Source: a virus. Taken from it: a DNA stretch of 64,000 nt. Shown in pieces: positions 1-64,000 of this stretch. The first letter of the stretch is position 1; every line of letters begins with the position of its first letter. Under the pieces are notes generated by a model. The model saw only the letters and a list, made by a program, of their open reading frames with translations, made no database searches and was not told where the DNA came from. The position numbers were made by a program, and so were the translations under genes. The DNA is taken from the IMG/VR virus record IMGVR_UViG_3300051212_000701, positions 21,951 to 85,950 of that record. The stretch is one strand, 5' to 3'.

Positions 1-606
1 ATTCATCTGAATAGGTATTAACAATATCTCTTGTGTATTTTTATTTTCATACAAAAAGAATGCTTCTTTAACATTTCTTAATTTCATGTATGTTAAAAGC
101 TGAAGCATATGATTGCTTGATGGAGCCATTTCTGCCTGTCTGCCATCCCATACTTCTTGTTTAGCAGTTTTAATTTCACCTAAGACTTCTTCGTCGTTCC
201 AGTTAATAACTAGGTCTATAAATCCCCTTATTGGAGGATATTCATTTGTAATTTCAATTTCAGTCTTTACATCTTTTAAAGAGTTTTGCTTAAATAAATC
301 TGAAGATTGATTTGATATTAATTTCTGAAGTCTATCATGTGCTTGTGTTCCATATGCCATATTGGCTATTGCCTGTGCACCGTTGTTATCAATAAAATTT
401 GCACCACTGAATGCCATATACCAATATCTAGGGCAATTGCCGTGCCCATATCCAAAGCTGCTAGGGCTAAATGATTTCTTTGTCATTTCTCCGTCTGGTC
501 TTTTAGTAGCAAGATATGCGTCATCAAGCATTTTAGCAAACTCTTCTACGTTAAATTTACCATCATACTTTTTAAATTTTAAATTTTTTACTATTTCTTT
601 AGCCAT
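1..606 (-). CDS. PD-(D/E)XK nuclease, Cas4/RecB-like (partial, runs off window)
   Basis: The first 202 codons are present; the C-terminus lies beyond base 1. The visible part carries the RecB/Cas4-type nuclease signature: H90 in GTQAHDRL, D131 in RGFIDLVI and the E144-x-K146 pair in LGEIKTAKQE. An early cysteine (C58 in GNCPRYWY) fits the Fe-S cysteine of Cas4-like and AddB-like nucleases, whose other cysteines would lie in the missing C-terminus. Such enzymes resect DNA ends in recombination or replication, which suits its position downstream of recA and the polymerase. It overlaps the stop of the preceding gene (ATG at 606-604). The nuclease assignment is firm; the Cas4-versus-exonuclease choice is open because the protein is cut. 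Confidence 0.8.
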   Translation of the reverse strand, partial: MAKEIVKNLKFKKYDGKFNVEEFAKMLDDAYLATKRPDGEMTKKSFSPSSFGYGHGNCPRYWYMAFSGANFIDNNGAQAIANMAYGTQAHDRLQKLISNQSSDLFKQNSLKDVKTEIEITNEYPPIRGFIDLVINWNDEEVLGEIKTAKQEVWDGRQAEMAPSSNHMLQLLTYMKLRNVKEAFFLYENKNTQEILLIPIQMN

Positions 607-937
607 TATAACGAACGACATACTTGAGGGCATCCACAAGTTTATCTATCGACTCCTTTGCCGAATAATATATATTCTTTTTATTGTTGTTTACTGTTCC
701 AGCTTTGTCTTTGGCAATAGTAGAGTATACAGAAGCCATCATAGAGAATTTAGTTGACATTGCTTGCAACTCAATAATTAAATGAGGAGCTTTTGCCGCA
801 GGAACATCTGGATTCATTAAAAGTTTTACAACAATTGCCAAGGCCCTGTCCAGTTGCTCGTCTTTCATGTATTCATGCAGATCATTAAATTCAGTAATCT
901 GATTAATTAATTCTAACGTATTTTTATCTTCCGCCAT
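599..937 (-). CDS. hypothetical helical protein, 112 aa
   Basis: I do not recognise a family. The sequence is almost entirely predicted helix, with acidic and basic residues alternating with hydrophobic ones, no cysteines and no membrane segment. A lysine/asparagine stretch (NNNKKNIYY) lies near residue 87. It overlaps the start of the nuclease gene by 8 bp and the end of the upstream 37-aa membrane miniprotein by 14 bp, so it is translationally coupled within the replication and recombination operon. Its position directly before a nuclease gene could mean an accessory subunit, but that is only context. Confidence 0.6.
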   Translation of the reverse strand: MAEDKNTLELINQITEFNDLHEYMKDEQLDRALAIVVKLLMNPDVPAAKAPHLIIELQAMSTKFSMMASVYSTIAKDKAGTVNNNKKNIYYSAKESIDKLVDALKYVVRYNG

Positions 938-1037
938 CTTTATACCTCTTATCTAATTTATTAATAAATAATCCAAATGGATATCCGATCACAAATCCTA
1001 TTCCTATTCCCATCATCAAAATTGCAATAGTGTTCAT
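924..1037 (-). CDS. single-pass membrane miniprotein, 37 aa
   Basis: A short reading frame from ATG at 1037-1035 to TAA at 926-924. The protein is one hydrophobic glycine-rich helix (residues about 3-24, MGIGIGFVIGYPFGLF) followed by a basic tail (KLDKRYKDGGR), so it is a probable N-out/C-in single-span membrane protein. It starts on the stop codon of the XapX gene (TAATG) and overlaps the next gene by 14 bp, which is the spacing of real genes here. Function unknown. With the XapX protein it forms a tandem pair of membrane miniproteins; a holin-like or inner-membrane role is possible but not shown. Confidence 0.6.
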   Translation of the reverse strand: MNTIAILMMGIGIGFVIGYPFGLFINKLDKRYKDGGR

Positions 1038-1192
1038 TATATAATCCTTGTTACTAAAGCATAACCAATCCAGAGACCAACAATGCCCATCAATCCAGCA
1101 AATACTGGGGGCGCTGGAATAGGCAATTTAAATGCACTAAATACGCCACCAACCACTGCGCCTACCAAAGTTGTCATAACAATGTCTCTCAT
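1037..1192 (-). CDS. XapX-domain membrane miniprotein, 51 aa
   Basis: ATG at 1192-1190, TAA at 1039-1037. The whole protein matches the pattern of the small bacterial XapX domain: a first hydrophobic helix with GAVVGGVFSAFKLP, a central PIPAPPV proline motif (residues 24-30), then a second helix with GLMGIVGLWIGYALV. The P-x-P-A-P-P segment between two glycine-rich helices is the family hallmark. XapX proteins are small membrane proteins of unknown biochemical role. The gene overlaps its upstream neighbour by 4 bp (ATGA) and its downstream neighbour by TAATG, so it is coupled to both. Confidence 0.75.
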   Translation of the reverse strand: MRDIVMTTLVGAVVGGVFSAFKLPIPAPPVFAGLMGIVGLWIGYALVTRII

Positions 1193-1338
1193 TTTTTACT
1201 ATCCTTAGAATCTTTTTCTTTAGGCCATGGCCCTAGGTCAGCTTTAACTGTACCATCTTTTCTAAGTCTTACAATTCTTCCATTCTTAATTTGAGTGTCA
1301 TTAAATGGATAGCTTGCTCTTCTTTGCCCACTAGACAT
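1189..1338 (-). CDS. small basic protein, 49 aa
   Basis: ATG at 1338-1336, TGA at 1191-1189. The product is short and lysine/arginine rich (MSSGQRRASYPF at the start, EKDSKDSKK at the end), with one likely beta-hairpin (GRIVRLRKDGTVKADLG). It has no membrane segment or cysteine. It overlaps the stop of the upstream nuclease-like gene by 8 bp and the start of the XapX gene by 4 bp, as expected for a real gene in this packed operon. No family recognised; a small nucleic-acid-binding role is possible from charge alone. Confidence 0.55.
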   Translation of the reverse strand: MSSGQRRASYPFNDTQIKNGRIVRLRKDGTVKADLGPWPKEKDSKDSKK

Positions 1339-1639
1339 TATTATTTTCCCAACATTCTACTAGTTGTTCAAGCAGTGACCATTCGATTACTGCAAGTCTC
1401 GTTTTGCTATTGTCTTTGCCAAGGACGAGTTTGAGTACAGGATATTTATCCCTACTAACCTTAAAAGTGTCTGTACATATTTTTGACCACATAGTTTGCG
1501 AAACAGAGATTGTTTTTTCGTACTCTTTATAATCCACCACAAAAGTTCGCCACTGAGCGTCACCCTTCTGATAATTACCACGTCCACTATTTTTTTGTTG
1601 TTTTGCGCCATCTCGTTTTGCTTCCGATCTTTCTGACAT
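1331..1639 (-). CDS. putative PD-(D/E)XK-like endonuclease, possibly Holliday junction resolvase-like, 102 aa
   Basis: The central strand-turn-strand GDAQWRTFVVDYKEYEKTISVS has a GD...D-x-K arrangement like small phage restriction-fold endonucleases. It is followed by a helix (MWSKICTDTF) and a strand with L-V-L-G then RLAVIEW. Small phage resolvase-like proteins of this layout are often encoded beside recombination genes, and here recA lies just upstream. The N-terminal 30 residues are basic and disordered (SERSEAKRDGAKQQ). It starts on the TAA of the zinc-ribbon gene (TAATG). The fold call rests on motif shape only, so specificity is uncertain. Confidence 0.45.
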   Translation of the reverse strand: MSERSEAKRDGAKQQKNSGRGNYQKGDAQWRTFVVDYKEYEKTISVSQTMWSKICTDTFKVSRDKYPVLKLVLGKDNSKTRLAVIEWSLLEQLVECWENNNV

Positions 1640-1827
1640 TATCCTACCTTAAATTGATTAGCGTGTCCATCTGGACACGTCCAAGAAATTATTAATGTGG
1701 CAGGGTCCCAGAAAGCTTCTTGAGCGTCTTTGTCACATTTACCACATGGCTTTATACCAGGGATGTTTTCTAATTCTGCTCTATGAATTATTTCTGGCTT
1801 GTTAAAAAACTCATTAAGATTTGGCAT
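1639..1827 (-). CDS. small zinc-ribbon-like protein, 62 aa
   Basis: Two metal-ligand pairs are visible: C28-x2-C31 (PCGKCDK) and C51-x3-H55 (WTCPDGHAN), separated by about 20 residues with a beta-strand pattern (DPATLIISWTC). This is the layout of a small zinc ribbon. The start overlaps the end of recA by 14 bp and the stop is shared with the next ATG. Phages often carry such miniproteins in replication operons, where they may bind nucleic acid or a polymerase; no specific role can be read from the sequence. Confidence 0.6.
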   Translation of the reverse strand: MPNLNEFFNKPEIIHRAELENIPGIKPCGKCDKDAQEAFWDPATLIISWTCPDGHANQFKVG

Positions 1828-2818
1828 TTATTTCTTTCTTTAGCTTGTCGACGATATCTGGATTATCACGAAGGTATTGCACTGCCTTTGCCCGTCCTTG
1901 TAATCTTTCCCCATCCACGGTGTACCAAGCGCCACCTTTTTCCACGACTCCGCACATTTCGGCAACATCAAGAGTTTCTCCGACACCATCTACACCAACA
2001 TTCTCACCTTGGTAGTAGAAGTCGTATTGCCCCGAAAGATTAGGGGGTGAGACTTTGCTGTAATCAACAATCCAGTTAACTGGTCGTCCGACTCTTTGTT
2101 CGATAATTTTGTCGCCAACTTTAACGCCAGCTTTAATAGCATTAGCCTCAGCTTCAGACGACCATAGTTTAACGACAGTGGTACTGAAGAACTTGACAGC
2201 CATTCCACCTGTGGGGATGTGACTAGCATGCATAGATCCAAACTGATTTCGTTGTTGTGAGATGAGAACAAGTAGTGTGTTTTTGTTTGCATAATTTAAC
2301 ATTTTGACTGCGTGAGTCATATCCTTTGCTTCAGCGCCGATCTGCTTAGTATCTTGCAGATCTTTTAATTCATTACCGTCTTTTTCAAAATAGATTGCAG
2401 GAAGCAATGCTGAAATAGAATCAACAACAATTAGATCTACATCCGCTTCCATTAGTTTAGTAGCAACATCAACCATATCATTTACTGTTTTGGCTGGAGA
2501 GTAAATTAATTTTTCTGAATCTACTCCTAATTGTTCTGCCCAAGCTGGATCATATGATGCTTCTGCATCAATCCATGCACAAGTCTTTCCTTCTTTTTGT
2601 GCTAATGCAATCATCTGTAGGCAGAAAGATGACTTGCCAGCAGACTTGTTTCCCCAAACAAGAACTTGACGACCATACGGCAAGCCTCCACGCAACGCCA
2701 TGTTAAGACCTATGCTGGGCGTGGCCTGCTTGTGTACCTGCACTTCTTGTGCTGACTGAACTCTTGCTCTTGTTTTTGGATCTAGTTTTGCTAAGACATC
2801 GTCTAATACTATTGTCAT
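1814..2818 (-). CDS. recA: RecA-like recombinase, 334 aa
   Basis: A RecA-family ATPase for homologous strand exchange. Walker A is GNKSAGKSS (residues 56-64), where bacterial RecA usually has GPESSGKT. The EAS motif that carries the catalytic glutamate is in IDAEASYDPAW (about 88-98). Walker B is VDLIVVDSISAL (about 127-138), followed by a LLVLISQQRNQFG strand and the L2 region. The length matches core RecA, with a short C-terminal domain ending in KKEINAKS. It has its own likely promoter (extended -10 at 2843-2851), so it may be expressed apart from the polymerase genes upstream. Confidence 0.92.
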   Translation of the reverse strand: MTIVLDDVLAKLDPKTRARVQSAQEVQVHKQATPSIGLNMALRGGLPYGRQVLVWGNKSAGKSSFCLQMIALAQKEGKTCAWIDAEASYDPAWAEQLGVDSEKLIYSPAKTVNDMVDVATKLMEADVDLIVVDSISALLPAIYFEKDGNELKDLQDTKQIGAEAKDMTHAVKMLNYANKNTLLVLISQQRNQFGSMHASHIPTGGMAVKFFSTTVVKLWSSEAEANAIKAGVKVGDKIIEQRVGRPVNWIVDYSKVSPPNLSGQYDFYYQGENVGVDGVGETLDVAEMCGVVEKGGAWYTVDGERLQGRAKAVQYLRDNPDIVDKLKKEINAKS

Positions 2819-2842
2819 TTATTTATCTTTTCTCTTTCTACC

Positions 2843-2851
2843 ATTATACCA
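2843..2851 (-). promoter_or_regulatory. extended -10 promoter of recA
   Basis: On the minus strand the gap before recA reads TGGTATAAT, a perfect extended -10. No good -35 box lies 17 bp upstream (TCACGG), as is usual for extended -10 promoters. The predicted start near 2836 leaves a leader of about 18 nt with a weak purine-rich AAAGAG site. Confidence 0.55.
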
Positions 2852-2852
2852 T

Positions 2853-3200
2853 TTAGAACAGGTTGCCGTGAAGTCTTGGCCTGTCTTTATTTATATTTAT
2901 TTTTTTATCAAGTATTTCGTCTAAGCTGTGCTCTACAGCATTGTTGTTTCTCATAGCGGCATACAGATCAAGCGTTCTAATAAGAATGTCAGCAATTTCT
3001 TCTACAATGTGTTCTGAACCTTTGCTTTTTCTTATTGCTTCTAGTACCTCTGTTACTTCAGAATGAATTAAGGCAAGCTTGTTTCCAACCTTATCATTAG
3101 AATAATCTCCGTCCCAAAATCCTTTTTCAATTGCAGTTTCATGCAATATTGCAGACAGGGCGTCTAGTCCATACTCTGTTAATATATCATTCTGATTCAT
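2853..3200 (-). CDS. MazG-like / phosphoribosyl-ATP pyrophosphohydrolase-like protein, 115 aa
   Basis: An all-alpha NTP pyrophosphohydrolase-type protein. It shows the paired acidic motifs of MazG: E-x2-E in HSEVTEVLEA and E-x2-D in EEIADILIRTLDL, which coordinate Mg2+. Family members hydrolyse (d)NTPs or signalling nucleotides and are frequent in phages. The reading frame is open up to an ATG at 3248, but I chose the ATG at 3198-3200 (MNQNDILTEYG), because the extra 16 residues are methionine-rich, unlike the family, and the shorter form gives a 14 bp overlap with the upstream gene. The exact substrate cannot be told. Confidence 0.7.
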   Translation of the reverse strand: MNQNDILTEYGLDALSAILHETAIEKGFWDGDYSNDKVGNKLALIHSEVTEVLEAIRKSKGSEHIVEEIADILIRTLDLYAAMRNNNAVEHSLDEILDKKININKDRPRLHGNLF

Positions 3201-3477
3201 TAGGTAGCTTTTCATCCATAGCATCATCAAAGTTTGCATTATACTCAAGCTCTTCAGGCTTAGGAAGTCTAAAAATAAAATTTGGTCCAGTCTCGTCGTA
3301 GTCTACGACAAGCTCTTTATCTTTATTGTTTGCCTCAAATAATGTTCTAGTAGGCACACTTACCTGACCAATAGTTTCCAGTATTGAGATCAGAACTTTG
3401 CTTGCCGTAAGCTGTGCCTGAACTTCATTAACATCAAACTCTGGTTCTTGTTGTATAGTAATTTGTTGTTCACTCAT
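3187..3477 (-). CDS. hypothetical acidic protein, 96 aa
   Basis: The product is acidic, with a Q/E-rich N-terminus (SEQQITIQQEPEF), a central predicted helix (ASKVLISILETIGQV) and an acidic C-terminus (DDAMDEKLPNESE). No family is recognised. The ATG overlaps the stop of the DNA polymerase gene (4 bp, ATGA), so the two are translationally coupled, and a polymerase accessory or processivity role is conceivable but not supported by a motif. Confidence 0.55.
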   Translation of the reverse strand: MSEQQITIQQEPEFDVNEVQAQLTASKVLISILETIGQVSVPTRTLFEANNKDKELVVDYDETGPNFIFRLPKPEELEYNANFDDAMDEKLPNESE

Positions 3478-6400
3478 TTTATTTCCTTTATCATTAGGGT
3501 TCCATCGTCCAACTTGGACAGAACAGCCCTACAATTCATACCCTCTCGCATTTTTGCAAGGGACATCTTATACATACTTGGGAAAGCAATTGCACGTGTA
3601 AGATCTTTATCTTTATTAGACAAAATAATATGGCTCATTGTTTTGCCAGCCTTTGTCACATAAGGAGTAAAGTTTACCACAAAATACTCGTCTTCCGCAA
3701 GGTCATACTGCTTTCTATATAAATAATCTACAAATATATCTTTTGAGTTTGGATCTACATCAGATACTTTTATATATCTAGCAATTCTATTATCGCCTAC
3801 TAAAACAAAATACATCTGTCCTGTTTCTATTTGAGTTTGCTCATTATGAAAAAGACCTATAGATCCTGTTTCATCTACAAGTTCTACTCTTGCCCAACCG
3901 TTTCCTCTTTTAATTGATTTAACCATTCCAAACATTACGAAAGAACCTAGGTCGTCAAACTCTTCGATTGGTCTGGCTTGAGCTTTGATCCTTGGAGGTA
4001 TTCCTTCCAAATTAAATGTAGGTATACCTAAATATTCATAATAATTATCTTTTTCGTTACCAGTTCTTTTGTTATCATCAAATGCTGCTGCGCCAATTGC
4101 ATTCAATGCTGATACTGCTCTACTGTTAATTCCACTGCCCTTCTTAGAAGCCTTGTCTATAAAATCTGAATAATTTTTAAACGGCCTTAGAGCAAGTATT
4201 TTATTTGCAATGCTGTCAGATATAAACTTAATTTCTGCTAATCCAAAAACAATCCTGTCTTCTTTTAAAGAAAAATATAGATCTGATTCGTTTATATGAG
4301 GCAAAGAAACACGAAGACCCAATCTTTTTGCTTCAATTAAGTATTCTGTTCTGGCGTCTTTATCATTTTCGTTTTTAAGAATTGAAAACATGAACTCAAG
4401 AGGATAATACTTCTTAAGCCAAGCAGTGTAATAAGATAGAAGGGAGTAAGCAACAGCATGACTACGATTAAAGGAATAGCCAGCGTGAGCCTCAAACATA
4501 TGCCAAAGCGTCTCTGCTTGTTTCTTAGAAATGTGTTTTGAAGCCCCATCAATAAACTTATCCTTGAACTGGTCAAATTCTTTTGCATCTTTCTTTTTAC
4601 CAATGATCTTGCGAACCTTATCAGCTTCAGACCAAGTCATCCCTCCTAAGTGTACGCAGGCTTGCATAACCTGCTCTTGATATATAATAACACCATATGT
4701 ATTTTCGGTAAAAGGACGCATAATAGGATGAATATACTGTACTGCTTCTTCCCCATGCTTTCTCTTAATATATGAAGACCCCACAGTATTCATAGCTCCT
4801 GGCCTAACCAACGCATTTGATGCTGCTAAATCTTCAAACTTATCTACTCCCATTTTAATCAGGAGATTAGTATATGGGGTTGCTTCTGCTTGAAAAATAC
4901 CCTTTGTATATCCATCGCTTAATGTTTTATATACAGAATCATCATCTAGTTTTAGTAAAGACAGGTCTATGTCTTTACCAGTTCTTTGCTTAATAGACTT
5001 TAATGTATCTGATATAACGGATAATGTTTTTAATCCAAGGGCATCTAACTTTATAAGACCTATATCTGCAACTGTATCCATGTCATATGCCACAACTGGA
5101 ATTCTTCCAGACACTTTGTCCTGTGCGTCTTCACGAGATTCAATTGGAGCGTATTTTCTAATATCATCTTTAGCTACAACAACTCCTGCGGCGTGTACTC
5201 CAACTGATCTAATGCGACCTCTTAGTCTTTCAGCAAGCCACGTCACTTCTGGGTACTTCATTCTAAATTCTTTTGTGTTTGGAGACTCAAGATAATCTTC
5301 AAACGTATCAACCTGCTTTAAGGCACGGTTAACATCAGACAATGGCACCATAAATACACGAGCAGCATCACGAATAACCCCTTTATCCTTAAAATAAGTA
5401 AATGTAGAAATAGATGCAACGTGCTTAAACTTTTTCTTAAGATAATCTTTTACTTCTTTGCGTCGACGATCTTCAAAGTCTGTATCAATATCAGGAAAAT
5501 CATTACGCTCAGGATTAATAAAACGGAAAAATAGCAAATCATATTTAATTGGATCTACATCTGTAATTCCTAGGGCATAGCAGACTAGAGAGCCTGCTGC
5601 CGATCCACGGCCTGGGCCAACCATTATGCCTTCAGTCTTAGCCCAGTTAATCATATCTGCTACTACCAGAAAGTAACTAGCAAAGTTTTTAGACTTAATA
5701 ACTGATAGCTCTTCCTCTAAACGGGCCCTGTAGACCTCATCAGAAGCCTTCTGAAGCCTCTCTAAGCCCTTTTCAGCCAACTCTTGTAGTCTCTTATCAG
5801 CATCAGTTTTAGGAACTGGCAAAAGGTCTAATCCTCGATTAAAATCATATTCTTCTACCTTATTTGAAATTTCAATTGTATTTTCAAATATATCGGCTCT
5901 ATTTATGCCAGCCTTTTTAAAATCAGACTCAATTTCTTCTCGTGACTGAATAAATAAATTATAATTTTGAAACGATATCTTTCTATCTGGATATAGATAA
6001 TTTAATCTTTCTCCAATATCTTTAATATTTCTAGACATATCTATGTCTGCATCTTTATCCATTTTAGGGGATGTAGATAAAATAAGCATAGCTTCTTCTA
6101 GAACTCTATCCTCTTCATTAGCAAAATGAGCATCGCCAGTAGCAACCGCCTTAATTTTTAATTCGTCTGCTAACTCTAAAAGTTTTTCATTTATTTCTTT
6201 TGGATTGTGAGATTGGACCTCAACGTAAAAGTCTTTGCCAAAAGTTTTAGCAAAATCTTTGAGTATAAGTTTTGCTTCTGAGAATTCCTGTTTTTCAATA
6301 GCCTTACTAACAATACCATTAAGGCATCCACTAAGTACAATAATGCCTTCCGCATATTCTTTTAATATCTCTCTATCAATACGTGGCTTATGATAAAAGC

Positions 6401-6743
6401 CTTCGTTCCATGCTAGCTCTTGTAGTGCATGGATATTGTCTAATCCTTTTTGATTTTTTGCAAGCAAGATTATATGATTATATGCTTGAATTGATTTATC
6501 TGTTTTTGATGACCTGTCAAATCTATCTGTTGGAGACAGATATGCCTCAACTCCAAGTATAGGTTTTACTCCTAGATCCCTGCATGCTATCTGCATTTCT
6601 CTATGTGAAGATAAAGTGCCATGGTCTGTTATGGCTATTGCTGTTTGTCCAGCATCTTTTGCTGCTTGTACGAGTTCGGCAGGAGAGTTAAGCCCATCCA
6701 TGAGAGAATAATATGAATGCACATGAAGATGTGTAAATGACAT
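3474..6743 (-). CDS. dnaE: DNA polymerase III alpha subunit (DnaE-type replicative polymerase), 1089 aa
   Basis: A C-family replicative DNA polymerase. The N-terminal PHP domain has intact metal-binding motifs (HLHVHS 5-10, TDHG 39-42, GDAH 203-206), so it may keep proofreading or phosphoesterase activity. The polymerase core has PGRGSAAGSL (377-386), the two catalytic aspartates in PDIDTDF (417-423) and the third in KLDALG (D567). The tail includes helix-hairpin-helix and OB-fold regions (SIKRGNGWARVELVDETG). The length is near that of bacterial DnaE1 (about 1160), so the gene looks complete. It lies directly downstream of the ssDNA-binding protein gene, in the helicase-primase-SSB-polymerase operon. 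Confidence 0.95.
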   Translation of the reverse strand: MSFTHLHVHSYYSLMDGLNSPAELVQAAKDAGQTAIAITDHGTLSSHREMQIACRDLGVKPILGVEAYLSPTDRFDRSSKTDKSIQAYNHIILLAKNQKGLDNIHALQELAWNEGFYHKPRIDREILKEYAEGIIVLSGCLNGIVSKAIEKQEFSEAKLILKDFAKTFGKDFYVEVQSHNPKEINEKLLELADELKIKAVATGDAHFANEEDRVLEEAMLILSTSPKMDKDADIDMSRNIKDIGERLNYLYPDRKISFQNYNLFIQSREEIESDFKKAGINRADIFENTIEISNKVEEYDFNRGLDLLPVPKTDADKRLQELAEKGLERLQKASDEVYRARLEEELSVIKSKNFASYFLVVADMINWAKTEGIMVGPGRGSAAGSLVCYALGITDVDPIKYDLLFFRFINPERNDFPDIDTDFEDRRRKEVKDYLKKKFKHVASISTFTYFKDKGVIRDAARVFMVPLSDVNRALKQVDTFEDYLESPNTKEFRMKYPEVTWLAERLRGRIRSVGVHAAGVVVAKDDIRKYAPIESREDAQDKVSGRIPVVAYDMDTVADIGLIKLDALGLKTLSVISDTLKSIKQRTGKDIDLSLLKLDDDSVYKTLSDGYTKGIFQAEATPYTNLLIKMGVDKFEDLAASNALVRPGAMNTVGSSYIKRKHGEEAVQYIHPIMRPFTENTYGVIIYQEQVMQACVHLGGMTWSEADKVRKIIGKKKDAKEFDQFKDKFIDGASKHISKKQAETLWHMFEAHAGYSFNRSHAVAYSLLSYYTAWLKKYYPLEFMFSILKNENDKDARTEYLIEAKRLGLRVSLPHINESDLYFSLKEDRIVFGLAEIKFISDSIANKILALRPFKNYSDFIDKASKKGSGINSRAVSALNAIGAAAFDDNKRTGNEKDNYYEYLGIPTFNLEGIPPRIKAQARPIEEFDDLGSFVMFGMVKSIKRGNGWARVELVDETGSIGLFHNEQTQIETGQMYFVLVGDNRIARYIKVSDVDPNSKDIFVDYLYRKQYDLAEDEYFVVNFTPYVTKAGKTMSHIILSNKDKDLTRAIAFPSMYKMSLAKMREGMNCRAVLSKLDDGTLMIKEIK

Positions 6744-6764
6744 TAACTCTCCGCCTCTACTCTA

Positions 6765-7436
6765 TTACCAGTCTACGCTGCTGCTAGATGCAGTAGTTTC
6801 GTCTGACTGTCCGCCTTCACCCATGTAAAAGGCTTCTTGTTCTGCATAAGGTACATGTCGTACTGCAGTTTTTTCTAGGTCATACAATTCTAGAGATGAG
6901 AAATCAAATGGTGACTCATCTTTTGCTAGAGGGATAATTGTATAACTTGTGTCTGTCTTAGAACCATTACGCTTGATTCTCCACATCAAGTTTGTAATGC
7001 TTCCCATTTCGCCAGCGTATTCAATTAAGGTAGGTGTAATTGTTTTGCCGCTAGTTCCTTGTGATAGGATTGCAACATACGGATCATTCTTTCCGTCATC
7101 AACTAGTACGTTGATATATAGGCGAGTTCTTGCCTTCCAACCAGCCTTTGGATCCTTGCGATGTTGTTCGTGAGCCCAATCTCGTCCTTCAGTCTCCATT
7201 GTATCAAGAGCCTTGCGACGGTAATCTTTTGGGTTTGTGTGCTCTAGTGCGATAAAACCGCATCCAAGCTTATCATTATAGTTTGGTGAATCTGGATCAA
7301 GCTCCTGTAGGAACCTAATTTTTACGCTTTCGCCGTCTTCAATCTTAAGCCAGCGACCTTTGTTTTCTTCTCCGCCTGAATACACAGGCTTATCAAGTGC
7401 TTTGTTGAGGTCCTTTAGACCCTTTACTATGCTCAT
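6765..7436 (-). CDS. phage single-stranded DNA-binding protein, 223 aa
   Basis: Probable functional SSB. It begins with a helical MSIVKGLKDLNKAL segment, then a beta-rich core (GESVKIRFLQELD, RTRLYINVLVDDG, ITNLMWRIKRNG) with a positively charged CGF...H-x20-H stretch, and ends in an acidic and serine-rich tail closing in VDW. An acidic tail with a terminal aromatic residue is typical of phage SSBs and mediates contact with replication partners. It is placed between primase and polymerase genes. It has a strong Shine-Dalgarno sequence (AAGGAG) and a private extended -10 promoter with a hairpin in the leader. The assignment is by layout more than by a diagnostic motif. Confidence 0.7.
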   Translation of the reverse strand: MSIVKGLKDLNKALDKPVYSGGEENKGRWLKIEDGESVKIRFLQELDPDSPNYNDKLGCGFIALEHTNPKDYRRKALDTMETEGRDWAHEQHRKDPKAGWKARTRLYINVLVDDGKNDPYVAILSQGTSGKTITPTLIEYAGEMGSITNLMWRIKRNGSKTDTSYTIIPLAKDESPFDFSSLELYDLEKTAVRHVPYAEQEAFYMGEGGQSDETTASSSSVDW

Positions 7437-7454
7437 TATTTCTCCTTTATAGTT

Positions 7455-7471
7455 GACGGTATAGATCCGTC
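7455..7471 (-). promoter_or_regulatory. 5-bp inverted repeat in the SSB leader
   Basis: GACGG (7471-7467 read on the minus strand) and CCGTC (7459-7455) flank a 7-nt loop ATCTATA, between the predicted transcription start and the Shine-Dalgarno sequence of the SSB gene. It could form a small RNA hairpin or be a protein operator. Confidence 0.3.
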
Positions 7472-7480
7472 TGTATTTTC

Positions 7481-7489
7481 ATTATATCA
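7481..7489 (-). promoter_or_regulatory. extended -10 promoter of the SSB gene
   Basis: The minus strand reads TGATATAAT just upstream of the SSB leader, overlapping the stop region of the primase gene. The predicted start near 7474 gives a leader of about 38 nt that holds the inverted repeat and an AAGGAG site. Confidence 0.5.
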
Positions 7490-8485
7490 TGAGTTCCAGG
7501 ATCTGTATTCAATGTCGGATACAGAATTTTTTATACAGGTCTTTATTTCTTCATCAGTCATATCACCTGCATCTTTTGCTTGATGAGGATATATCTTACC
7601 ATATTCGTAAGAAGCCCACAAGATGTCTTTAAATTTTAATCTTTCAGTAATGCTTTTACCTAGCTCTCTGCCTGCCTGGTCTGCATCTGTCATAATAATA
7701 ATTTTATTAAAATGTCTATTTAATATATTCTGCTGGTCTACAGACAGGAATCCACCTAGTGTGGCTACAACATTAGGAAATCCTGCTTGATGAATTCTAA
7801 TTGCATCAAAATTTGACTCAACAACTATAACCTGATCACCAATCTTTTTTGCTCTGTGTATATTAAATAAAGTTTTGCTCTTTGCAAGATTAGTACTATT
7901 TTTAAATGACTTGCCCTCAATAGATCTTCCAACTAGTCCTATAGGGGTTCCGTCTGGACTGTGAACTGGTGTTGTTACCATGTTCATATTGCTAGAATAT
8001 CCTAGATTAAAGTAATCAATAGAATCTTGATTAATACCTCTTGAATTTAAATAAGCAATTGCTTCATTGCTTACCTTTATATTGTTGTGTAACTTATCAA
8101 GAGTTTCTTGTGAAAACTCATCGAACTCTGGCTTCTCTTCAAATAGATTAGACATGATGTCATCAAAGTTATTTAAAACTTCTGTTTCTTGTGCGGATAT
8201 AAATCTCATTGCTTCAAAGTCATTTTTATGTAACACTCTTCTTACCAGCTCAATTAGTGTGCCTGACTCTCCGCATGAAGGATTAAAGCATAGCCAAGCA
8301 CCTGTGCTTTTATTAATGCAGCAAGAAGCTGTGTGTCTGTTGGAATGAAATGGGCAGTAGAACATAACCTCATTACCTGGTTCCGCCGTAATATCAAGAC
8401 CTAATCCCTTTATGATTGATTTGATATGGTTGGGCGCATACTGCGTGGAATCAATTTTCCTTGCGTTATACCCTCTGACTGCCAT
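7487..8485 (-). CDS. DnaG-like DNA primase, 332 aa
   Basis: Makes RNA primers for replication. The N-terminal CHC2-type zinc finger has ligands C44, H47, C66 and C71 (FYCPFHSN then LCFNPSCGE). The TOPRIM core shows the conserved glutamate in VIVVESNFDAIR and the D-x-D in IIIMTDADQAGRE. The protein lacks the C-terminal helicase-interaction domain of bacterial DnaG, so it is a short phage form. The frame is open to an ATG at 8536, but I chose the ATG at 8485-8483 (MAVRGYNARK) because it has a purine-rich GGAAAG upstream and reduces the overlap with the previous gene to 76 bp. Confidence 0.88.
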   Translation of the reverse strand: MAVRGYNARKIDSTQYAPNHIKSIIKGLGLDITAEPGNEVMFYCPFHSNRHTASCCINKSTGAWLCFNPSCGESGTLIELVRRVLHKNDFEAMRFISAQETEVLNNFDDIMSNLFEEKPEFDEFSQETLDKLHNNIKVSNEAIAYLNSRGINQDSIDYFNLGYSSNMNMVTTPVHSPDGTPIGLVGRSIEGKSFKNSTNLAKSKTLFNIHRAKKIGDQVIVVESNFDAIRIHQAGFPNVVATLGGFLSVDQQNILNRHFNKIIIMTDADQAGRELGKSITERLKFKDILWASYEYGKIYPHQAKDAGDMTDEEIKTCIKNSVSDIEYRSWNS

Positions 8486-8712
8486 GCCTTTTTCTTTCCT
8501 ACGTATACTCCGTAAAGTGTCATTAAGAACACCCACGTTTGACCATCGAATTCTACAGAAAAGTTAGTGTCTATGTCAAGAACCCTTGCATAGCCTTTGC
8601 CTCTCATGTCATGAGTTAACAAGTTTTCATATTGATACTTTAATCTTGGGATTCCAGCATCGTCATCGAACTCAACTCTTACTTGAAATCTTTTGATCTG
8701 CTTGTGATTCAT
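8410..8712 (-). CDS. hypothetical beta-rich protein, 100 aa
   Basis: No family recognised. The sequence alternates short strands (FQVRVEFDDDAG, ARVLDIDTNFSVEFDG, TWVFLMTLYGVYVG) with a basic C-terminus (GKKKAWQSEG), giving the look of a small beta-barrel or sandwich. It overlaps the helicase gene by 41 bp and the primase gene by 76 bp, which is unusually long for this genome. The position between helicase and primase suggests a part in coupling the two, but this is inferred from context alone. Confidence 0.5.
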   Translation of the reverse strand: MNHKQIKRFQVRVEFDDDAGIPRLKYQYENLLTHDMRGKGYARVLDIDTNFSVEFDGQTWVFLMTLYGVYVGKKKAWQSEGITQGKLIPRSMRPTISNQS

Positions 8713-9937
8713 TTTGGAATGGATTCTCGTAAATTTCTTTTACAATGCCTCGATTAATATCCCAATCTAAATAGAAATTAAAATCATGACCATGTCTATT
8801 TTTTCTAGAAACAATTTCAATCATATTTGTTTGTGGGTATCTATGCACAGCAAGTGCCATATCTGCATCGTACTCGATAGCCTTTGACCAAGCAACTTGA
8901 CTCATCATTGGCGGATTGTCCTGGTCCGATATATCGTCTGCCGTTGCAGCGGTAATGTCGATAATCGGAATATTATTTGACACAGCAAGCATCTTGAATT
9001 CACGAGAAACATTTCTATTTCTTTCAACTTCAGAATTGCTGCGCTTATTATCGTTAAATAATTGATGATAATCTAAAATAACTAAATCTGGCTTATGCTG
9101 ATCTATCTTTCCTTGTATTGTTGCAGGAGTTACTTCTGCAGCACCTTCATTTGAAACAAGAACAAAGCTATTTTTTCCCTCAAACTTTTTATTACCCCAT
9201 GATCTGAAATCGTCAATGTTAATATCTCCTTTAGACAAATCTGAGGCACGGAATATTCCAGATCCTAACATTGTAAAGATACGGTCACGCATATTTTCAG
9301 GAGACATTTCAAGAGAAACAATCATTGGCTTGAAGCCTTGCTCCCATGCTTTACATGCTAAATATGATGTAAACCATGTCTTACCACGACCTGGCCAACC
9401 AATAGCAACAATTAAATGTCCAGGGGCCATTCCTGTAGGATATGCTTTATCTATAGCGCTAAATCCAGTAAGGATTCCTGGGGCACCGCCCATTACAGAT
9501 GAACGCTCTTTAACTGCCTCATAATGTCTAGCGGCATTCTCTACGTCAATGATGTCTAAGTCACGAACATTATTTGTAAAACGACTTAAGTTAGCAAGGT
9601 CGCTTTGCATTTGTGCAAGTACTCTAGAAGCAGCATCTTCTTTTAATGCTGAACCCCCACGTATAATAATAGACTTTAATTTGCCAGAGATGTATTCGTT
9701 TTTAAGTTGATCTAAATAGTATCCAGTTTCTGCTTTAACTTCTGTAGGTTCAAAATCTTTATGACGCTCAACTAAAACGCCTGCTTCTGGTACAGCTTTA
9801 AACTTATAATAGTATGACTTCAAGCTTTCCCAAATATCTCTATGGGAAATAAATAGCTCGTCTACATTTTCGGCAAGTAGTGTGCTGATATCTTTATTTT
9901 TACATACAGCAGATATAACAGTTGCTTCTATATTCAC
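8672..9937 (-). CDS. DnaB-like replicative helicase, 421 aa
   Basis: A RecA-fold hexameric helicase of the DnaB superfamily. Walker A is GWPGRGKTW (180-188), Walker B is DLVILDYHQLF, and between them is the family strand MIVSLEMSPENMRDRIF. The later ISRKNRHG segment supplies the expected arginine-finger region. The N-terminal 150 residues are a helical domain shorter than bacterial DnaB-N. It starts with GTG at 9937-9935, overlapping the upstream stop (GTGA). It would unwind the fork ahead of the DnaE polymerase, with the primase encoded just downstream. Confidence 0.9.
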   Translation of the reverse strand: MNIEATVISAVCKNKDISTLLAENVDELFISHRDIWESLKSYYYKFKAVPEAGVLVERHKDFEPTEVKAETGYYLDQLKNEYISGKLKSIIIRGGSALKEDAASRVLAQMQSDLANLSRFTNNVRDLDIIDVENAARHYEAVKERSSVMGGAPGILTGFSAIDKAYPTGMAPGHLIVAIGWPGRGKTWFTSYLACKAWEQGFKPMIVSLEMSPENMRDRIFTMLGSGIFRASDLSKGDINIDDFRSWGNKKFEGKNSFVLVSNEGAAEVTPATIQGKIDQHKPDLVILDYHQLFNDNKRSNSEVERNRNVSREFKMLAVSNNIPIIDITAATADDISDQDNPPMMSQVAWSKAIEYDADMALAVHRYPQTNMIEIVSRKNRHGHDFNFYLDWDINRGIVKEIYENPFQNESQADQKISSKS

Positions 9938-10251
9938 TCTTCGCCCTCAACCATTCTTCTTGTTTGATCCAGCAGTATGCTGCGATTAATCTTGTCTTTT
10001 TCAATCTCTTTGTGCAATACATCTATCTTGTCAAAATTATTATAGAAGAAATTTAAAGGATGGCCTAGCTTGTTAGTAGAAAAATAATAAACAAGCAGCT
10101 CCTTAGCACGGTCATATCCTACACTATCTATGACGTCTTGCATAGCCCACTTTTCACGAAACTTATTAATGCGTGGTTTCTTGTCATACTTTTCTTTGTA
10201 TAAATTCTCATACACCCCAATAAGTACGTAGGGAGCTCTCTCATTTGCCAC
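9934..10251 (-). CDS. hypothetical protein, possible helicase-loader-like factor, 105 aa
   Basis: A mostly helical, basic protein with a conserved-looking core (KPRINKFREKWAMQD, then LVYYFSTNKLGHPLNFFYNNFD) and an acidic C-terminus (RRMVEGEE). Aromatic-rich YYF...FFYNNFD segments are found in small phage proteins encoded next to DnaB-like helicases and sometimes shown to load them. It starts with GTG and ends in a GTGA overlap with the helicase gene, so the two are translationally coupled. The loader role is inferred from position and shape. Confidence 0.45.
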   Translation of the reverse strand: MANERAPYVLIGVYENLYKEKYDKKPRINKFREKWAMQDVIDSVGYDRAKELLVYYFSTNKLGHPLNFFYNNFDKIDVLHKEIEKDKINRSILLDQTRRMVEGEE

Positions 10252-10444
10252 GCTTTAGCTCTTCCTCTACCTCTCGTGTTTTCTGCACAAGCTTATCTTC
10301 TACAAACTTATAAACACGCTCTGTTGCTAAATCAACATTTTCTCCAGCCCTGACATCGTCTTCTACGCCTATGCCAATCTTTATGCTTTCGTAGTTACCC
10401 AAGTTTCTAGTAAAAGACAAATCAACCTTTACCTTCGTTGTCAC
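10241..10444 (-). CDS. conserved-looking small protein, 67 aa
   Basis: Starts with GTG at 10444-10442, overlapping the TGA of the upstream zinc-finger gene (GTGA). The sequence has a first beta part (VKVDLSFTRNLGNYESIKIGIGVEDDV) and a charged helix (TERVYKFVEDKLVQKTREVEEELKRGK). This strand-then-helix layout recurs in small phage proteins of unknown role found in replication blocks. No catalytic residue is apparent. It overlaps the next gene by 11 bp. Confidence 0.55.
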   Translation of the reverse strand: MTTKVKVDLSFTRNLGNYESIKIGIGVEDDVRAGENVDLATERVYKFVEDKLVQKTREVEEELKRGK

Positions 10445-10551
10445 TTGTGTTCCGCCTTTCTATGTCTTGAGAGCGCATCGTGTCCAAATATTCCCCAGCG
10501 CAATTCTATTTCTTTACTGCATATACTACATACAACAACTCTGCTAGCCAT
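10441..10551 (-). CDS. C2H2-type zinc-finger miniprotein, 36 aa
   Basis: ATG at 10551-10549, TGA at 10443-10441. The protein reads MASRVVVCSICSKEIELRW and then GHDALSRHRKAEHK. Ligands C8-x2-C11 and H30-x4-H35 (with H24 also near) are spaced like a single classical C2H2 finger whose helix is ALSRHRKAEH. It starts on the stop of the HTH gene (TAATG) and its stop overlaps the next GTG, so it is embedded in the operon. A DNA-binding or protein-docking finger is likely; the target is unknown. Confidence 0.65.
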   Translation of the reverse strand: MASRVVVCSICSKEIELRWGIFGHDALSRHRKAEHK

Positions 10552-11033
10552 TATTCCGCCTTCCATACTGGTACAAAACCGTTATCGGTCTTAGTATACA
10601 ATATAATGTTGTGTTTGAAAAGACCTAATAATTCTGCCTTAGAAGGTATATTGCTTGAATGTCCAGCATCTAATATATATTGGTGTATGTCCAATATGTC
10701 CGATTCGCTAAACAAATATTTAGACCAATTTTTATTATCTGGATTACTAATTGAATATATCTTTTTAGGCTGGCGCACCTTGCCTTCAAGAATATAATCT
10801 TCAATTGTAATCCTATGTTTGTTTAACATAGAAGAAACTTCAGATATAGAATATGCTTTTGACATATTTTTTTCAACCTGAGAATATGAATACAGAACTC
10901 TTTTTTTGCTTTCATAGTGCCAGGCAATAACTTCATCTTTAGACCTTGATGCCTTAAGAACTTTATGTATTTGATCGTTTAAGAAGAAATACCGTAGTTC
11001 TTTGAGTTTTGATTTTCTACGTTTTCTAGCCAT
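10551..11033 (-). CDS. MerR-like helix-turn-helix DNA-binding protein, 160 aa
   Basis: The middle of the protein (residues about 60-95: AYSISEVSSMLNKHR, ITIEDYILEGKVRQPKKIYSI) has the winged-HTH pattern of MerR/excisionase-type domains, with a recognition helix followed by a G-K-V-x-P-x-K wing. The N-terminus is very basic (MARKRRKSKLKELR). It probably binds DNA as a phage regulator or replication-associated protein. The start overlaps the upstream gene by 55 bp, and I see no better start downstream. No ligand-binding or dimerisation domain of MerR regulators is present. Confidence 0.6.
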   Translation of the reverse strand: MARKRRKSKLKELRYFFLNDQIHKVLKASRSKDEVIAWHYESKKRVLYSYSQVEKNMSKAYSISEVSSMLNKHRITIEDYILEGKVRQPKKIYSISNPDNKNWSKYLFSESDILDIHQYILDAGHSSNIPSKAELLGLFKHNIILYTKTDNGFVPVWKAE

Positions 11034-11167
11034 CTGCCAAAAGCACTCGTTTCTTTATTAATCATATTTCTTTTGCCACATAGTATGCAAAACAACTCAA
11101 CATGTAGTTTTTGAGAAAAAACTCTATCAACAAAAACTCTTCCATTACATTTACCACAAGTCATCAT
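10979..11167 (-). CDS. small zinc-ribbon protein, 62 aa
   Basis: Two CxxC knuckles are present: C4-x2-C7 (TCGKCNG) and C27-x2-C30 (FCILCGKR), separated by about 20 residues of beta pattern (RVFVDRVFSQKLHVEL), giving a clear zinc ribbon. The C-terminal 25 residues are polar and likely disordered. The ATG overlaps the stop of the metallophosphoesterase gene (ATGA). Function unknown; it is the third cysteine/histidine-rich miniprotein in the replication half of the window. Confidence 0.65.
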   Translation of the reverse strand: MMTCGKCNGRVFVDRVFSQKLHVELFCILCGKRNMINKETSAFGRWLENVENQNSKNYGISS

Positions 11168-11967
11168 AGCTTAAATAACTTCCCATCTACCACACAAGAA
11201 TAATCTGGTGATACGTGGATCATCTGAATGTGTGGATATTCTCCATTTTCAATATGAGCAATAGCAAAACCTTTTTGCCAGTCGTGGTGCTGAGTATACT
11301 TCATTCCTGGACCCTTTTCATCACACATATGTCCAATCTCATAGCCTCTTAATGTTTCACCATTACCGTTATTTCTTAGCTCATAAGTTACCATGTGTGA
11401 AGCAATTCTATGGGAGTGACCACGAATTAAAGATACCTGCATGTCTTCCATATCTTTTCTAACTGATCCTGTAGCAGAAATTGAAATTCCATGATGGACA
11501 TGGATATCTCCAAATCTACGTTTAGGTAAAGAGTCGTAATATATATATTCATAGCCTAAAGAATCAAGAGACCAGAGAGCTTCTGGAGTTACCTCGTTAA
11601 TATAATCTGGCAACTTAGAATCTACATAGTTAAAGATTCTTACATCGTGATTACCTAAAGCTGAAAAAAGTTGAGCGTCTGGAAGCATGTCTCTTGTTTT
11701 AGCATAAAAATCTCTTGCACCTTTTGCTTCATGACGCATTGTCGGAACAATTAAATCTTTACTGTCTGTCTTATGAAGATTTAAAAATTCTGCTGAACGA
11801 CCTTCAGTATATTTGCTATAGCATGCCTGATCGTCAGTGTCGCCCAGATAATCTACAACATCTGGCTTAAACCATTTCATTACCTTAAACCATAGTTCGA
11901 TCATCTTGTCATCTTGATATGGAAATTGCTGATCAGATGATAGCATCCATTTTAAATCGTTTGTCAT
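11164..11967 (-). CDS. calcineurin-like metallophosphoesterase, 267 aa
   Basis: The binuclear-metal phosphoesterase motifs occur in order: SSDQQFPYQD near the N-terminus, DYLGDTDD (GD motif), LGNHDVR (GNHD motif), DIHVHHG and RGHSHR (GHxH). Family members hydrolyse phosphodiesters or monoesters in nucleotides, nucleic acids or proteins, and phage copies sit in DNA metabolism operons. I start at ATG 11967-11965 (MTNDLKWML) because it has an AAGG site 8 nt upstream; the longer frame to 12000 would translate through the terminator hairpin. It is the first gene of the replication block. The substrate is not predictable. Confidence 0.8.
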   Translation of the reverse strand: MTNDLKWMLSSDQQFPYQDDKMIELWFKVMKWFKPDVVDYLGDTDDQACYSKYTEGRSAEFLNLHKTDSKDLIVPTMRHEAKGARDFYAKTRDMLPDAQLFSALGNHDVRIFNYVDSKLPDYINEVTPEALWSLDSLGYEYIYYDSLPKRRFGDIHVHHGISISATGSVRKDMEDMQVSLIRGHSHRIASHMVTYELRNNGNGETLRGYEIGHMCDEKGPGMKYTQHHDWQKGFAIAHIENGEYPHIQMIHVSPDYSCVVDGKLFKL

Positions 11968-11986
11968 TAAATACCTTAATACGTAA

Positions 11987-12008
11987 AAAGTCGCAGGCAT
12001 GCGACTTT
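11987..12008 (-). terminator. intrinsic terminator ending the tail-gene transcript
   Basis: A perfect 9-bp stem (AAAGTCGCA / TGCGACTTT) with a TGCC loop is followed on the minus strand by a T run (TTTTT with the end of the stem). It lies between the last tail gene and the metallophosphoesterase gene, separating the virion and replication transcripts. Confidence 0.8.
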
Positions 12009-12029
12009 ATGTTACAGTAATTGTAACAT
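12009..12029 (-). other. second hairpin just upstream of the terminator
   Basis: ATGTTACA and TGTAACAT form an 8-bp stem with a 5-nt loop, abutting the terminator stem on its upstream side. It has no T run of its own, so it may protect the 3' end of the tail mRNA or strengthen termination. Confidence 0.5.
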
Positions 12030-12050
12030 AATGTTTTGGATTGTCAATAC

Positions 12051-12509
12051 CTATTCTGTTAAACTTGCAGTATTTCCTGAAGCAGTCCAATGGATCTTGG
12101 CTGTTGTAACAGACTTAGTTCCTTTTGGAGCTCTGCATACTATATTAAACTTATCTTTACTTGCGTTAATAATATACGGAGTATACAAAGCCACGTCTGC
12201 GGATGCAGCATATTCAATAGTAACATTAATTGTTGGTGTCTCAATAAATCCTATTGTAGAAAAGTTTACTGAAAAAGACTTCATGTCTGTTTTTAAAGTC
12301 TTGCCAGCAATGATCCCGCCAATTGTTGTGTTTAATCCCTTTGCCTCAATTACCTTTCCACCATTAATTGTTGTGCTTTCAATTTTAACTGGAGTAACAG
12401 TTTCGCCTTTAGCAATAATATTAATATTCTCAACAATTTTACGCAAGACGTCAGCTGTTACTGGATCACCATCTCCGATGGTTACTGGTGTTAGGTTATT
12501 AAAGGCCAT
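12051..12509 (-). CDS. putative virion structural protein, 152 aa
   Basis: A threonine-, isoleucine- and valine-rich beta protein (ESTTINGGKVIEAKGLN, then INVTIEYAASADVALYTPYI) preceded by a short helical start (TADVLRKIVENINIIAKGE). This is the composition of phage fibre or baseplate components. It is the last gene before the terminator at 11987-12008 and follows the S74 fibre gene, so it is likely a tail-tip component or a separate small fibre. No specific family is recognised. Confidence 0.55.
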   Translation of the reverse strand: MAFNNLTPVTIGDGDPVTADVLRKIVENINIIAKGETVTPVKIESTTINGGKVIEAKGLNTTIGGIIAGKTLKTDMKSFSVNFSTIGFIETPTINVTIEYAASADVALYTPYIINASKDKFNIVCRAPKGTKSVTTAKIHWTASGNTASLTE

Positions 12510-12511
12510 TT

Positions 12512-12661
12512 TTACTCCTCAGTTTTTTTTAATGAATTTAATTCATCATTAAGCGTTGTAATTTCTGCTCGCAAGACAGCAGACATTGTCTCATATTGTG
12601 AGACAATTTCGCCAATTCTTTGCTGTAAAGCGGCTATGATTAAATCAGTTTTTTCTGTCAT
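12512..12661 (-). CDS. coiled-coil miniprotein, 49 aa
   Basis: ATG at 12661-12659, TAA at 12514-12512. The protein is one long amphipathic helix with heptad leucine/isoleucine spacing (LIIAALQQRIGEIVSQYE, then VLRAEITTLNDELNSL), ending in KKTEE. It starts on the stop of the S74 fibre gene (TAATG), and the following gene has a GAGGAG site inside its end. A small coiled coil after a fibre gene may be an assembly partner or a trimerisation factor; that is inference. It is too small for default gene finding. Confidence 0.6.
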   Translation of the reverse strand: MTEKTDLIIAALQQRIGEIVSQYETMSAVLRAEITTLNDELNSLKKTEE

Positions 12662-15600
12662 TATATACCCTTCAGTGTATTTACTTCTTCTTGTAATGAT
12701 TGTACCATATTAGATAGTTCTTGTACAGCCTTTACTAGTGGGGATATAAATTCAGCATATCGTAAATTTTGTCTAGAGTCTGGGTCAGTATGATCGTCTA
12801 GCACCCAGCCAGCAAATGAATCTCCAACGCCAACGGAATCCAAAGCTTCCTTGACTTCTTGAGCAACAAATCCATAATGAGATCTTATACCCTCTCTAGA
12901 GGTTGTTTCAATAATATCTTTTCCGTTTTCATCTTGTCCTATAACTTTAGGAACTAAAATTGGTTGCTCTTCTTTTTCATCTCCTACCGTATTAATTATC
13001 TGTACTCCTTCCTCCATTACTTCTTTGATGGAGGTTTCTTTCCATTTATACGATACTGGCCTCAATAGTTTAATAAAACTTAATCCTAAATTAGAATCAC
13101 TAATATCTTTTTTAAGTCTTTCATCAGAGCTGTTTATGGATGTATCAACTGCCCAAACATCTGTCCATCTTCTTGATGACAAACCTAAAGATTGACCGTT
13201 ATCTGTTCTTGGAGACCAGTCTGATGTTACTCCATAGCCTCCAGATACTCCGTATCCATTTAAATATGCATCTGCGCTGCCGTTTATATAATATGTTGTT
13301 CCATTAGCAAAATATGCATTGCTGGCTAAATACAACTGATTCCAGCTGAATGAAGAAGTTCCTAAGCTGTAACCTGCATCAGACCAGGGGTAGCATGAGG
13401 TTGTCCATCCAGAGTTCGATGAGCTTGCATGGCCAATGGCCTTAATAACCATTGTGGTGACTCCGCCTTTGGATGCATTTGTATTTATATACCCAGTGCT
13501 TCCTTCATCTGCGCCAATTGTGATAGTTCCACCAGTTATTGTTGCTCCAGTAACGTTGCCAGCAAAAGTTGCATTTCCGTCACTAGCAATTGTAAGTTTA
13601 GGAACTCCATTATTCCATGCTAATATTCCGTCTGCATTAAATGTAATTCCACTATTAAATCCATTATTGCTTTGAGCGCCTTTATATACAGTAATTCCTG
13701 TCGTATCAATTGCTGTTAAGTTTCCAGTGCTGTTTGCTATTGCATACGATGTTGCATTTAACTTACTGTTTAAATCTGTTTTTGTTGCATATGCACCATT
13801 TGTTCTTTTTGTCCATGAACCAGTCCCAGCCGCACCAGCTGTATATATTTCATTGTTGTCTCCGCCATTAACCCACAAATCTCCAGCACGGTTTGCGGAA
13901 GGAGCGGTGCTATCACTTGTATAAAAAGTTGTATTTTTTGTTGCTAATCCGTTATTAACAATTGTTGAAACTTGACCTGAAGTTTGATAACCAGCATTTT
14001 CTATGTTTGTTACTCTACCTGCTATAGCTGTTACATTTGCAGCCTGAGATGTTGCTGCTGTTTTTACGTCGCCTAAAGTACCTCCATCTGATAATGCTGA
14101 TCCTACACTCAGAGTTCCAGAGAAGCTTGAGTTTCCAGATATCACAGCTCCTGACGCATATAATACACCTTCTTTTGTAACCTTAAATGGTGCAGTAGAT
14201 GATGAATTTCTTCCAATCCACATTCTATAGGTAGCATCGTTTGCATCAAGTCTAATAATATTATCTGTCCCAGAGGAACCCAATTCAATGTACCCTGTAC
14301 TGTCTAGTCTTGCATTGTTTTTTGCTAGCTGGGTGCCGCTTAGTGTCCATTGTGCAATTTGTCCTTTTGTTGCAGTCATTAACCCATCTGAGGACTGAAG
14401 CTTAAACGTTTCACCACTTGCATCGTACCCAAAAATACCTTCGCTATTAAATCTTACTCTAGTTCCACTTGTAGGGGATGATCCAGCATACAATGTACCG
14501 CTTGTTGTTGAGCCGTCTGGTATTGCTAATTGAACATTGCCTGTAAACTTTCCACCTGTGGCATTAATATTTCCAGTTAAATATAAGTTAGTTCCATTCC
14601 AGTACATGAACTCAGTAGGATTTCCAACTCTAAATTGTCCTGTTGTAAGCCAAAAATTGTTACCTACGTTTGTTGTAGATTTATTTAAAATTATTCCATG
14701 ATAAGTACCTGAAGTTAAACTTGGACTTGTAAGTGGATCTGTATTTAAATTAATAGATTGAGATATGCCTGTTCCTATTTTAAATAAATCCTGTGATGCA
14801 CCTCCAATTGCAATATAAGACTTTAGTCTAGCTAGGGCTCCCGCTGCTGTTCCATCTGCATCAGATGCTATAAATGTACCAGATGCGGCACCTGTCCAAT
14901 TTACAACATCGTATGGTGTTGTAGATGCTACTTGATAATAATATGTTGTATTTGGTATTAATCCTGTTGCCGTAAAAGATGTTGTTGCTCTTCCAGATAC
15001 GGATGCGTATTCCCATAAAGGTGTTGGTACGCTTGCTGGATTATCTGTAGACCATCTAATAGCATAACCTGCAGTTTTAGTATCTGTAGACTGAGCCCAT
15101 GTAATATTTGATACAAGACTAAATCCACTTAAATCTTTCGGATCAATAGATGCTGAAGCAGAAGTAGAGCCTGGATTTGCAACAGTAAAAGTTGTATCTG
15201 GATCAGCAGTTTTTATTGTTATTGGGCCAGCTACTGTTCCCTTTTTATGAGCTTCCCTAAATATATCTCTATGAACTACATAAACCCATTTATTGTTATA
15301 ATCAGAAGTAATAACACTGCATTGATTATCAGTTCCAACAAATACAACTTTAGATGACGAGTTAAATGAATTTGTATCACTTTCATATACAATAGTGTCA
15401 CCATATGTTTTAAATGTTGGTTTATCCCATGATACCGTGTAAGAAGAAACTCCTCCTACCGCCACAACATTTGTTGGTGCTTCAGACAAATCTGGTATTG
15501 TTAATTCAATTGAGTATGTTGCTGAAGGTGGTCCAACTACTGGGGTTGTTTGAGTATCATCTGGATTCTTATAGTAATAATTAAATACAAAATTATATTT

Positions 15601-15750
15601 ACCTACAAGCTTTACTGGCAAGTTTTCAATTGTGACAGAATATGAATCTTTAGACAACACACTATTTGACGTATCTACGCCTTGTGCATTATTTTGTAAG
15701 TCTGGTGTACCTACTACTTTATCGTCTAAGCCATCGTAGTCTGGTCTCAT
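12661..15750 (-). CDS. tail fibre with Fn3-like domains and C-terminal S74 intramolecular chaperone, 1029 aa
   Basis: The N-terminal part has two fibronectin-III-like repeats (SEAPTNVVAVGGVSSYTVSW near residue 90; GYAIRW...TTYYYQVAST further on). A long beta-rich shaft rich in G, S, T and N follows, with trimeric-fibre repeats such as GTLYAGSSPTSG and WTLSGTQLAKNNA. The C-terminus is a peptidase S74 chaperone: SSDERLKKDISDSNLG, then PVSYKWKE, then HYGFVAQEVKEAL, ending in a coiled coil. S74 domains drive trimer folding and then cut themselves off at the serine of the SDERLKKD motif. It is likely a tail-tip fibre. Confidence 0.85.
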   Translation of the reverse strand: MRPDYDGLDDKVVGTPDLQNNAQGVDTSNSVLSKDSYSVTIENLPVKLVGKYNFVFNYYYKNPDDTQTTPVVGPPSATYSIELTIPDLSEAPTNVVAVGGVSSYTVSWDKPTFKTYGDTIVYESDTNSFNSSSKVVFVGTDNQCSVITSDYNNKWVYVVHRDIFREAHKKGTVAGPITIKTADPDTTFTVANPGSTSASASIDPKDLSGFSLVSNITWAQSTDTKTAGYAIRWSTDNPASVPTPLWEYASVSGRATTSFTATGLIPNTTYYYQVASTTPYDVVNWTGAASGTFIASDADGTAAGALARLKSYIAIGGASQDLFKIGTGISQSINLNTDPLTSPSLTSGTYHGIILNKSTTNVGNNFWLTTGQFRVGNPTEFMYWNGTNLYLTGNINATGGKFTGNVQLAIPDGSTTSGTLYAGSSPTSGTRVRFNSEGIFGYDASGETFKLQSSDGLMTATKGQIAQWTLSGTQLAKNNARLDSTGYIELGSSGTDNIIRLDANDATYRMWIGRNSSSTAPFKVTKEGVLYASGAVISGNSSFSGTLSVGSALSDGGTLGDVKTAATSQAANVTAIAGRVTNIENAGYQTSGQVSTIVNNGLATKNTTFYTSDSTAPSANRAGDLWVNGGDNNEIYTAGAAGTGSWTKRTNGAYATKTDLNSKLNATSYAIANSTGNLTAIDTTGITVYKGAQSNNGFNSGITFNADGILAWNNGVPKLTIASDGNATFAGNVTGATITGGTITIGADEGSTGYINTNASKGGVTTMVIKAIGHASSSNSGWTTSCYPWSDAGYSLGTSSFSWNQLYLASNAYFANGTTYYINGSADAYLNGYGVSGGYGVTSDWSPRTDNGQSLGLSSRRWTDVWAVDTSINSSDERLKKDISDSNLGLSFIKLLRPVSYKWKETSIKEVMEEGVQIINTVGDEKEEQPILVPKVIGQDENGKDIIETTSREGIRSHYGFVAQEVKEALDSVGVGDSFAGWVLDDHTDPDSRQNLRYAEFISPLVKAVQELSNMVQSLQEEVNTLKGI

Positions 15751-16694
15751 TAGAACGTCAATCCTATTCTATACTCAATATCCATTTCTCTGCCGTAAGA
15801 TTTAGATATTGCATTTGTTAAAACAGATCTACTAATAATAGAAGCAGAAGAATTAAATGAATCTTCATCATTTATTCTAAGTCCGTCAAGAAGAACGGTA
15901 GTGCTTCCTGAGCTTTTAGCCTGAGCCCCTACAGAAACCTGTATAATAGATTCTGCATCTGGAGTTCCTGCCCCATATCCTGATGCATATAAATTGTCTA
16001 ATGTTTTTGCAACAATCTTATTGTCTGTAGATGAGTCTCCAGGGTATCTTATTTCAAAATAACTATTTGTTGTGCTATAAAATCTTACAAAAACATAATC
16101 AAGATTTGTGTCTTGTTGTTTAAAAGCTAAGGTTAAGCTATCATTCTGACTGTAACCAGAGAGGTCGAAGTTTGTCAATAAATTATATTTTGTAGACTGG
16201 TTTGCAGGAGATGTTAAGCTAAACCAGGTATTTCCTATTCTTGGAGCTGGAGAATACGTTGTTACTGCTGGAGAACCTGCATCATTTAGCCAGCTAAGAT
16301 TGTTTTCAAATGTAGAAATAAATCTACTTGAATAATCTGTGTTGCCTTCTGTTGCACTTGCAAACAAACCAACTTCTTTTATGCTTCCGACAATATCTGT
16401 TGGCAATGTTGTTTTATATACTACTGCATATGTAGATGCCTGTGTGCTTGGATTTGTTTGAATATCTATGCTTCCCAAACTAACTGCTGATCGATAAAAT
16501 TCAAAATCAAGTTGAGTGTTATTTACAGATGGAGTACTGTTACCTATTCCAACTGCTATGCTTTTATTGTCAAAAGTAACTGCTCCAGCAAGATAAGAGG
16601 TTAAAAATCTTTTACCAAATCTTGTTAGTATGTTTGACTGCTTGCATATTTCTTTGCCATTTTCATAAAAAACATATTCTCCTACGAGATTCAT
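15750..16694 (-). CDS. minor tail / baseplate-associated protein, 314 aa
   Basis: A beta-rich virion protein that starts NLVGEYVFYENGKEI and contains GRYFL-like and G-I-G-N-S-T-P segments (AVGIGNSTPSVNNTQLDFE) seen in phage tail proteins. Its second half looks like a jelly-roll (QQDTNLDYVFVRFYST). I start at ATG 16694-16692 because a strong GGGAGG site precedes it, which also leaves it clear of the upstream stop; the frame itself is open to 16721. It sits between a small tail protein gene and the S74 fibre gene, so it is probably a fibre connector or part of the tail tip. Confidence 0.6.
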   Translation of the reverse strand: MNLVGEYVFYENGKEICKQSNILTRFGKRFLTSYLAGAVTFDNKSIAVGIGNSTPSVNNTQLDFEFYRSAVSLGSIDIQTNPSTQASTYAVVYKTTLPTDIVGSIKEVGLFASATEGNTDYSSRFISTFENNLSWLNDAGSPAVTTYSPAPRIGNTWFSLTSPANQSTKYNLLTNFDLSGYSQNDSLTLAFKQQDTNLDYVFVRFYSTTNSYFEIRYPGDSSTDNKIVAKTLDNLYASGYGAGTPDAESIIQVSVGAQAKSSGSTTVLLDGLRINDEDSFNSSASIISRSVLTNAISKSYGREMDIEYRIGLTF

Positions 16695-16695
16695 T

Positions 16696-17049
16696 TTAGC
16701 CTCCCTTTCCATATACACCAATTACATCGTCTCCGACACTATTTTTAACATTAAAAATAAATCTTGCTCTTGGTATATTTTTTTGATCAAAATATATTTC
16801 AGATTTTACAACTGTAATATCTTCAAGGTTTGGAGCTTTTAGCTTATCCTTATTTGGATCATCTTCTTCGCTTTCATTATCATCTCCAATATTTACTTCA
16901 AAAGTAAATTTATCTTTTGGAAGTGTAGATGCTGCACCTTCATCAAGCTGAAATGTAAAAGGATCAACAAGGTCCCAGTGTTCCTTTTTAAGTACCTTGG
17001 TTAGTGGGTCATCTTCGAAAAGCTTTAGCTTTGGGTTGTTTTTTGCCAT
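16696..17049 (-). CDS. hypothetical tail-region protein, 117 aa
   Basis: An acidic protein with a very charged middle (GDDNESEEDDPNKDK) flanked by beta segments (FTFEVNI, IPRARFIFNVKNSVGDD). No family recognised. The ATG is only 6 nt from a TGGTAGAAT extended -10 and has no Shine-Dalgarno sequence, so it is probably translated from a leaderless mRNA. It is thus likely the first gene of a promoter-defined subunit that also includes the two fibre genes after it. Confidence 0.5.
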   Translation of the reverse strand: MAKNNPKLKLFEDDPLTKVLKKEHWDLVDPFTFQLDEGAASTLPKDKFTFEVNIGDDNESEEDDPNKDKLKAPNLEDITVVKSEIYFDQKNIPRARFIFNVKNSVGDDVIGVYGKGG

Positions 17050-17055
17050 ATTAAC

Positions 17056-17064
17056 ATTCTACCA
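17056..17064 (-). promoter_or_regulatory. extended -10 promoter, apparently leaderless
   Basis: TGGTAGAAT on the minus strand, with 6 nt (GTTAAT) between the hexamer and the ATG at 17049. No Shine-Dalgarno sequence is present. Confidence 0.5.
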
Positions 17065-17066
17065 TT

Positions 17067-20000
17067 TCAGCCAACATAAATCGACCTACATAAAATCTTT
17101 GTTGATGGTCCATCTACCCAGTCGTGATTCATGTCAAGCACTATATATTTGCCTGCTGAAAACCCTGAAGGAATAGAAGAGTCTTCGCTAGAATACAGTC
17201 CAGCTTTAGGATATGATATTTCTACTACGTCTCCTATTTGTAAAAGCGGATTAAAGAAAATAGACATTTCAACAATAGTTTGTTGTTTTGACCATTGGGT
17301 TTTCATCCATTCAGCCAAAGCTTTTGCTTCTGATTCTTTTTGTATCCAATTAGAGTCAAAAGCAAATTGCTCTTGTTTTTCTTCTTGGGTAAGATTAGGA
17401 TCCATGTATTCAAATGAATCTGATTTTACTATACTGTCACCTATAACCTTAAAGAATTTTGTTTCTCCGTCGCTCAACATCGTATAAGTTCCAGAGTTAT
17501 TCATTACGTATGCTTCCATGGTAAATGCATCAATATTTGAACCAATAATTGTTGCAAAAGGATTCATGGTTATAACAGGGTACCTTGGTATAGCTGGAGT
17601 ATTATCTCCAGATGTTATTCTGGAAGAAATTTTAATTATCTCTCTTGCTACTGGACCAAACTCTTCCATATACCCAATTTCTTCTGTAACAGAGCTTTTT
17701 GAAAGCACAAAGTTAGAAAACTGCTTTACAAGAAATGAATTTTGTCCTAAATATCCTTTATACGGATTATATACCTCTTTAGTATTAAACTCTTCATCTG
17801 TTATGGGAGAGGTATACATATAGTCATATCTTACTGTTCCTATTCCCGCCACCAGTCCAGCAACGTTTGTGGTTGCTATAGGATCTTTATCGATTGCCAA
17901 TATCTCTGTATTATCAATCATAAGTTTAAAGGTTTTAAATGTTTCTGTATTATTTGTAGTTGTATTAACCTTTAATTGAATATTATACATTTTGCCGCCC
18001 TGAATACTTTGAAACTGATTTTGATCAGTTTGGCTATCAGGAAGGGTTGTTGCTACCCCATTTACGACCTTAATAATCTTAACACATCTTTCCTTAAGGT
18101 CTCTAGCTACGGCGCTCTGTACTGGCTCTACATGGACGATATAACCTGTTGTATGAGCAGCATTAAGACATACAGCCATTCCGCCTACGCATATCTGATT
18201 TCCACTTGATGTACCATCTGAATTTTTAGCAATTGGAAAATACATGCTTGTACTTACAACAAAATTATTATATCCAGATTGAATAGTTTTTGCTGTTGTG
18301 CTGCTAATAGTATATTTGGTTGGTGATGTAGCGGTAGGAGTTGCTGTTATTAAAGAATTAACTGTCAGCATAGATCTTGGAGTCTTAAGACCATTTGAAT
18401 CTGTTGACTCTAGCGTCATTAAATTATTATTTAAAGTTGTTGTTTTAGCATCCTTATCGTACACATAAGTTGACCATCTTGATTTAATTGCTGCAAGATT
18501 AACTTCATGTGTTACTGGAGCTGGTAATAATCCAAACGCATTTCTTTGTTTAATTCTAAATTCACCTGTTGGCTTAAATGTTCCTGGTTGAGAAAGACCT
18601 TGATATTTAGCTATGTCTACATCTGATGTAATCCACTGTTCTGCTGTTGTACTCTGACCAGCTAGCTGATAAATATATTTAATTGCATCAAATTCTATAA
18701 TTTCTTTATTAATTAATAAGAAGCCAGCCTTTTGATAAAATACATGGTCTACTGCTGATTCATATACAGAAACAGGCTCTGTAAATATTGACCCACCTGC
18801 TCCAGTTGATGCATCCAAAGTTTTAACGAGTGCCGCTGCCCCTAGCTTTATGATTCCTGATTCATAAACTGGATCTGCTGAATATGTATATTGAGATGTA
18901 AGTTGTGGTGTGTACCTAACTTTAACTGCTTTTGCAGATGGAACAATAGTTTTTTTAAGGTCTATTATATTTGGAAGATTTTCTCCACTAGTTCCTTTTG
19001 CATCATATCTAAACTTAAATACTGAGTCTTTATTTTGAAATAAATATTCTCTTGTGTAAAACTGAAGAACATCATATTCATCAAAAACAGCAATCATTTG
19101 AGTATCATTACATAAGTCTTGAATGTGTTGCCACATTGTCTTTGTGCTATCTGTATAATAAAACATTGGTGTAACAGTAGAAGAATCTGTTGTAGCAGTA
19201 TTAAAATTATAATTAGTAAACCCTACACTATCAAGTAGCCTTCTTATAATTGCTTGTGATGAGTAATCTCTCATAAGAATATCTGGAGCCATAATTTTTT
19301 GTAGGTATCCTGCGCCATCTAATGCTGATATGCTTATATCGCCATACTCGCTTAGGCTAAATTCTTCTGTTGAATAAAACACTCCATAAGGAATTTTATC
19401 TGAATTTTCAATTGTAATAAAAGGCTCAACGACTATATTTTTATACAAATTTATTTTATTTTTATCAAATGGAAATGTTTTGTCATAGACAAAACCTGTG
19501 CCGTCATAACAATTTAAATCTAGGGAGAGTGAGTTTGCTGTAACCATTCCAACTGGTGTTATGCCGTCAGATGAATTTGATGACTGTTTTCTAACATCAA
19601 AAGTAACTAGTCTGTCTGTAACATCTTTTACATACTTAGCTGCTATTTCAATTATTCCCAGGTACTCGTTTGCAATGCTAACTGATGTAACCTCAACTTT
19701 TATTTCAGATATGCCTACTGGTTGAGATGGCACAGCAAATTTTGTTGTAGTCCATTGTGCGCCATCGTAGTATAGATCTACAACACCATTGTTTGGAACA
19801 ACAACATTAGTTGCAATTGTTGATTCTACTCCACTTAAATTTTTTATCTTGACAGTCCAAGCAGTTGGCTTTGAGTGTGAAGTTTCAAACTTAATTGTTA
19901 TTTTATTTGATGCAGCTGTTTTAGCAACTGGATATGCTACTGTCAACATGCAGCCAGACAGCGATGTTCCAACCGCTCTCTTACTTACCCAATATTTATA

Positions 20001-20327
20001 TTCTGTTTTTTCTCCTGGGTAATAAAGTCTGTATGTTTGATTTGTTGAAGTAGAATAAACTGTTGGATACTGATTTACACTATTATTAAGAATTAAGTAT
20101 TTAATTCCAGCCGACTTTGGTCTTCTTGGATCAATTATAGACTTGACTGGGAAAAGTTTTTTAAAAGGTAGCGTATCCCCCGAAGATGATGTAACATCTG
20201 TTGACGCTGTAATATTAACGCCATCAATTAAATCGTTCATATTATACTCAAGCCAGCATCCTGGGACAGAAGTGTATGATATAGATTTATTTATAGCATT
20301 AAGTGCAGATGTATACCCAGATAGCAT
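17067..20327 (-). CDS. large tail-tip / baseplate hub-like protein, 1086 aa
   Basis: A large beta-rich protein after the distal-tail-like gene, the slot of tail-associated hub proteins (Tal / gp27-like) in siphoviruses. It contains a hub-like segment (DVRKQSSNSSDGITPVG, then TVTPMFYYTDSTKTMWQHIQDLC, near residue 400) and an adhesin-like concanavalin middle (STSMYFPIAKNSDG). The C-terminal NPLLQIGDVVEISYPKAG piece is typical of tail hub proteins. I start at ATG 20327-20325, which shares TAATG with the upstream stop, although the frame is open to 20360. No peptidoglycan hydrolase motif is seen. Confidence 0.65.
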   Translation of the reverse strand: MLSGYTSALNAINKSISYTSVPGCWLEYNMNDLIDGVNITASTDVTSSSGDTLPFKKLFPVKSIIDPRRPKSAGIKYLILNNSVNQYPTVYSTSTNQTYRLYYPGEKTEYKYWVSKRAVGTSLSGCMLTVAYPVAKTAASNKITIKFETSHSKPTAWTVKIKNLSGVESTIATNVVVPNNGVVDLYYDGAQWTTTKFAVPSQPVGISEIKVEVTSVSIANEYLGIIEIAAKYVKDVTDRLVTFDVRKQSSNSSDGITPVGMVTANSLSLDLNCYDGTGFVYDKTFPFDKNKINLYKNIVVEPFITIENSDKIPYGVFYSTEEFSLSEYGDISISALDGAGYLQKIMAPDILMRDYSSQAIIRRLLDSVGFTNYNFNTATTDSSTVTPMFYYTDSTKTMWQHIQDLCNDTQMIAVFDEYDVLQFYTREYLFQNKDSVFKFRYDAKGTSGENLPNIIDLKKTIVPSAKAVKVRYTPQLTSQYTYSADPVYESGIIKLGAAALVKTLDASTGAGGSIFTEPVSVYESAVDHVFYQKAGFLLINKEIIEFDAIKYIYQLAGQSTTAEQWITSDVDIAKYQGLSQPGTFKPTGEFRIKQRNAFGLLPAPVTHEVNLAAIKSRWSTYVYDKDAKTTTLNNNLMTLESTDSNGLKTPRSMLTVNSLITATPTATSPTKYTISSTTAKTIQSGYNNFVVSTSMYFPIAKNSDGTSSGNQICVGGMAVCLNAAHTTGYIVHVEPVQSAVARDLKERCVKIIKVVNGVATTLPDSQTDQNQFQSIQGGKMYNIQLKVNTTTNNTETFKTFKLMIDNTEILAIDKDPIATTNVAGLVAGIGTVRYDYMYTSPITDEEFNTKEVYNPYKGYLGQNSFLVKQFSNFVLSKSSVTEEIGYMEEFGPVAREIIKISSRITSGDNTPAIPRYPVITMNPFATIIGSNIDAFTMEAYVMNNSGTYTMLSDGETKFFKVIGDSIVKSDSFEYMDPNLTQEEKQEQFAFDSNWIQKESEAKALAEWMKTQWSKQQTIVEMSIFFNPLLQIGDVVEISYPKAGLYSSEDSSIPSGFSAGKYIVLDMNHDWVDGPSTKILCRSIYVG

Positions 20328-20785
20328 TATACTTCTTCCAGACCTATGCTGACATCCCAAAATTCTTGAGCAGCATCTGATGACTTAGACTTAACATTTC
20401 TTTTTACAAGTGTATGACTACACTCAGAAAATACAACATTAATAACTTCATCTCTTGCAGTAACTGCATTATAAGAAATTTTTAACTTAAAAGAACCTTT
20501 CCCCTTGTTATGATAAAAAGTTTTTAAATCTACTGCTCCATATCCACCATCTATTGTCATTGAGCTGTATGAAGGTAGCATGCGCCAATTTGTAGAAATT
20601 GTTTTTTTGTCAGCAGTAAATAGTTTACGCATAGTTCCATTTGCCATTCTTTGCTGTTTTTCAATTCTATTATTTCCTATACTTACTGGCTCTCTGTTGT
20701 GCTCAGTTAATTTAGTCCATGTCGGATTGTCGTCAGTTGATGTATCTATATATAATACAGAACCTACTGGTAATGTTATTGCCAT
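20327..20785 (-). CDS. distal-tail-like minor tail protein, 152 aa
   Basis: It follows directly after the tape measure gene, the usual place of the distal tail (Dit) or first minor tail protein. The sequence is beta rich (LPVGSVLYIDTSTDDNPTW, KGSFKLKISYNAVTARDEV) with basic loops. It is preceded by a strong AAGGAGG site, and its stop overlaps the next ATG (TAATG). The Dit role is from synteny; at 152 residues it is shorter than most Dit proteins and may correspond only to the ring-forming N-domain. Confidence 0.55.
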   Translation of the reverse strand: MAITLPVGSVLYIDTSTDDNPTWTKLTEHNREPVSIGNNRIEKQQRMANGTMRKLFTADKKTISTNWRMLPSYSSMTIDGGYGAVDLKTFYHNKGKGSFKLKISYNAVTARDEVINVVFSECSHTLVKRNVKSKSSDAAQEFWDVSIGLEEV

Positions 20786-23700
20786 TATGACCTCCTTGGA
20801 CCCATTTCTGAAATAGATCTTCTATTTCCTTTTTCTAGAACTTCTATCGTGGCTGTTGTAACTTTTCTTACTAGAGCATCCATATTCTCTCCTTCAGACT
20901 GCATAATTGTTTGGTTTAAAACAATTGGCTGTTGAGGTGTTGATTGCGCTGCCAGACCTGCAAAACTCTTTTGTCCAGACTGAACATTGTATGTTGGAGT
21001 TGCATATGGAATATTATTTAAGTCTGGAATAACCATATTACCATACAGTAATTCTGGACCCTTATCTCCAACTATAGTAGGAACTGTTGGATCTATTGAT
21101 GTAATTCCATATCCAGCTTTTACTACAGAGAATCCAGCATATCCAGCTTCTCCTGTAACCCGCCATCTTTGTCCATTTTTATCTGTAAATGTAGAACCTA
21201 CCCACGTTCCAGTTCTATCCCCAGCTCCTCTAAATTGTTTTTTAGCTCCTGACTTTTCTAATTCTGATGCTGTTACATATGTTCCTCCAGCATACTGACC
21301 AGACTTCTTTGGGTCATCAGAAAACTTAACTGGAGTTGCTGGTGTAGGACCTGCTGAGGCTTTCATGTAATCGATATAATCTTTTCCGCCAATAATAAGC
21401 CTATCTGCAGTTATTGACTTAGATGCTAGATCTCCTGCTTGGTTTGGCTTGCTAGAACCACCATTTGGCAAACCATACCATTGACCATTAGCACCCTTCT
21501 TTGGCCCCAAATTAACTCCTGCGGCTTCTGTAGGAGCAACTAATCCCGCAAGCAAATATTTTCCAGTCTCGGTTTTTCTAAAGTCTGCTTCTGTCATTCC
21601 TGGATTTTCATCTAAATATTTTACAAGATTTAAATTATAAGCAGTTTGAGCAGCATTTAAACCATCAATAGTTTTATTTAGTGCAGCTATCTTTTTATCA
21701 AGTGTTGCTAGGCTCTCTCCAGCTGTAGCTGCTGCATCTGCAAGCTTTTGATTTGCTGCATTAATCTTTTCAATTTCAGCAATAAGAGGAGCATTTGCTT
21801 TATCTCTTGCTGCTTCAATTGCTCTTGTTTGTCCTACTGTTTGAAGATTTTGTACAGCAGACTCATATCTAAGTCTTGCTTGCGCTGCCTGTTCTGTATT
21901 GCCAGTAGACTCTGCAAACTGTAATTCAAGTCTTGCTGACTCCATTTCACGATTAAGATCAGCATCTTCTTTTGCTGCATTAAGAGCCTTTATACGTGCA
22001 TCAGCTAATTTATTTGTAGCATCAATCTGCTTTTGAAGAGCTTTAATTCTATCTCTTGCAGATATTTGATCTTTAACGTTTTGTCCCTTTGCTTGAATTG
22101 CAAGTTTTTCTCTTTGAGCCTGTAGCTTTCCTAGCGCAGAGTATTCATCAGCCAAAGCCCCGCCTGCTGACTTATTAGCATCAATAACCTTTTGCTGTAT
22201 AAGCATTCCCATGTTATACAAGGCTTGAGTTTGAGCAGCGTTAAGTTGAGAAAGATCTCCTTGTAGTCCTAAAGCTTGTAGTCTTAACTTTTGCCATACG
22301 CTTACTACTGTATCTGATGTATTGGCAAGCTCTTTAATTGCTGGATTAGCTTTTGCCATTTCTTTAATGGTTGCTGCAGTTAAAGTAGTTTGTTTGTACT
22401 GGCTCTGATTCAAATAATCCATCATTTGAATTTCAGCTTGGTACATACTAATTTTTTCAGTTTTTCCTGTTTTATCTTTCTTTGCAGCATCTTCGCTCTT
22501 TTTAATAATTTCTTCGATTCCAGCGTCTACTGCGGTTAATGCAGTATTTAATGCCGCTGCTTGTGACTGAGCATTGCCAAGTCTTGCTGCAGTGTTATAT
22601 GACTTAAGTGCACCCATAGCGGCGCCTTTGGCATCTTGCATAGCATTAAAATCTTTGTTTTGAACAGTAGCTGCAGCTGCCATATCTGCATTTTTAGATA
22701 GAGCAAACATTGCATAAATTTTCTTTGTAGCTTCATCTGCAGACATTCCCGCAGCAATAAACTGTTGTTTAAATCTAACTGCCAAGTCGCCAAGCTCTGC
22801 TTTTTTAGTAGAATTAATTAATTTAATTTGTTCATCAAAAGCACCCTTAACTTCTTCTTTAAGCTTACGATATTCAGTAATAGTCATCTTGATAGGTATG
22901 CCTGCTTGAGTCATACTTTCGTATGCAAGCTTATTTGCTTCCATTAGGTCTTTTGATCTTTGAATGCTGTCTTTAATCTTTTGATTATAATCTACAAACT
23001 TAATTCCTGCTTTTTGAGCAGCTTCTGCTGTAAGTCCGTACCCTAAAGCATTAAGTTTTTGTTGTTCTTGATATTTTTTAAATACAGTAAATCCTGCAGT
23101 TAATGCAGTTGTTATTCCAGTAATTGCTAATCCTAATGGAGTAGCTGACGCAAGAACTCTTCCAAGAACTGGACCAAGCTTTGACATAACAGCTCCTGCT
23201 TGAGAACCTGCTTTACCCATATTAATTAAATTAGCTGAAGTTTGAGCTAATGGTTTAAGTGTTGATGTTGCAGATTGAGGAAGCTTGCTTGTAACACCTC
23301 TTGTCATTCCGCTCATTGCACCCATAGGAAGTAAGAATGGAAGGATGTTTGATACATTGCTTATTGCAGCTCCAGGAGTTCCTCCTACCTTGTCGCCCAA
23401 CATATTGCCAAGCAAAGGTATTCCCATCGCTGCTAATAGTCCTGCTACTAAACCTCCTCCACGATAACCCTTAACTGGACCACCATTTGCATACCCCATT
23501 GGGCCGTTGCCTGAACCTACGTATCCACCTGAAGCATATCCTCTTCTCCACTTTCTATCAAGCATTTTACTTTCATAAGTGGTTGGAACACGTCTTGTAT
23601 TTAATCTTCCGCCTAATAATCTAGGATCTGAAAGTATTCCCTTTCTAAACATTTTACTTCCACCAGTTGTTACTGATTGCTTTTTACCAGATTCGTCTGT

Positions 23701-26700
23701 TATAACTACTGTTGTTTTTCCACCTTTTCCTGAAGCAGATGTTGGGCTAGTATAAAAGAATGGATCAGAACCTGAAGCAGCTTTAGCTTCAGCAGCTGTC
23801 ATAACTGGAAGATCTTGTCCACCTGTGTATGCTTTAAAACTTGCTGGCCTAAATCCTTTAGGCATGTTTGCTATTGTCATTGCTGTCTTAAAAGATTCTC
23901 TTTCTGACATAGGAAGAGTTCTAAGAGTATCTTTTCTTGCAAACTGATAAATTTGTGCTAGTGCGTCATCATGATAGACTCTGCCTTCAGACAATCCTTT
24001 TGCTGCTTCAAGAAGTCTTCTTTTAAATACTTTTTTCTGTGCTTCATTTAATCCTGGAAGATACCTAAATAACCTATCGTTTCTTGCAGCAAGAGCTCTA
24101 ATTAATTCAGATCTAGTTAGTCCTCTTTTACCCATTCGTAATGCTTGGTTTTCTTCTGGATAAAGCCCAAGTATATTTCTGTCAAAAACTTCTACTGGAT
24201 GATTTGGAAGTGCTCTTGCAAATGATTCTGTTCCTTTAGGAAGATGTTGTCCATAAACATCTGGTAGTTCATGTGCATACATCGCCATTGGAAGGCTTGC
24301 ATGTGCTCCAACTGGGCCCCTCGTCATATCAATCTTTAGATCATTTAGTTTATCTAAGAGAGGAACACCTAGCTTATCTACAGCTTCTTTACGTAGTACA
24401 TATTCACCCTCAGTAAGCCAAGCTGGTACTGTGTCTGTTCCGCTTGGACCACCGCCAGCCATATAGACTGGGCCACCAGTTGCCATACGACGTGGGCGTG
24501 TTGTTTCAATGCTGTATGGAGCACCAAATGTTTTTACCTTAAGATTTTGTGCAATTCTATTTAGTAGACCTCTAGTTCTTCCAGGTCTAGCTAGTTCTTT
24601 CATATTACTTTTGCCAGTAACTGGATCAACTACTGGCTGATTAAGCAATGGAACATTTGTAAGATTAATACTTCTTCCTTGAGCTCCTGCAATATCTGTT
24701 GCTGCGCCAGCCATCATGGCTTCTATCTCTGCATTTAAAGCAATTATTTTTGATCTTGCTTGGTCTACACTTATTTTTCCAGCCTGTAGGTCAGCAACTA
24801 TTGCAGCTGAGGCTTGTGCAGCGTTTGCAGTTAGCTCTGTCATCTTTGGCAACAAAGCTTGATAAGAGTCGGAAAGTTCTGATGTAATTAATCCTGTTCG
24901 CCCTACTTCTGTTTTTAATGCCTTTATTTCTGCATCAGACTGCATGGCAAGGGCTGCTGTCATGGCATGCCATCTAGCTGCTTCTTCTGCAACAATTCCA
25001 GTTGAAACTCCCTTGATTGATGTAAGACCTTCTATCTTTGGCAAATCTCCAGACATATACATCTGTGGATTTCCACCAATTTTTTGATTAACTTTAGGAG
25101 CTCCAGGAACTGTTCCAAATATTGTCTGTGTCATTCTTTCATCTGTTGTCATTCCAGAAACAGGGTTTAGATGTGACATTGATCTTGTGTCTGTTGGGCT
25201 AATTAAAGGATGTGAAGGGTTTACTTGTCTGCCAGCAACAATTGTTCCACCCATTGTTGTAAACATAGGTGTGCTTGATATTTGACCAGTTTTAGCCTTT
25301 GCTTCTAATATTGATAGTTCAGCTATCAGTCCTTCTATTGCAGTTTTTAATACTGTTGCTGCCTTTGCGTCACTATAAAATGTAGACTCAATTAAAGATC
25401 CAGCTTTTTGTGCCGCCATCATTTGTGGCGTTAACATCTTCCAGCCTTCTCCGCCCTTGAAAAAAGCTTTAAATGCAGCTGCGCCTTTAACTATATAACC
25501 AAAAAAGTTAGCAAGAACACCAGTTAGCATAATTATAGGACCTATAACTGCTGTAAGACCTGTAACAAATGTTAAAATTGTTTTAACTGGTCCAGGTAGT
25601 TTATTTACGAATTGCACTATGCTATCTACAACATTAACAAAGAATGTTTGTACCTTAAGGAATTCTTCTCCTATACCTGCAAGGTTAGCTTTTAAAGACT
25701 CGACTGCTCTCTTGTATCGTCCAGATGCTGACTCTGTAACAAGCCTTAATTCTCGCTCTGCTACTGATGCTAGGTCCTGAGAGCTTGCTTTCATTAGATC
25801 TAAAACTTGTAAAGTTTGGCTTCCTTCTTTTCCTAGATTTTCAAACAATGCCTGCATTCTTGCAAACTGAAACTTTCCGAAAAGTTGTTCAATTGCCTGT
25901 GATTTTTGTAAAGGATCGAGATTATCTAAAGCGGCTTGCAAATCCATAATCATTGCTGTTAGGTCGCCAGCGTTGTCTGTTACTATACCTTTTAGATCAA
26001 TTCCCATTTCTGCAAATTTTTCTGTTGCAACTTTTGTTGGGTTAATCAAAGAAGCAAGTGCCGACTTAAGTGCATTTGCGCCTTCTGTTGCGTTAACTCC
26101 GCCTTCACGCATAGCTGTTAGATATAATGCTAAATCTTTAACACTTCCGCCTAAACCTTGTATTACTGGACCAGCTTTAGGGATCGCTTCAATTAAATCT
26201 GCTAGGCTTGTTGAGGTTTGGTTTTCAACTGAGTTTAAAAAGTTAATAGATTCTGTTAGCTGATCTGTGTTTTGTTTAAAAGCTGTTTGAATTGCTAAAG
26301 TTGCTTTCATAGCATCTTGTCTGTCAACTTCACCAAGTACAGCAAGACGGCTTGTTTCTTTTACAGAGCCTATAAGCTCTGCACCTTGTTGTCCTGTTGC
26401 TGCAATATCAGCAGCTAACTGTATTGTTTCTTTAAATGATGTTCCATATGCAGCCGATAACTCTTTTGCCGTAGAAGAAACATCTCTTCTAATCTTTGCA
26501 AGGTCTGCAGCAGATGTTGCTGCAACTCCACCATAAACCTTTGTTAATCTTGTAAGTTCTGCATCTGCTTCTCTAAAAGCTTTTGCTGCGGCAGCACCCA
26601 TTGCTGCTAATGGGACAGTCAATCCTACAGTTAACTGACGACCTGCCCACTGAGTATTTTTACCCCAGTTAATTAGTTGAACTCCGCCATCTTGAATAAC

Positions 26701-27189
26701 CTTATTCATAATAGCAAGCTCTTGTCTTGCTAAAGCTGTTTTATTTTTTACCGCATCTAAGCCTTGTGGAATATGAACATTGTATTGCATAAGCCCTTGA
26801 GCATTTTTGCCCAAGGGTTGCACAACTGCGTTTTGTAAAGCTACCTGCTGTTTTGCAAGCTCTCTAATTAGTCCGCCTGAAGTTTTTGTATGCTCTTGAA
26901 AAGTTCTAAAGTAATCTCTTAGCTTTAATTTTCCAGAGTCTAGGTTTTTGCCAAACTTTTCTACATCTGAAGTTAAGGTTACAAAGTGTGTTGAAAACTG
27001 CCCAGTTCTTCTTAAATTTTCTGCAAATGATCGATTCATTACAGCAATCTGATTTGCTAATTTTGCATCAGATTGAATTAACTGAGCCTGTAATTTAGAT
27101 AGAGAAGCTGTTACCCTATTGACATCTGCAATAAGATTTGAAAAATCAGCATTGGCAACTATATTAGTTACAATGTTTTCATCAGCCAT
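20785..27189 (-). CDS. tape measure protein, 2134 aa
   Basis: Sets tail length. The N-terminal 500 residues are the PhageMin_Tail/TP901-type helical core (ADAELTRLTKVYGGVAATS, VNATEGANALKSALASLINP). Hydrophobic spans lie near residues 535-570 (FVTGLTAVIGPIIMLTG) and 1335-1360, as in other tape measures. Glycine-rich linkers (GGYVGSGNGPMGYANGG) surround a globular insert at about residues 975-1115. The C-terminal half has long coiled coils. At about 1.5 A per residue the tail would be roughly 300 nm. It directly follows the frameshifted chaperone genes, the canonical order. Confidence 0.92.
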   Translation of the reverse strand: MADENIVTNIVANADFSNLIADVNRVTASLSKLQAQLIQSDAKLANQIAVMNRSFAENLRRTGQFSTHFVTLTSDVEKFGKNLDSGKLKLRDYFRTFQEHTKTSGGLIRELAKQQVALQNAVVQPLGKNAQGLMQYNVHIPQGLDAVKNKTALARQELAIMNKVIQDGGVQLINWGKNTQWAGRQLTVGLTVPLAAMGAAAAKAFREADAELTRLTKVYGGVAATSAADLAKIRRDVSSTAKELSAAYGTSFKETIQLAADIAATGQQGAELIGSVKETSRLAVLGEVDRQDAMKATLAIQTAFKQNTDQLTESINFLNSVENQTSTSLADLIEAIPKAGPVIQGLGGSVKDLALYLTAMREGGVNATEGANALKSALASLINPTKVATEKFAEMGIDLKGIVTDNAGDLTAMIMDLQAALDNLDPLQKSQAIEQLFGKFQFARMQALFENLGKEGSQTLQVLDLMKASSQDLASVAERELRLVTESASGRYKRAVESLKANLAGIGEEFLKVQTFFVNVVDSIVQFVNKLPGPVKTILTFVTGLTAVIGPIIMLTGVLANFFGYIVKGAAAFKAFFKGGEGWKMLTPQMMAAQKAGSLIESTFYSDAKAATVLKTAIEGLIAELSILEAKAKTGQISSTPMFTTMGGTIVAGRQVNPSHPLISPTDTRSMSHLNPVSGMTTDERMTQTIFGTVPGAPKVNQKIGGNPQMYMSGDLPKIEGLTSIKGVSTGIVAEEAARWHAMTAALAMQSDAEIKALKTEVGRTGLITSELSDSYQALLPKMTELTANAAQASAAIVADLQAGKISVDQARSKIIALNAEIEAMMAGAATDIAGAQGRSINLTNVPLLNQPVVDPVTGKSNMKELARPGRTRGLLNRIAQNLKVKTFGAPYSIETTRPRRMATGGPVYMAGGGPSGTDTVPAWLTEGEYVLRKEAVDKLGVPLLDKLNDLKIDMTRGPVGAHASLPMAMYAHELPDVYGQHLPKGTESFARALPNHPVEVFDRNILGLYPEENQALRMGKRGLTRSELIRALAARNDRLFRYLPGLNEAQKKVFKRRLLEAAKGLSEGRVYHDDALAQIYQFARKDTLRTLPMSERESFKTAMTIANMPKGFRPASFKAYTGGQDLPVMTAAEAKAASGSDPFFYTSPTSASGKGGKTTVVITDESGKKQSVTTGGSKMFRKGILSDPRLLGGRLNTRRVPTTYESKMLDRKWRRGYASGGYVGSGNGPMGYANGGPVKGYRGGGLVAGLLAAMGIPLLGNMLGDKVGGTPGAAISNVSNILPFLLPMGAMSGMTRGVTSKLPQSATSTLKPLAQTSANLINMGKAGSQAGAVMSKLGPVLGRVLASATPLGLAITGITTALTAGFTVFKKYQEQQKLNALGYGLTAEAAQKAGIKFVDYNQKIKDSIQRSKDLMEANKLAYESMTQAGIPIKMTITEYRKLKEEVKGAFDEQIKLINSTKKAELGDLAVRFKQQFIAAGMSADEATKKIYAMFALSKNADMAAAATVQNKDFNAMQDAKGAAMGALKSYNTAARLGNAQSQAAALNTALTAVDAGIEEIIKKSEDAAKKDKTGKTEKISMYQAEIQMMDYLNQSQYKQTTLTAATIKEMAKANPAIKELANTSDTVVSVWQKLRLQALGLQGDLSQLNAAQTQALYNMGMLIQQKVIDANKSAGGALADEYSALGKLQAQREKLAIQAKGQNVKDQISARDRIKALQKQIDATNKLADARIKALNAAKEDADLNREMESARLELQFAESTGNTEQAAQARLRYESAVQNLQTVGQTRAIEAARDKANAPLIAEIEKINAANQKLADAAATAGESLATLDKKIAALNKTIDGLNAAQTAYNLNLVKYLDENPGMTEADFRKTETGKYLLAGLVAPTEAAGVNLGPKKGANGQWYGLPNGGSSKPNQAGDLASKSITADRLIIGGKDYIDYMKASAGPTPATPVKFSDDPKKSGQYAGGTYVTASELEKSGAKKQFRGAGDRTGTWVGSTFTDKNGQRWRVTGEAGYAGFSVVKAGYGITSIDPTVPTIVGDKGPELLYGNMVIPDLNNIPYATPTYNVQSGQKSFAGLAAQSTPQQPIVLNQTIMQSEGENMDALVRKVTTATIEVLEKGNRRSISEMGPRRS

Positions 27190-27196
27190 TTGCTAT

Positions 27197-27864
27197 CTAC
27201 TCCTTAACATATCCTAGTCCTGCTCCTATGCCAAAGCCAGCTTCTTGAGCTAGTTGTCCTTGCAAAGACAATATGTCACTGTCATCTGCATTTATACCTA
27301 GAGCTCTCTTTCTGACTTCTTCAAAACTAGAACTGTTTTCTTTTTCTTCATCATCCTCTAAATTAATTCCTTTTAGGCTTGCAGTAAACTTTCTGTTTTC
27401 TGATTCCTTTTTAGACATTGATTTTAAAGTTTGAATAAGTTCTGGCATTGAGAGATTTGATTCTAGTTCATCGTAGTTCCGCCAATGTCCTAGAAGGAAT
27501 ACCTCTCCCTCTAAGGCAGCTAGATCTAGTTCATCCCAGCTAGAACCGCCGCCTGAGTTAAATTTGCGTTATCTTCATCCATCTTAATTCCTCCACAGAC
27601 TTCTAGAATTCTGTTGATTGTTGGAATGTCAAGTGCTGCTTCTAACGCATCTCTGTCTTTTACCAGGTTCGGAAGTTGGCCTTCAAGCGCCACTCCGCAT
27701 GCCTCAATTAACAGATCAAGCGATTGTGATTGTTCTGTAACATCTGCAGTTTTGGTAATGACTGCCATAAACTTTCTTAGTTCTTTAATAGATAACGGCT
27801 TCAATTTTGCTATTGAGCCATCTTGTAGAGTAACTTCTTCTACGTTATATACTGTAGTTGCCAA
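27197..27864 (-). CDS. tail assembly chaperone G-T fusion made by -1 frameshifting
   Basis: After the first chaperone frame reaches the slippery A AAT TTA at 27565-27559, a -1 slip continues as NSGGGSSWDELDLAALEG, then EVFLLGHWRNYDELESNLS, and joins an in-frame 83-residue end (MPELIQTLKSM to GLGYVKE) that stops at 27197. The -1 frame between 27559 and 27448 has no stop codon and encodes this conserved-looking linker, so the 83-residue tail need not be an independent gene. Tail chaperones bind the tape measure and recruit tube subunits; the long product is normally made at a minor ratio. The downstream gene is the tape measure, as expected. Confidence 0.85.
27526..27864 (-). CDS. tail assembly chaperone, short (G) product, 112 aa
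   Basis: The unshifted product ends at TAG 27528-27526 just past the slippery site. The protein is a small alpha/beta protein (VYNVEEVTLQDGSIAKLKP, LSIKELRKFMAVITK, DLLIEACGVAL) of the type found upstream of tape measure genes in actinophages. It has an AGGAGG site and its own promoter at 27891-27919, immediately after the tail tube terminator. Together with its frameshifted long form it should coat the tape measure during tail assembly and be absent from virions. Confidence 0.8.
   Translation of the reverse strand: MATTVYNVEEVTLQDGSIAKLKPLSIKELRKFMAVITKTADVTEQSQSLDLLIEACGVALEGQLPNLVKDRDALEAALDIPTINRILEVCGGIKMDEDNANLTQAAVLAGMN
27559..27565 (-). other. slippery heptamer for -1 ribosomal frameshifting
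   Basis: The minus strand reads GC A AAT TTA ACT, a canonical X XXY YYZ heptamer with the correct phase relative to the chaperone start. A TAA lies just upstream in the -1 frame, and that frame then stays open to 27197. A possible imperfect stem (GGCGGTT with AGCTGCC, including G-U pairs) begins a few bases downstream. Confidence 0.85.
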
Positions 27865-27890
27865 TTTATCCTCCTTGGATAGTCTTAATT

Positions 27891-27919
27891 ATTATAGCAT
27901 AATGATATTACAGACACAA
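27891..27919 (-). promoter_or_regulatory. promoter of the tail chaperone and tape measure genes
   Basis: -35 TTGTGT at 27919-27914, a 17-bp spacer and -10 TATAAT at 27896-27891 with an extended TGC. It sits directly after the tail tube terminator and restarts transcription at a presumably different level. Confidence 0.65.
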
Positions 27920-27924
27920 TAACA

Positions 27925-27946
27925 AAGCCCCCTAAAAAGGGGGCTT
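27925..27946 (-). terminator. intrinsic terminator after the tail tube gene
   Basis: AAGCCCCC and GGGGGCTT form an 8-bp stem with a 6-nt TTTTTA loop, followed on the minus strand by TGTTATT. It lies 17 bp past the tail tube stop. Confidence 0.8.
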
Positions 27947-27962
27947 AGTTATCTTAATTTAA

Positions 27963-28646
27963 TTAAGCTGGGGTCCAAGTACGGTCAATAATCTTTCCGT
28001 ACTCTGATCCTACGTAACCTGCGTCTGGAAGAAGACGGAATGTTACTGGGAAAGATGTTGGTGTATTACGAGCAAGTGAGAATTGTGACTGTTGTACAGA
28101 CAATACACGACGTGCATAGTAAATACGCTCTGAGTTAGGTGTTGAAGTTGTTGGAGCTTGTCCAATAGCTACGAGCTGACGCTCTGTAGGAGCAACACCA
28201 AGAGATCCTGCCTCAAGGCCGAGAGTTGTTCCTCCACCTGTAAGTGTTGATTGTCCCTGTCCGAAAACTACAAGAACGTTCTCTAGTGTTCCTTCTGCCA
28301 TTTCTGTTGCGATCATAACTTCCATCGCAGACTTAAATAGCTTTGCTGTATCAAGCAACTGGTCTACAGTCACTGAATCGTATGTTGGGTTATAAGTGAT
28401 CTGAAGACCATTGTTAGTAAATCCAACGTTACGATAAGCATTGTTTGCTGTTGACTGTGCAGCGTCTAGTGTTGTACGATACGAAGTAGTTGAAGCAAAT
28501 GCTGGAACGCCATCCTTTGCAGATGTACCAGTTCTTGCTACTCCTGGCTCTGTATTTTCAACATATCCCGCTACAGTAGAGTCAGAATTCGAGATGTAGA
28601 GCGGTGAAGCTCCCACAAGAATATTTTTGGCTGAGTTAAATGCCAT
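27963..28646 (-). CDS. major tail tube protein, 227 aa
   Basis: By position (between neck genes and the tail chaperones) and by composition this is the tail tube subunit. It is beta rich with many S/T/G residues (ILVGASPLYISNSDSTVAGY at the start, TPTSFPVTFRLLPDAG near the end) and a helix in the middle (LLDTAKLFKSAMEVMIATEM). It stands alone between two candidate promoters and a terminator, as expected for a very abundant virion protein. It has a strong AGGAGG site 10 nt from the ATG. Codons look more GC-ending than those of its neighbours, similar to the capsid gene. Confidence 0.8.
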   Translation of the reverse strand: MAFNSAKNILVGASPLYISNSDSTVAGYVENTEPGVARTGTSAKDGVPAFASTTSYRTTLDAAQSTANNAYRNVGFTNNGLQITYNPTYDSVTVDQLLDTAKLFKSAMEVMIATEMAEGTLENVLVVFGQGQSTLTGGGTTLGLEAGSLGVAPTERQLVAIGQAPTTSTPNSERIYYARRVLSVQQSQFSLARNTPTSFPVTFRLLPDAGYVGSEYGKIIDRTWTPA

Positions 28647-28672
28647 CTTTGTTTTTCCTCCTGTTTCAAAAA

Positions 28673-28701
28673 AATATATATATATATTTTGTTGCTGTCA
28701 A
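28673..28701 (-). promoter_or_regulatory. promoter P1 of the tail tube gene
   Basis: Consensus -35 TTGACA at 28701-28696, a 17-bp spacer inside an alternating TA tract, and -10 TATATT at 28678-28673. The AGGAGG site (28662-28657) lies only about 5 nt after the predicted start. Confidence 0.6.
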
Positions 28702-28743
28702 TCTTTGAATCTTTGGCTGGCTAGGCCCTTCCCTCTATATCCA

Positions 28744-28772
28744 ATTATAGAGAATTATGCCCCTTAAGGCAA
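28744..28772 (-). promoter_or_regulatory. promoter P2 upstream of the tail tube gene
   Basis: TTGCCT at 28772-28767, a 17-bp spacer and a perfect TATAAT at 28749-28744. The same TTGCCT-17-TATAAT arrangement precedes the prohead protease gene (34416-34444). Confidence 0.5.
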
Positions 28773-28773
28773 A

Positions 28774-29295
28774 TCAATAAAATCTGCCTGCTGTGTCAAC
28801 ATTACGGGCATATTTAACTTCTAGGATAACGTCTGAAGAGAAAAATCCAGCCAGTTCCTCGGAAGGGGTGGTAGGAGATATATCTGCTATAAATACGCTA
28901 TAGAACTTAAATTTTTCAGACAATACCATATCTCTGTTTAAATCATTGGCAGACTCGTCCATTCGCCTATATGTATCGGTCATCATATTCCTAATTTGAG
29001 CAATTTCAGAGATGTCTGTAGAGTATATTGTAAATAAAATTTGCTCGCAGCATACAACCCAATTCTCTTCATAAGAAAGGCCTATTTTGTCATAAACAAT
29101 ATGCGTCTTGCCATTTAAAAACTGATTCATTTCTGGAAGCTGCTGTACGGGGATTATTGGAATGAGTTCTTCTCCTATATTATCGCTATAGTAGTCTGAT
29201 CCTTCAAATAATCCAGCGCTTGTTAGCTCTTGCCATAGGTGTGCTCTTAAATCGTACATTACATCATACTTATATTTATTGTTTACTGGACTCAT
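28774..29295 (-). CDS. tail terminator / tail completion protein-like, 173 aa
   Basis: The protein lies just before the tail tube gene, the usual slot for the tail terminator. The sequence begins with a helix (VMYDLRAHLWQELTSAGLF), then beta strands (IPIIPVQQLPEM, YDKIGLSYEENWVVCCEQILFTIYS) and a helix-strand end, matching the alpha/beta fold of gpU-like terminators. It overlaps its upstream neighbour by 4 bp. No catalytic motif is expected. The call rests on synteny and fold pattern. Confidence 0.6.
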   Translation of the reverse strand: MSPVNNKYKYDVMYDLRAHLWQELTSAGLFEGSDYYSDNIGEELIPIIPVQQLPEMNQFLNGKTHIVYDKIGLSYEENWVVCCEQILFTIYSTDISEIAQIRNMMTDTYRRMDESANDLNRDMVLSEKFKFYSVFIADISPTTPSEELAGFFSSDVILEVKYARNVDTAGRFY

Positions 29296-30074
29296 GAGAT
29301 TCCTCCAAATGCTGTAGATACTGCTGATGATGCTTGCATATCAACTGTATTAGGTGAAAAAGAATATTTTACTTTTTTAATATCAACTGGAAGCCTCATA
29401 GCTTTTGTAACAGATGAATTAAATATTTGCTGAAAACCAGATTTTTTAATAGAAAGATTTACAAGATTACTAGTAAAGAATCTTGCATAAGCAATTTGGA
29501 ATCTATTAGTTGCTTTACCGCCACCAGGCTTTTTTACTGTTACTGGAGCACCTTTAGGCATTCTAATTACACGTCCGTCTATTTCAAATACTAATCTTTC
29601 TGCAGCACGAGGTCTAATTACAACTGGTTCTCCAGCTTCCATTACCCTTGCTTTATTTCTAAACACATGACGAGAATTGCCATAATTTGTTGGAACCATT
29701 GACTTTGAGTCTTTAAAAGAATATCCTATTCTAAAAGACAAGCCTATTGATTCTTTGATATCTAAAGTAAAAAGTCTTGCATTTTTACTTCCCGTCTTTT
29801 TCCATTCATACACATGATGAAGTGTAGATGGATTTAGTCTTGCCTGTGCATCTATATACTCACCAAAATCTTTTTGAATTTGAGAAAATATAACACTACG
29901 AAATTTTTCTTGAAACTGTTTATTTGTTGTCAGCTTAGACATAACCTTAGATTGATAATACACTGCTGCAGAAATTTGTGCAACTGTACTATCTTTTAAA
30001 ACAATACCAGTAGTACCAGACATGTACTTATGTAGTCCGCTGGCTGCTTGTACCAATACTGCACTAGAGTCCAA
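29292..30074 (-). CDS. neck / tail-completion protein (HK97 gp10-like slot), 260 aa
   Basis: A basic protein with a helical N-terminus (YYQSKVMSKLTTNKQFQEKF), a long positively charged middle (RNKARVMEAGEPVVIRPRAAE) and a beta-rich end. The slot between the head-closure gene and the tail terminator is normally filled by a gp10-type protein. It begins with TTG at 30074-30072, right after an AGGT and overlapping the upstream stop by 11 bp; an ATG 17 codons later (MSGTTGIV) is the alternative start. Members of this group are otherwise of about 120-160 residues, so this is long. Confidence 0.55.
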   Translation of the reverse strand: MDSSAVLVQAASGLHKYMSGTTGIVLKDSTVAQISAAVYYQSKVMSKLTTNKQFQEKFRSVIFSQIQKDFGEYIDAQARLNPSTLHHVYEWKKTGSKNARLFTLDIKESIGLSFRIGYSFKDSKSMVPTNYGNSRHVFRNKARVMEAGEPVVIRPRAAERLVFEIDGRVIRMPKGAPVTVKKPGGGKATNRFQIAYARFFTSNLVNLSIKKSGFQQIFNSSVTKAMRLPVDIKKVKYSFSPNTVDMQASSAVSTAFGGIS

Positions 30075-30492
30075 TTACCTGGTTCTCCGATCTTTTAATT
30101 GTAGTGTTATAACCAACAACCACTCCAAACAAATCTGTTATAGGTGTTGTTCCCATAACTTCAAAAACAGTAGGTGTATCGGTTGGAAAGTTTTGTTCTA
30201 CCCATATTACTGTTCCTTCTGCGTCACGTAAATTAGTTATTTTTTCACGATATCCAATTTTGCCTATTGTTCTAATTTGTATGATTTGCTCATTAGTATA
30301 TTTATTACTTAAAACTTGCTTGTCTCCGCTTCTAGAAGAAGAAGAATTAGATATGATTCCTTTTGCATGACAAGGCATACTTCTATCATATTGCCATTCT
30401 TTTTTTAATTGTCCGCTGTCAGGATCTTGATAGTCTATTTGTTTATAGACGTCCATATTCATGCTTAATATAGAATCTATTAAGTCATTCAT
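30064..30492 (-). CDS. head-closure / stopper-like protein, 142 aa
   Basis: A small beta-rich protein (HAKGIISNSSSSRSGDKQV, IIQIRTIGKIGYREKITNLRD, TVIWVEQNFPTDTPTVFEVMG) with the beta-barrel pattern of phage head-tail stoppers (gp16 of SPP1 type). It follows the adaptor gene and precedes the gp10-like gene, as in the canonical neck order. Its ATG overlaps the adaptor's stop by 1 bp. The assignment is by order and composition. Confidence 0.55.
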   Translation of the reverse strand: MNDLIDSILSMNMDVYKQIDYQDPDSGQLKKEWQYDRSMPCHAKGIISNSSSSRSGDKQVLSNKYTNEQIIQIRTIGKIGYREKITNLRDAEGTVIWVEQNFPTDTPTVFEVMGTTPITDLFGVVVGYNTTIKRSENQVIGL

Positions 30493-31466
30493 TATATTAC
30501 TACCATTTGGCTTAGCACGTAATCTGCAAGCAAATTATCAACATATAGATTTCCTGTTGTTTTATGTGCATCTGGTGTATATTCAAAATCCCAGTCAAAT
30601 GTTGATATTGATTTAATATATTTATTTCTCCAGATTCTATCTTTTGAGAAATAGTCTTTCATGAGCTCTATACATGCTGTTTCTATATCATTTGGAACAT
30701 GTGTCCAGCCAAATCTTCCTTCAATTCTGTAAGCCTGATCTTTAACAAATGCTCCTTGATATGAATCATTGATAGAAGGTGGCACTAAACCGTTAGCTGA
30801 ATATACCAAATTATCCAGCGAGCTTGCTCTATTGATTCTAACTCCAAATCCAGATTCTGATATTTGTGTTTGATATATCCAGTTATTAGAGTTGCTTATA
30901 TTATCTAAAACAAGAACGTCGTTTTGATATATTCTATGTATTGTGCTAATTTTTGCTGGCAAAGGAAGAACATCTGATCCAGAGCCGTATACGGTCACAG
31001 TGTCTAGATATGGATAAAATTTTTGAGTTGTAAAACTTTCAATTGTTTTTCTTGCATATCTTTCTGCTTGAACAATTTGAAAATATGTTTTATAGTTAGG
31101 GTCTGAAGGATCTGAGCCTAAACCTAGCTCTTCCCCAGCCTGTGTTATGTCTACATATGGAGTTACAACAATAAGGTCATCTGTTTTTTCTAAGCTTTCT
31201 CCGTTTACAGAATACTCCCATTTAATAACCATTCTTCTATCTCTATTTACAAGAGAAATTGGTGGATATACTTCGTAAACTCCAACATCTGTTTCAATTT
31301 TTGTAGCAACAAGGGTAGACAAAACTGTTCCTGGATTAATATTGTAAAGAGGATCTAAACTTACATCATATATCTTAGCTGTAGGTGCAGAGTCAGCATC
31401 TGACGGAGCACCTCTCCAATATACTTTATGCTTTATTGGCGCATTAGTCCCTACTAATATTTCCAT
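30492..31466 (-). CDS. head-tail adaptor-like connector protein, 324 aa
   Basis: The C-terminal two thirds follow the gp6/gp15-type adaptor pattern: a helix (DPNYKTYFQIVQAERYARK), then beta strands with a TIESFTTQKFYPYLDTVTVYG segment, and a final helical part (DIETACIELMKDYFSKDRIW). The N-terminal 110 residues form an extra beta domain (TNAPIKHKVYWRGAPSD, MVIKWEYSV), so it is larger than common adaptors (about 100-200 residues). Adaptors dock to the portal ring and open the DNA channel to the neck. Confidence 0.6.
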   Translation of the reverse strand: MEILVGTNAPIKHKVYWRGAPSDADSAPTAKIYDVSLDPLYNINPGTVLSTLVATKIETDVGVYEVYPPISLVNRDRRMVIKWEYSVNGESLEKTDDLIVVTPYVDITQAGEELGLGSDPSDPNYKTYFQIVQAERYARKTIESFTTQKFYPYLDTVTVYGSGSDVLPLPAKISTIHRIYQNDVLVLDNISNSNNWIYQTQISESGFGVRINRASSLDNLVYSANGLVPPSINDSYQGAFVKDQAYRIEGRFGWTHVPNDIETACIELMKDYFSKDRIWRNKYIKSISTFDWDFEYTPDAHKTTGNLYVDNLLADYVLSQMVVI

Positions 31467-31476
31467 TTAGTAAAGA

Positions 31477-31884
31477 TTATCCGTAGTACTCCTGAACTTC
31501 CTTTGGGGTAGCTAAACGGAAACCTTCCTCCTTGTCAAAAATTTCTTGAGCTTGATCTTCGCTCATTGCAACAAACGGGTGTTCTTTTGTAAAAGTAAAT
31601 CCTAGAATATCATATCTAAAATTTTCTCTAGTCATTCTAACCAAAACTGTGTCCTCTGCATTTATTGCTTTAGTATCTAGTCTTGGAAGAACCTCTTCGC
31701 TTAAAAATGCGTCTTCGCTTGCTTCTTTAATTGTATCTAGTGTCTTTTGATAAACCGACCAGGTTACGCCTTCTTCTGCTAATGCGGCAATAATATTTGC
31801 CTTGCTTTTAATTCCATCAGTATCTACTGCAAAGTTCTCTGCAATTTCTCTGAGTTCTGCGACTTTTAATGTCTCAAATGACAT
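31477..31884 (-). CDS. HeH/SAP-like domain protein in the head-neck operon, 135 aa
   Basis: Residues 5-40 (LKVAELREIAENFAVDTDG, then IKSKANIIAALAEEG) form a helix-extended loop-helix of the HeH/SAP/Rho-N type, which usually binds nucleic acid. The rest is acidic alpha/beta and ends TPKEVQEYYG. Many actinophages have such a protein between the capsid and connector genes, where its role is unknown; a DNA-end or capsid-interior contact is possible. It is the first gene after the capsid terminator and has its own extended -10 and a GGAG site. Confidence 0.6.
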   Translation of the reverse strand: MSFETLKVAELREIAENFAVDTDGIKSKANIIAALAEEGVTWSVYQKTLDTIKEASEDAFLSEEVLPRLDTKAINAEDTVLVRMTRENFRYDILGFTFTKEHPFVAMSEDQAQEIFDKEEGFRLATPKEVQEYYG

Positions 31885-31912
31885 GTATTGCTCCTTCTAC
31901 TAGGTACTAACA

Positions 31913-31941
31913 ATTATAGCATTGTTAAATTAAAATGAAAA
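31913..31941 (-). promoter_or_regulatory. promoter of the connector-neck operon
   Basis: Extended -10 TGCTATAAT (hexamer 31918-31913), 17-bp spacer and a partial -35 TTTTCA at 31941-31936. The -35 overlaps the capsid terminator stem. The same TGCTATAAT follows the tail tube terminator. Confidence 0.6.
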
Positions 31942-31972
31942 GCCCCCCAAAAATTTATTCTGAGGGGCTTTT
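31938..31972 (-). terminator. intrinsic terminator after the major capsid gene
   Basis: AAAAGCCCC and GGGGCTTTT form a 9-bp stem with a 17-nt loop, ending in a T run on the minus strand. It begins 21 bp after the capsid stop codon. Confidence 0.8.
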
Positions 31973-31993
31973 AGCAGATCTAAATCCTATATA

Positions 31994-33046
31994 TTAGGAA
32001 GCGACCTTAACGTTCTTGACAACGACCCAGCAGTCTGCCTGCTCGATTTGTACTCCAACACGAGTATACATTGTGTACTCGATAGAGTCCTTACGTGGCC
32101 AGAAGAATCTGTAGACGGTTACGTCACGCTTGATACCAATAACAATGTTATTTGGGAATGTCAAGTGTAGATCTCCGTGTTGTCCTGATGCTCCAGTGTG
32201 AGTTCCTGTTTGTGCTTCTGGAAGAAGTGGAACTTCGACAATTGGAATACCAAATGCGAATGGTGCAACGAATCCTGCTGGACCACCGAGACCTGGTTGA
32301 GTTCCACGGATAACGCTTGAAGCGATATCTTGTGGGTTAGCTGAACCGTAGTCACCCAACTGTGATGTTGAGTATAGGTAATCCTGGATCAAGTTTGAAC
32401 CAGAAAGGAAGCGAAGGTCTGCACGGCGCTGCTTGTACTTACGTGGCATTGCCTTAAGTGCTGAGTTAAATACTGCACGAGAAATATTTGCTCCTGCTGC
32501 ATCAACTACACGACCTGTTCCCTTTGCCTTCTTTACAACGCCATCAAATGACTTGTAAAGTGCATCTCCTGTTAGGGATGTATCTCCATTGAGGACTACG
32601 TCTTCAATGTCGTTTCCTGCTTGCGTTGCCATCAAACGTGCAATATGATCTTCTAGATCTGCACCTTCGATGTTGTCCTCAAGGGACTCTGTTGAAAGCT
32701 CCCAGTCCATGCGGAGTTTCTTTGTTGTAATTGAGATCTTAGAGAAAGTTACTGCAGAGTTTGCTGCTGTATCTTCTCCTTCAGTTGCAAGCTTCATAAG
32801 CTTCTCGCCAACTGACATGCGATCAATTTCTGCTGTATCTGCCTTCAATCTTACTGTACGTGCGACCTTGCCGATTACGGTTGCGTCGAACATATAGTCA
32901 AGGAAGCGAGCAGATTGCTCTGGGTTTAGAAGACCACCATTGCCAGCTTCAGCAGCACGGTGTACTCCACCAGCTGTTGTATTAGAGGCAAATGTAGCAG
33001 TGCTTGTAGCTCCTGCGGCAGCTTTTTCTAATAGTTCATTGCTCAT
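31994..33046 (-). CDS. major capsid protein, HK97 fold, 350 aa
   Basis: It follows the protease-scaffold gene at once, the standard HK97-type order. The N-terminal arm (ELLEKAAAGATSTATFASN) leads to LNPEQSARFLDYMFDATVIGK, then a spine helix region (EDHIARLMATQAGNDIEDVVLNG) and an A-domain end (YRFFWPRKDSIEYTMYTRVG). This is the pattern of actinophage HK97-fold capsids. The gene has more GC-ending codons than most of the window (for example many GGA/CGT/AAC choices), as is common for the most abundant protein. It is followed by a terminator. Confidence 0.88.
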   Translation of the reverse strand: MSNELLEKAAAGATSTATFASNTTAGGVHRAAEAGNGGLLNPEQSARFLDYMFDATVIGKVARTVRLKADTAEIDRMSVGEKLMKLATEGEDTAANSAVTFSKISITTKKLRMDWELSTESLEDNIEGADLEDHIARLMATQAGNDIEDVVLNGDTSLTGDALYKSFDGVVKKAKGTGRVVDAAGANISRAVFNSALKAMPRKYKQRRADLRFLSGSNLIQDYLYSTSQLGDYGSANPQDIASSVIRGTQPGLGGPAGFVAPFAFGIPIVEVPLLPEAQTGTHTGASGQHGDLHLTFPNNIVIGIKRDVTVYRFFWPRKDSIEYTMYTRVGVQIEQADCWVVVKNVKVAS

Positions 33047-33061
33047 TGTTTTTTACCTACC

Positions 33062-34408
33062 TTAGTTAAATATTTCGTTCACGGAACCGAGGAAAGAACC
33101 GTTCCATTTAGATTTCTTGATTGTTACCTCTTCTGATCGGCCAAGATCGGAAGACTTCTTAATTGCTGTTTCTGCCTCAACGGCGTCTACACGCTTTTGT
33201 ACTCCTGAAAGAGTACCTTTTACTTCATTTACAGCATTTGATAATGCTGTGTGTTGTTCTGCCAACTCTGTAATTCTAGCATCTACGCTCTTGCTGAATG
33301 TCTCAACTGTTTCCTTAATTGATGCAACTTGAGCAGCATTTGATTCGGATGCCTTTGTCAAAGTATCCGAGAAAAAGCCTTTTAGTTCGCCCAACATTTT
33401 TGCAAAATCAGGTTCTGCATTGACCTCAACTTCTGATACGTCGGCTGCTTTCTCCAGAGTTTCGGCAGGAGCGTCTTCTGCAGGTGCTTCTGCTGCTTCT
33501 GCGGCTGGAGCCTCTGCTTCAACTGCAACTGCTTCGGCTGGAGCCTCTGCAACTGGAGTTGTCTCTTCTGCAGCTACAGCAGTCTCTTCGACAACTGCTA
33601 CTGCTTCTGTATTTTCTGACACTTCATTACCTCCTTCTGCGTTTGCCTGTTTTGCTAATTGTGTATCAGGCAACGTAAATCTTGATTGCTTATATGCATC
33701 AAGAATCTTATCTATCTCTTTTGACTTATTTACATCTGAGCTTTCAACCCATCCAATAAGTTCCGCTGGCTTTCCAGATACTGGAGAGTCATATGTTTTT
33801 TCTGTTGAGATAAAAACAGAATCACTTTCTTCACAATAAAAAATATTTTCAACTTTTGTTTCTGCAGCAATTCCTTTAAAAACAAGCTGACCATTCATTT
33901 TTTGAATTGACAAAATGTTGCACAGCTCGTTTGCTGGAGAATCAACAATTGAAAGCTCAAGCAAAGAATATTCTTTAATAAATCTAGTTGATTTACCTGT
34001 TGATTTATTTACTTCATTATCAGATTCAATTATTTTTCCGCCAATAGAAAATCCAGACAATGTTCCGTCAAGAACTTTTTCCCATGTGTCTTGTGCGCCC
34101 TTAGATATGTATGCGTCTACATAAACTCCATTATAAAATTCTTTTGTTGTTGGATCATAAAAGGTTTCTGGCTTAAAAGAAATCATTTTGCCTACGGCAT
34201 TTGATCCGTGCATCTCACGAATGTTTCCACGAAAAGATTCAAAAGCTTTGATGGATGCTTCTGCTGTTACCACATCACCTGTTTGATCTAGGTTATCTAG
34301 TGTGGCAAATCCAGATACAGTTCTCTTTTCACGGTTTACCTTAGTAAAAGGAACCGAAAGAGAGATGCTGTTTCCATCGCTGGACCATAATGATTTTTCA
34401 ATATTCAT
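33062..34408 (-). CDS. HK97-type prohead protease fused to a scaffold-like domain, 448 aa
   Basis: Residues 1-165 are an S78 prohead protease: the catalytic histidine is H67 in REMHGSNAVGKM, the serine S121 in LSGFSIGGK, and the conserved ELSIVDSPAN follows near 151-160. Residues about 270-330 are an alanine/glutamate/proline-rich low-complexity stretch, followed by a coiled coil (DTLTKASESNAAQVASIKE, VDARITELAEQ) of scaffold type. The protease matures the capsid and would degrade the fused scaffold. The ATG is 7 nt from a TATAAT with no Shine-Dalgarno sequence, so the mRNA looks leaderless. Confidence 0.88.
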   Translation of the reverse strand: MNIEKSLWSSDGNSISLSVPFTKVNREKRTVSGFATLDNLDQTGDVVTAEASIKAFESFRGNIREMHGSNAVGKMISFKPETFYDPTTKEFYNGVYVDAYISKGAQDTWEKVLDGTLSGFSIGGKIIESDNEVNKSTGKSTRFIKEYSLLELSIVDSPANELCNILSIQKMNGQLVFKGIAAETKVENIFYCEESDSVFISTEKTYDSPVSGKPAELIGWVESSDVNKSKEIDKILDAYKQSRFTLPDTQLAKQANAEGGNEVSENTEAVAVVEETAVAAEETTPVAEAPAEAVAVEAEAPAAEAAEAPAEDAPAETLEKAADVSEVEVNAEPDFAKMLGELKGFFSDTLTKASESNAAQVASIKETVETFSKSVDARITELAEQHTALSNAVNEVKGTLSGVQKRVDAVEAETAIKKSSDLGRSEEVTIKKSKWNGSFLGSVNEIFN

Positions 34409-34415
34409 ATGCTTA

Positions 34416-34444
34416 ATTATAGGTTTTTATATATCAAAAGGCAA
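34416..34444 (-). promoter_or_regulatory. promoter of the protease-capsid operon, apparently leaderless
   Basis: TTGCCT at 34444-34439, a 17-bp spacer and TATAAT at 34421-34416, then 7 nt (TAAGCAT) to the ATG. It lies in a 53-bp gap between portal and protease genes. Confidence 0.6.
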
Positions 34445-34461
34445 ATAGTAGTTGAGTGAGG

Positions 34462-36045
34462 CTAGTCGACCTGTCTTCCATCCCCTTTTGCATTTCTGCC
34501 TTCCCCTGAAACATCTGGGGCATTTGCCTGTCTATCTTGAGACCTTTGTCTGGTATTTAAAGCCTGAGATTTAATTTCTGCTGCCTTTGCTTGAAGGTCT
34601 ACCACTTCGTCTCCGCCATCAATAGGAATCATTCCCTTTCTAATTCTAACTTCATTAGGGGTAATTACCTGCATTCTAAGGTATCTTTCGTCAATCTTAG
34701 ACTGAGTATCTTCATCGGTCAATGTTAATTCATTGAATTTAAGAAGAAGAGCGTCTGTTTTTTCTTCAAATATTCTATTAATTTTCTTTTCAAGAATCAT
34801 TTGTGCTGGACGGCAAACTTGCTCCTTAAACATTTTATCTGCATCACGGGCTACGGCTAGGTTGACCCCTTCTGGAGTTCCTATTTTATTGATTGGCACA
34901 CGATGGGCAAGCAATATTTCATCTCTATTAGATTTACGATATTTTTCAAAAGAACCTTCTTGGCTACCAGCTTCAATTGGGTCCATTTTAAATTCAACCT
35001 TAGAGTCAGGAGAATCGGCTGGCAACGGAACATATAGAGATCTATGGTTTTTGCCCTTTAGGCCAACCTGGAAAAATTCTAGAAGTTTTCGTTCTGACTC
35101 TGCAGAAAGCTTTGCACCCTTTACCGTAATGATATATCTTGGTACAGCCTTGTTTTCAAAATAATCAATATTGTATCTACCAGATAACTCGTTACCTGCT
35201 AACGCTACCTGCGCCGCAATAATGTCTGGAACCCCGTAATAATTATTCATAGGAGTGTATTTCTTTAGATGAATAATTTCATTTGGTCTTTCTTCTTGAC
35301 TTCCAATCGGATTCTCTGTTTCTGTATCACCAAAATTACGGAAGAATACTGCTTTGCCATATAGTAATTGAACGAAGCCATCACGAAGTCTACGAACACG
35401 CATTGTTTTTGCTGGAATGTGTCCTATATAGCCTATGTTACCTGCTGTAGTTCTTCCTATTTCAATATAGCCATTTCCAGTTGCTTCGAGATCTGTATAT
35501 GCTTTAATTAAAGTTTGAGTAAATGTATCTTCTTGATTTGTTGAATCTACCCATAAATGCATATCTTGTCTTAGCTTATTGAGTTTTCTGCGAGCTCTTT
35601 CTAGCTGCTTGTCGTCTGTAATAGAATCAAATGCATCATTAGTTTTTTTAGTTTCAATAAAGTCATACCCAAGACCTACAATGTTTGCAACTTTTGCATT
35701 TATAGCTGCATAGTTATATGTAGAAATTTCATATACTTTAGAAAGATATTCAAGATTATATGGAGGCTCAATTAAATCAAATAATGCATAACCAGTAATA
35801 GCCTGAGCCAACTGTATCTGCTGTGTTTTTGTATCTTCGATTCCATCAAAAGACTTAGCCAGCTCTCTATTAACTTTTCTTCTAAATGCTGGTCCTAGGC
35901 CTCTAACCTTTTTTAAATCTTCTAAGCCTGCGGCAAATGGGTCATTACTTACTTGAGTTTCTTTTTTAAAAGAAAACCAATCTGAGTTGTTTGTAATTTC
36001 AACTATGCTGTCTGAGTTGTCATCTTCAAGAAACTCTACTGTCAT
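34462..36045 (-). CDS. portal protein, 527 aa
   Basis: A phage portal, forming the dodecameric DNA channel. It has the family's stem and wing pattern: YNYAAINAKVANIVGLGYDF, GNGYIEIGRTTAGNIGYIGH, IHLKKYTPMNNYYGVPDII and ELSGRYNIDYFENKAVPRY, then SFEKYRKSNRDEILLAHRVP. The length is usual for the family. The C-terminal 40 residues are polar (NTRQRSQDRQANAPDVS). It is translated with the preceding small gene through an ATGA overlap. It is followed by a promoter rather than being co-transcribed only with the protease. Confidence 0.88.
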   Translation of the reverse strand: MTVEFLEDDNSDSIVEITNNSDWFSFKKETQVSNDPFAAGLEDLKKVRGLGPAFRRKVNRELAKSFDGIEDTKTQQIQLAQAITGYALFDLIEPPYNLEYLSKVYEISTYNYAAINAKVANIVGLGYDFIETKKTNDAFDSITDDKQLERARRKLNKLRQDMHLWVDSTNQEDTFTQTLIKAYTDLEATGNGYIEIGRTTAGNIGYIGHIPAKTMRVRRLRDGFVQLLYGKAVFFRNFGDTETENPIGSQEERPNEIIHLKKYTPMNNYYGVPDIIAAQVALAGNELSGRYNIDYFENKAVPRYIITVKGAKLSAESERKLLEFFQVGLKGKNHRSLYVPLPADSPDSKVEFKMDPIEAGSQEGSFEKYRKSNRDEILLAHRVPINKIGTPEGVNLAVARDADKMFKEQVCRPAQMILEKKINRIFEEKTDALLLKFNELTLTDEDTQSKIDERYLRMQVITPNEVRIRKGMIPIDGGDEVVDLQAKAAEIKSQALNTRQRSQDRQANAPDVSGEGRNAKGDGRQVD

Positions 36046-36383
36046 TTTAAACCACCTAATTTTTTCATTTCGTCTTTATAGTTTCCGATATCTAACGGGT
36101 CTGGAATCAATCCCCATTTTAATCTTTGTTCTTGTTCTGCGTATTCTTCATCAGTAATTTTTCGTCTTGCTGAAAGAAATTTAGGCCCGCCCTCATATAT
36201 GCCGTACGAGCGAACTTCTCTAGCCAAAGCATCGATTCTGGATCTATTGCCTTTTTTTGACGTAACCGAAAGATAATTGCCCTCATCGTCACCAATCCAG
36301 CGTCCGTCTGGCATTTCCCAGACGTATACCCCTAGAACGCTTTCTTCTTCTAAAGTCTTATAGCTTACCTTATTCATATCCAT
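36042..36383 (-). CDS. hypothetical protein upstream of the portal, 113 aa
   Basis: An acidic/basic mixed protein (GVYVWEMPDGRWIGDDEGN, RIDALAREVRSYGI, FLSARRKITDEEYAEQEQR). Related-looking small proteins precede the portal in several large actinophages, but none has a known role. The ATG lies 8 nt from a TGGTAAAAT element and has no Shine-Dalgarno sequence. It probably heads the head-gene operon in this genome, because the terminase is not in the window. Confidence 0.55.
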   Translation of the reverse strand: MDMNKVSYKTLEEESVLGVYVWEMPDGRWIGDDEGNYLSVTSKKGNRSRIDALAREVRSYGIYEGGPKFLSARRKITDEEYAEQEQRLKWGLIPDPLDIGNYKDEMKKLGGLK

Positions 36384-36391
36384 ATGTCTTT

Positions 36392-36400
36392 ATTTTACCA
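36392..36400 (-). promoter_or_regulatory. extended -10 promoter before the portal operon, apparently leaderless
   Basis: TGGTAAAAT on the minus strand, 8 nt before the ATG at 36383. A TTGACA occurs further upstream (36432-36427) at a spacing too long for this -10. Confidence 0.4.
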
Positions 36401-36423
36401 TTATTATTTACACAAGTCCAGAG

Positions 36424-36446
36424 TTTTGTCAATCAGAATGACAAAA
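36424..36446 (-). other. inverted repeat between the LamG fibre and head genes
   Basis: TTTTGTCA and TGACAAAA (8 bp) flank a 7-nt spacer, a few bases after the fibre stop codon. One arm contains a consensus TTGACA. With no T run after it, it is a poor terminator and may be an operator or an mRNA-end hairpin. Confidence 0.4.
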
Positions 36447-36449
36447 AGT

Positions 36450-38273
36450 TTAAATGCTAGCAGACTGATATTCAGTATTATTGATTAAATAGGCTGTTCC
36501 GTCATTACCTAGGTCAGATTCGGATAATGATATTGAAGAATCTGTTACAGACAAGACATACTGATGGGTATATAGCTGGTAATGATTTGTGGCTTGATCA
36601 GAGGTCAAGGCATCTGGATATAAGGCTATATTGCTATAAAGATTGTCTCCGCCTGAAACTGAGCCATTTTGATTATAATTAAATCTAATATTACTTGTAG
36701 CAGCAGAAGATAGGATAAGCACTATATGGTGTGGCATTCCTTTTGTTAAAAATTCAGATATATTGGTTGCTGAAGAGTGGTTTACTCCATTTACATATAT
36801 GGCAGATATACCAGACTTATTTATAACCCCTGTAGATGACCATTCAAATATTTTGCTATTACTTGAAAACAATACATTTTGTGTTGTTCCCATACTTGGG
36901 GTAAAAATTAATTCTAAAGATCTTACTGAATTTGCTGAGTCTATATTAAATCCGCCGCCGTTATACATTCTAAGTCCATTATAATCGTTATAAGAAATTA
37001 TTGGATGATTGTATCTAGATAAAGAATAATCACTTAATGAATAAATTCTGTCTGAAGAATTGTCTGCATAAAAATCATTATTAGAAAAGAAATCAAGAGA
37101 CAAAGACTTTAATATTGGCAAATCTTTAGATGTATCTGAAGAAGACATTGTTACACGTAAATAAACAAGTCCGCTTGTTATTCCATCATTTTTATTAAAA
37201 AATGGTATTGGGCTATTATTTTTGCAGTTTTGCCAAGCTGTGCCGTCTTGACTTACTTGAACAATTATATTGTCTACGTCGTCTTCCCAAGATATTTGAG
37301 ATGTTACTACGTCTAACGAGCTTGGAATAATGATTGTTTCTGTAAAAGAAAATGTTTTTGTTCCTGAAGTATTAGTTTTAGCAAATGTAATATACGATTG
37401 ATCAGTTGACATAACTGCATTTTCATTAATAACTTCAGACCAAAGCTTTGTGCCTGGGTAATAGTATCTTGCTACTGGTCTCATTTTAGAATGATTTAAA
37501 CTAAATATGGATCCTCCGTCAGGATAAACAATTTGAGAATAGTCTAATTCTTTAATTCCTTCAGTATAATGTTTTGCTATTTTTAAACTACTTAAAACAT
37601 ATCTATAAAAAGATACAGAATCAACTACAAAATATTTGTTTGCAAGAGATGGTCCAGTTGTCCAGTCTGTATCGGTTTCTGTAAACACAAAATTATCTAA
37701 AGGAACTGAAGAAACCCTATTACCATTTATATATAAAGATATTGAATTTTTTGTATATGTGCATACAATATGTATTGCTTTATTATTAGAATACTTATAT
37801 CTTAATTCATTAGAATAAACCTTAAAAACAATATCTCCATTTTGATAAAATAAACCTATATTTTTAACTGGATCGCCTAATATTGTTACTTCAGAAGAAC
37901 TTGTATTTGGTAATTTTACCCATATTTCTAAAGAGAATGAGTTGTCTGAATAATATTTATTTGCAAGTCCTGGAGCATTATATGTTATTGTTGTTTCATC
38001 AGAAATTAGTGTTCCATAAATTCCGCCTGCAACTAGAGGCATTATCTTAGACCCAGATATTCCTGATACCGTTCCATTATTTATATTTCCTGAATAATCT
38101 AAAACTGCTTGTCCTGATATCTGATCGTATGAACTAAATGCGTCTCGTACAGCTTGATATGTTGGATAGTTTGAAAGTATTTGATTATAATAGTCAAATG
38201 TTCCAGACTTTACTTCATCTAAAGTGTAGTATGATATTGGAGAATCAGCCAATACAGTTCTAAAATATGACAT
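36450..38273 (-). CDS. virion protein with LamG/concanavalin-like domains, 607 aa
   Basis: The N-terminal half contains a LamG-type jelly roll: SFSLEIWVKLPNTSSSEVT, FKVYSNELRYKYSNNKAIH, IVCTYTKNSISLYINGNRVS and YFVVDSVSFYRYVLS. A second, weaker copy occurs in the C-terminal part (LELIFTPSMGTTQNVLFSS, IYVNGVNHSSATNI). LamG domains bind glycans, so this is a probable receptor-binding or capsid-decorating protein. It is the last gene of the fibre block. AT-rich codons and a high S/N/Y content match its fibre neighbours. Confidence 0.7.
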   Translation of the reverse strand: MSYFRTVLADSPISYYTLDEVKSGTFDYYNQILSNYPTYQAVRDAFSSYDQISGQAVLDYSGNINNGTVSGISGSKIMPLVAGGIYGTLISDETTITYNAPGLANKYYSDNSFSLEIWVKLPNTSSSEVTILGDPVKNIGLFYQNGDIVFKVYSNELRYKYSNNKAIHIVCTYTKNSISLYINGNRVSSVPLDNFVFTETDTDWTTGPSLANKYFVVDSVSFYRYVLSSLKIAKHYTEGIKELDYSQIVYPDGGSIFSLNHSKMRPVARYYYPGTKLWSEVINENAVMSTDQSYITFAKTNTSGTKTFSFTETIIIPSSLDVVTSQISWEDDVDNIIVQVSQDGTAWQNCKNNSPIPFFNKNDGITSGLVYLRVTMSSSDTSKDLPILKSLSLDFFSNNDFYADNSSDRIYSLSDYSLSRYNHPIISYNDYNGLRMYNGGGFNIDSANSVRSLELIFTPSMGTTQNVLFSSNSKIFEWSSTGVINKSGISAIYVNGVNHSSATNISEFLTKGMPHHIVLILSSAATSNIRFNYNQNGSVSGGDNLYSNIALYPDALTSDQATNHYQLYTHQYVLSVTDSSISLSESDLGNDGTAYLINNTEYQSASI

Positions 38274-38280
38274 GTTTCTC

Positions 38281-39552
38281 CTAGTTAGTTTGCTCTAAAG
38301 CTGCCACTCTTGCGGATAGCTCTTGTACCGCCTTAATTAATGGTGCAATAAATTCACCATATCTTAATCCTTGTTCTGAATTAGGGTCTGAAGGATCCAT
38401 GAGAATCCATCCAGCAAAATCATTTTGTGTGTGTAAATCTACTGCCTGCTTAACTTCTTGAGAAACAAGTCCGTAGTGATATCTTATGCCTGGTTGTGGC
38501 TCAAATGTTGGCTTACCATTTTCATCTAAAACAGGGTTTCCGTTTTCATCTACAACTTCTTTATTTTGACCAACAATAAATCTATATGATACTGGATGAA
38601 GATCATTTATAAAAGCTAATCCTAGATCTGATGTAGCAATATCTTTTTTCTGTCTTTGATCAGAAGTATTAATTGTTGATACACGGTTATAAATATTATT
38701 CCACTTATAAGTTGATGAGCCAAGATTATATGTAGTGTCTGAGAATGGGAACCAGTTTCCGCATCCAGAAGTTGATGCGCTTCCCATTGATGTAAATCCA
38801 GCTAAAGTTGCTCCTTCTAATGTCCAGCTATACAAAGGATTTGATACAGTTCCCGCTGGACCTGTTGGTCCTGCTGGGCCTTGTGGACCTGTTGGGCCAG
38901 CAACTGTTGAGGCTGCGCCTGCTGGACCTTGTGGTCCTTGAGGGCCTGTTGGTCCTGCTGGGCCTTGTGCTCCAGCAGATCCTGCCGTTCCTTGTGGGCC
39001 TTGTGTACCTTGTGGACCTTGTGGTCCTTGAGGTCCTGTTGGTCCTGTTGGTCCAGCAACTGTTGATGCGGCTCCTGTAGCACCAGTAGCACCAGTGGCA
39101 CCTGTTGGGCCTGCTGGGCCTTGGGGTCCAGCAACTGTTGAGGCTGCGCCTGTAGCGCCAGTAGGGCCTGTTGCTCCTGCTGGGCCTGCTGGGCCTTGGG
39201 GTCCAGCAACTGTTGATGCTGCTCCTTCTGGACCTGTTGATCCTGTTGGACCTGTTGATCCTGTTGGGCCTGCTGGGCCTTGTACGCCTTGTGCGCCTGT
39301 AGCGCCTGTAGGGCCTGTTGGACCCTGTGGTCCAGCAACTGTTGAATCTGCGCCTGTGGCGCCAGTGGCACCTGTTGGTCCAGTTAGTCCCTGTGGGCCT
39401 GTTGCTCCTGCTGGGCCTTGTGCTCCTGTGGCGCCTGTTGGGCCTGCTGGAATTCTAACAAGAGTCCATGCAACTCCATCCCATTTCCAGGTATTGCCTG
39501 CAAATGAGTACTCTTGGTTTAAAGATGGCGATGATGGAAATGTAATTGTCAT
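38281..39552 (-). CDS. collagen-like tail fibre with C-terminal S74 chaperone, 423 aa
   Basis: Starts with a short beta module ([28 protein letters not shown]), then about 190 residues of G-x-y repeats ([19 protein letters not shown] type), a small beta knob ([18 protein letters not shown]) and an S74 domain: [17 protein letters not shown], then PVSYRFIVG, then [15 protein letters not shown], ending in a short coiled coil. The triple helix gives a thin flexible shaft, and the S74 domain trimerises it and then cleaves itself off. Its promoter is an extended -10 at 39573-39581 with an AGGAG site. Confidence 0.85.
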
Positions 39553-39572
39553 GTTTCTCCTGTTCTTCTTTT

Positions 39573-39581
39573 ATTATACCA
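39573..39581 (-). promoter_or_regulatory. extended -10 promoter of the S74 collagen fibre
   Basis: TGGTATAAT on the minus strand; predicted start near 39566 and a leader with AGGAG before the ATG at 39552. No convincing -35 is seen. Confidence 0.5.
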
Positions 39582-39881
39582 TTAAGGTATTGATTTTTCC
39601 CATAGCCCAGTGTCTTCATTTAGCACTGAGCCATCTTCTGGGTCTGGATATATAAAAGCATCAATGTCTTCTCTATATATCATACCTGGTTTTGCAAAAT
39701 TTTTTCTTAGAGGTTCTTGATCATAGATATGAACTCCTCCTTTTGTATTATAAGAAGTCTTAATCCATGTACCGCCTAAGTTGTCTATAATCCATTGATA
39801 GCCTTCATCAACATGATCGTTGTTTCCTACTATTACTCTTAAAACAATATTATTTTCATCTATTTCTGCCCAATGTGACAT
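39582..39881 (-). CDS. small virion-associated protein, 99 aa
   Basis: The sequence (MSHWAEIDENNIVLRVIVGN, WIIDNLGGTWIKTSYNTKGG, PGMIYREDIDAFIYP) resembles small proteins encoded between structural genes in many aquatic phages, especially cyanophage-like ones. It contains no membrane or catalytic feature. The W-A-x-x-D-x-x-N-I-V start is shared in style with the 81-residue protein at 48483-48728. A fibre-associated or chaperone-like role is likely by context. Confidence 0.6.
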   Translation of the reverse strand: MSHWAEIDENNIVLRVIVGNNDHVDEGYQWIIDNLGGTWIKTSYNTKGGVHIYDQEPLRKNFAKPGMIYREDIDAFIYPDPEDGSVLNEDTGLWEKSIP

Positions 39882-39882
39882 A

Positions 39883-40779
39883 TTACACCGCTGACTTTAA
39901 ATATCTAATTATTACAATTCCAGAAGCTCCTGAACCTGCAAAAAAAGCTGATTGTTGATTATATGCATTTGATCCTCCGCCTCCACCACCGCCGCCGCCT
40001 GTGTTTGCTACTGCATCTCCAAACCAACCGTTAGGACCTGAAAAAGAATTACTTGTTCCATCATTTAATGCCCATCCGCCTGCTCCGCCTACTGAAGATC
40101 CACCAGGTGCTGAGTAGGTTGTGCTTACACTTCCACCACCGCCGCCGCCTGCATAATATCCATTATAACCTGTAGAGGTTGCTGTAGCCCATGAAATATA
40201 TGCTTGAGTACCTGGTCCGCCTGCGCCACCATTATTTGATCCTCCACCTGAACCACTACCTGCAGCTCCTCCGCCGCCACCATTTGCACTTGTTGTTCCA
40301 CCACCGCCTGAGCCTCCATTATACCCTTGTGCTGGAACTACTGATGGAACATTTCCTGCGCCTGCGCCCGCAGACACTCCCCAGCTTACTCCACCACCGC
40401 CTGAGCCTCCATTTTTATTTCCATTCCAGTTTCCAGTTCCTCCACCTGCTGCAGAAAATGAATTGAATGATGAAGCTGTATCTTGTCCGCCAACCACTAC
40501 TGGATAAGAATTTGGAGTCAATGTAAATGAAGTACTACGAACTCCTCCTGCGCCGCCACCGCCACCGCCGCCTCCGCCTGAGCCGCCGCCGCCAATTACT
40601 AAAACCTCTACATTTAAATTTGAATTGGATAGAAGAAAAGTATCGCTTGATTTAAATGTTCTGTAATAATATGTAGAGTCAGATGTTAATACGCCACCAG
40701 AAATTTCTGCTTGTTTTTTCCCCCAAGCACCAAAAGCTCTTGATGAAAAGCTTGACCATGCTGTTACTATTGGACTCAT
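39883..40779 (-). CDS. glycine-rich adhesin-like fibre protein, 298 aa
   Basis: After a short beta start ([19 protein letters not shown]), the protein has a strand ([18 protein letters not shown]) followed by about 190 residues with more than 40% glycine in runs such as [15 protein letters not shown] and [10 protein letters not shown]. It ends in a strand ([11 protein letters not shown]). This is the Gly-rich domain of phage adhesins, in which polyglycine type II helices pack side by side. I start at ATG 40779-40777, overlapping the upstream stop (ATGA); the longer frame would be read inside the previous gene. Probable receptor-binding tip. Confidence 0.75.
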
Positions 40780-42404
40780 GCAAATTTTACCATTGATGCA
40801 AAAACATAAAAAGAAGCATCTGCTGTTTTTGTAATGGTAAATGAGTATGCATCTACTGAAGATGCATTTCCAGCCGAAGGAGCTGTTCCATTTTGCCATT
40901 TAACTGTTGTACTTGCACCATCAATTGTTAATGATGTCATATATCTTGGCGTAGCATCATTTGTGTTTAAAAATAATATTGTTGCAGATTGTCCTGCTGA
41001 TAAAATTGAATTTAATGTTGTTGTTGAATCACCTCTAACATTTAATATAAAGTTTGAAGTTGATGGAAGAATATAATACATAAAGCTAGAAGTTTTAAAG
41101 TTTATATTTATTGTCCCGCTTGCTCCAGCACTAACGATTGTTGTGGTTTCTGTTGCTGCAGTTAAATTACTATTAGTAGCCAGTACTCCAGTTGCGCCTG
41201 TAGGACCTGTTGGTCCTGTTGGTCCTGGAACTATTGAGTCTGCCCCAGTTGCTCCTGTGGCACCTGTAGCGCCTGTAGGACCTGTTGGTCCCTCTGTGCC
41301 TGTAGGACCTGTAGCACCTGTTGGTCCAACTATTTGTCCTGAAGAAGACCATGAAGATCCGTCCCAAATATAAAGGTCTCCGTCTGCATCTACTATTCTT
41401 GCATCATTAACTGAGTTTCCTGTAAGTGGTAGTGTTGCAATAGTTGGTGCGCTAGCTTTTAGATTTATAGAAAGTCCTTGTGGGCCAGTTGGACCTACTG
41501 GTCCTGTTGGTCCTGTTGGTCCTGCTAAAGAGCCACCAATTTCTACCCAAACAGAATTGTAGTAAATATACTCTCTTCCTGTTGCAGAATTAAACCAACC
41601 TTGTCCTTCATAAGGATTAGATGGAGGATTTTCTGATGTTATAGAAAATGCTCCTGCTGAACCAGTTGAGCCTGTTGCACCTGTTGGACCTGTAGGACCT
41701 GTTGGTCCTGTTGGTCCAGCAACTGTTGAATCTGCGCCTGTGGCGCCAGTAGGTCCTGTTGGTCCTGGAACTATTGAGTCTGCTCCTGTTGGACCTTCTG
41801 GACCAGCAACCCCTGTGGCACCTGTTGGACCAGTTGCTCCAGTTGCTCCTTGTGGACCTTGAATTGTTCCTACATTTTCCCATTGAGAATTAGCCTGAGA
41901 CCAAACGAATAGGGATCCATTAATTAAATATCCGTCACCAACATTTCCTGTAGGGTGTGCAGATTGTAAACTTGATAAAGATGGATAAGAACCTAATATT
42001 GTTACTGCAGTTCCTGTAGCACCTGTTGAGCCTGTTGCTCCTTGTGGACCTTGTGCACCCGTTGCACCTGTTGGTCCAGCAACTGTTGAATCTGCGCCTG
42101 TGGCGCCAGTAGGTCCTGTTGGTCCTGTAGCTCCAGTTGCACCTTGTGGGCCAGGAACTGTTGAATCTGCGCCTGTGGCGCCAGTAGGTCCTGTTGGTCC
42201 TGTAGCTCCAGTTGCACCTTGTGGGCCAGGAACTGTTGATGCTGCACCTGTAGCTCCAGTTGGACCTGTTGGACCTGTTGGACCTGGATGAGCTGTTAAA
42301 TAATCATCAATGTCTTGAGCCAAATAGCCTAAGTCTCTTGGAATGTCAGGTGACATATCCAAGGTTGGATATCTAAAATTCTTAGGCGTTAAATTGCTAG
42401 GCAT
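40776..42404 (-). CDS. collagen-like fibre with beta modules, 542 aa
   Basis: Alternates G-x-y collagen blocks ([19 protein letters not shown]) with two kinds of small beta module: one of the type [20 protein letters not shown]...W and [24 protein letters not shown], the other of the type [14 protein letters not shown]. The C-terminal 120 residues form a beta domain without collagen ([30 protein letters not shown]). The first collagen block includes exact 75-bp DNA repeats. The ATG is 6 nt after a TGGTATAAT, without a Shine-Dalgarno sequence. Likely a long, thin tail or capsid fibre. Confidence 0.8.
42081..42230 (-). repeat. exact 75-bp tandem repeat (two copies) in a collagen-like fibre gene
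   Basis: Units begin at 42081 and 42156 and the start of a third at 42231. Each encodes 25 residues of collagen-like sequence. A diverged version of the unit is found again further downstream in the gene near 41700. Confidence 0.75.
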
Positions 42405-42406
42405 TT

Positions 42407-43480
42407 TTAAATTATACCACTTTCACGGTTCTGAGCACTATGATAGAACCCTAAATTATCATGCAATCTTTGGTCATCGCTATTTAACGATACAGCTATT
42501 TCCCCATGCTTTGAGGCATCATCAAAAAACCCTAGATTATAATTTGCTAAGGCTAGTAGGTCGTGTGGCTTCCATCCCCAAGCATCTGACTCACAAAAGT
42601 AGTCAAGGTACTTTTCTTTTATGTTAAGAGCTAGCTCTGAATATTCTTTTACTTTGTTCCAATCTCTTATATCGTAAAAATATTGTGCAAGATCAACATA
42701 AGGCTCTCTTCTTTGTGGGCATTCAGCAATTGCTTGTCTTAACCAGAACTCTTGGTTTATTGGCTCACATTTTGCAATATATCTCATAGACTCACATCTT
42801 TCTGGTTTCCATTGTGACAATGGCAAAGATAAATGTCTTTTGAATTCTTCTGCTGCTTCTTTATACCTAGCATGGAAAAACAATTCTCTTGCGTAATAAT
42901 GTGCACATCTATCACTTGCTGGATCTTCTTTTGCTGCCATTTCTAAAAGTGGAAGATACTGTCCTCTTGATTTATTATTATCTGGAAGATGATATATTTT
43001 TACATTTATTTTTTGTCTTACTTCATCTATTCCATAATAACTAACCGATTCATGAATAGGAAATTTCCATCTATGTCCATTACGAGCATGCATTCTTAAT
43101 GCATCAAACTCTACACCTGGTTGACCTGCTTCTGTTATATGAGTAACAAGTGTATGTATTGGTCTTGTTACATTAGAACCTTCTAATAGTTCTAATTCTG
43201 ATCTCCAGCCTTCAGATAAAACTTCATCCATATCTAAAGATATGCAGTAATCTATATCTGCTGGAATTAAAGATAAAGCCGCATTTCTAGCATCATCAAA
43301 TCGCCAAGGGGATATAGATATTTGGAATACATTAATTCCTAATGACTTTGCTATTTCTGCGGTTTTATCTGTAGAACCAGTATCTGCAATTAAAAGATAG
43401 TCTGCATCTTTTGCTGAATTGTACCATCTTTCAACAAACTGCTCTTCATTCAGAGCAATTGTGTATACTGCTATTTTCAT
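42407..43480 (-). CDS. GT2-family glycosyltransferase with TPR-like C-terminus, 357 aa
   Basis: The N-terminal GT-A fold of family 2 is clear: [19 protein letters not shown], the [14 protein letters not shown] strand (around residue 33) and the metal-binding D-x-D in YCISLDMDE. The C-terminal 170 residues are paired helices with TPR character ([42 protein letters not shown]). GT2-TPR enzymes glycosylate proteins or cell-surface polymers. Its placement among fibre genes suggests that it decorates fibre proteins or alters the host surface. It has an AAGGGA site. It may be a fairly recent arrival, as in many phages. Confidence 0.82.
42411..42419 (-). promoter_or_regulatory. extended -10 promoter, apparently leaderless
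   Basis: TGGTATAAT on the minus strand, with 6 nt (TTAAAA) between the hexamer and the ATG at 42404. It overlaps the end of the glycosyltransferase gene region. Confidence 0.55.
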
Positions 43481-43508
43481 TTATTTCCCTTATTGTAGGA
43501 TATAATCA

Positions 43509-45893
43509 TTAACCGATTACAGTTATGATTCCGTTCATGCTTGCGTGGAATTGACAAATATAATACAAAGTATTTGGGGCATCTAGTGGTACTGTAAATG
43601 TAATTCCTCCTACATCATCTCCCCCGTTTGTTACACCAGTTGAGTATGTGTTTGCAGAATTATAAGCGCCACTAGTTGTCTGTAGCCAGAATGGGTGTCC
43701 AGCTGCATTTACTGTAAACACATAAGTGTGACCTCTTAATAATGTTAATCCTGGGTTTCCTGAAGTTCCATTTATACTATAACTTCCTCCCGCAGGGCTT
43801 GTTACAATATAGTTGGCTGTAATACTAGGGCCTGTAGGTCCTGTAGGGCCTGTTGGGCCACCTGCTGGTCCAGCTTCTCCTGTAGGACCTGTAGCACCTG
43901 TAATACCTACGCCTGTAGCGCCTGTAGCGCCTGTTGGTCCAGTAGCGCCTGTAGCGCCTGTTGGGCCTGTTGGGCCCTGAATACTTGATCCATTTGCGCC
44001 TGTTGGGCCTGTTGGGCCTGTTGGGCCTGTTGCGCCTACACCAGTAGCGCCAGTAGCGCCAGTAGCGCCTGTTGGGCCCTGAATACTTCCTACGTTAGTC
44101 CATTCTGAGCCTGTCCATACGTACAGCTCTCCATTAACTAAATACGCATCTCCAGTAGATCCTGTTGGATGTGCAGATTGAAGTGCTGCTAGTGTTGGAT
44201 AAGATCCCAAAATTGAAACGCCAGTTCCATCTGCACCTGCAACTCCTGTTGCTCCAGTAGGACCTGTGGCACCTGTTGGGCCTGTTGGGCCAACCGCTGT
44301 TGATGCTGCACCTGTAGCTCCAGTAGGTCCTGTTGATCCTGTAGGTCCTTGTTTTAAAGTAAAGTTTAAAATCAAATCAGTTGATGTTCCAGAATTTAAA
44401 ATTCCAGGAGCACCGTTTGGTCCAGTGTCTGTGACAGTTCCGATTGTTATTGTTGTGGGCCCTGCTGGTCCTGTTGCTCCTGTTGGACCTTGCTTAAGAA
44501 CAAAATCAAGAATTGCTGCATCTAATGCTCCACTATTTGTAACTGTTGCATTTCCTGTTGGGCCTGTAGACGTAACAGTTCCTACGTTTACCGTTGCAAC
44601 TGTTCCTGTAGGACCAGTTGGTCCTGTTGGTCCTTGTTTAAGAACAAAGTCAAGAATTGCATCTTGTGCTGTTCCTACATTAGTTACAGATGGATTTCCT
44701 GTGGGACCAGTTGATGTTGTTGTTCCTACAGCAATAGTTGCTGGGCCAGTTGCTCCTGTTGGGCCCTGAAACTGTCCTGCATCAATCCATGTTGATCCAT
44801 CCCAAACATAAAGATGAAGATCTGTTAATACAATCCAAGAGTCTCCACTTGTATTTCCTGAAGAAGGAAGAGCGGCGACGTTTGCTTGTGTTCCCTTAAT
44901 ATTAATTGATCTTCCAGCTGCTCCTGTTGGGCCAGTTCCTCCTGTGGGTCCTGTTGGACCTGTGTTACCTGTAGCCCCTGTAGGTCCAGCAAATCTTCCG
45001 CCATTTACCCACGCTGTTCCACTCCAAATATAAACTTCGCTTGTATCTTGAACTAAGTATGTTGCTCCCAACGCTCCAGATGCTGGTAAAGCTGCAAGAT
45101 TTGCAACCGTACCCTGTAGAGTAAGAGATTGTCCCGTCGCACCTGTTGGGCCTGTTGCGCCTGTTACTCCAGATGTTCCATTTACTCCTGGTGCGCCTGT
45201 AGGACCAGTTGCTCCAGTTGCTCCTGTAGTTCCTGGATTTCCAACTACTGCAAAAACCCATTCAGACAAGGTTCCTGATCCGTTTTTGGCATCTACGCTT
45301 ACAGATATACTTACATTTTTAACAACTTGAGTAATTATACCTTCTACATAAGTTGTAACATTAAGCGGATTAATTACACGAACTCTTTGTCCTGCTGTGT
45401 ATGCACCACTGTTGTTTACATAAAATACTTTCAATCCATTACTTACTTGAACCGATGTTGTTGATGTAACATCTGAATACCCAGCACCTGTTGCTCCAGT
45501 AGTCCCGCCGCCGCCAGTTCCTCCACTGAGTGTTCCAGACATGTCTACTCCAGATATTGTAAGTGAGAAGCAGTTAGGAGTTGTTGTTACTGCTGCAATA
45601 GATTCTCCTGCAGCTAAAATTAATGAATGCTCTAATCTTAAAGTTGTATTGTTTTGAACATTTACGCTTCCATACAGAGTATATGGGTCTAAGCTAGACC
45701 TGTTTACATTATAAAGATTGATTACTTGATCGCCATTTTCTCCGAGAAGGAATAGGCTGAATGGCAAAGTTGATGAACTAAAATTAGTTACAGTAAATTC
45801 TTTTATAATAATTGGAGATACTGCTGTATATATTTTTGCTGGGAATGAAGGTATTAGTGAGGGTCCAGCAAATCTAATTGGAGCATATGACAT
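43509..45893 (-). CDS. collagen-like fibre with repeated beta modules and a cupredoxin-like tip, 794 aa
   Basis: A beta N-domain (1-135) is followed by collagen blocks alternating with beta modules of the type [21 protein letters not shown] and [20 protein letters not shown]. Three copies of a [12 protein letters not shown]...[12 protein letters not shown] linker follow. The last 100 residues are a cupredoxin-like domain: [34 protein letters not shown], then [13 protein letters not shown]. The histidine in GHPFWL, and Cys, His and Met in C-x2-H-x2-M, are the four ligands of a type 1 copper site. Similar tips occur in marine phage fibres. Confidence 0.78.
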
Positions 45894-45907
45894 TAACTAA
45901 ACCTCCC

Positions 45908-46624
45908 CTAGACTATAGACCACTTCGACATTAGATCCTTTTCAACAGTTTCATATTCAGCAAACTGTAAGGCTCTATCGTAAATTAGAAATTCTCCAAT
46001 TTTAAAGTTTCCATAGCTGGAAACATATCTTCCTATTGATTGTCCAGTCATTGAAGCAACTGAGCCGCTAGATACTGCACGAGAAACCTCTACTCTATTT
46101 CTTCTTACTGTTCTTTGGTTGTTTGTAAGATCATAAACCATAGTGTAGATTTCTGTTGTTCCTGCAGATGCTGCAGTAACTATAGAGCCTTGATCATCAT
46201 TATAAAATCCGAATCTATGTGTGTTTGCAGTTAAGTTTCCTGCAAATAAATTTGTTCTTGTTCCAGTATTTGTTCCGCCAAATATCCATGTATTATTATT
46301 TGCTGGCTTAGAAGCAACATAAAAAATTGTAAATGATTTTCCTGCTATATATGCTAAAGTTTGATCAGAAAATGTCATAAAGTCATCTGATCCATCAAAT
46401 TGAAGTGCTCCGAGTCCACCTAAGCCTGTAGGCAAAAACAATGGTTTATTAGATTGCGTTCCTTGAACCATATGTCTTGAAGCTCCTGATTTATCATTCC
46501 ATTGAGAAACAAAATTACTTCCATCTCTAATACATGTTGCTGGTAAGGATGCGTCTAGATGCAAACGAAGACCTACTGTAGTAAATCTTGCTCTACGGAA
46601 ATTTGAACGTTGATTAGGTAGCAA
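45908..46624 (-). CDS. LamG/concanavalin-like virion protein, 238 aa
   Basis: A single LamG-type jelly roll fills nearly the whole protein: LRLHLDASLPATCIRDGSNF, SQWNDKSGASRHMVQGTQSN, ALQFDGSDDFMTFSDQTL, KSFTIFYVASKP and FKIGEFLIYDRALQF. This is the common pattern of glycan-binding LamG_3 domains. The start codon is TTG at 46624-46622 with an AGGAG site 8 nt upstream, right after the previous stop. It is likely a receptor-binding or decoration protein. Confidence 0.75.
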   Translation of the reverse strand: MLPNQRSNFRRARFTTVGLRLHLDASLPATCIRDGSNFVSQWNDKSGASRHMVQGTQSNKPLFLPTGLGGLGALQFDGSDDFMTFSDQTLAYIAGKSFTIFYVASKPANNNTWIFGGTNTGTRTNLFAGNLTANTHRFGFYNDDQGSIVTAASAGTTEIYTMVYDLTNNQRTVRRNRVEVSRAVSSGSVASMTGQSIGRYVSSYGNFKIGEFLIYDRALQFAEYETVEKDLMSKWSIV

Positions 46625-47068
46625 TTAATTATCTCCTGTTCCGCCGTAAACTACTGGCTTTTCTGGCCATGTTACTTCTGAAATACTTGAATAAGACTTA
46701 AGTAGCTCTAGTTTATCTCTATAATTTTTCCAAGCTTGTTTGTGAGCTGTAGATAAATCTTCTTTTGTGTCAAGGCCTTCTGTTGAAATTAATTCAAATT
46801 CAATATGTGCAAGAAGCTCTTCTTTTTTATCATCTAAAGATAGTGTTTCTTTTCTAACCACATAGACCTTACCACCCTGAATATATGGCTCACAAAAAAC
46901 AAGTCTTTCATTTGCTGAATTAAATTCTATTTTATCTACTACTTCTTTTACATTATTTTCTGCAAGAAAATCTTCGTATTCACCACTAGCTGGAAATGAA
47001 GTAGAAGGAAATAGGATTGCCAGTTCTCCGACATTAACTACTTTATTATTTTCAACTATGGCGTACAT
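46625..47068 (-). CDS. tail fibre assembly chaperone-like protein, 147 aa
   Basis: An acidic, mostly helical C-terminus (DTKEDLSTAHKQAWKNYRDK, LELLKSYSSISEVTWPEKP) has the R-x-K-L...WP ending typical of phage tail assembly chaperones (Phage_tail_APC type). The N-terminus is a beta part starting MYAIVENNKVVNVGE, with P-S-T-S-F-P like the paralogue at 55568-56074. Such chaperones aid folding of neighbouring fibres. It lies between a LamG protein and a beta protein gene and has an AAGGAG site. Confidence 0.6.
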   Translation of the reverse strand: MYAIVENNKVVNVGELAILFPSTSFPASGEYEDFLAENNVKEVVDKIEFNSANERLVFCEPYIQGGKVYVVRKETLSLDDKKEELLAHIEFELISTEGLDTKEDLSTAHKQAWKNYRDKLELLKSYSSISEVTWPEKPVVYGGTGDN

Positions 47069-47091
47069 GATTCTCCTTTTAAATAAGTTTA

Positions 47092-47529
47092 TTAAACGTA
47101 TAGATCGGCAAATGCATATCCGCCGTATATTGTTGTTCCACCGTCTCTGGTGTAGAAATTAAGAAGTGTTGTGTTTGTTGATAGAAGTGGTGCAACGTTA
47201 GCTGCTCCGCCACCATCCCACTTAATTCCTCCAGGCCATGTGATTGAATAGGAGCCTCCGCTTTTAATTTCTACCTGCCAAAATGCTGCTTTTGCTGTTG
47301 ATGGGAAGTTTGAAAAAACAACTGTTAGATTTCCATTAGCGTTAATTCTAAAAACTCCTGCTGCTGAAAGATCGCAAGTCGCTGTTCCTCCAGCGTTAAT
47401 AGTTCCTTTATCTGAATATTCAACTGGAATGTTGAAGTATGTATATCCCTGTCCATTAATTGGAGCTTGAAGATATGTGTATGTCCACAAAGATGGGGTT
47501 ACAGCTTGTGGGCTCATTGATACTGGCAT
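47092..47529 (-). CDS. small beta-sandwich virion protein, 145 aa
   Basis: A strand-rich protein (GTINAGGTATCDLSAAGVFR, INANGNLTVVFSNFPSTAKA, FWQVEIKSGGSYSITWPGG) with the fibre-knob style also seen in the protein at 56074-56448, with which it shares the pattern G-T-x-N/A...D-L-S...F-x-N...GGSY-x-x-T-W/F. This beta-sandwich family recurs in aquatic phages. The gene has an AAGGAG site and is followed by the APC-like gene. A host-receptor contact is possible. Confidence 0.6.
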   Translation of the reverse strand: MPVSMSPQAVTPSLWTYTYLQAPINGQGYTYFNIPVEYSDKGTINAGGTATCDLSAAGVFRINANGNLTVVFSNFPSTAKAAFWQVEIKSGGSYSITWPGGIKWDGGGAANVAPLLSTNTTLLNFYTRDGGTTIYGGYAFADLYV

Positions 47530-47544
47530 TTTATTCTCCTTGTT

Positions 47545-48480
47545 TTAGCTTGACTTTATGTAATATGTAATTATGCAGATACCTGATCCGCCATTGTTTC
47601 CGCCGCCGCCTCCGCCGCCTGAACCAGTGTTTGCTTGTGCATCTGCTCTAGGGGTTCCAACATAGTCACCGTGACCTTGTCCACCACCGTTTGAACCGCC
47701 TCCGCCTGAACCTCTTCCTGAGCCGCCACCACCGCCTGCAAGACCGTATAGCCCTGCGCCTCCACGTCCGCCGACAGAATGTCTTCCTGAGTCATTAGAA
47801 TTAGCCCAACCTGGACCTCCTCCAGATGATCCTTCTGAAGAGTATCTCGAACCACCGAAGTATCCTGAATATCCTCCACGGTTTGGCCAAACATGACCGT
47901 ATTCTCCAGCTCCGTTAGCTCCGCCGCCGCCTCCGCCTGCGCCCCATGAATTTACCCAGTTTCCTTGTCCGCCTCCGCCTGAGCCTCTTCCTGTAATATT
48001 ATCTGCTCCTGGTCCACATGAACCAGACTGTCCGTCTCCTTGTGTTGAACCTCCACCGTATGCAACCATATAGAATGGCTGACCTGAAGTTCCAAATGTT
48101 GAGTTTCCGCCTTGGTTATTACAACTTCCGCCGTTTGCAATACCGATCTGAATTGATGATCCTGTTGCAATTGATGAAATGTCAAGTTTTCTTCTAAGTA
48201 ATTGTCCAGCTCCACCTCCGCCATGATTTGTTGACCCGTTAGAGCATCCACCGCCGCCGCCTCCGCCTACAAGGATTACGTCTATATATGGAGCACTGTT
48301 TACTGGTCTTGTCCAAACTCCACTACTTAAAATAGATACTTGATATGAATTATAAAATCCTGACAAGTTTGCAGCAATTAAAGGAACAGCAACAGATGTT
48401 GCAAGAGTTGTTGTTGCACTTTGTATTTGTGTATCTAGTCCTGGGACATAAATCTGATTAATTGTTCCGTATGTTGCCAT
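47545..48480 (-). CDS. glycine-rich adhesin-like fibre protein, 311 aa
   Basis: A short start with TYGTINQIYVPGLDTQIQSA and a strand (GVWTRPVNSAPYIDVILVGG) lead into about 200 residues of Gly-rich sequence (GGSCNNQGGNSTFGTSGQPF, GRGSGGGGQGNWVNSWGAGG), ending with a strand (GGSGICIITYYIKSS). It is a paralogue of the gene at 49009-50004 and shares the same N-terminal YxPGL motif. It lies in the same Gly-rich adhesin family as 39883-40779. Predicted polyglycine II core and receptor-binding tip. Confidence 0.75.
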   Translation of the reverse strand: MATYGTINQIYVPGLDTQIQSATTTLATSVAVPLIAANLSGFYNSYQVSILSSGVWTRPVNSAPYIDVILVGGGGGGGCSNGSTNHGGGGAGQLLRRKLDISSIATGSSIQIGIANGGSCNNQGGNSTFGTSGQPFYMVAYGGGSTQGDGQSGSCGPGADNITGRGSGGGGQGNWVNSWGAGGGGGGANGAGEYGHVWPNRGGYSGYFGGSRYSSEGSSGGGPGWANSNDSGRHSVGGRGGAGLYGLAGGGGGSGRGSGGGGSNGGGQGHGDYVGTPRADAQANTGSGGGGGGGNNGGSGICIITYYIKSS

Positions 48481-48482
48481 TA

Positions 48483-48728
48483 TTATTGTACCTCTATTTC
48501 AATGTAATCATCTAAACCTCTGTGCTCAGCTAAAGGTCTTAGATGTTCTGGTGCTATGAATTTTCCTTCTTTAAGCTCCCACATAATTCCTGGCTGTGGG
48601 TTATAATCTGTAATATCAACTCTTTCATACTGAGACCAGTCTGGGTGCTCAGATATAAAATCTTCATCTGCAACAATAACATTTCCTATGATATTGTCTG
48701 GAGTTAGAATTGCCCAAGCTCTTGACAT
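48483..48728 (-). CDS. small protein between adhesin genes, 81 aa
   Basis: The sequence starts MSRAWAILTPDNIIGNVIVA, continues DEDFISEHPDWSQYERVDIT and ends IEIEVQ. It resembles, in style, the 99-residue protein at 39582-39881 (both start near W-A and contain an N-V-I-V/R-V-I-V strand). Such proteins often flank aquatic-phage fibres and may be fibre assembly factors. The ATG overlaps the stop of the preceding gene (TAATG). Confidence 0.5.
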   Translation of the reverse strand: MSRAWAILTPDNIIGNVIVADEDFISEHPDWSQYERVDITDYNPQPGIMWELKEGKFIAPEHLRPLAEHRGLDDYIEIEVQ

Positions 48729-49006
48729 TACTCAGCACCTCCTGCAAGTTCATCTGCAACTGGTTCATCAATTGCAACTAGATGCTCTAGAGTAACTGGT
48801 GGTGCTGAAGGTGGAACATAATGTGTCCACTCTTCTGTTTCGTTATTATATGTTGATTGAGGTCCTGGCTTTGTTTCCCAGTCAGTGTAGTCAAACCAAA
48901 CTTTGTCTTTGTAGTCAGGCATATCATTAATAGCATCTAAACTTCTTACATTTAGAACATTATAGACAGTACCGTCTTCATTTAAAAATACTACATCTCT
49001 AAACAT
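48728..49006 (-). CDS. small protein between adhesin genes, 92 aa
   Basis: Start at ATG 49006-49004 (MFRDVVFLNEDGTVYNVLNV); the frame is open to an earlier ATG at 49027 that would overlap the preceding gene. It has W-F-D-Y-T-D-W-E in the middle and an acidic C-terminus (IDEPVADELAGGAE). I see no clear ribosome binding site for either start. The position between Gly-rich adhesin genes suggests a fibre accessory role. Confidence 0.45.
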   Translation of the reverse strand: MFRDVVFLNEDGTVYNVLNVRSLDAINDMPDYKDKVWFDYTDWETKPGPQSTYNNETEEWTHYVPPSAPPVTLEHLVAIDEPVADELAGGAE

Positions 49007-49008
49007 AA

Positions 49009-50004
49009 TTACGCTTTGATGTACCATTCAATAATGGCAACACCGCTACCTCCTCTATTGCCTACTCCGTTAGAATGGCTGTTTCCTCCGCCGCCTGAAC
49101 CAGTACCATTTCTACCTTCTCCACCAGAGTTATCTGTTGTTGGTGAGCCTCCCGCTCCGCCACCTGCAGAACCTCCACCGCCAGATCCGCCGCCTCCGCC
49201 GCCTCCGCCTGCAAGACCGTATTGCCCTTGTCCTCCACGTCCGCCGCAACCAATCCAAGATGTCCAGCTATGATTCATTCCGTGTCCGCCACCAGATGCT
49301 CCTGGACCATAACCAAATCCTCCTGGATATCCAGATCCTCCACGTCCGTTTTCAAGTGTTGTGTTAATAGCGTTTTGTCCAGCCTCTCCTGCTCCGCCTC
49401 CGCCGCCGCCTGCGCCATACTGATAATCTCCACCAGCTCCTCCACCGCCACCAGAGCCTCCTCCGTTTTGATTTCCCATTCCTGCGCCCATTGAACCGTT
49501 GTTGCCGCTATTACCAGTTCCATATGGATATCCGCCTCCGCCGCCGCCGTAAGCAATAACGTAAAATGGATTTCCGTTTACACCAAATGTTGAGTTACCA
49601 CCATTGTTACCGTTCGAGTTTCCTGAAACTGCTGGTCCACCATTTCCAATAGTTACTGGGATGTTTCCTCCTACTGGAACTGAAGAAATGTCTAACCATC
49701 TTTCAACTAGTTGTCCAGCTCCACCACCGCCTGAACCATTGTGAGACCATGAGTGTCCGCTTCCACCTGAACCACCGCCACCAACAAGAATTAATTTGAT
49801 TGCTGGTCCTGAGTTTGCTGGTCTTGTCCAGTTTCCTGAGCTGTATATTCTAGTTTCTCTAGGAAGGTACATTGAGCTAACTCCGCCAGCCGCAATTGCT
49901 TCTGCTGTGATACCAGCGTTGAGTCCTGCTGTAATAGCTCCATTAATTGTTGAGCTTAGACCAGGCAGGTATATTGACTGCGATGTGTTGGAAACCTGTG
50001 ACAT
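49009..50004 (-). CDS. glycine-rich adhesin-like fibre protein, 331 aa
   Basis: The N-terminus SQSIYLPGLSSTINGAITAG, then a strand (GNWTRPANSGPAIKLILVGG) and about 230 residues of Gly-rich sequence ([40 protein letters not shown]), ending RGGSGVAIIEWYIKA. It is the most glycine-rich of the three copies. The shared strand W-T-R-P-x-N-S-x-P and final I-I-x-Y-I-K strand show duplication from the same ancestor as 47545-48480. It has an AAGGAG site. Predicted receptor-binding tip. Confidence 0.75.
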   Translation of the reverse strand: MSQVSNTSQSIYLPGLSSTINGAITAGLNAGITAEAIAAGGVSSMYLPRETRIYSSGNWTRPANSGPAIKLILVGGGGSGGSGHSWSHNGSGGGGAGQLVERWLDISSVPVGGNIPVTIGNGGPAVSGNSNGNNGGNSTFGVNGNPFYVIAYGGGGGGYPYGTGNSGNNGSMGAGMGNQNGGGSGGGGGAGGDYQYGAGGGGGGAGEAGQNAINTTLENGRGGSGYPGGFGYGPGASGGGHGMNHSWTSWIGCGGRGGQGQYGLAGGGGGGGGSGGGGSAGGGAGGSPTTDNSGGEGRNGTGSGGGGNSHSNGVGNRGGSGVAIIEWYIKA

Positions 50005-50021
50005 TCTTTTTACTCCTTAAA

Positions 50022-50342
50022 TCAAGATGTTGTTATTTTTACGCCAGAAATAAACATTGTTACTGCGTTGTTATTTGATGCAGTTAAAAGAATGCTTTCT
50101 GCTGTGTTAAGAACTTGCTTAATATCAAGCGTCATAAATGTTTGTGGAGGAAGACTTAGCTGATAAGCCAAGAATGTTCCTGCCATCTTTACGCTGAAAT
50201 GTTGTGCTTGAGTTGTTATGTTCATTGCTGTGATAGATGTTACTACATCTGTTTCTGCTGCTGGTACTGTCCAAACACCTGTTTCGGCATTTGTAAGAGT
50301 TCCAGCATAGAATCTCGCTGGCAAACTGACTGTTGTTGGCAT
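50022..50342 (-). CDS. small beta-rich virion protein, 106 aa
   Basis: The protein (VSLPARFYAGTLTNAETGVW, TVPAAETDVVTSITAMNI, AQHFSVKMAGTFLAYQLSLP) is a compact beta domain with the composition of a neck or fibre-attachment protein. It has a GGGAG site and follows the N-terminal-anchor-like gene at 50344-50676. Related small proteins occur near fibres in aquatic phages; no specific function is known. Confidence 0.5.
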   Translation of the reverse strand: MPTTVSLPARFYAGTLTNAETGVWTVPAAETDVVTSITAMNITTQAQHFSVKMAGTFLAYQLSLPPQTFMTLDIKQVLNTAESILLTASNNNAVTMFISGVKITTS

Positions 50343-50343
50343 A

Positions 50344-50676
50344 TTAGATTACTCCCATGTTCTGATAGATTGTAAAGTTGTTTAATTCATTAGCAACTGC
50401 TGCTACTTGTGTTGCTCCTGCTGCTGCTACCGCAGCTACTTGTGTACTTCCTGCTGATGTAACTGTCGTTACGGCGCCAGTTACCGCAGTAGAGATATCA
50501 TTGAGTTTTGTATTTGTAGCTGCCAAAACATCGTTGACTCCCAAAAGATTTCCCATTGATTCAATTGCCTTAGCTAAGTAAACCAATTCCTGTGCGCCAA
50601 GTGTAGAACCACTAAGGGCTGATACCTTAGTCTTAAAAAGATCTACTTGCGCTGTCAAGCTTGCATAATCTGGCAT
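50344..50676 (-). CDS. fibre anchor-like protein, 110 aa
   Basis: Starts MPDYASLTAQVDLFKTKVSA and then has a helical, alanine/threonine-rich coiled-coil-like stretch (TAVTGAVTTVTSAGSTQVAA). The start is homologous to that of the 223-residue protein at 56448-57119 (MPDYSSLTSQITQFKTAASA), also sharing G-N-x-L-G-V near residue 45, so both probably carry the same attachment module. It is preceded by a promoter and AGGAG, and starts the Gly-rich adhesin subunit. Confidence 0.55.
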   Translation of the reverse strand: MPDYASLTAQVDLFKTKVSALSGSTLGAQELVYLAKAIESMGNLLGVNDVLAATNTKLNDISTAVTGAVTTVTSAGSTQVAAVAAAGATQVAAVANELNNFTIYQNMGVI

Positions 50677-50693
50677 TGTTTTCTCCTATATGA

Positions 50694-50702
50694 ATTATAT
50701 CA
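50694..50702 (-). promoter_or_regulatory. extended -10 promoter of the Gly-rich adhesin subunit
   Basis: TGATATAAT on the minus strand, with a start predicted near 50687 and an AGGAG site before the ATG at 50676. It lies in a 113-bp gap that also contains a hairpin. Confidence 0.5.
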
Positions 50703-50754
50703 TAATCTCTTTGTTACCTGATGTTCCGCCCTATCTGTGTTACACATAATTATA

Positions 50755-50783
50755 CCCCAGTGGCTTTCTAGAAGCCAGCGGGG
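50755..50783 (-). other. GC-rich hairpin after the transporter gene
   Basis: CCCC-GC-TGGCTT and AAGCCA-CT-GGGG pair around a CTAGA loop, with one internal mismatch zone of 2 nt. It follows the transporter stop but has no T run, so it may be an imperfect terminator or an mRNA-end structure. Confidence 0.45.
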
Positions 50784-50789
50784 GCGGGG

Positions 50790-51704
50790 CTATTCTATTG
50801 TCAAATAAGTCAATATTCCAACCAGGACTACTGGTACAACTAAGGCCAGTATAGCCCTATAGTGCTTCTTTATTGGAGTGTCAAAATAGGACTTGGTAAT
50901 AACCAAACATTTGTGGGTCGGAGACAGCATATAGCCTGCATAGTCTATTGCAAAAAATAGAGGCAAATATTCTACTCCATAAACTGTTGCCGATAAAGCT
51001 GTAAAGCCTGCAAACTTTCCACTACTTCCCAAGGCAAAGCTTGCAATAAATCCAGCTACGGCTACGGCAACCAGCAAGTCCTTTTCATGTGCTGAATTTA
51101 CCCAGGCATTAATTTGATCAAAGTTTGCTTTTACAATATTGCTCAATATTATAACAATGCCTACAAAAAGAAGGGTAGTGGCATATGACTTAATTTGTTT
51201 TCTATCTTCTTTCCAGGTGGTCTTTTCAATTGGTCTATCTATATTAATATCTACTTCATCTTCTTTTACAATTTTAAATATATAGTAAAAAATAACAATT
51301 GCTGCCGTCGCTAAGAGAGGCCAAATTCTTCCCATAAACTCTGCATAAGAAATGCTTAATGCTGCCATAGGGACAAGTACTGTTGCTTCTAGTGGAGACC
51401 AAAAGTAGTAGTGATGAGTGGATAGATAGTCTATGATTCCAAATATTTTTTTCTTTGAACTATTTGGAGCAATTGTGTCTAAGGCACCTGCTGATATTGA
51501 TGCTCTTCCATTTACTGGTAATACTCCTGACACCAAGGATATAAGAGCTACAACGGCTCTTTTAGATCTTACTCTTAAAGCAATAAATTTATATACTGGT
51601 AAAAATACTTGAGTTTTTTTAGCCCAGAAAGACAGGGACATAACTATTGATAGCAACAAAAGATACTGCTGATTGTCTGTAATTAAATTAGTTGTTATTT
51701 CCAT
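50790..51704 (-). CDS. DUF401/CitMHS-like integral membrane transporter, 304 aa
   Basis: A multi-span membrane protein with about 7-8 hydrophobic helices (for example LLLLSIVMSLSFWAKK, IWPLLATAAIVIFYYIF, TLLFVGIVIILSNIV). It carries the pattern of the DUF401 branch of the ion-transporter superfamily: LVSGVLPVNGRASISAGA, then HHYYFWSPLEATVLV, and SPTHKCLVITKSYFDTP near the C-terminus. In place of the usual P-G-G loop it has V-N-G. DUF401 members are permease-like and their substrates are unknown. Such a transporter is unusual in a phage. The start overlaps the U32-methyltransferase gene by 17 bp, so they are co-translated. Confidence 0.7.
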   Translation of the reverse strand: MEITTNLITDNQQYLLLLSIVMSLSFWAKKTQVFLPVYKFIALRVRSKRAVVALISLVSGVLPVNGRASISAGALDTIAPNSSKKKIFGIIDYLSTHHYYFWSPLEATVLVPMAALSISYAEFMGRIWPLLATAAIVIFYYIFKIVKEDEVDINIDRPIEKTTWKEDRKQIKSYATTLLFVGIVIILSNIVKANFDQINAWVNSAHEKDLLVAVAVAGFIASFALGSSGKFAGFTALSATVYGVEYLPLFFAIDYAGYMLSPTHKCLVITKSYFDTPIKKHYRAILALVVPVVLVGILTYLTIE

Positions 51705-53349
51705 TTTTTTTCTCTACTACTACTAAGTATAATCCGTTCCACCAATTAGACTCGGACTCTATAGAATTAAGCACTTTCTTACTATATAATATTTTTAATC
51801 CTGAATCAACTATTCCTTTATGAGCACCTTTAACTACATCTGTCCAATTTGCGTCATCAAAAATTAATATGCATGTCTTTGCAAAAGATTTAGAATAATA
51901 CTTGACTGCATTTTTAGTTGATTCAAAATCATGAGGTCCGTCATAAAAAAATAAATCTATTTCAGATATCTCAGACAAATTTACCTTAAACATATCTGAA
52001 TTACAAATATAAACTTTGTTTTCTCCTATATAAGGCTTTATATTATTCTTAAACTCTGCAAGACTATTTGTATTTGGAGTATCCCAATCAGACCTGACTG
52101 CTTTTGGGGCATCTTGCCACATATCCACAAAATAAGCAGACAAGTTATTGTTCATTAGAGCTGATGCTGCTGTAGCTCCTTGATAAGAACCGACCTCTAA
52201 ATACTTAGAAGATGTTTTGGCAAGACTATTGATTAAGGACTGAACTCTGGTTGAAGTTAGTCCTGGTATGTTTATTTCTAAAGTACTATTTACTGAATCT
52301 ACAAGTTCTTTTGCTACTGCTGCAACTTTTTCATTTATATGCTTTCCATATTTAGCTGCTACTATTTTATCGCAATATCCACAATCCCAGCAGTCAAATT
52401 TGCAGTTTTTAATTTTATTTCTCCATATTGCTATGGGCTTTTCAACTAGATTTGTTTCTTCAATAAAATCATTAAAAGTATCAAAAAGAATATCTTCTTT
52501 ATTAGCATACCTTGTAATTATATCCATTGTCTCTTTTAACCTTGTATGCGATTCTCTGCCGTGCATTTTAATTACATCAATACCTAGGTCATCTATAAAC
52601 TCTTGCCAGTCCTGCCGCCAAGGCGGGAAGTTAGCTGTCTTTAAAGATACAGCAAAGTCTTCATGGTCCCATTTTGGGCAAGAAACTCTGCTTATCGGAT
52701 CATTAAAATACTGAGGTCCTGTAGTTCTAGTATTATTGAACTGATAGTGCTCATCCATCATTATACAGCCTCCGTAGCACCCTTCATTAGCCAATAAGGA
52801 CAACTTGACGCCAAATTGCTGCTTAGCTTTTTTGAAGCGCTTTAGCTTCTCGTGGTCTCTCATAAGGTCTCTATCTAAGTTGATATAGTCAAAGCCAGCC
52901 TTGGCCAACTTTTCAATATCTCTAGGCTCAGACACATTTCTTAATATTGTATTCTTTACAAAAAGATCTGGAAAAGCTTTTTTAATTTGCCCTGTTGCCA
53001 TCCAATGGGTATGTGGTATTGTAGCGGACCTTATGCCCGCATTGTAGACAGGCTCAAAGCTTGTAATAAATAAATCTAAATTCTCTTGAGAAGGCCTGAC
53101 CTCTATATTATTAAAAACAGCAGAAGCTGGTATTCCAGTTTCTGCCTGAACATATAGAGCCATATTGATTAAATAATCGTAATCTTCTTCTTTGTTTACA
53201 AACACGTCTCCCATGGCGTCTTGTGTAAAAGGAGGAATTCTGCAAGTAAAATAAAAATCATATATATACTGTTTTTGTTTTTTTAAAAAACTTACAAAAT
53301 CAGCAAACTGATTTTCATTTAGTTTAGGATTTAAAGGAACGCTAAACAT
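51688..53349 (-). CDS. U32-like TIM-barrel domain fused to a class I methyltransferase, 553 aa
   Basis: Residues 1-350 resemble a peptidase-U32/UbiU-type TIM barrel: SATIPHTHWMATGQIKKAFP, then INLDRDLMRDHEKLKRFKK, KLSLLANEGCYGGCIM (C191, C195), C224, and a C316-x3-C320-x2-C323-x2-C326 cluster that could hold an Fe-S centre. Residues about 370-553 are a Methyltransf_24-type SAM-dependent methyltransferase: KYLEVGSYQGATAAS (motif I), ISEIDLFFYDGPHDFEST. U32 proteins without protease activity take part in Fe-S-dependent hydroxylations. A fusion with a methyltransferase suggests a modification enzyme. It is an odd passenger among fibre genes. Confidence 0.6.
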   Translation of the reverse strand: MFSVPLNPKLNENQFADFVSFLKKQKQYIYDFYFTCRIPPFTQDAMGDVFVNKEEDYDYLINMALYVQAETGIPASAVFNNIEVRPSQENLDLFITSFEPVYNAGIRSATIPHTHWMATGQIKKAFPDLFVKNTILRNVSEPRDIEKLAKAGFDYINLDRDLMRDHEKLKRFKKAKQQFGVKLSLLANEGCYGGCIMMDEHYQFNNTRTTGPQYFNDPISRVSCPKWDHEDFAVSLKTANFPPWRQDWQEFIDDLGIDVIKMHGRESHTRLKETMDIITRYANKEDILFDTFNDFIEETNLVEKPIAIWRNKIKNCKFDCWDCGYCDKIVAAKYGKHINEKVAAVAKELVDSVNSTLEINIPGLTSTRVQSLINSLAKTSSKYLEVGSYQGATAASALMNNNLSAYFVDMWQDAPKAVRSDWDTPNTNSLAEFKNNIKPYIGENKVYICNSDMFKVNLSEISEIDLFFYDGPHDFESTKNAVKYYSKSFAKTCILIFDDANWTDVVKGAHKGIVDSGLKILYSKKVLNSIESESNWWNGLYLVVVEKKNGNNN

Positions 53350-53354
53350 TACTC

Positions 53355-53906
53355 CTACAGATCTACTTTATAAGTGGTGTCGTCTGGATTAAGCATTATG
53401 CCAAATCTTTTGCTTAATAGTATACCACTTTCTACCCAGTCCTTGCAAGAATCTATCTCTTTTATTATTTCGCCTTTTCTTTTTAATAAATCATATTCAC
53501 TTTCGTATTTGGCAAAACGTAAGCATACTGGAGTTGATTTTGACATCTTTATTTTATTATAATAATATTTGTCCAGCATAAAATGCATTAACGCTTTATT
53601 AATAAGATAAGCGTTATATTTATCTTCTTCTGTTAAAACGTATTTATATTTATCTTTATATGGCTCTAATCTTGATTTGTCTATTTGATCATACGATGGA
53701 GTATTCTCTCTAACAGATATTTCTCCTTTATATTTATTTGCAAACTTCCAGGCTAAAGCTACCTGCTCTGGAACAACAATACAAGTTGGCATTACTATAT
53801 ATGGCAAAAGACTTTCTTCTACGCATCCGACCAAAATTCCAGAACAATCACCTATTTCTTTAAAATATGGCTTATTGTCTTCTGGGTTGTATAAGAAATA
53901 AATCAT
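53355..53906 (-). CDS. hypothetical protein, 183 aa
   Basis: A charged, lysine- and tyrosine-rich protein (EDKYNAYLINKALMHFMLD, KYESEYDLLKRKGEIIKEID). The N-terminus is a beta part (IYFLYNPEDNKPYFKEIG). No family recognised. It overlaps the preceding gene by 4 bp and lies 5 bp before the U32-methyltransferase gene, so it could be part of that small unit. Nothing indicates a structural role. Confidence 0.5.
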   Translation of the reverse strand: MIYFLYNPEDNKPYFKEIGDCSGILVGCVEESLLPYIVMPTCIVVPEQVALAWKFANKYKGEISVRENTPSYDQIDKSRLEPYKDKYKYVLTEEDKYNAYLINKALMHFMLDKYYYNKIKMSKSTPVCLRFAKYESEYDLLKRKGEIIKEIDSCKDWVESGILLSKRFGIMLNPDDTTYKVDL

Positions 53907-54634
53907 TCTACTTCTTCCCAGAGCCCCTGTGATGACTCAGGTAGTTCTAGTCTTTTCTTTACCTCAACCTGCAATTTTTCTAGATGGGTGTTGGTCTCTA
54001 TTGCTTTTTGTACTGCATGATCTAAAGCTATCTCCCTTATTTGGGGAGGCAGTTGATCAATGGCCTCCATGTTACCGCTATTTACTCTTCCATAAAACAT
54101 TAAATCATAAGCTGCTTGAGCACCTAGCCTTATTCCCCAAAGCTCTGCCTCTAAACGCTCTTCTTCTTCATGGTTTCCAATTATGTCCATAATTCTTCTA
54201 CCATCAGGAAGCAAACCCTCTTCAGATTCATTAAATCTATCTATAAGCATCATATGCTTATCTCTTTCTTCATAAAGAAGGCTTATAGTGATTTTATGAT
54301 TATTTAAAACTCTTTCTTTTTCTTTAATAGTTAATTCATGTAATTTAATTTTTGCAGGAGATGTTTCTTGAGAAATAAGTTCTTTTTCTAGCTCTATTTC
54401 TAATCTAACTCTTTCTATTTTTAATTCTTGATCTGTTATAAGATTTTCTCTAGATCCTAACTCTAGAAGCAGCTGTCTAAGTTTTCCAAACGGGGTAAAT
54501 TGTGCTCCTGCAACAAAGTTGTCTATTTTAAATACGGGAACTCCCCAGTGTCTATTTGCAGCATACAGCAATATGTCTTGCTGTGATTTTGTGTAGCCTG
54601 AAACGTCCGACGTTAAATCGTTGATATATCTCAT
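53903..54634 (-). CDS. coiled-coil-rich hypothetical protein, 243 aa
   Basis: Residues about 65-150 form long charged helices (QELKIERVRLEIELEKELIS, KLHELTIKEKERVLNNHKI), flanked by short alpha/beta ends. It is not recognised. It has a weak AGATAGG site and overlaps the next gene by 4 bp. A possible partner or chaperone for the modification genes or fibres. Confidence 0.5.
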   Translation of the reverse strand: MRYINDLTSDVSGYTKSQQDILLYAANRHWGVPVFKIDNFVAGAQFTPFGKLRQLLLELGSRENLITDQELKIERVRLEIELEKELISQETSPAKIKLHELTIKEKERVLNNHKITISLLYEERDKHMMLIDRFNESEEGLLPDGRRIMDIIGNHEEEERLEAELWGIRLGAQAAYDLMFYGRVNSGNMEAIDQLPPQIREIALDHAVQKAIETNTHLEKLQVEVKKRLELPESSQGLWEEVE

Positions 54635-54649
54635 TATATTGCCTATCTA

Positions 54650-55567
54650 CTAAGATCTATATGCAGAGTACGCAGAACTTCTTCCTGGAACTCCCTTTGA
54701 TTGCATTGAGCCGCCGCCTTCATATCCTGAATCGGTAGCATAATTAAAGCGCCAAGCACGGTTGTTTTGCTCTCCATTATACATTCCTACCATGTATTGA
54801 TGTGCTTGTCCCATATCAAAATTTTCTTCTCCAGAGTTTCCAATTGGTTTGCTTACGCTACCAACATTCGACTCTGTAGCAACACTAAATCTTCTTAAAT
54901 TGTATCCTCCAGAATAGCTTCCTTCATTTCCCGCATACAAGTAGTTTAATTTAGATGAAATGCCCTTTTGTTGTCCGTGAGCTCCATTACAAGGAGAACA
55001 CGCTTGAGCCTCTGTTGCAAATGTTAATTTAACTCCATTATCGTCACCATAATGAAAACCTTTTGTTTCGTGATATATTGCAGACATTGTTTGACCACTA
55101 TTTCCGCAAGCTTTACCAATGCTGCTGAGCCAGGTTTGTGTTGAAAATTGAAATCTCATAATTGCATTGTTTCCGTCTGCTGGAGCCCCATAAGCTCTAG
55201 TTTGTTCTTGATGCATAATCGTTCCAGCATTTCCAACGTTGTAAGGTGCGGAAGGACCTATCTGAGAGGTTTCTGTTCTCATGCTATATCTATTTGTTTG
55301 GCTTGAATTACCGCCTACTGTATTATTAGCTTTAAGAACATAGGCAAAAGTGTCATCACACATTCCGCCTGGGTATGCAGTAGAGTTATTTAACTGACCA
55401 CCTAGATCTACAGTTGTATCTGTTGAGTGAGCTGTTCTATTTACATTAGTCCACGGAGAGCTATTTCTATAACCAGCAAGGATATAACCCGTAGTGATTA
55501 CTTGTCTCAACAAGAATGACTTTGGCCCGCCTGAGCCACCCATATATCTATTTTGTGGAAATGGCAT
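54650..55567 (-). CDS. beta-propeller-like virion protein, 305 aa
   Basis: Repeated blade-like segments of about 45-50 residues share an aromatic-Gly-Gly and a polar x-D/N pattern: GYILAGYRNSSPWTNVNRT, DDTFAYVLKANNTVGGNSS, GFHYGDDNGVKLTFATEA, YLYAGNEGSYSGGYNLRRF, QYMVGMYNGEQNNRAWRF. Similar repeat proteins occur among aquatic phage fibre genes and are thought to be beta propellers. Several cysteines are present (CDD, KACGN, CSPCNG). It precedes a tail chaperone-like gene in its gene unit. Probably binds the host surface. Confidence 0.6.
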   Translation of the reverse strand: MPFPQNRYMGGSGGPKSFLLRQVITTGYILAGYRNSSPWTNVNRTAHSTDTTVDLGGQLNNSTAYPGGMCDDTFAYVLKANNTVGGNSSQTNRYSMRTETSQIGPSAPYNVGNAGTIMHQEQTRAYGAPADGNNAIMRFQFSTQTWLSSIGKACGNSGQTMSAIYHETKGFHYGDDNGVKLTFATEAQACSPCNGAHGQQKGISSKLNYLYAGNEGSYSGGYNLRRFSVATESNVGSVSKPIGNSGEENFDMGQAHQYMVGMYNGEQNNRAWRFNYATDSGYEGGGSMQSKGVPGRSSAYSAYRS

Positions 55568-56074
55568 TTATTCTCCTGGATTATATTTTAATGTAATTGA
55601 ATCAATGCCTAAATTTGGCCATGTTATATTAAACGGGTCTTCCTGATTAGTAACATTTCTTAATGCTGCTCTATATTCAATAATTTTTTCTTTATCTAAA
55701 TCAGAAAATTCATTGAATACGTCAGCAAGAATTAAATAATCAGTGCTAGAAATTGCATTATTTCTATGATATCTTACATCAGCCCACTTTGCTTCCGCAA
55801 CATATTTTTTTTCTTCTGGAGTTAGCTCAAGAACATTATACTTGCCAACAACAACTCCTAGTTCTTCGTCTAACTCTCTTACAAATTCTAACTTTTGATT
55901 TTTGATGTCATATTCTGGCATAGATTGAGCATCTTCAACAACATACCAATCGTCAAAACCTTCTAAGTGTGATGGCAAAATAGGTGAAGGAAAATGTGTA
56001 GAAGGATACATCTCTCTTAGCTCTTGCTCTGTAGCAAGTTTAATTAACTTATTCATTATGATTTGTGCGTACAT
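55568..56074 (-). CDS. Phage_tail_APC-like tail fibre chaperone, 168 aa
   Basis: The C-terminus has the signature of tail assembly chaperones: VRYHRNNAISSTDYLILADV, then KEKIIEYRAALRNVTNQEDP and FNITWPNLG. The N-terminus is a beta part (INKLIKLATEQELREMYPST) like that of 46625-47068. These proteins assist folding of a nearby fibre and are not in the virion. It has an AAGGA site. The upstream beta protein and the downstream propeller-like protein are candidate clients. Confidence 0.7.
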   Translation of the reverse strand: MYAQIIMNKLIKLATEQELREMYPSTHFPSPILPSHLEGFDDWYVVEDAQSMPEYDIKNQKLEFVRELDEELGVVVGKYNVLELTPEEKKYVAEAKWADVRYHRNNAISSTDYLILADVFNEFSDLDKEKIIEYRAALRNVTNQEDPFNITWPNLGIDSITLKYNPGE

Positions 56075-56448
56075 TATCTTGAGTCCTTCATGGTTAGTGT
56101 GCCTCTCCAGTTTGCTCCGTTATCGTATGTAACGAATGTTATAACATCTATTCCGCCGCTTGTTAAAGCTGGTGCTGATGCTCCTGGGTATTTTGCATTT
56201 GTAAATGTTGTTGTATAGCTTCCTCCGCCTGTAAGTTGCAAGGAGAAGCTTACAACTCCAGTCGACGGGGTGTTAATAATATTAAATGTTGTGGTTCCAT
56301 TAAGAGCGCAAGTAAAATCGTTTGACAAAGACAAGTCTAAATTTACTGTGCCGCTTGTTGTTCCTAAGTCTAGTCTTCCAGTTCTATATCCTGAAAGAGT
56401 AAGAGTTTGCGGAAGAATTGCTGCTTGAAGATCGCTTAAGGTTGCCAT
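56074..56448 (-). CDS. small beta-sandwich virion protein, 124 aa
   Basis: Start at ATG 56448-56446, which overlaps the preceding stop (TAATG); the frame is open to 56463. The sequence (LDLSLSNDFTCALNGTTTFN, IINTPSTGVVSFSLQLTGGG, SYTTTFTNAKYPGAS) is the beta-sandwich seen in 47092-47529. This family appears several times in aquatic phage genomes. It ends N-W-R-G-T-L-T-M-K-D. Probable fibre or receptor-interaction domain. Confidence 0.6.
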   Translation of the reverse strand: MATLSDLQAAILPQTLTLSGYRTGRLDLGTTSGTVNLDLSLSNDFTCALNGTTTFNIINTPSTGVVSFSLQLTGGGSYTTTFTNAKYPGASAPALTSGGIDVITFVTYDNGANWRGTLTMKDSR

Positions 56449-57119
56449 TATGCTAGTACCCACCCTCTTGTTGCATTAACATAAACTAGTTTTACTGCTG
56501 CATTTTTTATGTTTACAACTAAATTTTCTTGCAGTCCTTGTATTCTTTCACCATTTCTTGCAAGCGTAAATGCTGGATTTAAAGTGTTTACAGTTCCGTT
56601 TGTTGCATCTACAGCTTCTATGGTAAATCCTAAAGTAGGACCTAGAGGTAGAGTCAATGTAATTCCTGCAGTTGTTACAAAAACTCTTTGCCCGTTAGTT
56701 AATGTTATACCAGCATCTGTTGTAATCCAAGAAGATGGTACGTTAGATACTGATGTTTGTAAGGCTGATACTGTAGACTGAAGTGTTGTATATTGTGTAG
56801 AGTTTGTAGAAACAAACCCTTCAATATTAGTTACTTTGCCTTCAAGAACAGATATATCAGCTTCTGCATCTGTTAATCTTTGTCCATTTGTTCCTGTATT
56901 AAATGCTGTTATTGCAGTATCTCTAGCTGAGTTTATTGTAGCTACTCCGTCTACTACAGCATTGTTGATGTCTGCAACACCTAGAGTATTTCCTATTGCA
57001 TTTAATGCCGCCCCAACTAATTGCAAGTCATTTGGGGTCAAAGTGCCACTCGTCATAAGAGCTGATGCGGCAGTTTTAAACTGTGTTATCTGCGAAGTTA
57101 ATGATGAGTAATCTGGCAT
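56448..57119 (-). CDS. fibre with anchor N-terminus and beta tip, 223 aa
   Basis: Starts MPDYSSLTSQITQFKTAASA, homologous to the 110-residue protein at 50344-50676. The middle is a coiled coil (ADISVLEGKVTNIEGFVSTN, TLQSTVSALQTSVSNVPSSW), followed by a beta domain (RVFVTTAGITLTLPLGPTLG). This N-terminal anchor, coiled shaft and beta knob order is that of a short trimeric fibre. It has an AGG site and leads the subunit that also holds the beta-sandwich, chaperone and propeller-like proteins. Confidence 0.65.
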   Translation of the reverse strand: MPDYSSLTSQITQFKTAASALMTSGTLTPNDLQLVGAALNAIGNTLGVADINNAVVDGVATINSARDTAITAFNTGTNGQRLTDAEADISVLEGKVTNIEGFVSTNSTQYTTLQSTVSALQTSVSNVPSSWITTDAGITLTNGQRVFVTTAGITLTLPLGPTLGFTIEAVDATNGTVNTLNPAFTLARNGERIQGLQENLVVNIKNAAVKLVYVNATRGWVLA

Positions 57120-57122
57120 TTT

Positions 57123-60100
57123 TTAGGCCTGCGCTTCTGTCCATGATAGCGTAGCTGATATATTAGCCGCTGATGAACCTAGATTTGTTGCAACGATTGT
57201 TAGAATATCTGGCGCATTTGGGAAACCTGGACATGCAGTGCTTCCATCTCCATTTAATATAGAGTTACCAAGATCTCTAGCCTTTGTTAGGTCTACACGA
57301 GTAACTGAGTAGTTAGAACCACCAGGATTATCGGTGTAGAATGCGAACACACGGTCTCCTCCAGAAATAGTATTTGTAGGAGAAAGTACTGGAGATCCAA
57401 CTACTCCTCCGCCGTCGTGATAAATAATTTGTGCAAGAGAACCTGAACCGACTCGGTTTTCCTGCCATGCAGTTGGGATACTTACGCCGTTTAGCGATTG
57501 AGCATTCAAAATTCCTTCAATAAGGAATTGTCCCTGAGATAAAACGTTAATATTAAACAGTTTCAGCTGCATCGTATTCATAAGCTCACGAAGTCCGAAG
57601 TTTCTTCCTGTACCGTTATCTACAGATGGTGCCAGTCTTAGAGAAATCAAAGGACGTGCCTGTTGAGTAGCTCCAAATGTCTGAACAATACCTCCGTTTG
57701 GATTTACTGCAGAAGAAGGTTCATCTGCCTGTGCTAATGCGTACTGAATTGTATTTGATGTTACGTTTGATATTAAGAATGTTCCATTGTAATAGCTTGA
57801 TGTTAAAGCTGTAGCGCCTTGGCCAACTGCTTGGAATGGAATATTAGCAGAAGGTCTACTAAACAATATTGTTGTAGAAGTTGTGCCAGTAATTGTCCAT
57901 GTTCCATTAAACACTCCATCTACTCCAGATACTGTAACTGTTTGCCCTGTTCTATGTCTGTGGGCAACAGAAGTTGTAAGTTCTGCAGTATTTGAAAACA
58001 GTCTCTTGTATGTAATTGTTGATACATCGTTTACTCCAGATACTGTTGCATTGTAACCTGCAAGCAACTGGTGAGGTGCTGATGTTGTAAGTGTTGCTAC
58101 ACCTGAAGTTCTAATTCTTGAAACAATTGTTGCTGAAACCGATCCAGAACCACCAACTTGCAAGAATCTCTGCATACCAGCGGTAAAGATGAAGGATGCG
58201 TCGTCGTCGAAGCCTCCGTCCATAATAACGGAAGATCCCCAGTGGGACATAACTGGAGCACATTCTTGAGATATAACCTGAACAGAAACCTGAGCAGATC
58301 CAGAGCCTCCTGGAATGGTTGCATCTGGTCTAAATGTGGCTGCTGTATATGTACCATTTAGATTGATTGGTTGTCCGCCATAATATGTTACATATGGCTG
58401 TCTACGAATTAAATTCATAGCGTAACCCTTTGCTACGTCGCTATATGCTCCTATAGAAGTATACTTTGCAATTTCACAATAGTTTTCATCTGAAATTCTA
58501 ACATATCCGTCTTCTGGCCAGTAGTCTACATTGTCGACATACATAACTGTGTCTTGTGGAAGAAGGTTAGACCCTCTTACTGCTGTACCGCCAGCAACAA
58601 GCTTAGAAAACTTTGTTGGCTCATTAATTGCTTCATAACGAGCTGGCAAGTTACCTGATCTCTGATAAGCCTGTACGTTTACGTTATTGTGAGAAATTTC
58701 ATGGCACCAGGTTATCTTTCCACCTTGTCCTCTAAATCCATAACGAATTGTTCCAGCTCCATACCATGAATAATCAATGTATGTCATCTGCATCTTTGAA
58801 GGATCAAATACGTGACCTGAAGGACCTGTTCCGTCAAACTTGTCTAAGTTCCATTGTGATTGCGGTATCTTAACAATCTGAGTTTTACGATACTTAACGC
58901 TTGACTGTGTAGCTCCACGATACGCTGGGGCAATTGTAAGAGAAGTATCTGATGCAATCTGCAAAACTCTGTAAGACTGTCCACGAATTACAATTTTATC
59001 TCCTGATACCAATTGCTTTCTAAATATTGTATTTGTGCCAGTTACCGTGCTGTTATATTTAATAACTGAAACATTTCCTCTAAGTTCTTGTGTTGACCAT
59101 TGACGGCAAGCATAAATTCCTTGTCCGTCATACTCAAAGAAGAATCCGTCCTGCTCAGAATAAAGTCCAGCTCTTGTGGAAGCGCCTTTCCATTTATAAG
59201 CAGTTGCATATACGTTAACTCCGCCTGGAATCTGATCAATTGCAGAAATGTTTGATGTAAACAGAACTGTATATTTAAATGTAGTAGAATCTACAACTGA
59301 AGTAACAAGGTGAATTCCGTTATAAGGATTATATTCTCCCGATACCTCTACGCCTTCCATCTTAATGTAAGCACCTGGCTGTAGATTATGTGAAGAAAGT
59401 GTTGTTACTGTTATTTGCTGAGACCCAATCGATATGCCTGTAGCAGCAATATATTCTACTTCAAATGTAGGTGTAAATTTAGTTCCTGTTGAGAACTGAA
59501 TTGATTTACCTGACTGATAGCGGAAGAATCTGCGTGATTGACGCATTGTTTGTGTTCCACAAACGTTATTTCCTGTGGACATAATAACTCCACCGTCCAT
59601 TGGTCTGTGGTTTACATACCCTTCTGGCTTTGCATAAAATCCTTGATCTGTTGTATTAATTGGATTATTAATTTGAATTGGGGCCATGAAAGACATTGAG
59701 TTTGGTGTCGCTACCGTGTCAATAAAGAAGCTTCCATAAAAATTGCTTCCTTCTTTTTGTGTAATAAGAATTGGTGTTCCTGGAAGAAGTCCATGTGGCT
59801 TTGTTGTAACCACAGTAATTCTTGAAGGAGATGCTTGATCTGATACGGCTGAAAATGCTCCTAGTTGTCCTACAACTCCGCCCATAATATGAGCATTATC
59901 AAAAATTCCTCCGCCATACACAGATGTAAGGGTTCCGTCTTGAACATTTCCGCTAACAATACCCTTTGCTGTATAGGTAAATGTATTTGCTCCTGTTGGA
60001 AATACAAGGAATGTTCCATCCGCTAAGTCTGATGTTGTCTCTTGTACAGAAACAACATCTCCAGAGCTAAGTCCGTGTGGAGTATTGCATGTTACTGTTA

Positions 60101-60608
60101 CTGTAGAAAGAGGCGCAACTCCATTTCCTTCAATAAGCTGAACATCTAAGGCGTTACCTCCAGAAGATCTTCCAAAGAATCCTGGATAATTTTGAATCAT
60201 GGTTAAAGTTTCCCACTTTGAGTTCTGAATACCATATTCAAAATCTGTATCGATCAAAGACTTTGGAGCTGCAACTCTAAGCTTTCCAACAGCGTCAACC
60301 ATATAGTCTGCTGGCTCAAATCTTTCGTTATTTTCATCATACACAACCTGCCATGAATCTGTTGGCAACATGTTGGCAGTATTGTATTTTAGGGTTAATG
60401 TAGTTGCACCGTGTGCAGGATCTGTTGTTGTATCTACGGAATAATTATAAAGTCCAAGGGCGGGGTCGGCAAAGTTGTATACAACCTTATTGGCTGTAAT
60501 GTTAGTAATTAGGAGAAGTTTTTCTCTACGAATAATTTGAGGAATTGTTAATTCGCCAGTGCCTGGTACAAACTTCAATCCTGTAAGGTTTAGAATTTTT
60601 CTTGCCAT
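57123..60608 (-). CDS. large virion structural protein, possible baseplate or fibre component, 1161 aa
   Basis: A large beta-rich protein with repeated segments in which a hydrophobic strand is followed by T-P-H-G-L-x-x-G or A-H-R-H-R-T-G (VTCNTPHGLSSGDVVSVQE, VVTTKPHGLLPGTPILITQ, LTTSVAHRHRTGQTVTVSG). Five or more such H-x-L/H-R motifs are present. The start ILNLTGLKFVPGTGELTIPQ and the central PYVTYYGGQPINLNGTYTAA resemble large structural proteins of aquatic phages. It has an AGGAG site. It is likely an adhesin on the virion surface. No enzyme motif seen. Confidence 0.6.
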   Translation of the reverse strand: MARKILNLTGLKFVPGTGELTIPQIIRREKLLLITNITANKVVYNFADPALGLYNYSVDTTTDPAHGATTLTLKYNTANMLPTDSWQVVYDENNERFEPADYMVDAVGKLRVAAPKSLIDTDFEYGIQNSKWETLTMIQNYPGFFGRSSGGNALDVQLIEGNGVAPLSTVTVTCNTPHGLSSGDVVSVQETTSDLADGTFLVFPTGANTFTYTAKGIVSGNVQDGTLTSVYGGGIFDNAHIMGGVVGQLGAFSAVSDQASPSRITVVTTKPHGLLPGTPILITQKEGSNFYGSFFIDTVATPNSMSFMAPIQINNPINTTDQGFYAKPEGYVNHRPMDGGVIMSTGNNVCGTQTMRQSRRFFRYQSGKSIQFSTGTKFTPTFEVEYIAATGISIGSQQITVTTLSSHNLQPGAYIKMEGVEVSGEYNPYNGIHLVTSVVDSTTFKYTVLFTSNISAIDQIPGGVNVYATAYKWKGASTRAGLYSEQDGFFFEYDGQGIYACRQWSTQELRGNVSVIKYNSTVTGTNTIFRKQLVSGDKIVIRGQSYRVLQIASDTSLTIAPAYRGATQSSVKYRKTQIVKIPQSQWNLDKFDGTGPSGHVFDPSKMQMTYIDYSWYGAGTIRYGFRGQGGKITWCHEISHNNVNVQAYQRSGNLPARYEAINEPTKFSKLVAGGTAVRGSNLLPQDTVMYVDNVDYWPEDGYVRISDENYCEIAKYTSIGAYSDVAKGYAMNLIRRQPYVTYYGGQPINLNGTYTAATFRPDATIPGGSGSAQVSVQVISQECAPVMSHWGSSVIMDGGFDDDASFIFTAGMQRFLQVGGSGSVSATIVSRIRTSGVATLTTSAPHQLLAGYNATVSGVNDVSTITYKRLFSNTAELTTSVAHRHRTGQTVTVSGVDGVFNGTWTITGTTSTTILFSRPSANIPFQAVGQGATALTSSYYNGTFLISNVTSNTIQYALAQADEPSSAVNPNGGIVQTFGATQQARPLISLRLAPSVDNGTGRNFGLRELMNTMQLKLFNINVLSQGQFLIEGILNAQSLNGVSIPTAWQENRVGSGSLAQIIYHDGGGVVGSPVLSPTNTISGGDRVFAFYTDNPGGSNYSVTRVDLTKARDLGNSILNGDGSTACPGFPNAPDILTIVATNLGSSAANISATLSWTEAQA

Positions 60609-60620
60609 ATTTGTTTTCTC

Positions 60621-61241
60621 CTAAAATATCATGCTTGTTGCTAAAAGCGTAGCATTGTTTTGTGACATGTTTGTTAAGAATTCATACTTTGGATAATACA
60701 CACCAAGGTTTAGAACTTGATCTGCCTTCCAAGAGTTTAATTCATCAATTACATTTTGAACTGCTGTTTCACCAGCTGGTCCTGTAGGACCAGTTGGTCC
60801 TGTTATACCTTGTACTCCGTTATTTCCTGCTGGACCCTTTAAATTTCCTTGCAGAATCCAGTTGTTGCCTGTAGAATCATACTGAAATAAATCTCCAGTT
60901 GTTGTGTTTAAATATGTATCTAGTCCAGCTTTGTTTGAAGGATTAGTTGGAGTAGGATTATTAATTCCTACAAATGTGTAAGTTCCTCTTGCTCCCGCCG
61001 CACCTTGAGAACCTGGTAATCCTTGTGGACCTGTTGGACCTTGAGGAATTTGAAAATTAAATATAGCAGCGCTAGATGATCCGCCATTTGTAACTTGCGC
61101 TGATTGTCCTGCAGCAACAGTTGTTACTGTTCCAACAGAAATAGTTGCGGCTGGACCTGTTGGGCCTGTTGCGCCTTGGGGTCCTGGTCTTGATCCTGCG
61201 ACAGTTACCCAAGAGGATCCGTTCCATCTTTTTAGTGACAT
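60621..61241 (-). CDS. collagen-like short fibre, 206 aa
   Basis: The N-terminus SLKRWNGSSWVTVAGSRPGP is a W-N-G-x-x-W beta module, followed by G-x-y repeats ([13 protein letters not shown]), the linker VGTVTTVAAGQSAQVTNGG with FNFQIPQGPTGPQG, another collagen block, a module (NPTNPSNKAGLDTYLNTTTG) and an end helix (NVIDELNSWKADQ). It is a compact relative of the long collagen-like fibres at 40776-42404 and 43509-45893. It has a strong TAGGAGGGG site and an extended -10 promoter (TGGTATACT). Confidence 0.75.
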   Translation of the reverse strand: MSLKRWNGSSWVTVAGSRPGPQGATGPTGPAATISVGTVTTVAAGQSAQVTNGGSSSAAIFNFQIPQGPTGPQGLPGSQGAAGARGTYTFVGINNPTPTNPSNKAGLDTYLNTTTGDLFQYDSTGNNWILQGNLKGPAGNNGVQGITGPTGPTGPAGETAVQNVIDELNSWKADQVLNLGVYYPKYEFLTNMSQNNATLLATSMIF

Positions 61242-61264
61242 ATTTTCATACCCCTCCTACCTAA

Positions 61265-61273
61265 AGTATACCA
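61265..61273 (-). promoter_or_regulatory. extended -10 promoter of the short collagen fibre
   Basis: TGGTATACT on the minus strand, with a start predicted near 61258 and a strong AGGAGG site before the ATG at 61241. Confidence 0.5.
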
Positions 61274-61279
61274 GAATGA

Positions 61280-63970
61280 TTATTCAAATCCCATCCAAGC
61301 TAGGGCCTTTAGGTCTTCAAAAACTGTTGAGTTTGAAGTTATTATTGAATTTATGTTGTTTGCTGTTACGATAGCTAGCCATTGTCCTTGACTTCTAACA
61401 TATGCCAGGCCAGTAGAGGCGTCTGCAGCAACAAACCCATTTGGAGCATTTGAAGGAAAATCTGCTTGAGTGGCATAATTAGTAAAAGTTAAATCTTTAT
61501 AATAAGTTGGAGTTTCATTTTCATTTAAATCTACCCACAATTGAACGTTATTTGGATTTGGCGCCTCTGTACCAAACTCAACAATTGCACCATCATACTC
61601 ATCTGTATCTATCCAAAGTTCTCCTGGATATGAAGGAGTTGTTGGTTCATCTGCACTATAAATTAATTCTTGAATTGGCTCAACATTATCAACCCAGAAT
61701 TCGTATTGCTGTGGGTCTGGAGCAACTCCTCCAGTATAAAATTGATTAAATGGAGTATCAATATCGTCAACATCAATCCATAGATCTCCATTTGCTGTTG
61801 CGCCAGATGGTGGAGCAATTAAACCAACAAAAAATGTGCTTGGTGGAGCAGTCACATCTGTAGGAATTAATGTAAGTCCTCCTCCTCCGCCGCCAGAGCC
61901 CTGGATATCTTGCCAAAGCAATCCGTCCCAAACCTTTAGTTTATCTAGTGGTTTGTTATAATAAATTTGTCCATGTACTGGATCTGCTGGAGGGTTATCC
62001 AAACCAATAATGACTCCGTTTGTATATGTATTTTTAGATGTCCATGTATTTGTTGTTGAAAGAGAAAGATCTGTTGCTACATATTCCCATGTTGAAGATA
62101 AGGCGTTCCAAACTTTTAACGCTCTTGTATTTCCACTTCTATATTCATCTGTATCAAACCAAAATTCTCCATCAGCTGGAGTAGTTGGTGCCGAAGCTGA
62201 CATTATTGCTTTTGATGGAGGAATTATTGTTTCTAATATAAGTCTATTTTGAGCATCATCATAAGTTGCAGTAATATTAGGGTTTTGTCCATGAGTAAAT
62301 AATGGCGCTATATAGTCCTGTGCTTCCTCTTGAGTAAGTTGAGCAGTAACTGCTAAATTAATTCTATTATTTACATCATCATAAGTTGCTGTTACGTTAG
62401 AATGATTTGAATGTATAAACAATGAAGAAGTTGAATCTTGTGCTGCCTCTGTGAATCCAGGCAGGTCGGCAGTTGTAATATCAAAGTTTAATTTTCCTGT
62501 AGTATCATCATACGTAGCGCTAAACCCTGTAGGCTCTGTATTTCCAGATACCATGCCCCCAGCAACATCCTGTATTCTCTCATCTGTGTCTACCAGAGCT
62601 AGGTACGTACTGGCAGCATCGGTTATGTTTAGCTTAGTTGCCAGTGCGTTTGTAATTGTAGTTACAAAATTAGCATCGTCTCCTATTGCTGCTGCAATTT
62701 CATTCAAAGTATCAAGAAGCGCTGGAGCCCCATCAATTAAATTTGATATTGCTGTGTTAACATAGGTTTTGTCTGCTATTACAGATGTATCTACAGATAC
62801 TGTAATTGTATTTGCTACATCGTCATATACTTTTGTAATACCATTACCTGCTGTAAGAGATGTAGCAATAGCATCCATTACTTCTTCATCATCATAGTTA
62901 GCGCTAAGGCTTAGTGTTGCTGCAGTGTCATCATAAGAAACGGTAATGTTGTAGTGTGTGCCATCTGTTATCAACTTTGCAGCTTTGTCTTGAATTCTTT
63001 CATCAATATCTAACTGTGATTGTGGAACAAATCCATTTTCATCAAGCTCTGCAACACCTTCAGCATTGCCCATTAAACTAAGAGGAATATAGGTCGCTGC
63101 TGATGTATTGCTTAATCCAGATACAGCTGTGTCGACGTATGTTTTTGATGCCATTGTGTCTGTATTTGTCCACAGACCAGTTGTGGCGTTATATATTAAA
63201 ACTTCTCCTGTTGCTGGAGCTGTTATTGCTACATTATGTAACTCTTGTAGTTCAAATCCATTTTGAATCTTAACAAATATTTCACCATTTTCTGGATGTA
63301 CTCTGGTTACAATTCCAATAAATACAAGATGATTCGGCGCTGCTGGTTTATTAACAAGTCCATATATAAGAGTTCCATTTGGACCAAGCCATACTGGATC
63401 TCCCGCCGTTGCAGTAGACGTATCTAAATTTGGCAATAATCCTTCTGAAACAACAAATCCAGAATCATTTAAAGCAAGGGTTTGTCCCATTAATCCTAAA
63501 GTTTTAGAAGATGAAGACTCTGCAGAATATGAAGCTGCAGCAACAATCATATTTGTTCCAGTTGAGCCTGAAACATAAACTGGCTGTCCTATATTTAGTG
63601 CCTGTCCAGCTTTTACTATATGCTTAACTTGTTCTGCATATCCTGCTGCTGGCACCTGGGAAACATTTAAAACAATTCTATCTGCTACCTGGTTCCATGT
63701 TGCAGTTATATTTTGATGATCGGTATGATTGAGTAATCCAGCCGCAAGATCTTTAATCTCTTCTGGATCTTGAAAGTTTAATTCTAATTGCTTTACCTTA
63801 TAGTCAAGAGAATTTGGATCGGTTGAATTATTAACACCGACCTTTTGCTCAAGGGCTTCAATTGCGTCATTTGCATTAGCATGCTGGGCGGCATGCGAAA
63901 CTTCCTTGACAGAATCCGTACTTTGAGGATTTACAAGTTCGTCTAAGCTAGTTGGAAATGACGTTGCCAT
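61280..63970 (-). CDS. long tail fibre-like protein with repeated TYDD beta motifs, 896 aa
   Basis: Repeated hairpins of the type ITATYDDAQNRLILET, VTATYDDVNNRINLAV, FSATYDDTTGKLNFDI, ITKVYDDVANTITVSV, ITVSYDDTAATLSLSA and ITATWNQVADRIVLNV run through the protein. In between, DAASTYLALVDTDERIQDVA and similar coiled or helical segments occur, and the C-terminus has WDG-type modules (NKPLDKLKVWDGLLWQDI). The repeats are found in long fibres of large aquatic phages. It is the first gene of the window (in transcription) and has a TATAAT 7 nt from its ATG with no Shine-Dalgarno sequence. Confidence 0.75.
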   Translation of the reverse strand: MATSFPTSLDELVNPQSTDSVKEVSHAAQHANANDAIEALEQKVGVNNSTDPNSLDYKVKQLELNFQDPEEIKDLAAGLLNHTDHQNITATWNQVADRIVLNVSQVPAAGYAEQVKHIVKAGQALNIGQPVYVSGSTGTNMIVAAASYSAESSSSKTLGLMGQTLALNDSGFVVSEGLLPNLDTSTATAGDPVWLGPNGTLIYGLVNKPAAPNHLVFIGIVTRVHPENGEIFVKIQNGFELQELHNVAITAPATGEVLIYNATTGLWTNTDTMASKTYVDTAVSGLSNTSAATYIPLSLMGNAEGVAELDENGFVPQSQLDIDERIQDKAAKLITDGTHYNITVSYDDTAATLSLSANYDDEEVMDAIATSLTAGNGITKVYDDVANTITVSVDTSVIADKTYVNTAISNLIDGAPALLDTLNEIAAAIGDDANFVTTITNALATKLNITDAASTYLALVDTDERIQDVAGGMVSGNTEPTGFSATYDDTTGKLNFDITTADLPGFTEAAQDSTSSLFIHSNHSNVTATYDDVNNRINLAVTAQLTQEEAQDYIAPLFTHGQNPNITATYDDAQNRLILETIIPPSKAIMSASAPTTPADGEFWFDTDEYRSGNTRALKVWNALSSTWEYVATDLSLSTTNTWTSKNTYTNGVIIGLDNPPADPVHGQIYYNKPLDKLKVWDGLLWQDIQGSGGGGGGLTLIPTDVTAPPSTFFVGLIAPPSGATANGDLWIDVDDIDTPFNQFYTGGVAPDPQQYEFWVDNVEPIQELIYSADEPTTPSYPGELWIDTDEYDGAIVEFGTEAPNPNNVQLWVDLNENETPTYYKDLTFTNYATQADFPSNAPNGFVAADASTGLAYVRSQGQWLAIVTANNINSIITSNSTVFEDLKALAWMGFE

Positions 63971-63977
63971 ACTTGCT

Positions 63978-63983
63978 ATTATA
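63978..63983 (-). promoter_or_regulatory. -10 element of the long fibre gene, apparently leaderless
   Basis: TATAAT on the minus strand, followed by 7 nt (AGCAAGT) and the ATG at 63970; no Shine-Dalgarno sequence. The -35 region lies at or beyond the window edge. Confidence 0.45.
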
Positions 63984-64000
63984 CCCCCAGATTAGTTATA

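Follow-up and report, generated by a model that had tools for sequence, protein, structure and literature searches.

The window analysed here, a stretch of 64,000 nucleotides, comes from a viral record of 85,950 bases (IMGVR_UViG_3300051212_000701). The DNA polymerase III alpha and portal proteins are approximately 57% identical to those of the Streptomyces phages BillNye and Wakanda (Stanwilliamsviridae; approx. 56% identity for the portal against that of Wakanda), and the order of the portal, protease, capsid, adaptor, tape measure and minor tail genes is the same as in phage Wakanda. A megablast search of phages with 24 kb of the window gave no match. An actinobacterium living in water is a reasonable guess for the host. 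The tape measure, minor tail and spike genes are found at 12.6–27.2 kb of the window. Upstream of the portal gene lies a surface-protein cluster, which is rich in genes for collagen-like, Gly-rich and LamG-like proteins, and at the place of which Wakanda carries other genes. The cluster includes a gene of the 'tail fiber assembly' type and the gene considered here, which encodes a collagen-like virion fibre protein of 794 residues (table 1). With the fibre gene upstream of the portal gene, and outside the tail module, attachment to the tail, and with it the label 'tail fibre', is an assumption.

Table 1. Fibre gene, predicted copper ligands and neighbouring features (positions in the window).
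Feature	Position	Strand	Basis
Surface-protein cluster, >25 kb	36450..63970	(-)	
Family 2 glycosyltransferase gene	42407..43480	(-)	phrog_13126 (E = 1e-117); PF00535
Collagen-like virion fibre protein, 794 aa	43509..45893	(-)	ORF; PF01391 collagen above cut-off; G-x-y blocks
C-terminal cupredoxin domain (P0002), predicted	43512..43838	(-)	AlphaFold2 model, mean pLDDT 94.6; Foldseek and VIA matches to type 1 copper proteins
M786, predicted axial Met ligand	43536..43538	(-)	Met in 140/143 domains, Gln in the other three
H783, predicted second His ligand	43545..43547	(-)	kept in 142/143 domains
C780, predicted Cys thiolate ligand	43554..43556	(-)	kept in 142/143 domains; only Cys of the domain
H733, predicted N-terminal His ligand (GHPFW)	43695..43697	(-)	kept in 142/143 domains (this His was part of some retrieval patterns)
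N-terminal domain, residues 1–118	45540..45893	(-)	mean pairwise identity 93.5% in 30 full-length proteins, that of the window included
'Tail fiber assembly' type gene	55568..56074		

Nine blocks of G-x-y triplets, located between residues 124 and 680, form an arm, and the Pfam collagen family PF01391 is matched with E = 3e-11. The arm is preceded by a domain without a match in Pfam or PHROG, which is presumed to be the virion-attachment end, and is followed by a final domain of approximately 105 residues (approx. 690–794); the segment P0002 begins with the last G-x-y residues of the arm. A search of NCBIfam gave no match. The initial annotation had described a collagen-like fibre tipped by a cupredoxin-like domain with all the ligands of a type 1 (T1) copper site. 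The coordinates that it gave for the C-terminal domain are correct, the AGHPFWL and C-x2-H-x2-M segments that it quoted are present, and the collagen-like nature of the protein agrees with the PF01391 match.

Structure prediction, one of the checks that had been proposed for the C-terminal domain, came out as a cupredoxin. The AlphaFold2 model, for which the domain was aligned with 40 viral-contig relatives (A1), has a pTM of 0.86 in addition to the pLDDT value of table 1, and residues approximately 690–794 are thus predicted with high confidence to adopt the cupredoxin β-sandwich fold. The best 50 Foldseek matches in the PDB all fall among copper-binding cupredoxins and copper oxidases or reductases, natural or engineered, including AcoP, rusticyanin, laccases, plastocyanins, auracyanins, amicyanin and a pseudoazurin carrying the amicyanin loop. 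With VIA-align 2 the best match is rusticyanin (Z 10.7, 2.6 Å over 96 residues, 24% identity), and the cupredoxin domain of nitrite reductase 2dv6 is matched with Z 10.4 (1.9 Å over 89 residues). The nearest solved folds are therefore T1 copper proteins, namely rusticyanin, amicyanin, plastocyanin, copper nitrite reductase and laccase.

The relation to copper proteins is fainter at the sequence level, and a profile is needed to detect it. With the single sequence as the query, the PDB sequences returned only a weak match to auracyanin (E = 0.25) and an unrelated VNAR, and the score of the window domain on PF00127 (Copper-bind) is 16 bits (E = 0.016), under the gathering cut-off of 21.2 bits; its best relative reaches E = 1.7e-6 on the same family. 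Profiles made from A1 and from a broader alignment (A2) mainly match T1 copper proteins among the PDB sequences, the A2 profile being led by nitrite reductase (E = 2.9e-4), plastocyanin (7.5e-4) and amicyanin 1sfd (0.0022), with an azurin carrying an engineered CAAHAAM loop at E = 0.003. In the profile alignments, the Cys, second His and Met of the domain coincide with the copper ligands of nitrite reductase (YICTLHPWMKG) and with those of the engineered azurin loop. For the first His, the GH of azurin falls on the GH of the domain, while FPHN of plastocyanin and MPHN of amicyanin are two residues off, so that the assignment of this ligand leans on fold and conservation. Penicillin acylase, thioredoxin reductase and protocadherin also appeared as weak profile matches and were dismissed as noise because the ligand loop lies outside their alignments. 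Several members of A1 and A2 match PF25489 (At5g54830-like domain, a name taken from a plant gene; best E = 4e-6), which suggests a eukaryotic branch of the same cupredoxin domain.

Conservation of the predicted ligands was evaluated on 143 domains from viral contigs, phage isolates and bacterial genomes, after removal of rows more than 90% identical. The ligand set is H-C-H-M in 140 of them, H-C-H-Q in two and T-S-N-Q in one, so that 142 retain the full set if an axial Gln is allowed, with the proviso that the figure for the first His is biased in the sets obtained from the A1-based scans of viral contigs and bacterial genomes, because the retrieval pattern contained this residue (and not the C, H and M), and that some other patterns used on viral contigs also included either this His or the Cys-His pair. 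The 12 domains examined from isolates, retrieved by tblastn without a pattern, are all H-C-H-M, and the complete set of His, Cys, His and Met named in the initial annotation is thus upheld. Conservation of the ligands is near-absolute, and most of the domain is far less conserved; the length of the C-x2-H-x2-M/Q loop is fixed in 142 domains, with the distance from the first His to the Cys ranging from 42 to 63 residues. As is typical of T1 copper cupredoxins, the last three ligands share a single loop close to the C-terminus. In stellacyanin the axial position is occupied by Gln, so that the two Met-to-Gln changes appear tolerable for a copper site; one Gln-bearing relative (L171) comes from an Acidobacteria genome. 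The T-S-N-Q exception is the second domain of one relative (L208), which is still recognizable with all four positions changed, and this one complete loss shows that the fate of the four residues is linked. An intradomain disulfide involving the Cys equivalent to Cys780 is ruled out for 133 of the 143 domains, since they contain a single Cys. By taking into account fold superposition and alignment, the four residues may be placed as a T1 site, and it is very probable that the fibre tip carries a functional one.

The initial annotation considered the short C-x2-H-x2-M loop to be distinctive, a claim that does not hold, since amicyanin has the identical spacing (Cys92, His95 and Met98; PMC12723479), as does the window domain in YICQFHASM, and the same short spacing is found in some nitrite reductases (9cck, YICTLHPWMKGTISV). 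Besides the loop, amicyanin shares the cupredoxin fold with the window domain. However, overall identity is low, the first ligand lies in PHN in amicyanin and in GHPF in the window domain, and amicyanin carries electrons for methylamine dehydrogenase as a soluble protein, whereas the window domain forms the end of a phage fibre. The first His is followed by Asn54 in amicyanin (His53-Asn54) and by Ser86 in rusticyanin (PMC12723479), and it is followed by Pro in the window domain, which is not classified as an amicyanin because His-Pro replaces His53-Asn54. By analogy with amicyanin, a role as electron carrier for methylamine dehydrogenase might be considered; it is unlikely given the phage context. 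Rusticyanin, the closest fold match with VIA, is instead a larger protein, found in acidophiles, and its loops, that of the ligands included, are longer.

Direct homologues are found in other phages. The C-terminus of PHROG 677 ('baseplate wedge tail fiber protein connector') is the same domain (E = 4.8e-26 over residues 4–108 of P0002), which is present in 334 phage records, nearly all of Synechococcus or Prochlorococcus phages, and frequently forms the C-terminus of gp9-like proteins (e.g. gp9 of S-SM1, Syn19 and P-RSM4). The T4-like cyanophage proteins of the gp9 type retain the ligands in the 12 isolate domains examined; unlike the window protein they represent another carrier, mostly without a long collagen arm in the isolates examined, and they bear no copper-protein annotation. 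Among predicted viral structures, the best matches to the domain model are likewise cyanophage fibre and gp9 proteins, and lower-ranked matches in BFVD include small giant-virus 'beta-sandwich proteins' of pithovirus- or marseillevirus-like type (A0A481Z6J5, A0A481YVH3 and A0A481Z7Q7). The domain is internal, rather than terminal, in many relatives, and two copies approximately 600 residues apart are present in viral-contig proteins of more than 2,000 residues (L057, 4081–6243; L056, 1–2172). The bacterial relatives (L169–L222) are mostly from Bacteroidota and Myxococcota, with up to 58% identity and the same ligands. They differ from the phage domains in being cellular, many of them single-domain secreted proteins or lipoproteins; some are short with signal peptides or lipoprotein signals, as judged by eye, and these secreted or lipoprotein cupredoxins mostly score weakly in Pfam. 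Transfer of a host plastocyanin (petE) onto the fibre is unsupported, because the nearest cellular relatives found are mostly these cupredoxins of Bacteroidota and Myxococcota and not cyanobacterial plastocyanin.

The tip of the fibre is exchanged between related phages. When the N-terminal domain alone was used as the query, 31 loci were retrieved, 29 of them with a complete ORF; the fibre ends in the cupredoxin domain in 26 of these and in another module of approximately 45 residues in the remaining three (L245, L246 and L251), with no cupredoxin elsewhere in the DNA retrieved for these three loci. Since three close relatives end the same fibre in a different module, the tip is exchangeable. 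The alternative ending reads GDVKWDSNYIYVC..TNTWKR.PINTW. Among the 30 full-length proteins of table 1, mean pairwise identity is 70.5% in the tip. With respect to the window protein, the identity of the N-terminal domain stays between 0.86 and 0.95, and the tips fall into two groups (0.53–0.63 and 0.79–0.90) that do not track it, as in L224 (95% N-terminal, 60% tip) and L241 (89% and 90%). Such divergence is, at the level of sequence, the pattern of recombining tip alleles that is usual for receptor-binding parts, from which a role of that kind may be proposed, with the caveat that divergence and exchange can also arise without selection for adsorption.

The explanation that fits best, and that we regard as fairly probable, is that the protein provides an exchangeable virion-surface fibre tip carrying a T1 copper site, where copper loading and a part in adsorption are what we infer from the fold, the ligands and the exchange of tips; that the tip acts mainly as an exchangeable adhesion module is a proposition with about even chances. 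According to this scheme, the last approximately 105 residues would fold as a cupredoxin with a T1 site (His733, Cys780, His783 and axial Met786) and a ligand loop of amicyanin-like length, and would sit at the end of a collagen-like fibre at the virion surface. The fibre would probably be assembled metal-free in the host cytoplasm, with copper acquired outside the cell, after lysis. Bound Cu could then lock the ligand loop to yield a compact and robust tip, and the variable loops of the latter may contact the host surface.

Alternatively, the copper site itself may be the point of the domain, by engaging copper- or redox-active partners on the host surface or by carrying out redox chemistry there. 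This would be the copper counterpart of the iron 'Trojan horse' idea, and binding of iron by HxH motifs has indeed been proposed for phage fibres (T4 gp37 and alterophage R22Y; PMC11705849), which resemble the present case in having a metal in a phage fibre, here predicted, and differ from it in that iron is bound in HxH repeats rather than at one predicted mononuclear T1-type site per domain. The conservation of the ligands, higher than that of most of the domain, and the cellular relatives, which with their signal-peptide or lipoprotein character look like working copper proteins, would agree with it. However, neither a partner gene nor an oxidase or a copper-receptor link was noticed in the locus, the same fibre carries another tip in three relatives, and the cupredoxin domain is also embedded within long proteins, so that this reading is unlikely. 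Equally doubtful is its extension to aquatic phages, and cyanophages in particular, as bearers of a working blue copper site on virion fibres with copper used in adsorption, and there is little likelihood that such use would proceed through the redox state or through recognition by host copper proteins, with the site as a virion-borne redox centre. Cupredoxin folds without ligands exist, and the second domain of L208, still recognizable with all four positions changed, would be in line with a metal-free relic whose H, C, H and M are conserved because they pack the β-sandwich. However, Met-to-Gln changes aside, no domain has lost some of the four residues while keeping the others, and packing would hardly account for the conservation of a single Cys in a surface protein, which makes a relic quite improbable. 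It is also very improbable that the site holds another metal, such as Zn, solely to brace the structure: metals with a structural role are common in virion proteins, and T1 sites accept Zn or Co in vitro, but a single Cys with an axial Met or Gln is the pattern of copper, and a Zn brace is generally built from a larger number of Cys, His or Asp residues.

A different question, compatible with any of the readings of the metal site, is the position of the protein on the virion. It may be a head fibre or decoration rather than a tail fibre, providing loose attachment to particles, mucus or cell surfaces, as could be argued from the location of its gene in the surface-protein cluster upstream of the portal gene, away from the tail genes, and from the presence of other genes at this place in Wakanda, which has the same head–tail order. 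However, a gene of the 'tail fiber assembly' type is part of the same cluster, and homologous domains are found within cyanophage gp9 and fibre genes adjoining baseplate genes, so that a head fibre is a possible, though not a probable, assignment.

Neither the tools used nor the open-access papers searched identify this domain in phage particles as a copper domain: nothing relevant was found on copper or plastocyanin in connection with phage tails, and in these papers the words cupredoxin and cyanophage occur together only in one on Borgs, each once. As far as searched, it is therefore new to recognize that phage fibre proteins commonly include a conserved predicted T1 copper domain. Should the domain bind copper, each fibre chain of many cyanophages and freshwater phages would bear a mononuclear copper site on the exterior of the particle, which would add new metal chemistry to virions, might tie phage adsorption to the availability of copper, and would provide a functional label for a family that is now named only after its carrier gene.

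Directly downstream of the fibre gene lies that of a family 2 glycosyltransferase, which could modify the fibre or the collagen-like proteins.

Follow-up and report, generated by a model that had tools for sequence, protein, structure and literature searches.

A phage fibre-region gene block with a U32-like barrel–methyltransferase fusion: a candidate cassette for surface-protein tailoring

Introduction

Why would a phage carry a predicted membrane carrier and a two-domain enzyme among its fibre genes? A preliminary description of the window (the whole 64,000-nucleotide stretch of virus record IMGVR_UViG_3300051212_000701 analysed here) had read three translationally linked genes at 50790-53906 as a passenger unit with a metabolic or cell-surface function, and knew of no described system with this combination. 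Our literature searches found none either. The families that contain the parts of this block (phrog_1458, 14035, 1409 and 1417, and T4-GC 351-354) have been catalogued before, only as of unknown function; as far as these searches show, the joint system has not been described. Literature searches for phage DUF401 proteins and for modified fibres of cyanophages returned nothing relevant.

Results

All three genes lie on the minus strand at the positions first assigned to them, and the surrounding genes bear out their location inside a fibre block. The spacing is as close as had been reported: the DUF401 and fusion genes overlap by exactly 17 bp, and 5 bp separate the end of the gene for a 183-aa protein from the start of the fusion gene. 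Because the 183-aa gene overlaps a 243-aa gene by 4 bp, the coupled unit extends past 53906. The genes considered here are as follows.

50790-51704, minus strand: DUF401 membrane protein, minimised, 304 aa (PF04165, 1.5e-11; phrog_14035, 4.4e-76; IT-superfamily-like predicted fold; motifs common to cellular DUF401)
51688-53349, minus strand: fusion enzyme, 553 aa, U32-like barrel plus class I methyltransferase (phrog_1458, 6.4e-165; T4-GC 354)
53355-53906, minus strand: partner protein, 183 aa, relatives about 240 aa, T4-GC 352 position (present in 85/87 loci)
53903-54634, minus strand: partner protein, 243 aa, phrog_1409, relatives at T4-GC 353 (upstream of the fusion in 87/87 loci)
54650-55567, minus strand: g305, repeat-rich fibre-region protein, 305 aa, T4-GC 351 (phrog_1417, 6.5e-48)

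Both the fusion and the DUF401 protein are under purifying selection. Against relatives with about 70% of synonymous sites different, dN/dS was 0.037 for the fusion and 0.04-0.05 for DUF401 (0.10 against the closer L084). These low ratios, together with retention of the block in about 100 non-redundant loci, indicate that the open reading frames are real genes. The 183-aa partner had no match in Pfam, NCBIfam or PHROG. A T4 late-promoter-like TATAAATA was sought ahead of the unit and none was found at a useful position; the phage is not T4-like.

The neighbourhood census covered 87 non-redundant relatives with enough flank. Upstream of the fusion lie the two small-protein families, at the frequencies listed above, and a g305-type protein in 84 of the 87 loci. 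The latter family carries the consensus RQIITTGY..GGY.NS.PW.NVN...TDTT and repeated T-E/D-T/S motifs. Some g305 relatives are annotated 'sericin 1 precursor-like'. The earlier impression that nothing in the unit looks structural holds for the enzyme and for DUF401 but probably not for this repeat-rich partner, which is likely to be structural. In 50,697 phage records, the fusion and the repeat protein each occur in 123, and among the matches listed these are the same phages.

The fusion has 299 relatives in IMG/VR, and its neighbour is the same structural-type gene in aquatic phages that number in the hundreds and are unrelated to one another. Among 30 records, T4 Gp23 was present in 11, a head protease of the window's type in a different 11, and both in none; since the two markers fall in separate records, the cassette occurs in two lineages, one T4-like and the other the non-T4 lineage of the window. 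Assignment of the host phage to the T4-like cyanophages was wrong. Laboratory cyanophages that carry the cassette include Syn19 (on Synechococcus WH8109) and S-ShM2 (on WH8102). A chance cluster or local passenger was likewise rejected because the block recurs in about 100 non-redundant loci: what had been called a passenger unit is a module kept over large divergence and common to unrelated phage lineages.

A cellular origin was also considered. A scan of 84,980 genomes for cellular homologues, using two peptide patterns only, gave three matches, and a cellular source was not convincing for any of them. Partner genes of the fibre region are present in L108 and L109, while the protein in L110, a short contig, consists of the N-domain only. 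On this basis we rejected a host-derived metabolic pathway.

The fusion divides into two halves, with these features.

52315-53349, minus strand: N-terminal U32-like (beta/alpha) barrel, residues 1-345 (Foldseek 5D88; hhalign)
52678-52779, minus strand: Cys191, Cys195 (NEGC-x3-C) and Cys224, invariant in 28 aligned sequences
52372-52404, minus strand: C316-x3-C320-x2-C323-x2-C326 (CKFDCWDCGYC), putative Fe-S ligands, invariant in 28 aligned sequences
51691-52272, minus strand: C-terminal methyltransferase, residues 360-553 (PF13578, 3.2e-9; L-E-x-G motif I)

U32 oxidases are recognised by a [4Fe-4S] cluster and prephenate-dependent hydroxylation, and their signature motif is CX6CX15CX3C (PMC11574389). 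The assignment of the N-terminal half to this group in the preliminary description stands in part. The Pfam profile PF01136 (Peptidase_U32) gave no match to the fusion at E<=1, the canonical motif is absent, a PDB sequence search returned no direct U32 match, and hhalign of the fusion alignment against single E. coli sequences gave none. The similarity emerged only with deeper profiles: hhalign of the N-domain against a U32 profile scored 46.3, compared with 32.6 for the best of 160 shuffles and 16.0 for the reversed control, and a forced global profile alignment placed GIDVIKMHGRES on the U32 GVASLKIEGR motif. In the AlphaFold2 model of the fusion (pLDDT 80), Foldseek matched the barrel to 5D88 (U32 protein MK0906) at E 6e-6, with a TM of 0.68 across the 247 residues of 5D88, the highest TM among the barrel matches listed. 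By profile and predicted fold, the N-terminal barrel is distantly related to U32 proteins.

Could this half instead be a TIM barrel unrelated to U32 (for example of the xylose-isomerase or MTHFR type) and structural in role, in an enzyme that is mainly a methyltransferase? The missing Pfam U32 match would fit, as would a weak AP_endonuc_2 match (0.097) and the TM of 0.55 between an MTHFR barrel and the N-terminal domain (Foldseek). We regard this as very unlikely given the rank of 5D88 and a U32 profile score that is well above shuffles and in register. Moreover, the N-domain is the better conserved half of the fusion, stands alone in L110 and is split off in L096 and L097, which argues for an activity of its own.

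The barrel thus shares with the U32 oxidases TrhP, RlhA and UbiU/UbiV a 5D88-type fold, an in-register profile, a KxxGR-like motif and richness in cysteine. It differs in lacking a PF01136 match, in being phage-borne and fused to a methyltransferase, and in its cysteine pattern: seven invariant residues across the 28 aligned sequences, arranged as CX3CX28C plus CX3CX2CX2C in place of CX6CX15CX3C. Conservation of all seven is consistent with an Fe-S cluster in the barrel; the Cys-rich loops, including residues 317-324, are modelled with low confidence.

The methyltransferase half is as first described. PF13578 matched the fusion at 38.1 bits (cut-off 26.3), and Foldseek matches included catechol O-methyltransferases and MycF, pointing to an O-methyltransferase-type domain; a PDB search found no sequence relatives of this half. 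Residues D470 and D498-D499-A500-N501 are invariant, and D470, D498, D499 and N501 occupy what we take to be possible metal-ligand positions of the COMT/TylF/TrmR type.

This domain pairing has a cellular parallel in TrhP, a U32 protein that makes ho5U, and the COMT-like TrmR, which then methylates ho5U (PMC6599085). Like this co-encoded B. subtilis pair (YrrNO plus YrrM, ho5U to mo5U), the phage enzyme would combine a U32 hydroxylase with a COMT-like O-methyltransferase and may, by analogy, hydroxylate and then methylate; TrhP and TrmR are separate tRNA-acting proteins, whereas the phage enzyme is a single polypeptide whose gene is linked to those for fibres. The single chain might still do the work of both on RNA or DNA, giving a 5-methoxyuridine-like base that aids translation or protects nucleic acid. 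The U32 hydroxylases TrhP and RlhA work on RNA, the B. subtilis trmR gene adjoins the TrhP genes, and oomycetes and a diatom have TrhO fused to TrmR (PMC6599085); CmoA, a related enzyme, has been recruited by a cyanophage for DNA modification (PMC12783734). E. coli TrhP was also the top-scoring U32 protein among those tested against the phage profile, albeit weakly. We nevertheless judge this explanation unlikely: no tRNA was found in the window, the fusion is tied to fibre-region genes in nearly all loci and not to tRNA or nucleotide genes, in relatives it is accompanied by halogenases and 2OG oxygenases, and DUF401 and the repeat protein would be left unexplained.

The DUF401 assignment was confirmed at 44.8 bits against PF04165 (cut-off 24). 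The protein scored 48.6 bits against the membrane protein equivalog TIGR00529, far under its 378.4-bit cut-off. Its best fold matches, TRAP SiaQM, NaDC1 and INDY, had TM values of 0.5-0.58 with weak E values (0.002-0.1), suggesting an ion-transporter-type (TRAP/NaDC) fold; elevators of this superfamily are defined by two re-entrant hairpins. Phage and cellular members share LPxxGR..SAG, H and SPTHxC motifs; compared with cellular DUF401 (PF04165), the phage protein lacks about 70 N-terminal residues, the window clade also lacks about 50 residues in the middle, and the phage DUF401 is coupled to the fusion enzyme. For cellular DUF401, the gene neighbourhoods of one phylum gave few members and were uninformative.

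The co-occurrence proposed earlier is real, with the fusion upstream in 110 of 111 DUF401 loci. Conversely, DUF401 follows the fusion in 54 of 87 loci, and a third or more of loci lack it. Elsewhere the slot after the enzyme holds flavin (Trp-type) halogenases or 2OG-Fe(II) oxygenases, all modifying enzymes; neither was found in 85,950 bases of the window's own record.

DUF401 is exchanged between phages whose enzymes are nearly identical: in L009, L017 and L020 the fusion is 81-84% identical to that of the window and DUF401 44-50%, and against L084 pS is 0.30 (DUF401) and 0.74 (fusion). Such exchange would suit a role at the host surface, in which DUF401 in the host membrane blocks or alters entry of rivals and the enzyme alters host surface groups. 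Such superinfection exclusion appears quite unlikely, since DUF401 is absent from so many loci and retains the family's hairpin-like and SPTHxC motifs, as a carrier would.

Also unlikely, in our assessment, is small-molecule tailoring, in which a host metabolite (a methoxylated aromatic, quinone, pigment or signal) is made or modified during infection, with DUF401 carrying this compound or one of its precursors across the membrane. This lies close to the idea in the preliminary description. A small molecule is what UbiU/UbiV-type U32 chemistry acts upon, DUF401 is similar to carriers of organic anions, and the viral halogenase VirX1, from a fibre-adjacent cassette of cyanophage Syn10, takes many free aromatics (PMC8407142). 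Weighing against it, biosynthetic backbone genes are not linked and the identical module occurs in phages of unrelated lineages. The strict linkage is with the repeat-rich fibre-region protein, and the presence of the two genes in the same phages, among the matches listed, weakens a host-metabolism reading.

Discussion

We tentatively favour, with somewhat less than even confidence, a mobile fibre-locus cassette by which one of the phage's surface proteins is hydroxylated and O-methylated, DUF401 serving as an accessory carrier. Its fixed core would comprise the surface protein (54650-55567), the two partners (53903-54634 and 53355-53906) and the fusion (51688-53349). In an O2-independent step, the U32-like, Fe-S-type barrel would hydroxylate the acceptor; the methyltransferase joined to it would then turn the added hydroxyl into a methyl ether. 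With barrel and methyltransferase in one chain, a single enzyme would carry out both steps. The acceptor would most likely be the co-encoded repeat-rich surface protein, presumably part of the virion, or a neighbouring fibre, and the two small partners may present it to the fusion. As a substrate the repeat protein is a candidate: linkage is no proof, and fibre-module genes can travel together. The slot after the enzyme would be accessory, filled by DUF401 here and by flavin halogenases or 2OG oxygenases in other phages. DUF401 would act as an elevator-type carrier whose cargo is probably an organic anion that the reaction consumes or produces; a membrane carrier is an odd component of a protein-modifying cassette.

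A broader possibility, about which we are more doubtful, is that unrelated phages share a mobile virion-surface tailoring cassette equipped either with the fused O2-independent hydroxylase/O-methyltransferase or with halogenases and 2OG oxygenases, VirX1 belonging to the same kind of locus. The VirX1 gene lies beside fibre-region genes that include a 240-aa 'IEFFS' companion family, which also joins the fusion in many relatives. The two loci differ in that the Syn10 stretch examined lacks the fusion and the window's record lacks a halogenase.

If this proposal is correct, phages would vary their surface by enzyme-installed chemistry as well as by changes in fibre genes, and such chemistry would be invisible to sequence-based host prediction. 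It would also provide a biological setting for VirX1 and for many cyanophage 2OG oxygenases, which are now mostly listed as auxiliary metabolic genes, and the fusion would represent a new branch of U32-like proteins that has its second step built in.

A conserved gene block in the fibre region

The three ORFs of the preliminary description, encoding a DUF401-like transporter, a U32-like/methyltransferase fusion and a hypothetical protein, are all present on the minus strand of the window (bases 21951-85950 of the 85,950-base IMG/VR record) and continue into two upstream genes:

50790-51704, minus strand: DUF401 membrane protein, 17-bp overlap with the fusion gene
51688-53349, minus strand: fusion enzyme, starting 5 bp after the 183-aa gene
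53355-53906, minus strand: 183-aa partner, 4-bp overlap with the 243-aa gene
53903-54634, minus strand: 243-aa partner, preceded by the 305-aa gene
54650-55567, minus strand: 305-aa repeat-rich protein, preceding the 243-aa gene

Fibre and Gly-rich proteins flank the block on both sides. Two of the glycine-rich proteins of this region (47545-48480 and 49009-50004, the latter matching PF21722) resemble a paralogous pair, and long spurious ORFs occur there on the opposite strand and in other frames. Both genes are under purifying selection: in comparisons with relatives differing at ~70% of synonymous sites, the fusion had a dN/dS of 0.037, and DUF401 had values of 0.04-0.05, or 0.10 when compared with L084, a more closely related locus.

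Among 50,697 phage records, the fusion was found in 123, every one from a marine cyanophage, and its relatives occur in at least 299 places in IMG/VR. A scan of 84,980 genomes, queried with two short peptide motifs, gave 3 hits, none of them convincingly cellular. In isolates, the block corresponds to T4-GC 351-354, annotated as hypothetical. We annotated 180 loci (108 after removal of near-duplicates) with our own uncurated profiles, and partner counts were redone with clean profile seeds. Where 4.5 kb or more of upstream sequence was available (87 loci), the 243-aa family preceded the fusion in all 87, the 183-aa family in 85 and the 305-aa repeat protein in 84; the two partner genes were in swapped order at 19 loci. 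The repeat protein likewise occurs in 123 phage records, with an organism-name breakdown equal to that of the fusion and the same phages among the matches listed.

Where the downstream flank reached 5 kb or more (87 loci), we detected DUF401 in 54, a Trp-halogenase-type flavoprotein in 32 and a 2OG-Fe(II) oxygenase in 49, with family identities from Pfam; 84 of the 87 carried at least one of the three. DUF401 and the halogenase rarely occurred together (7/87; Fisher p 5e-9, a value inflated by shared ancestry). The proposed pairing of transporter and enzyme recurs in relatives, the fusion lying upstream of DUF401 in 110 of 111 DUF401 loci; in the exception, S-CAM4, it lies elsewhere in the genome. 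A 230-250-aa family bearing the motif IEFFS..P.W, for which no Pfam match was found, is repeatedly encoded after the fusion and ahead of DUF401 or the halogenase (L058:8566-9291, L082:7197-7931, L023:8992-9684). Cassette-adjoining cyanophage genes named 'minor coat protein' (L114:10703-11413; L112:4556-5272, below the PF20043 cut-off) match DUF6445 (PF20043) rather than a coat-protein family.

The head protease of the window (33062-34408) is nearest to those of the Streptomyces siphophages Wakanda and NootNoot (44% identical), and its tape measure (20785-27189) has 2134 aa. Judged by these sequences, the phage is not T4-like, and its host may be a freshwater actinobacterium. Among 30 long related records, T4 Gp23 was present in 11 and the window-type protease in 11 others. 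Since DUF401 adjoins the fusion in both kinds of phage (for example, L009 and L031 versus L097, L105 and L187), the cassette crosses unrelated lineages while remaining in the fibre region.

A U32-like barrel joined to an O-methyltransferase-type domain

The entire fusion belongs to phrog_1458, listed as of unknown function, and Pfam detected the C-terminal methyltransferase alone (PF13578, 3.2e-9). An AlphaFold2 model built with 28 relatives (mean pLDDT 80, pTM 0.58) comprises a barrel and a Rossmann-type domain. In Foldseek searches of the PDB, the barrel matched the U32 protein MK0906 (5D88; TM 0.68, normalised to MK0906) and MTHFR (TM 0.55). A profile of 37 phage N-domains aligned by hhalign to a profile of 20 U32 sequences, including UbiU, UbiV, TrhP and RlhA, scored 46.3 (probability 79%), compared with 32.6 for the best of 160 column or block shuffles and 16.0 for the reversed profile. 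Together with the fold match, these scores uphold the original 'U32-like' label, the relation being distant yet above these controls. In a forced global alignment, the phage KMHGRE falls onto the U32 KIEGR. The published U32 oxidase motif CX6CX15CX3C (PMC11574389) was not found in the fusion, which is therefore not a canonical U32 oxidase. Seven cysteines are invariant (C191, C195, C224, C316, C320, C323, C326) and could hold a putative Fe-S cluster, although the loops bearing them are poorly modelled.

The C-terminal half matched many O-methyltransferases in the PDB, including catechol O-methyltransferases and MycF. By analogy with known O-methyltransferases, its invariant D470, D498, D499 and N501 are candidate metal ligands. 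The two halves can be separated: they occupy separate ORFs in L096/L097, the P-SSM3 match is limited to residues 1-391, and locus L110 has the first half without the second. The contig that encodes this stand-alone N-domain (L110:91-1200, 45% identical to the query) is 3.9 kb long, was binned as Cloacimonadota and has a dCTP-deaminase-like gene next to the domain.

DUF401 as an exchangeable accessory

The 304-aa protein matched PF04165 at 44.8 bits (cut-off 24). The phage proteins share the LPxxGR..SAG and SPTHxC motifs with cellular DUF401 but are shorter by ~70 residues at the N-terminus; those of the window clade lack a further 50 mid-protein. The model (pLDDT 85) best matched TRAP, NaDC1 and INDY carriers at TM 0.5-0.58 with weak E-values (0.002-0.1), and DUF401 is predicted as a likely carrier. 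It is an accessory of the cassette, because about one third of loci lack it. In L009, L017 and L020, the fusion is 81-84% identical to that of the window and DUF401 just 44-50%. Between L084 (1653-2567) and the window (50790-51704), pS is 0.30 for DUF401 versus 0.74 for the fusion of the same phage pair, pointing to recombination at the border of the two genes. By these comparisons, DUF401 is exchanged more often than the enzyme.

Proposed chemistry and acceptor

U32 oxidases perform O2-independent hydroxylation, with prephenate as the likely oxygen source (PMC11574389), and in B. subtilis the COMT-like TrmR methylates the hydroxyl installed by the U32 protein TrhP (PMC6599085). Because the fusion joins both kinds, this analogy suggests that one polypeptide carries out both steps: the U32-like half would hydroxylate an acceptor, and the methyltransferase half would then O-methylate the new hydroxyl. 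RNA or DNA as that acceptor is improbable. We tentatively favour a virion surface protein, at somewhat less than an even chance, for three reasons: a repeat protein of the fibre region and the two small partners accompany the enzyme at nearly every locus; the cassette passes between phage lineages yet stays in fibre blocks; and the replacement companions are likewise enzymes decorating aromatic or side-chain positions. DUF401 could move an organic-anion co-substrate or product. Modification of a free metabolite is unlikely, if slightly less so than of nucleic acid, and a role at the host surface or in exclusion is the least probable of these readings.

We found no description of the cassette as a system in the open-licence literature, which omits most subscription papers. 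The parts are already catalogued as families; what is new is the arrangement and the place of U32-like and O-methyltransferase chemistry. VirX1 (PDB 6QGM), a characterised viral halogenase, is CPUG_00131 of cyanophage Syn10. Its gene (L224:6998-8590) follows fibre-region genes. Adjoining it are another halogenase gene and several small genes in a row, one of which encodes a 240-aa IEFFS protein of the family accompanying the fusion in many relatives. To our knowledge, no role in the phage has been assigned to VirX1, for which the cassette may provide the setting.
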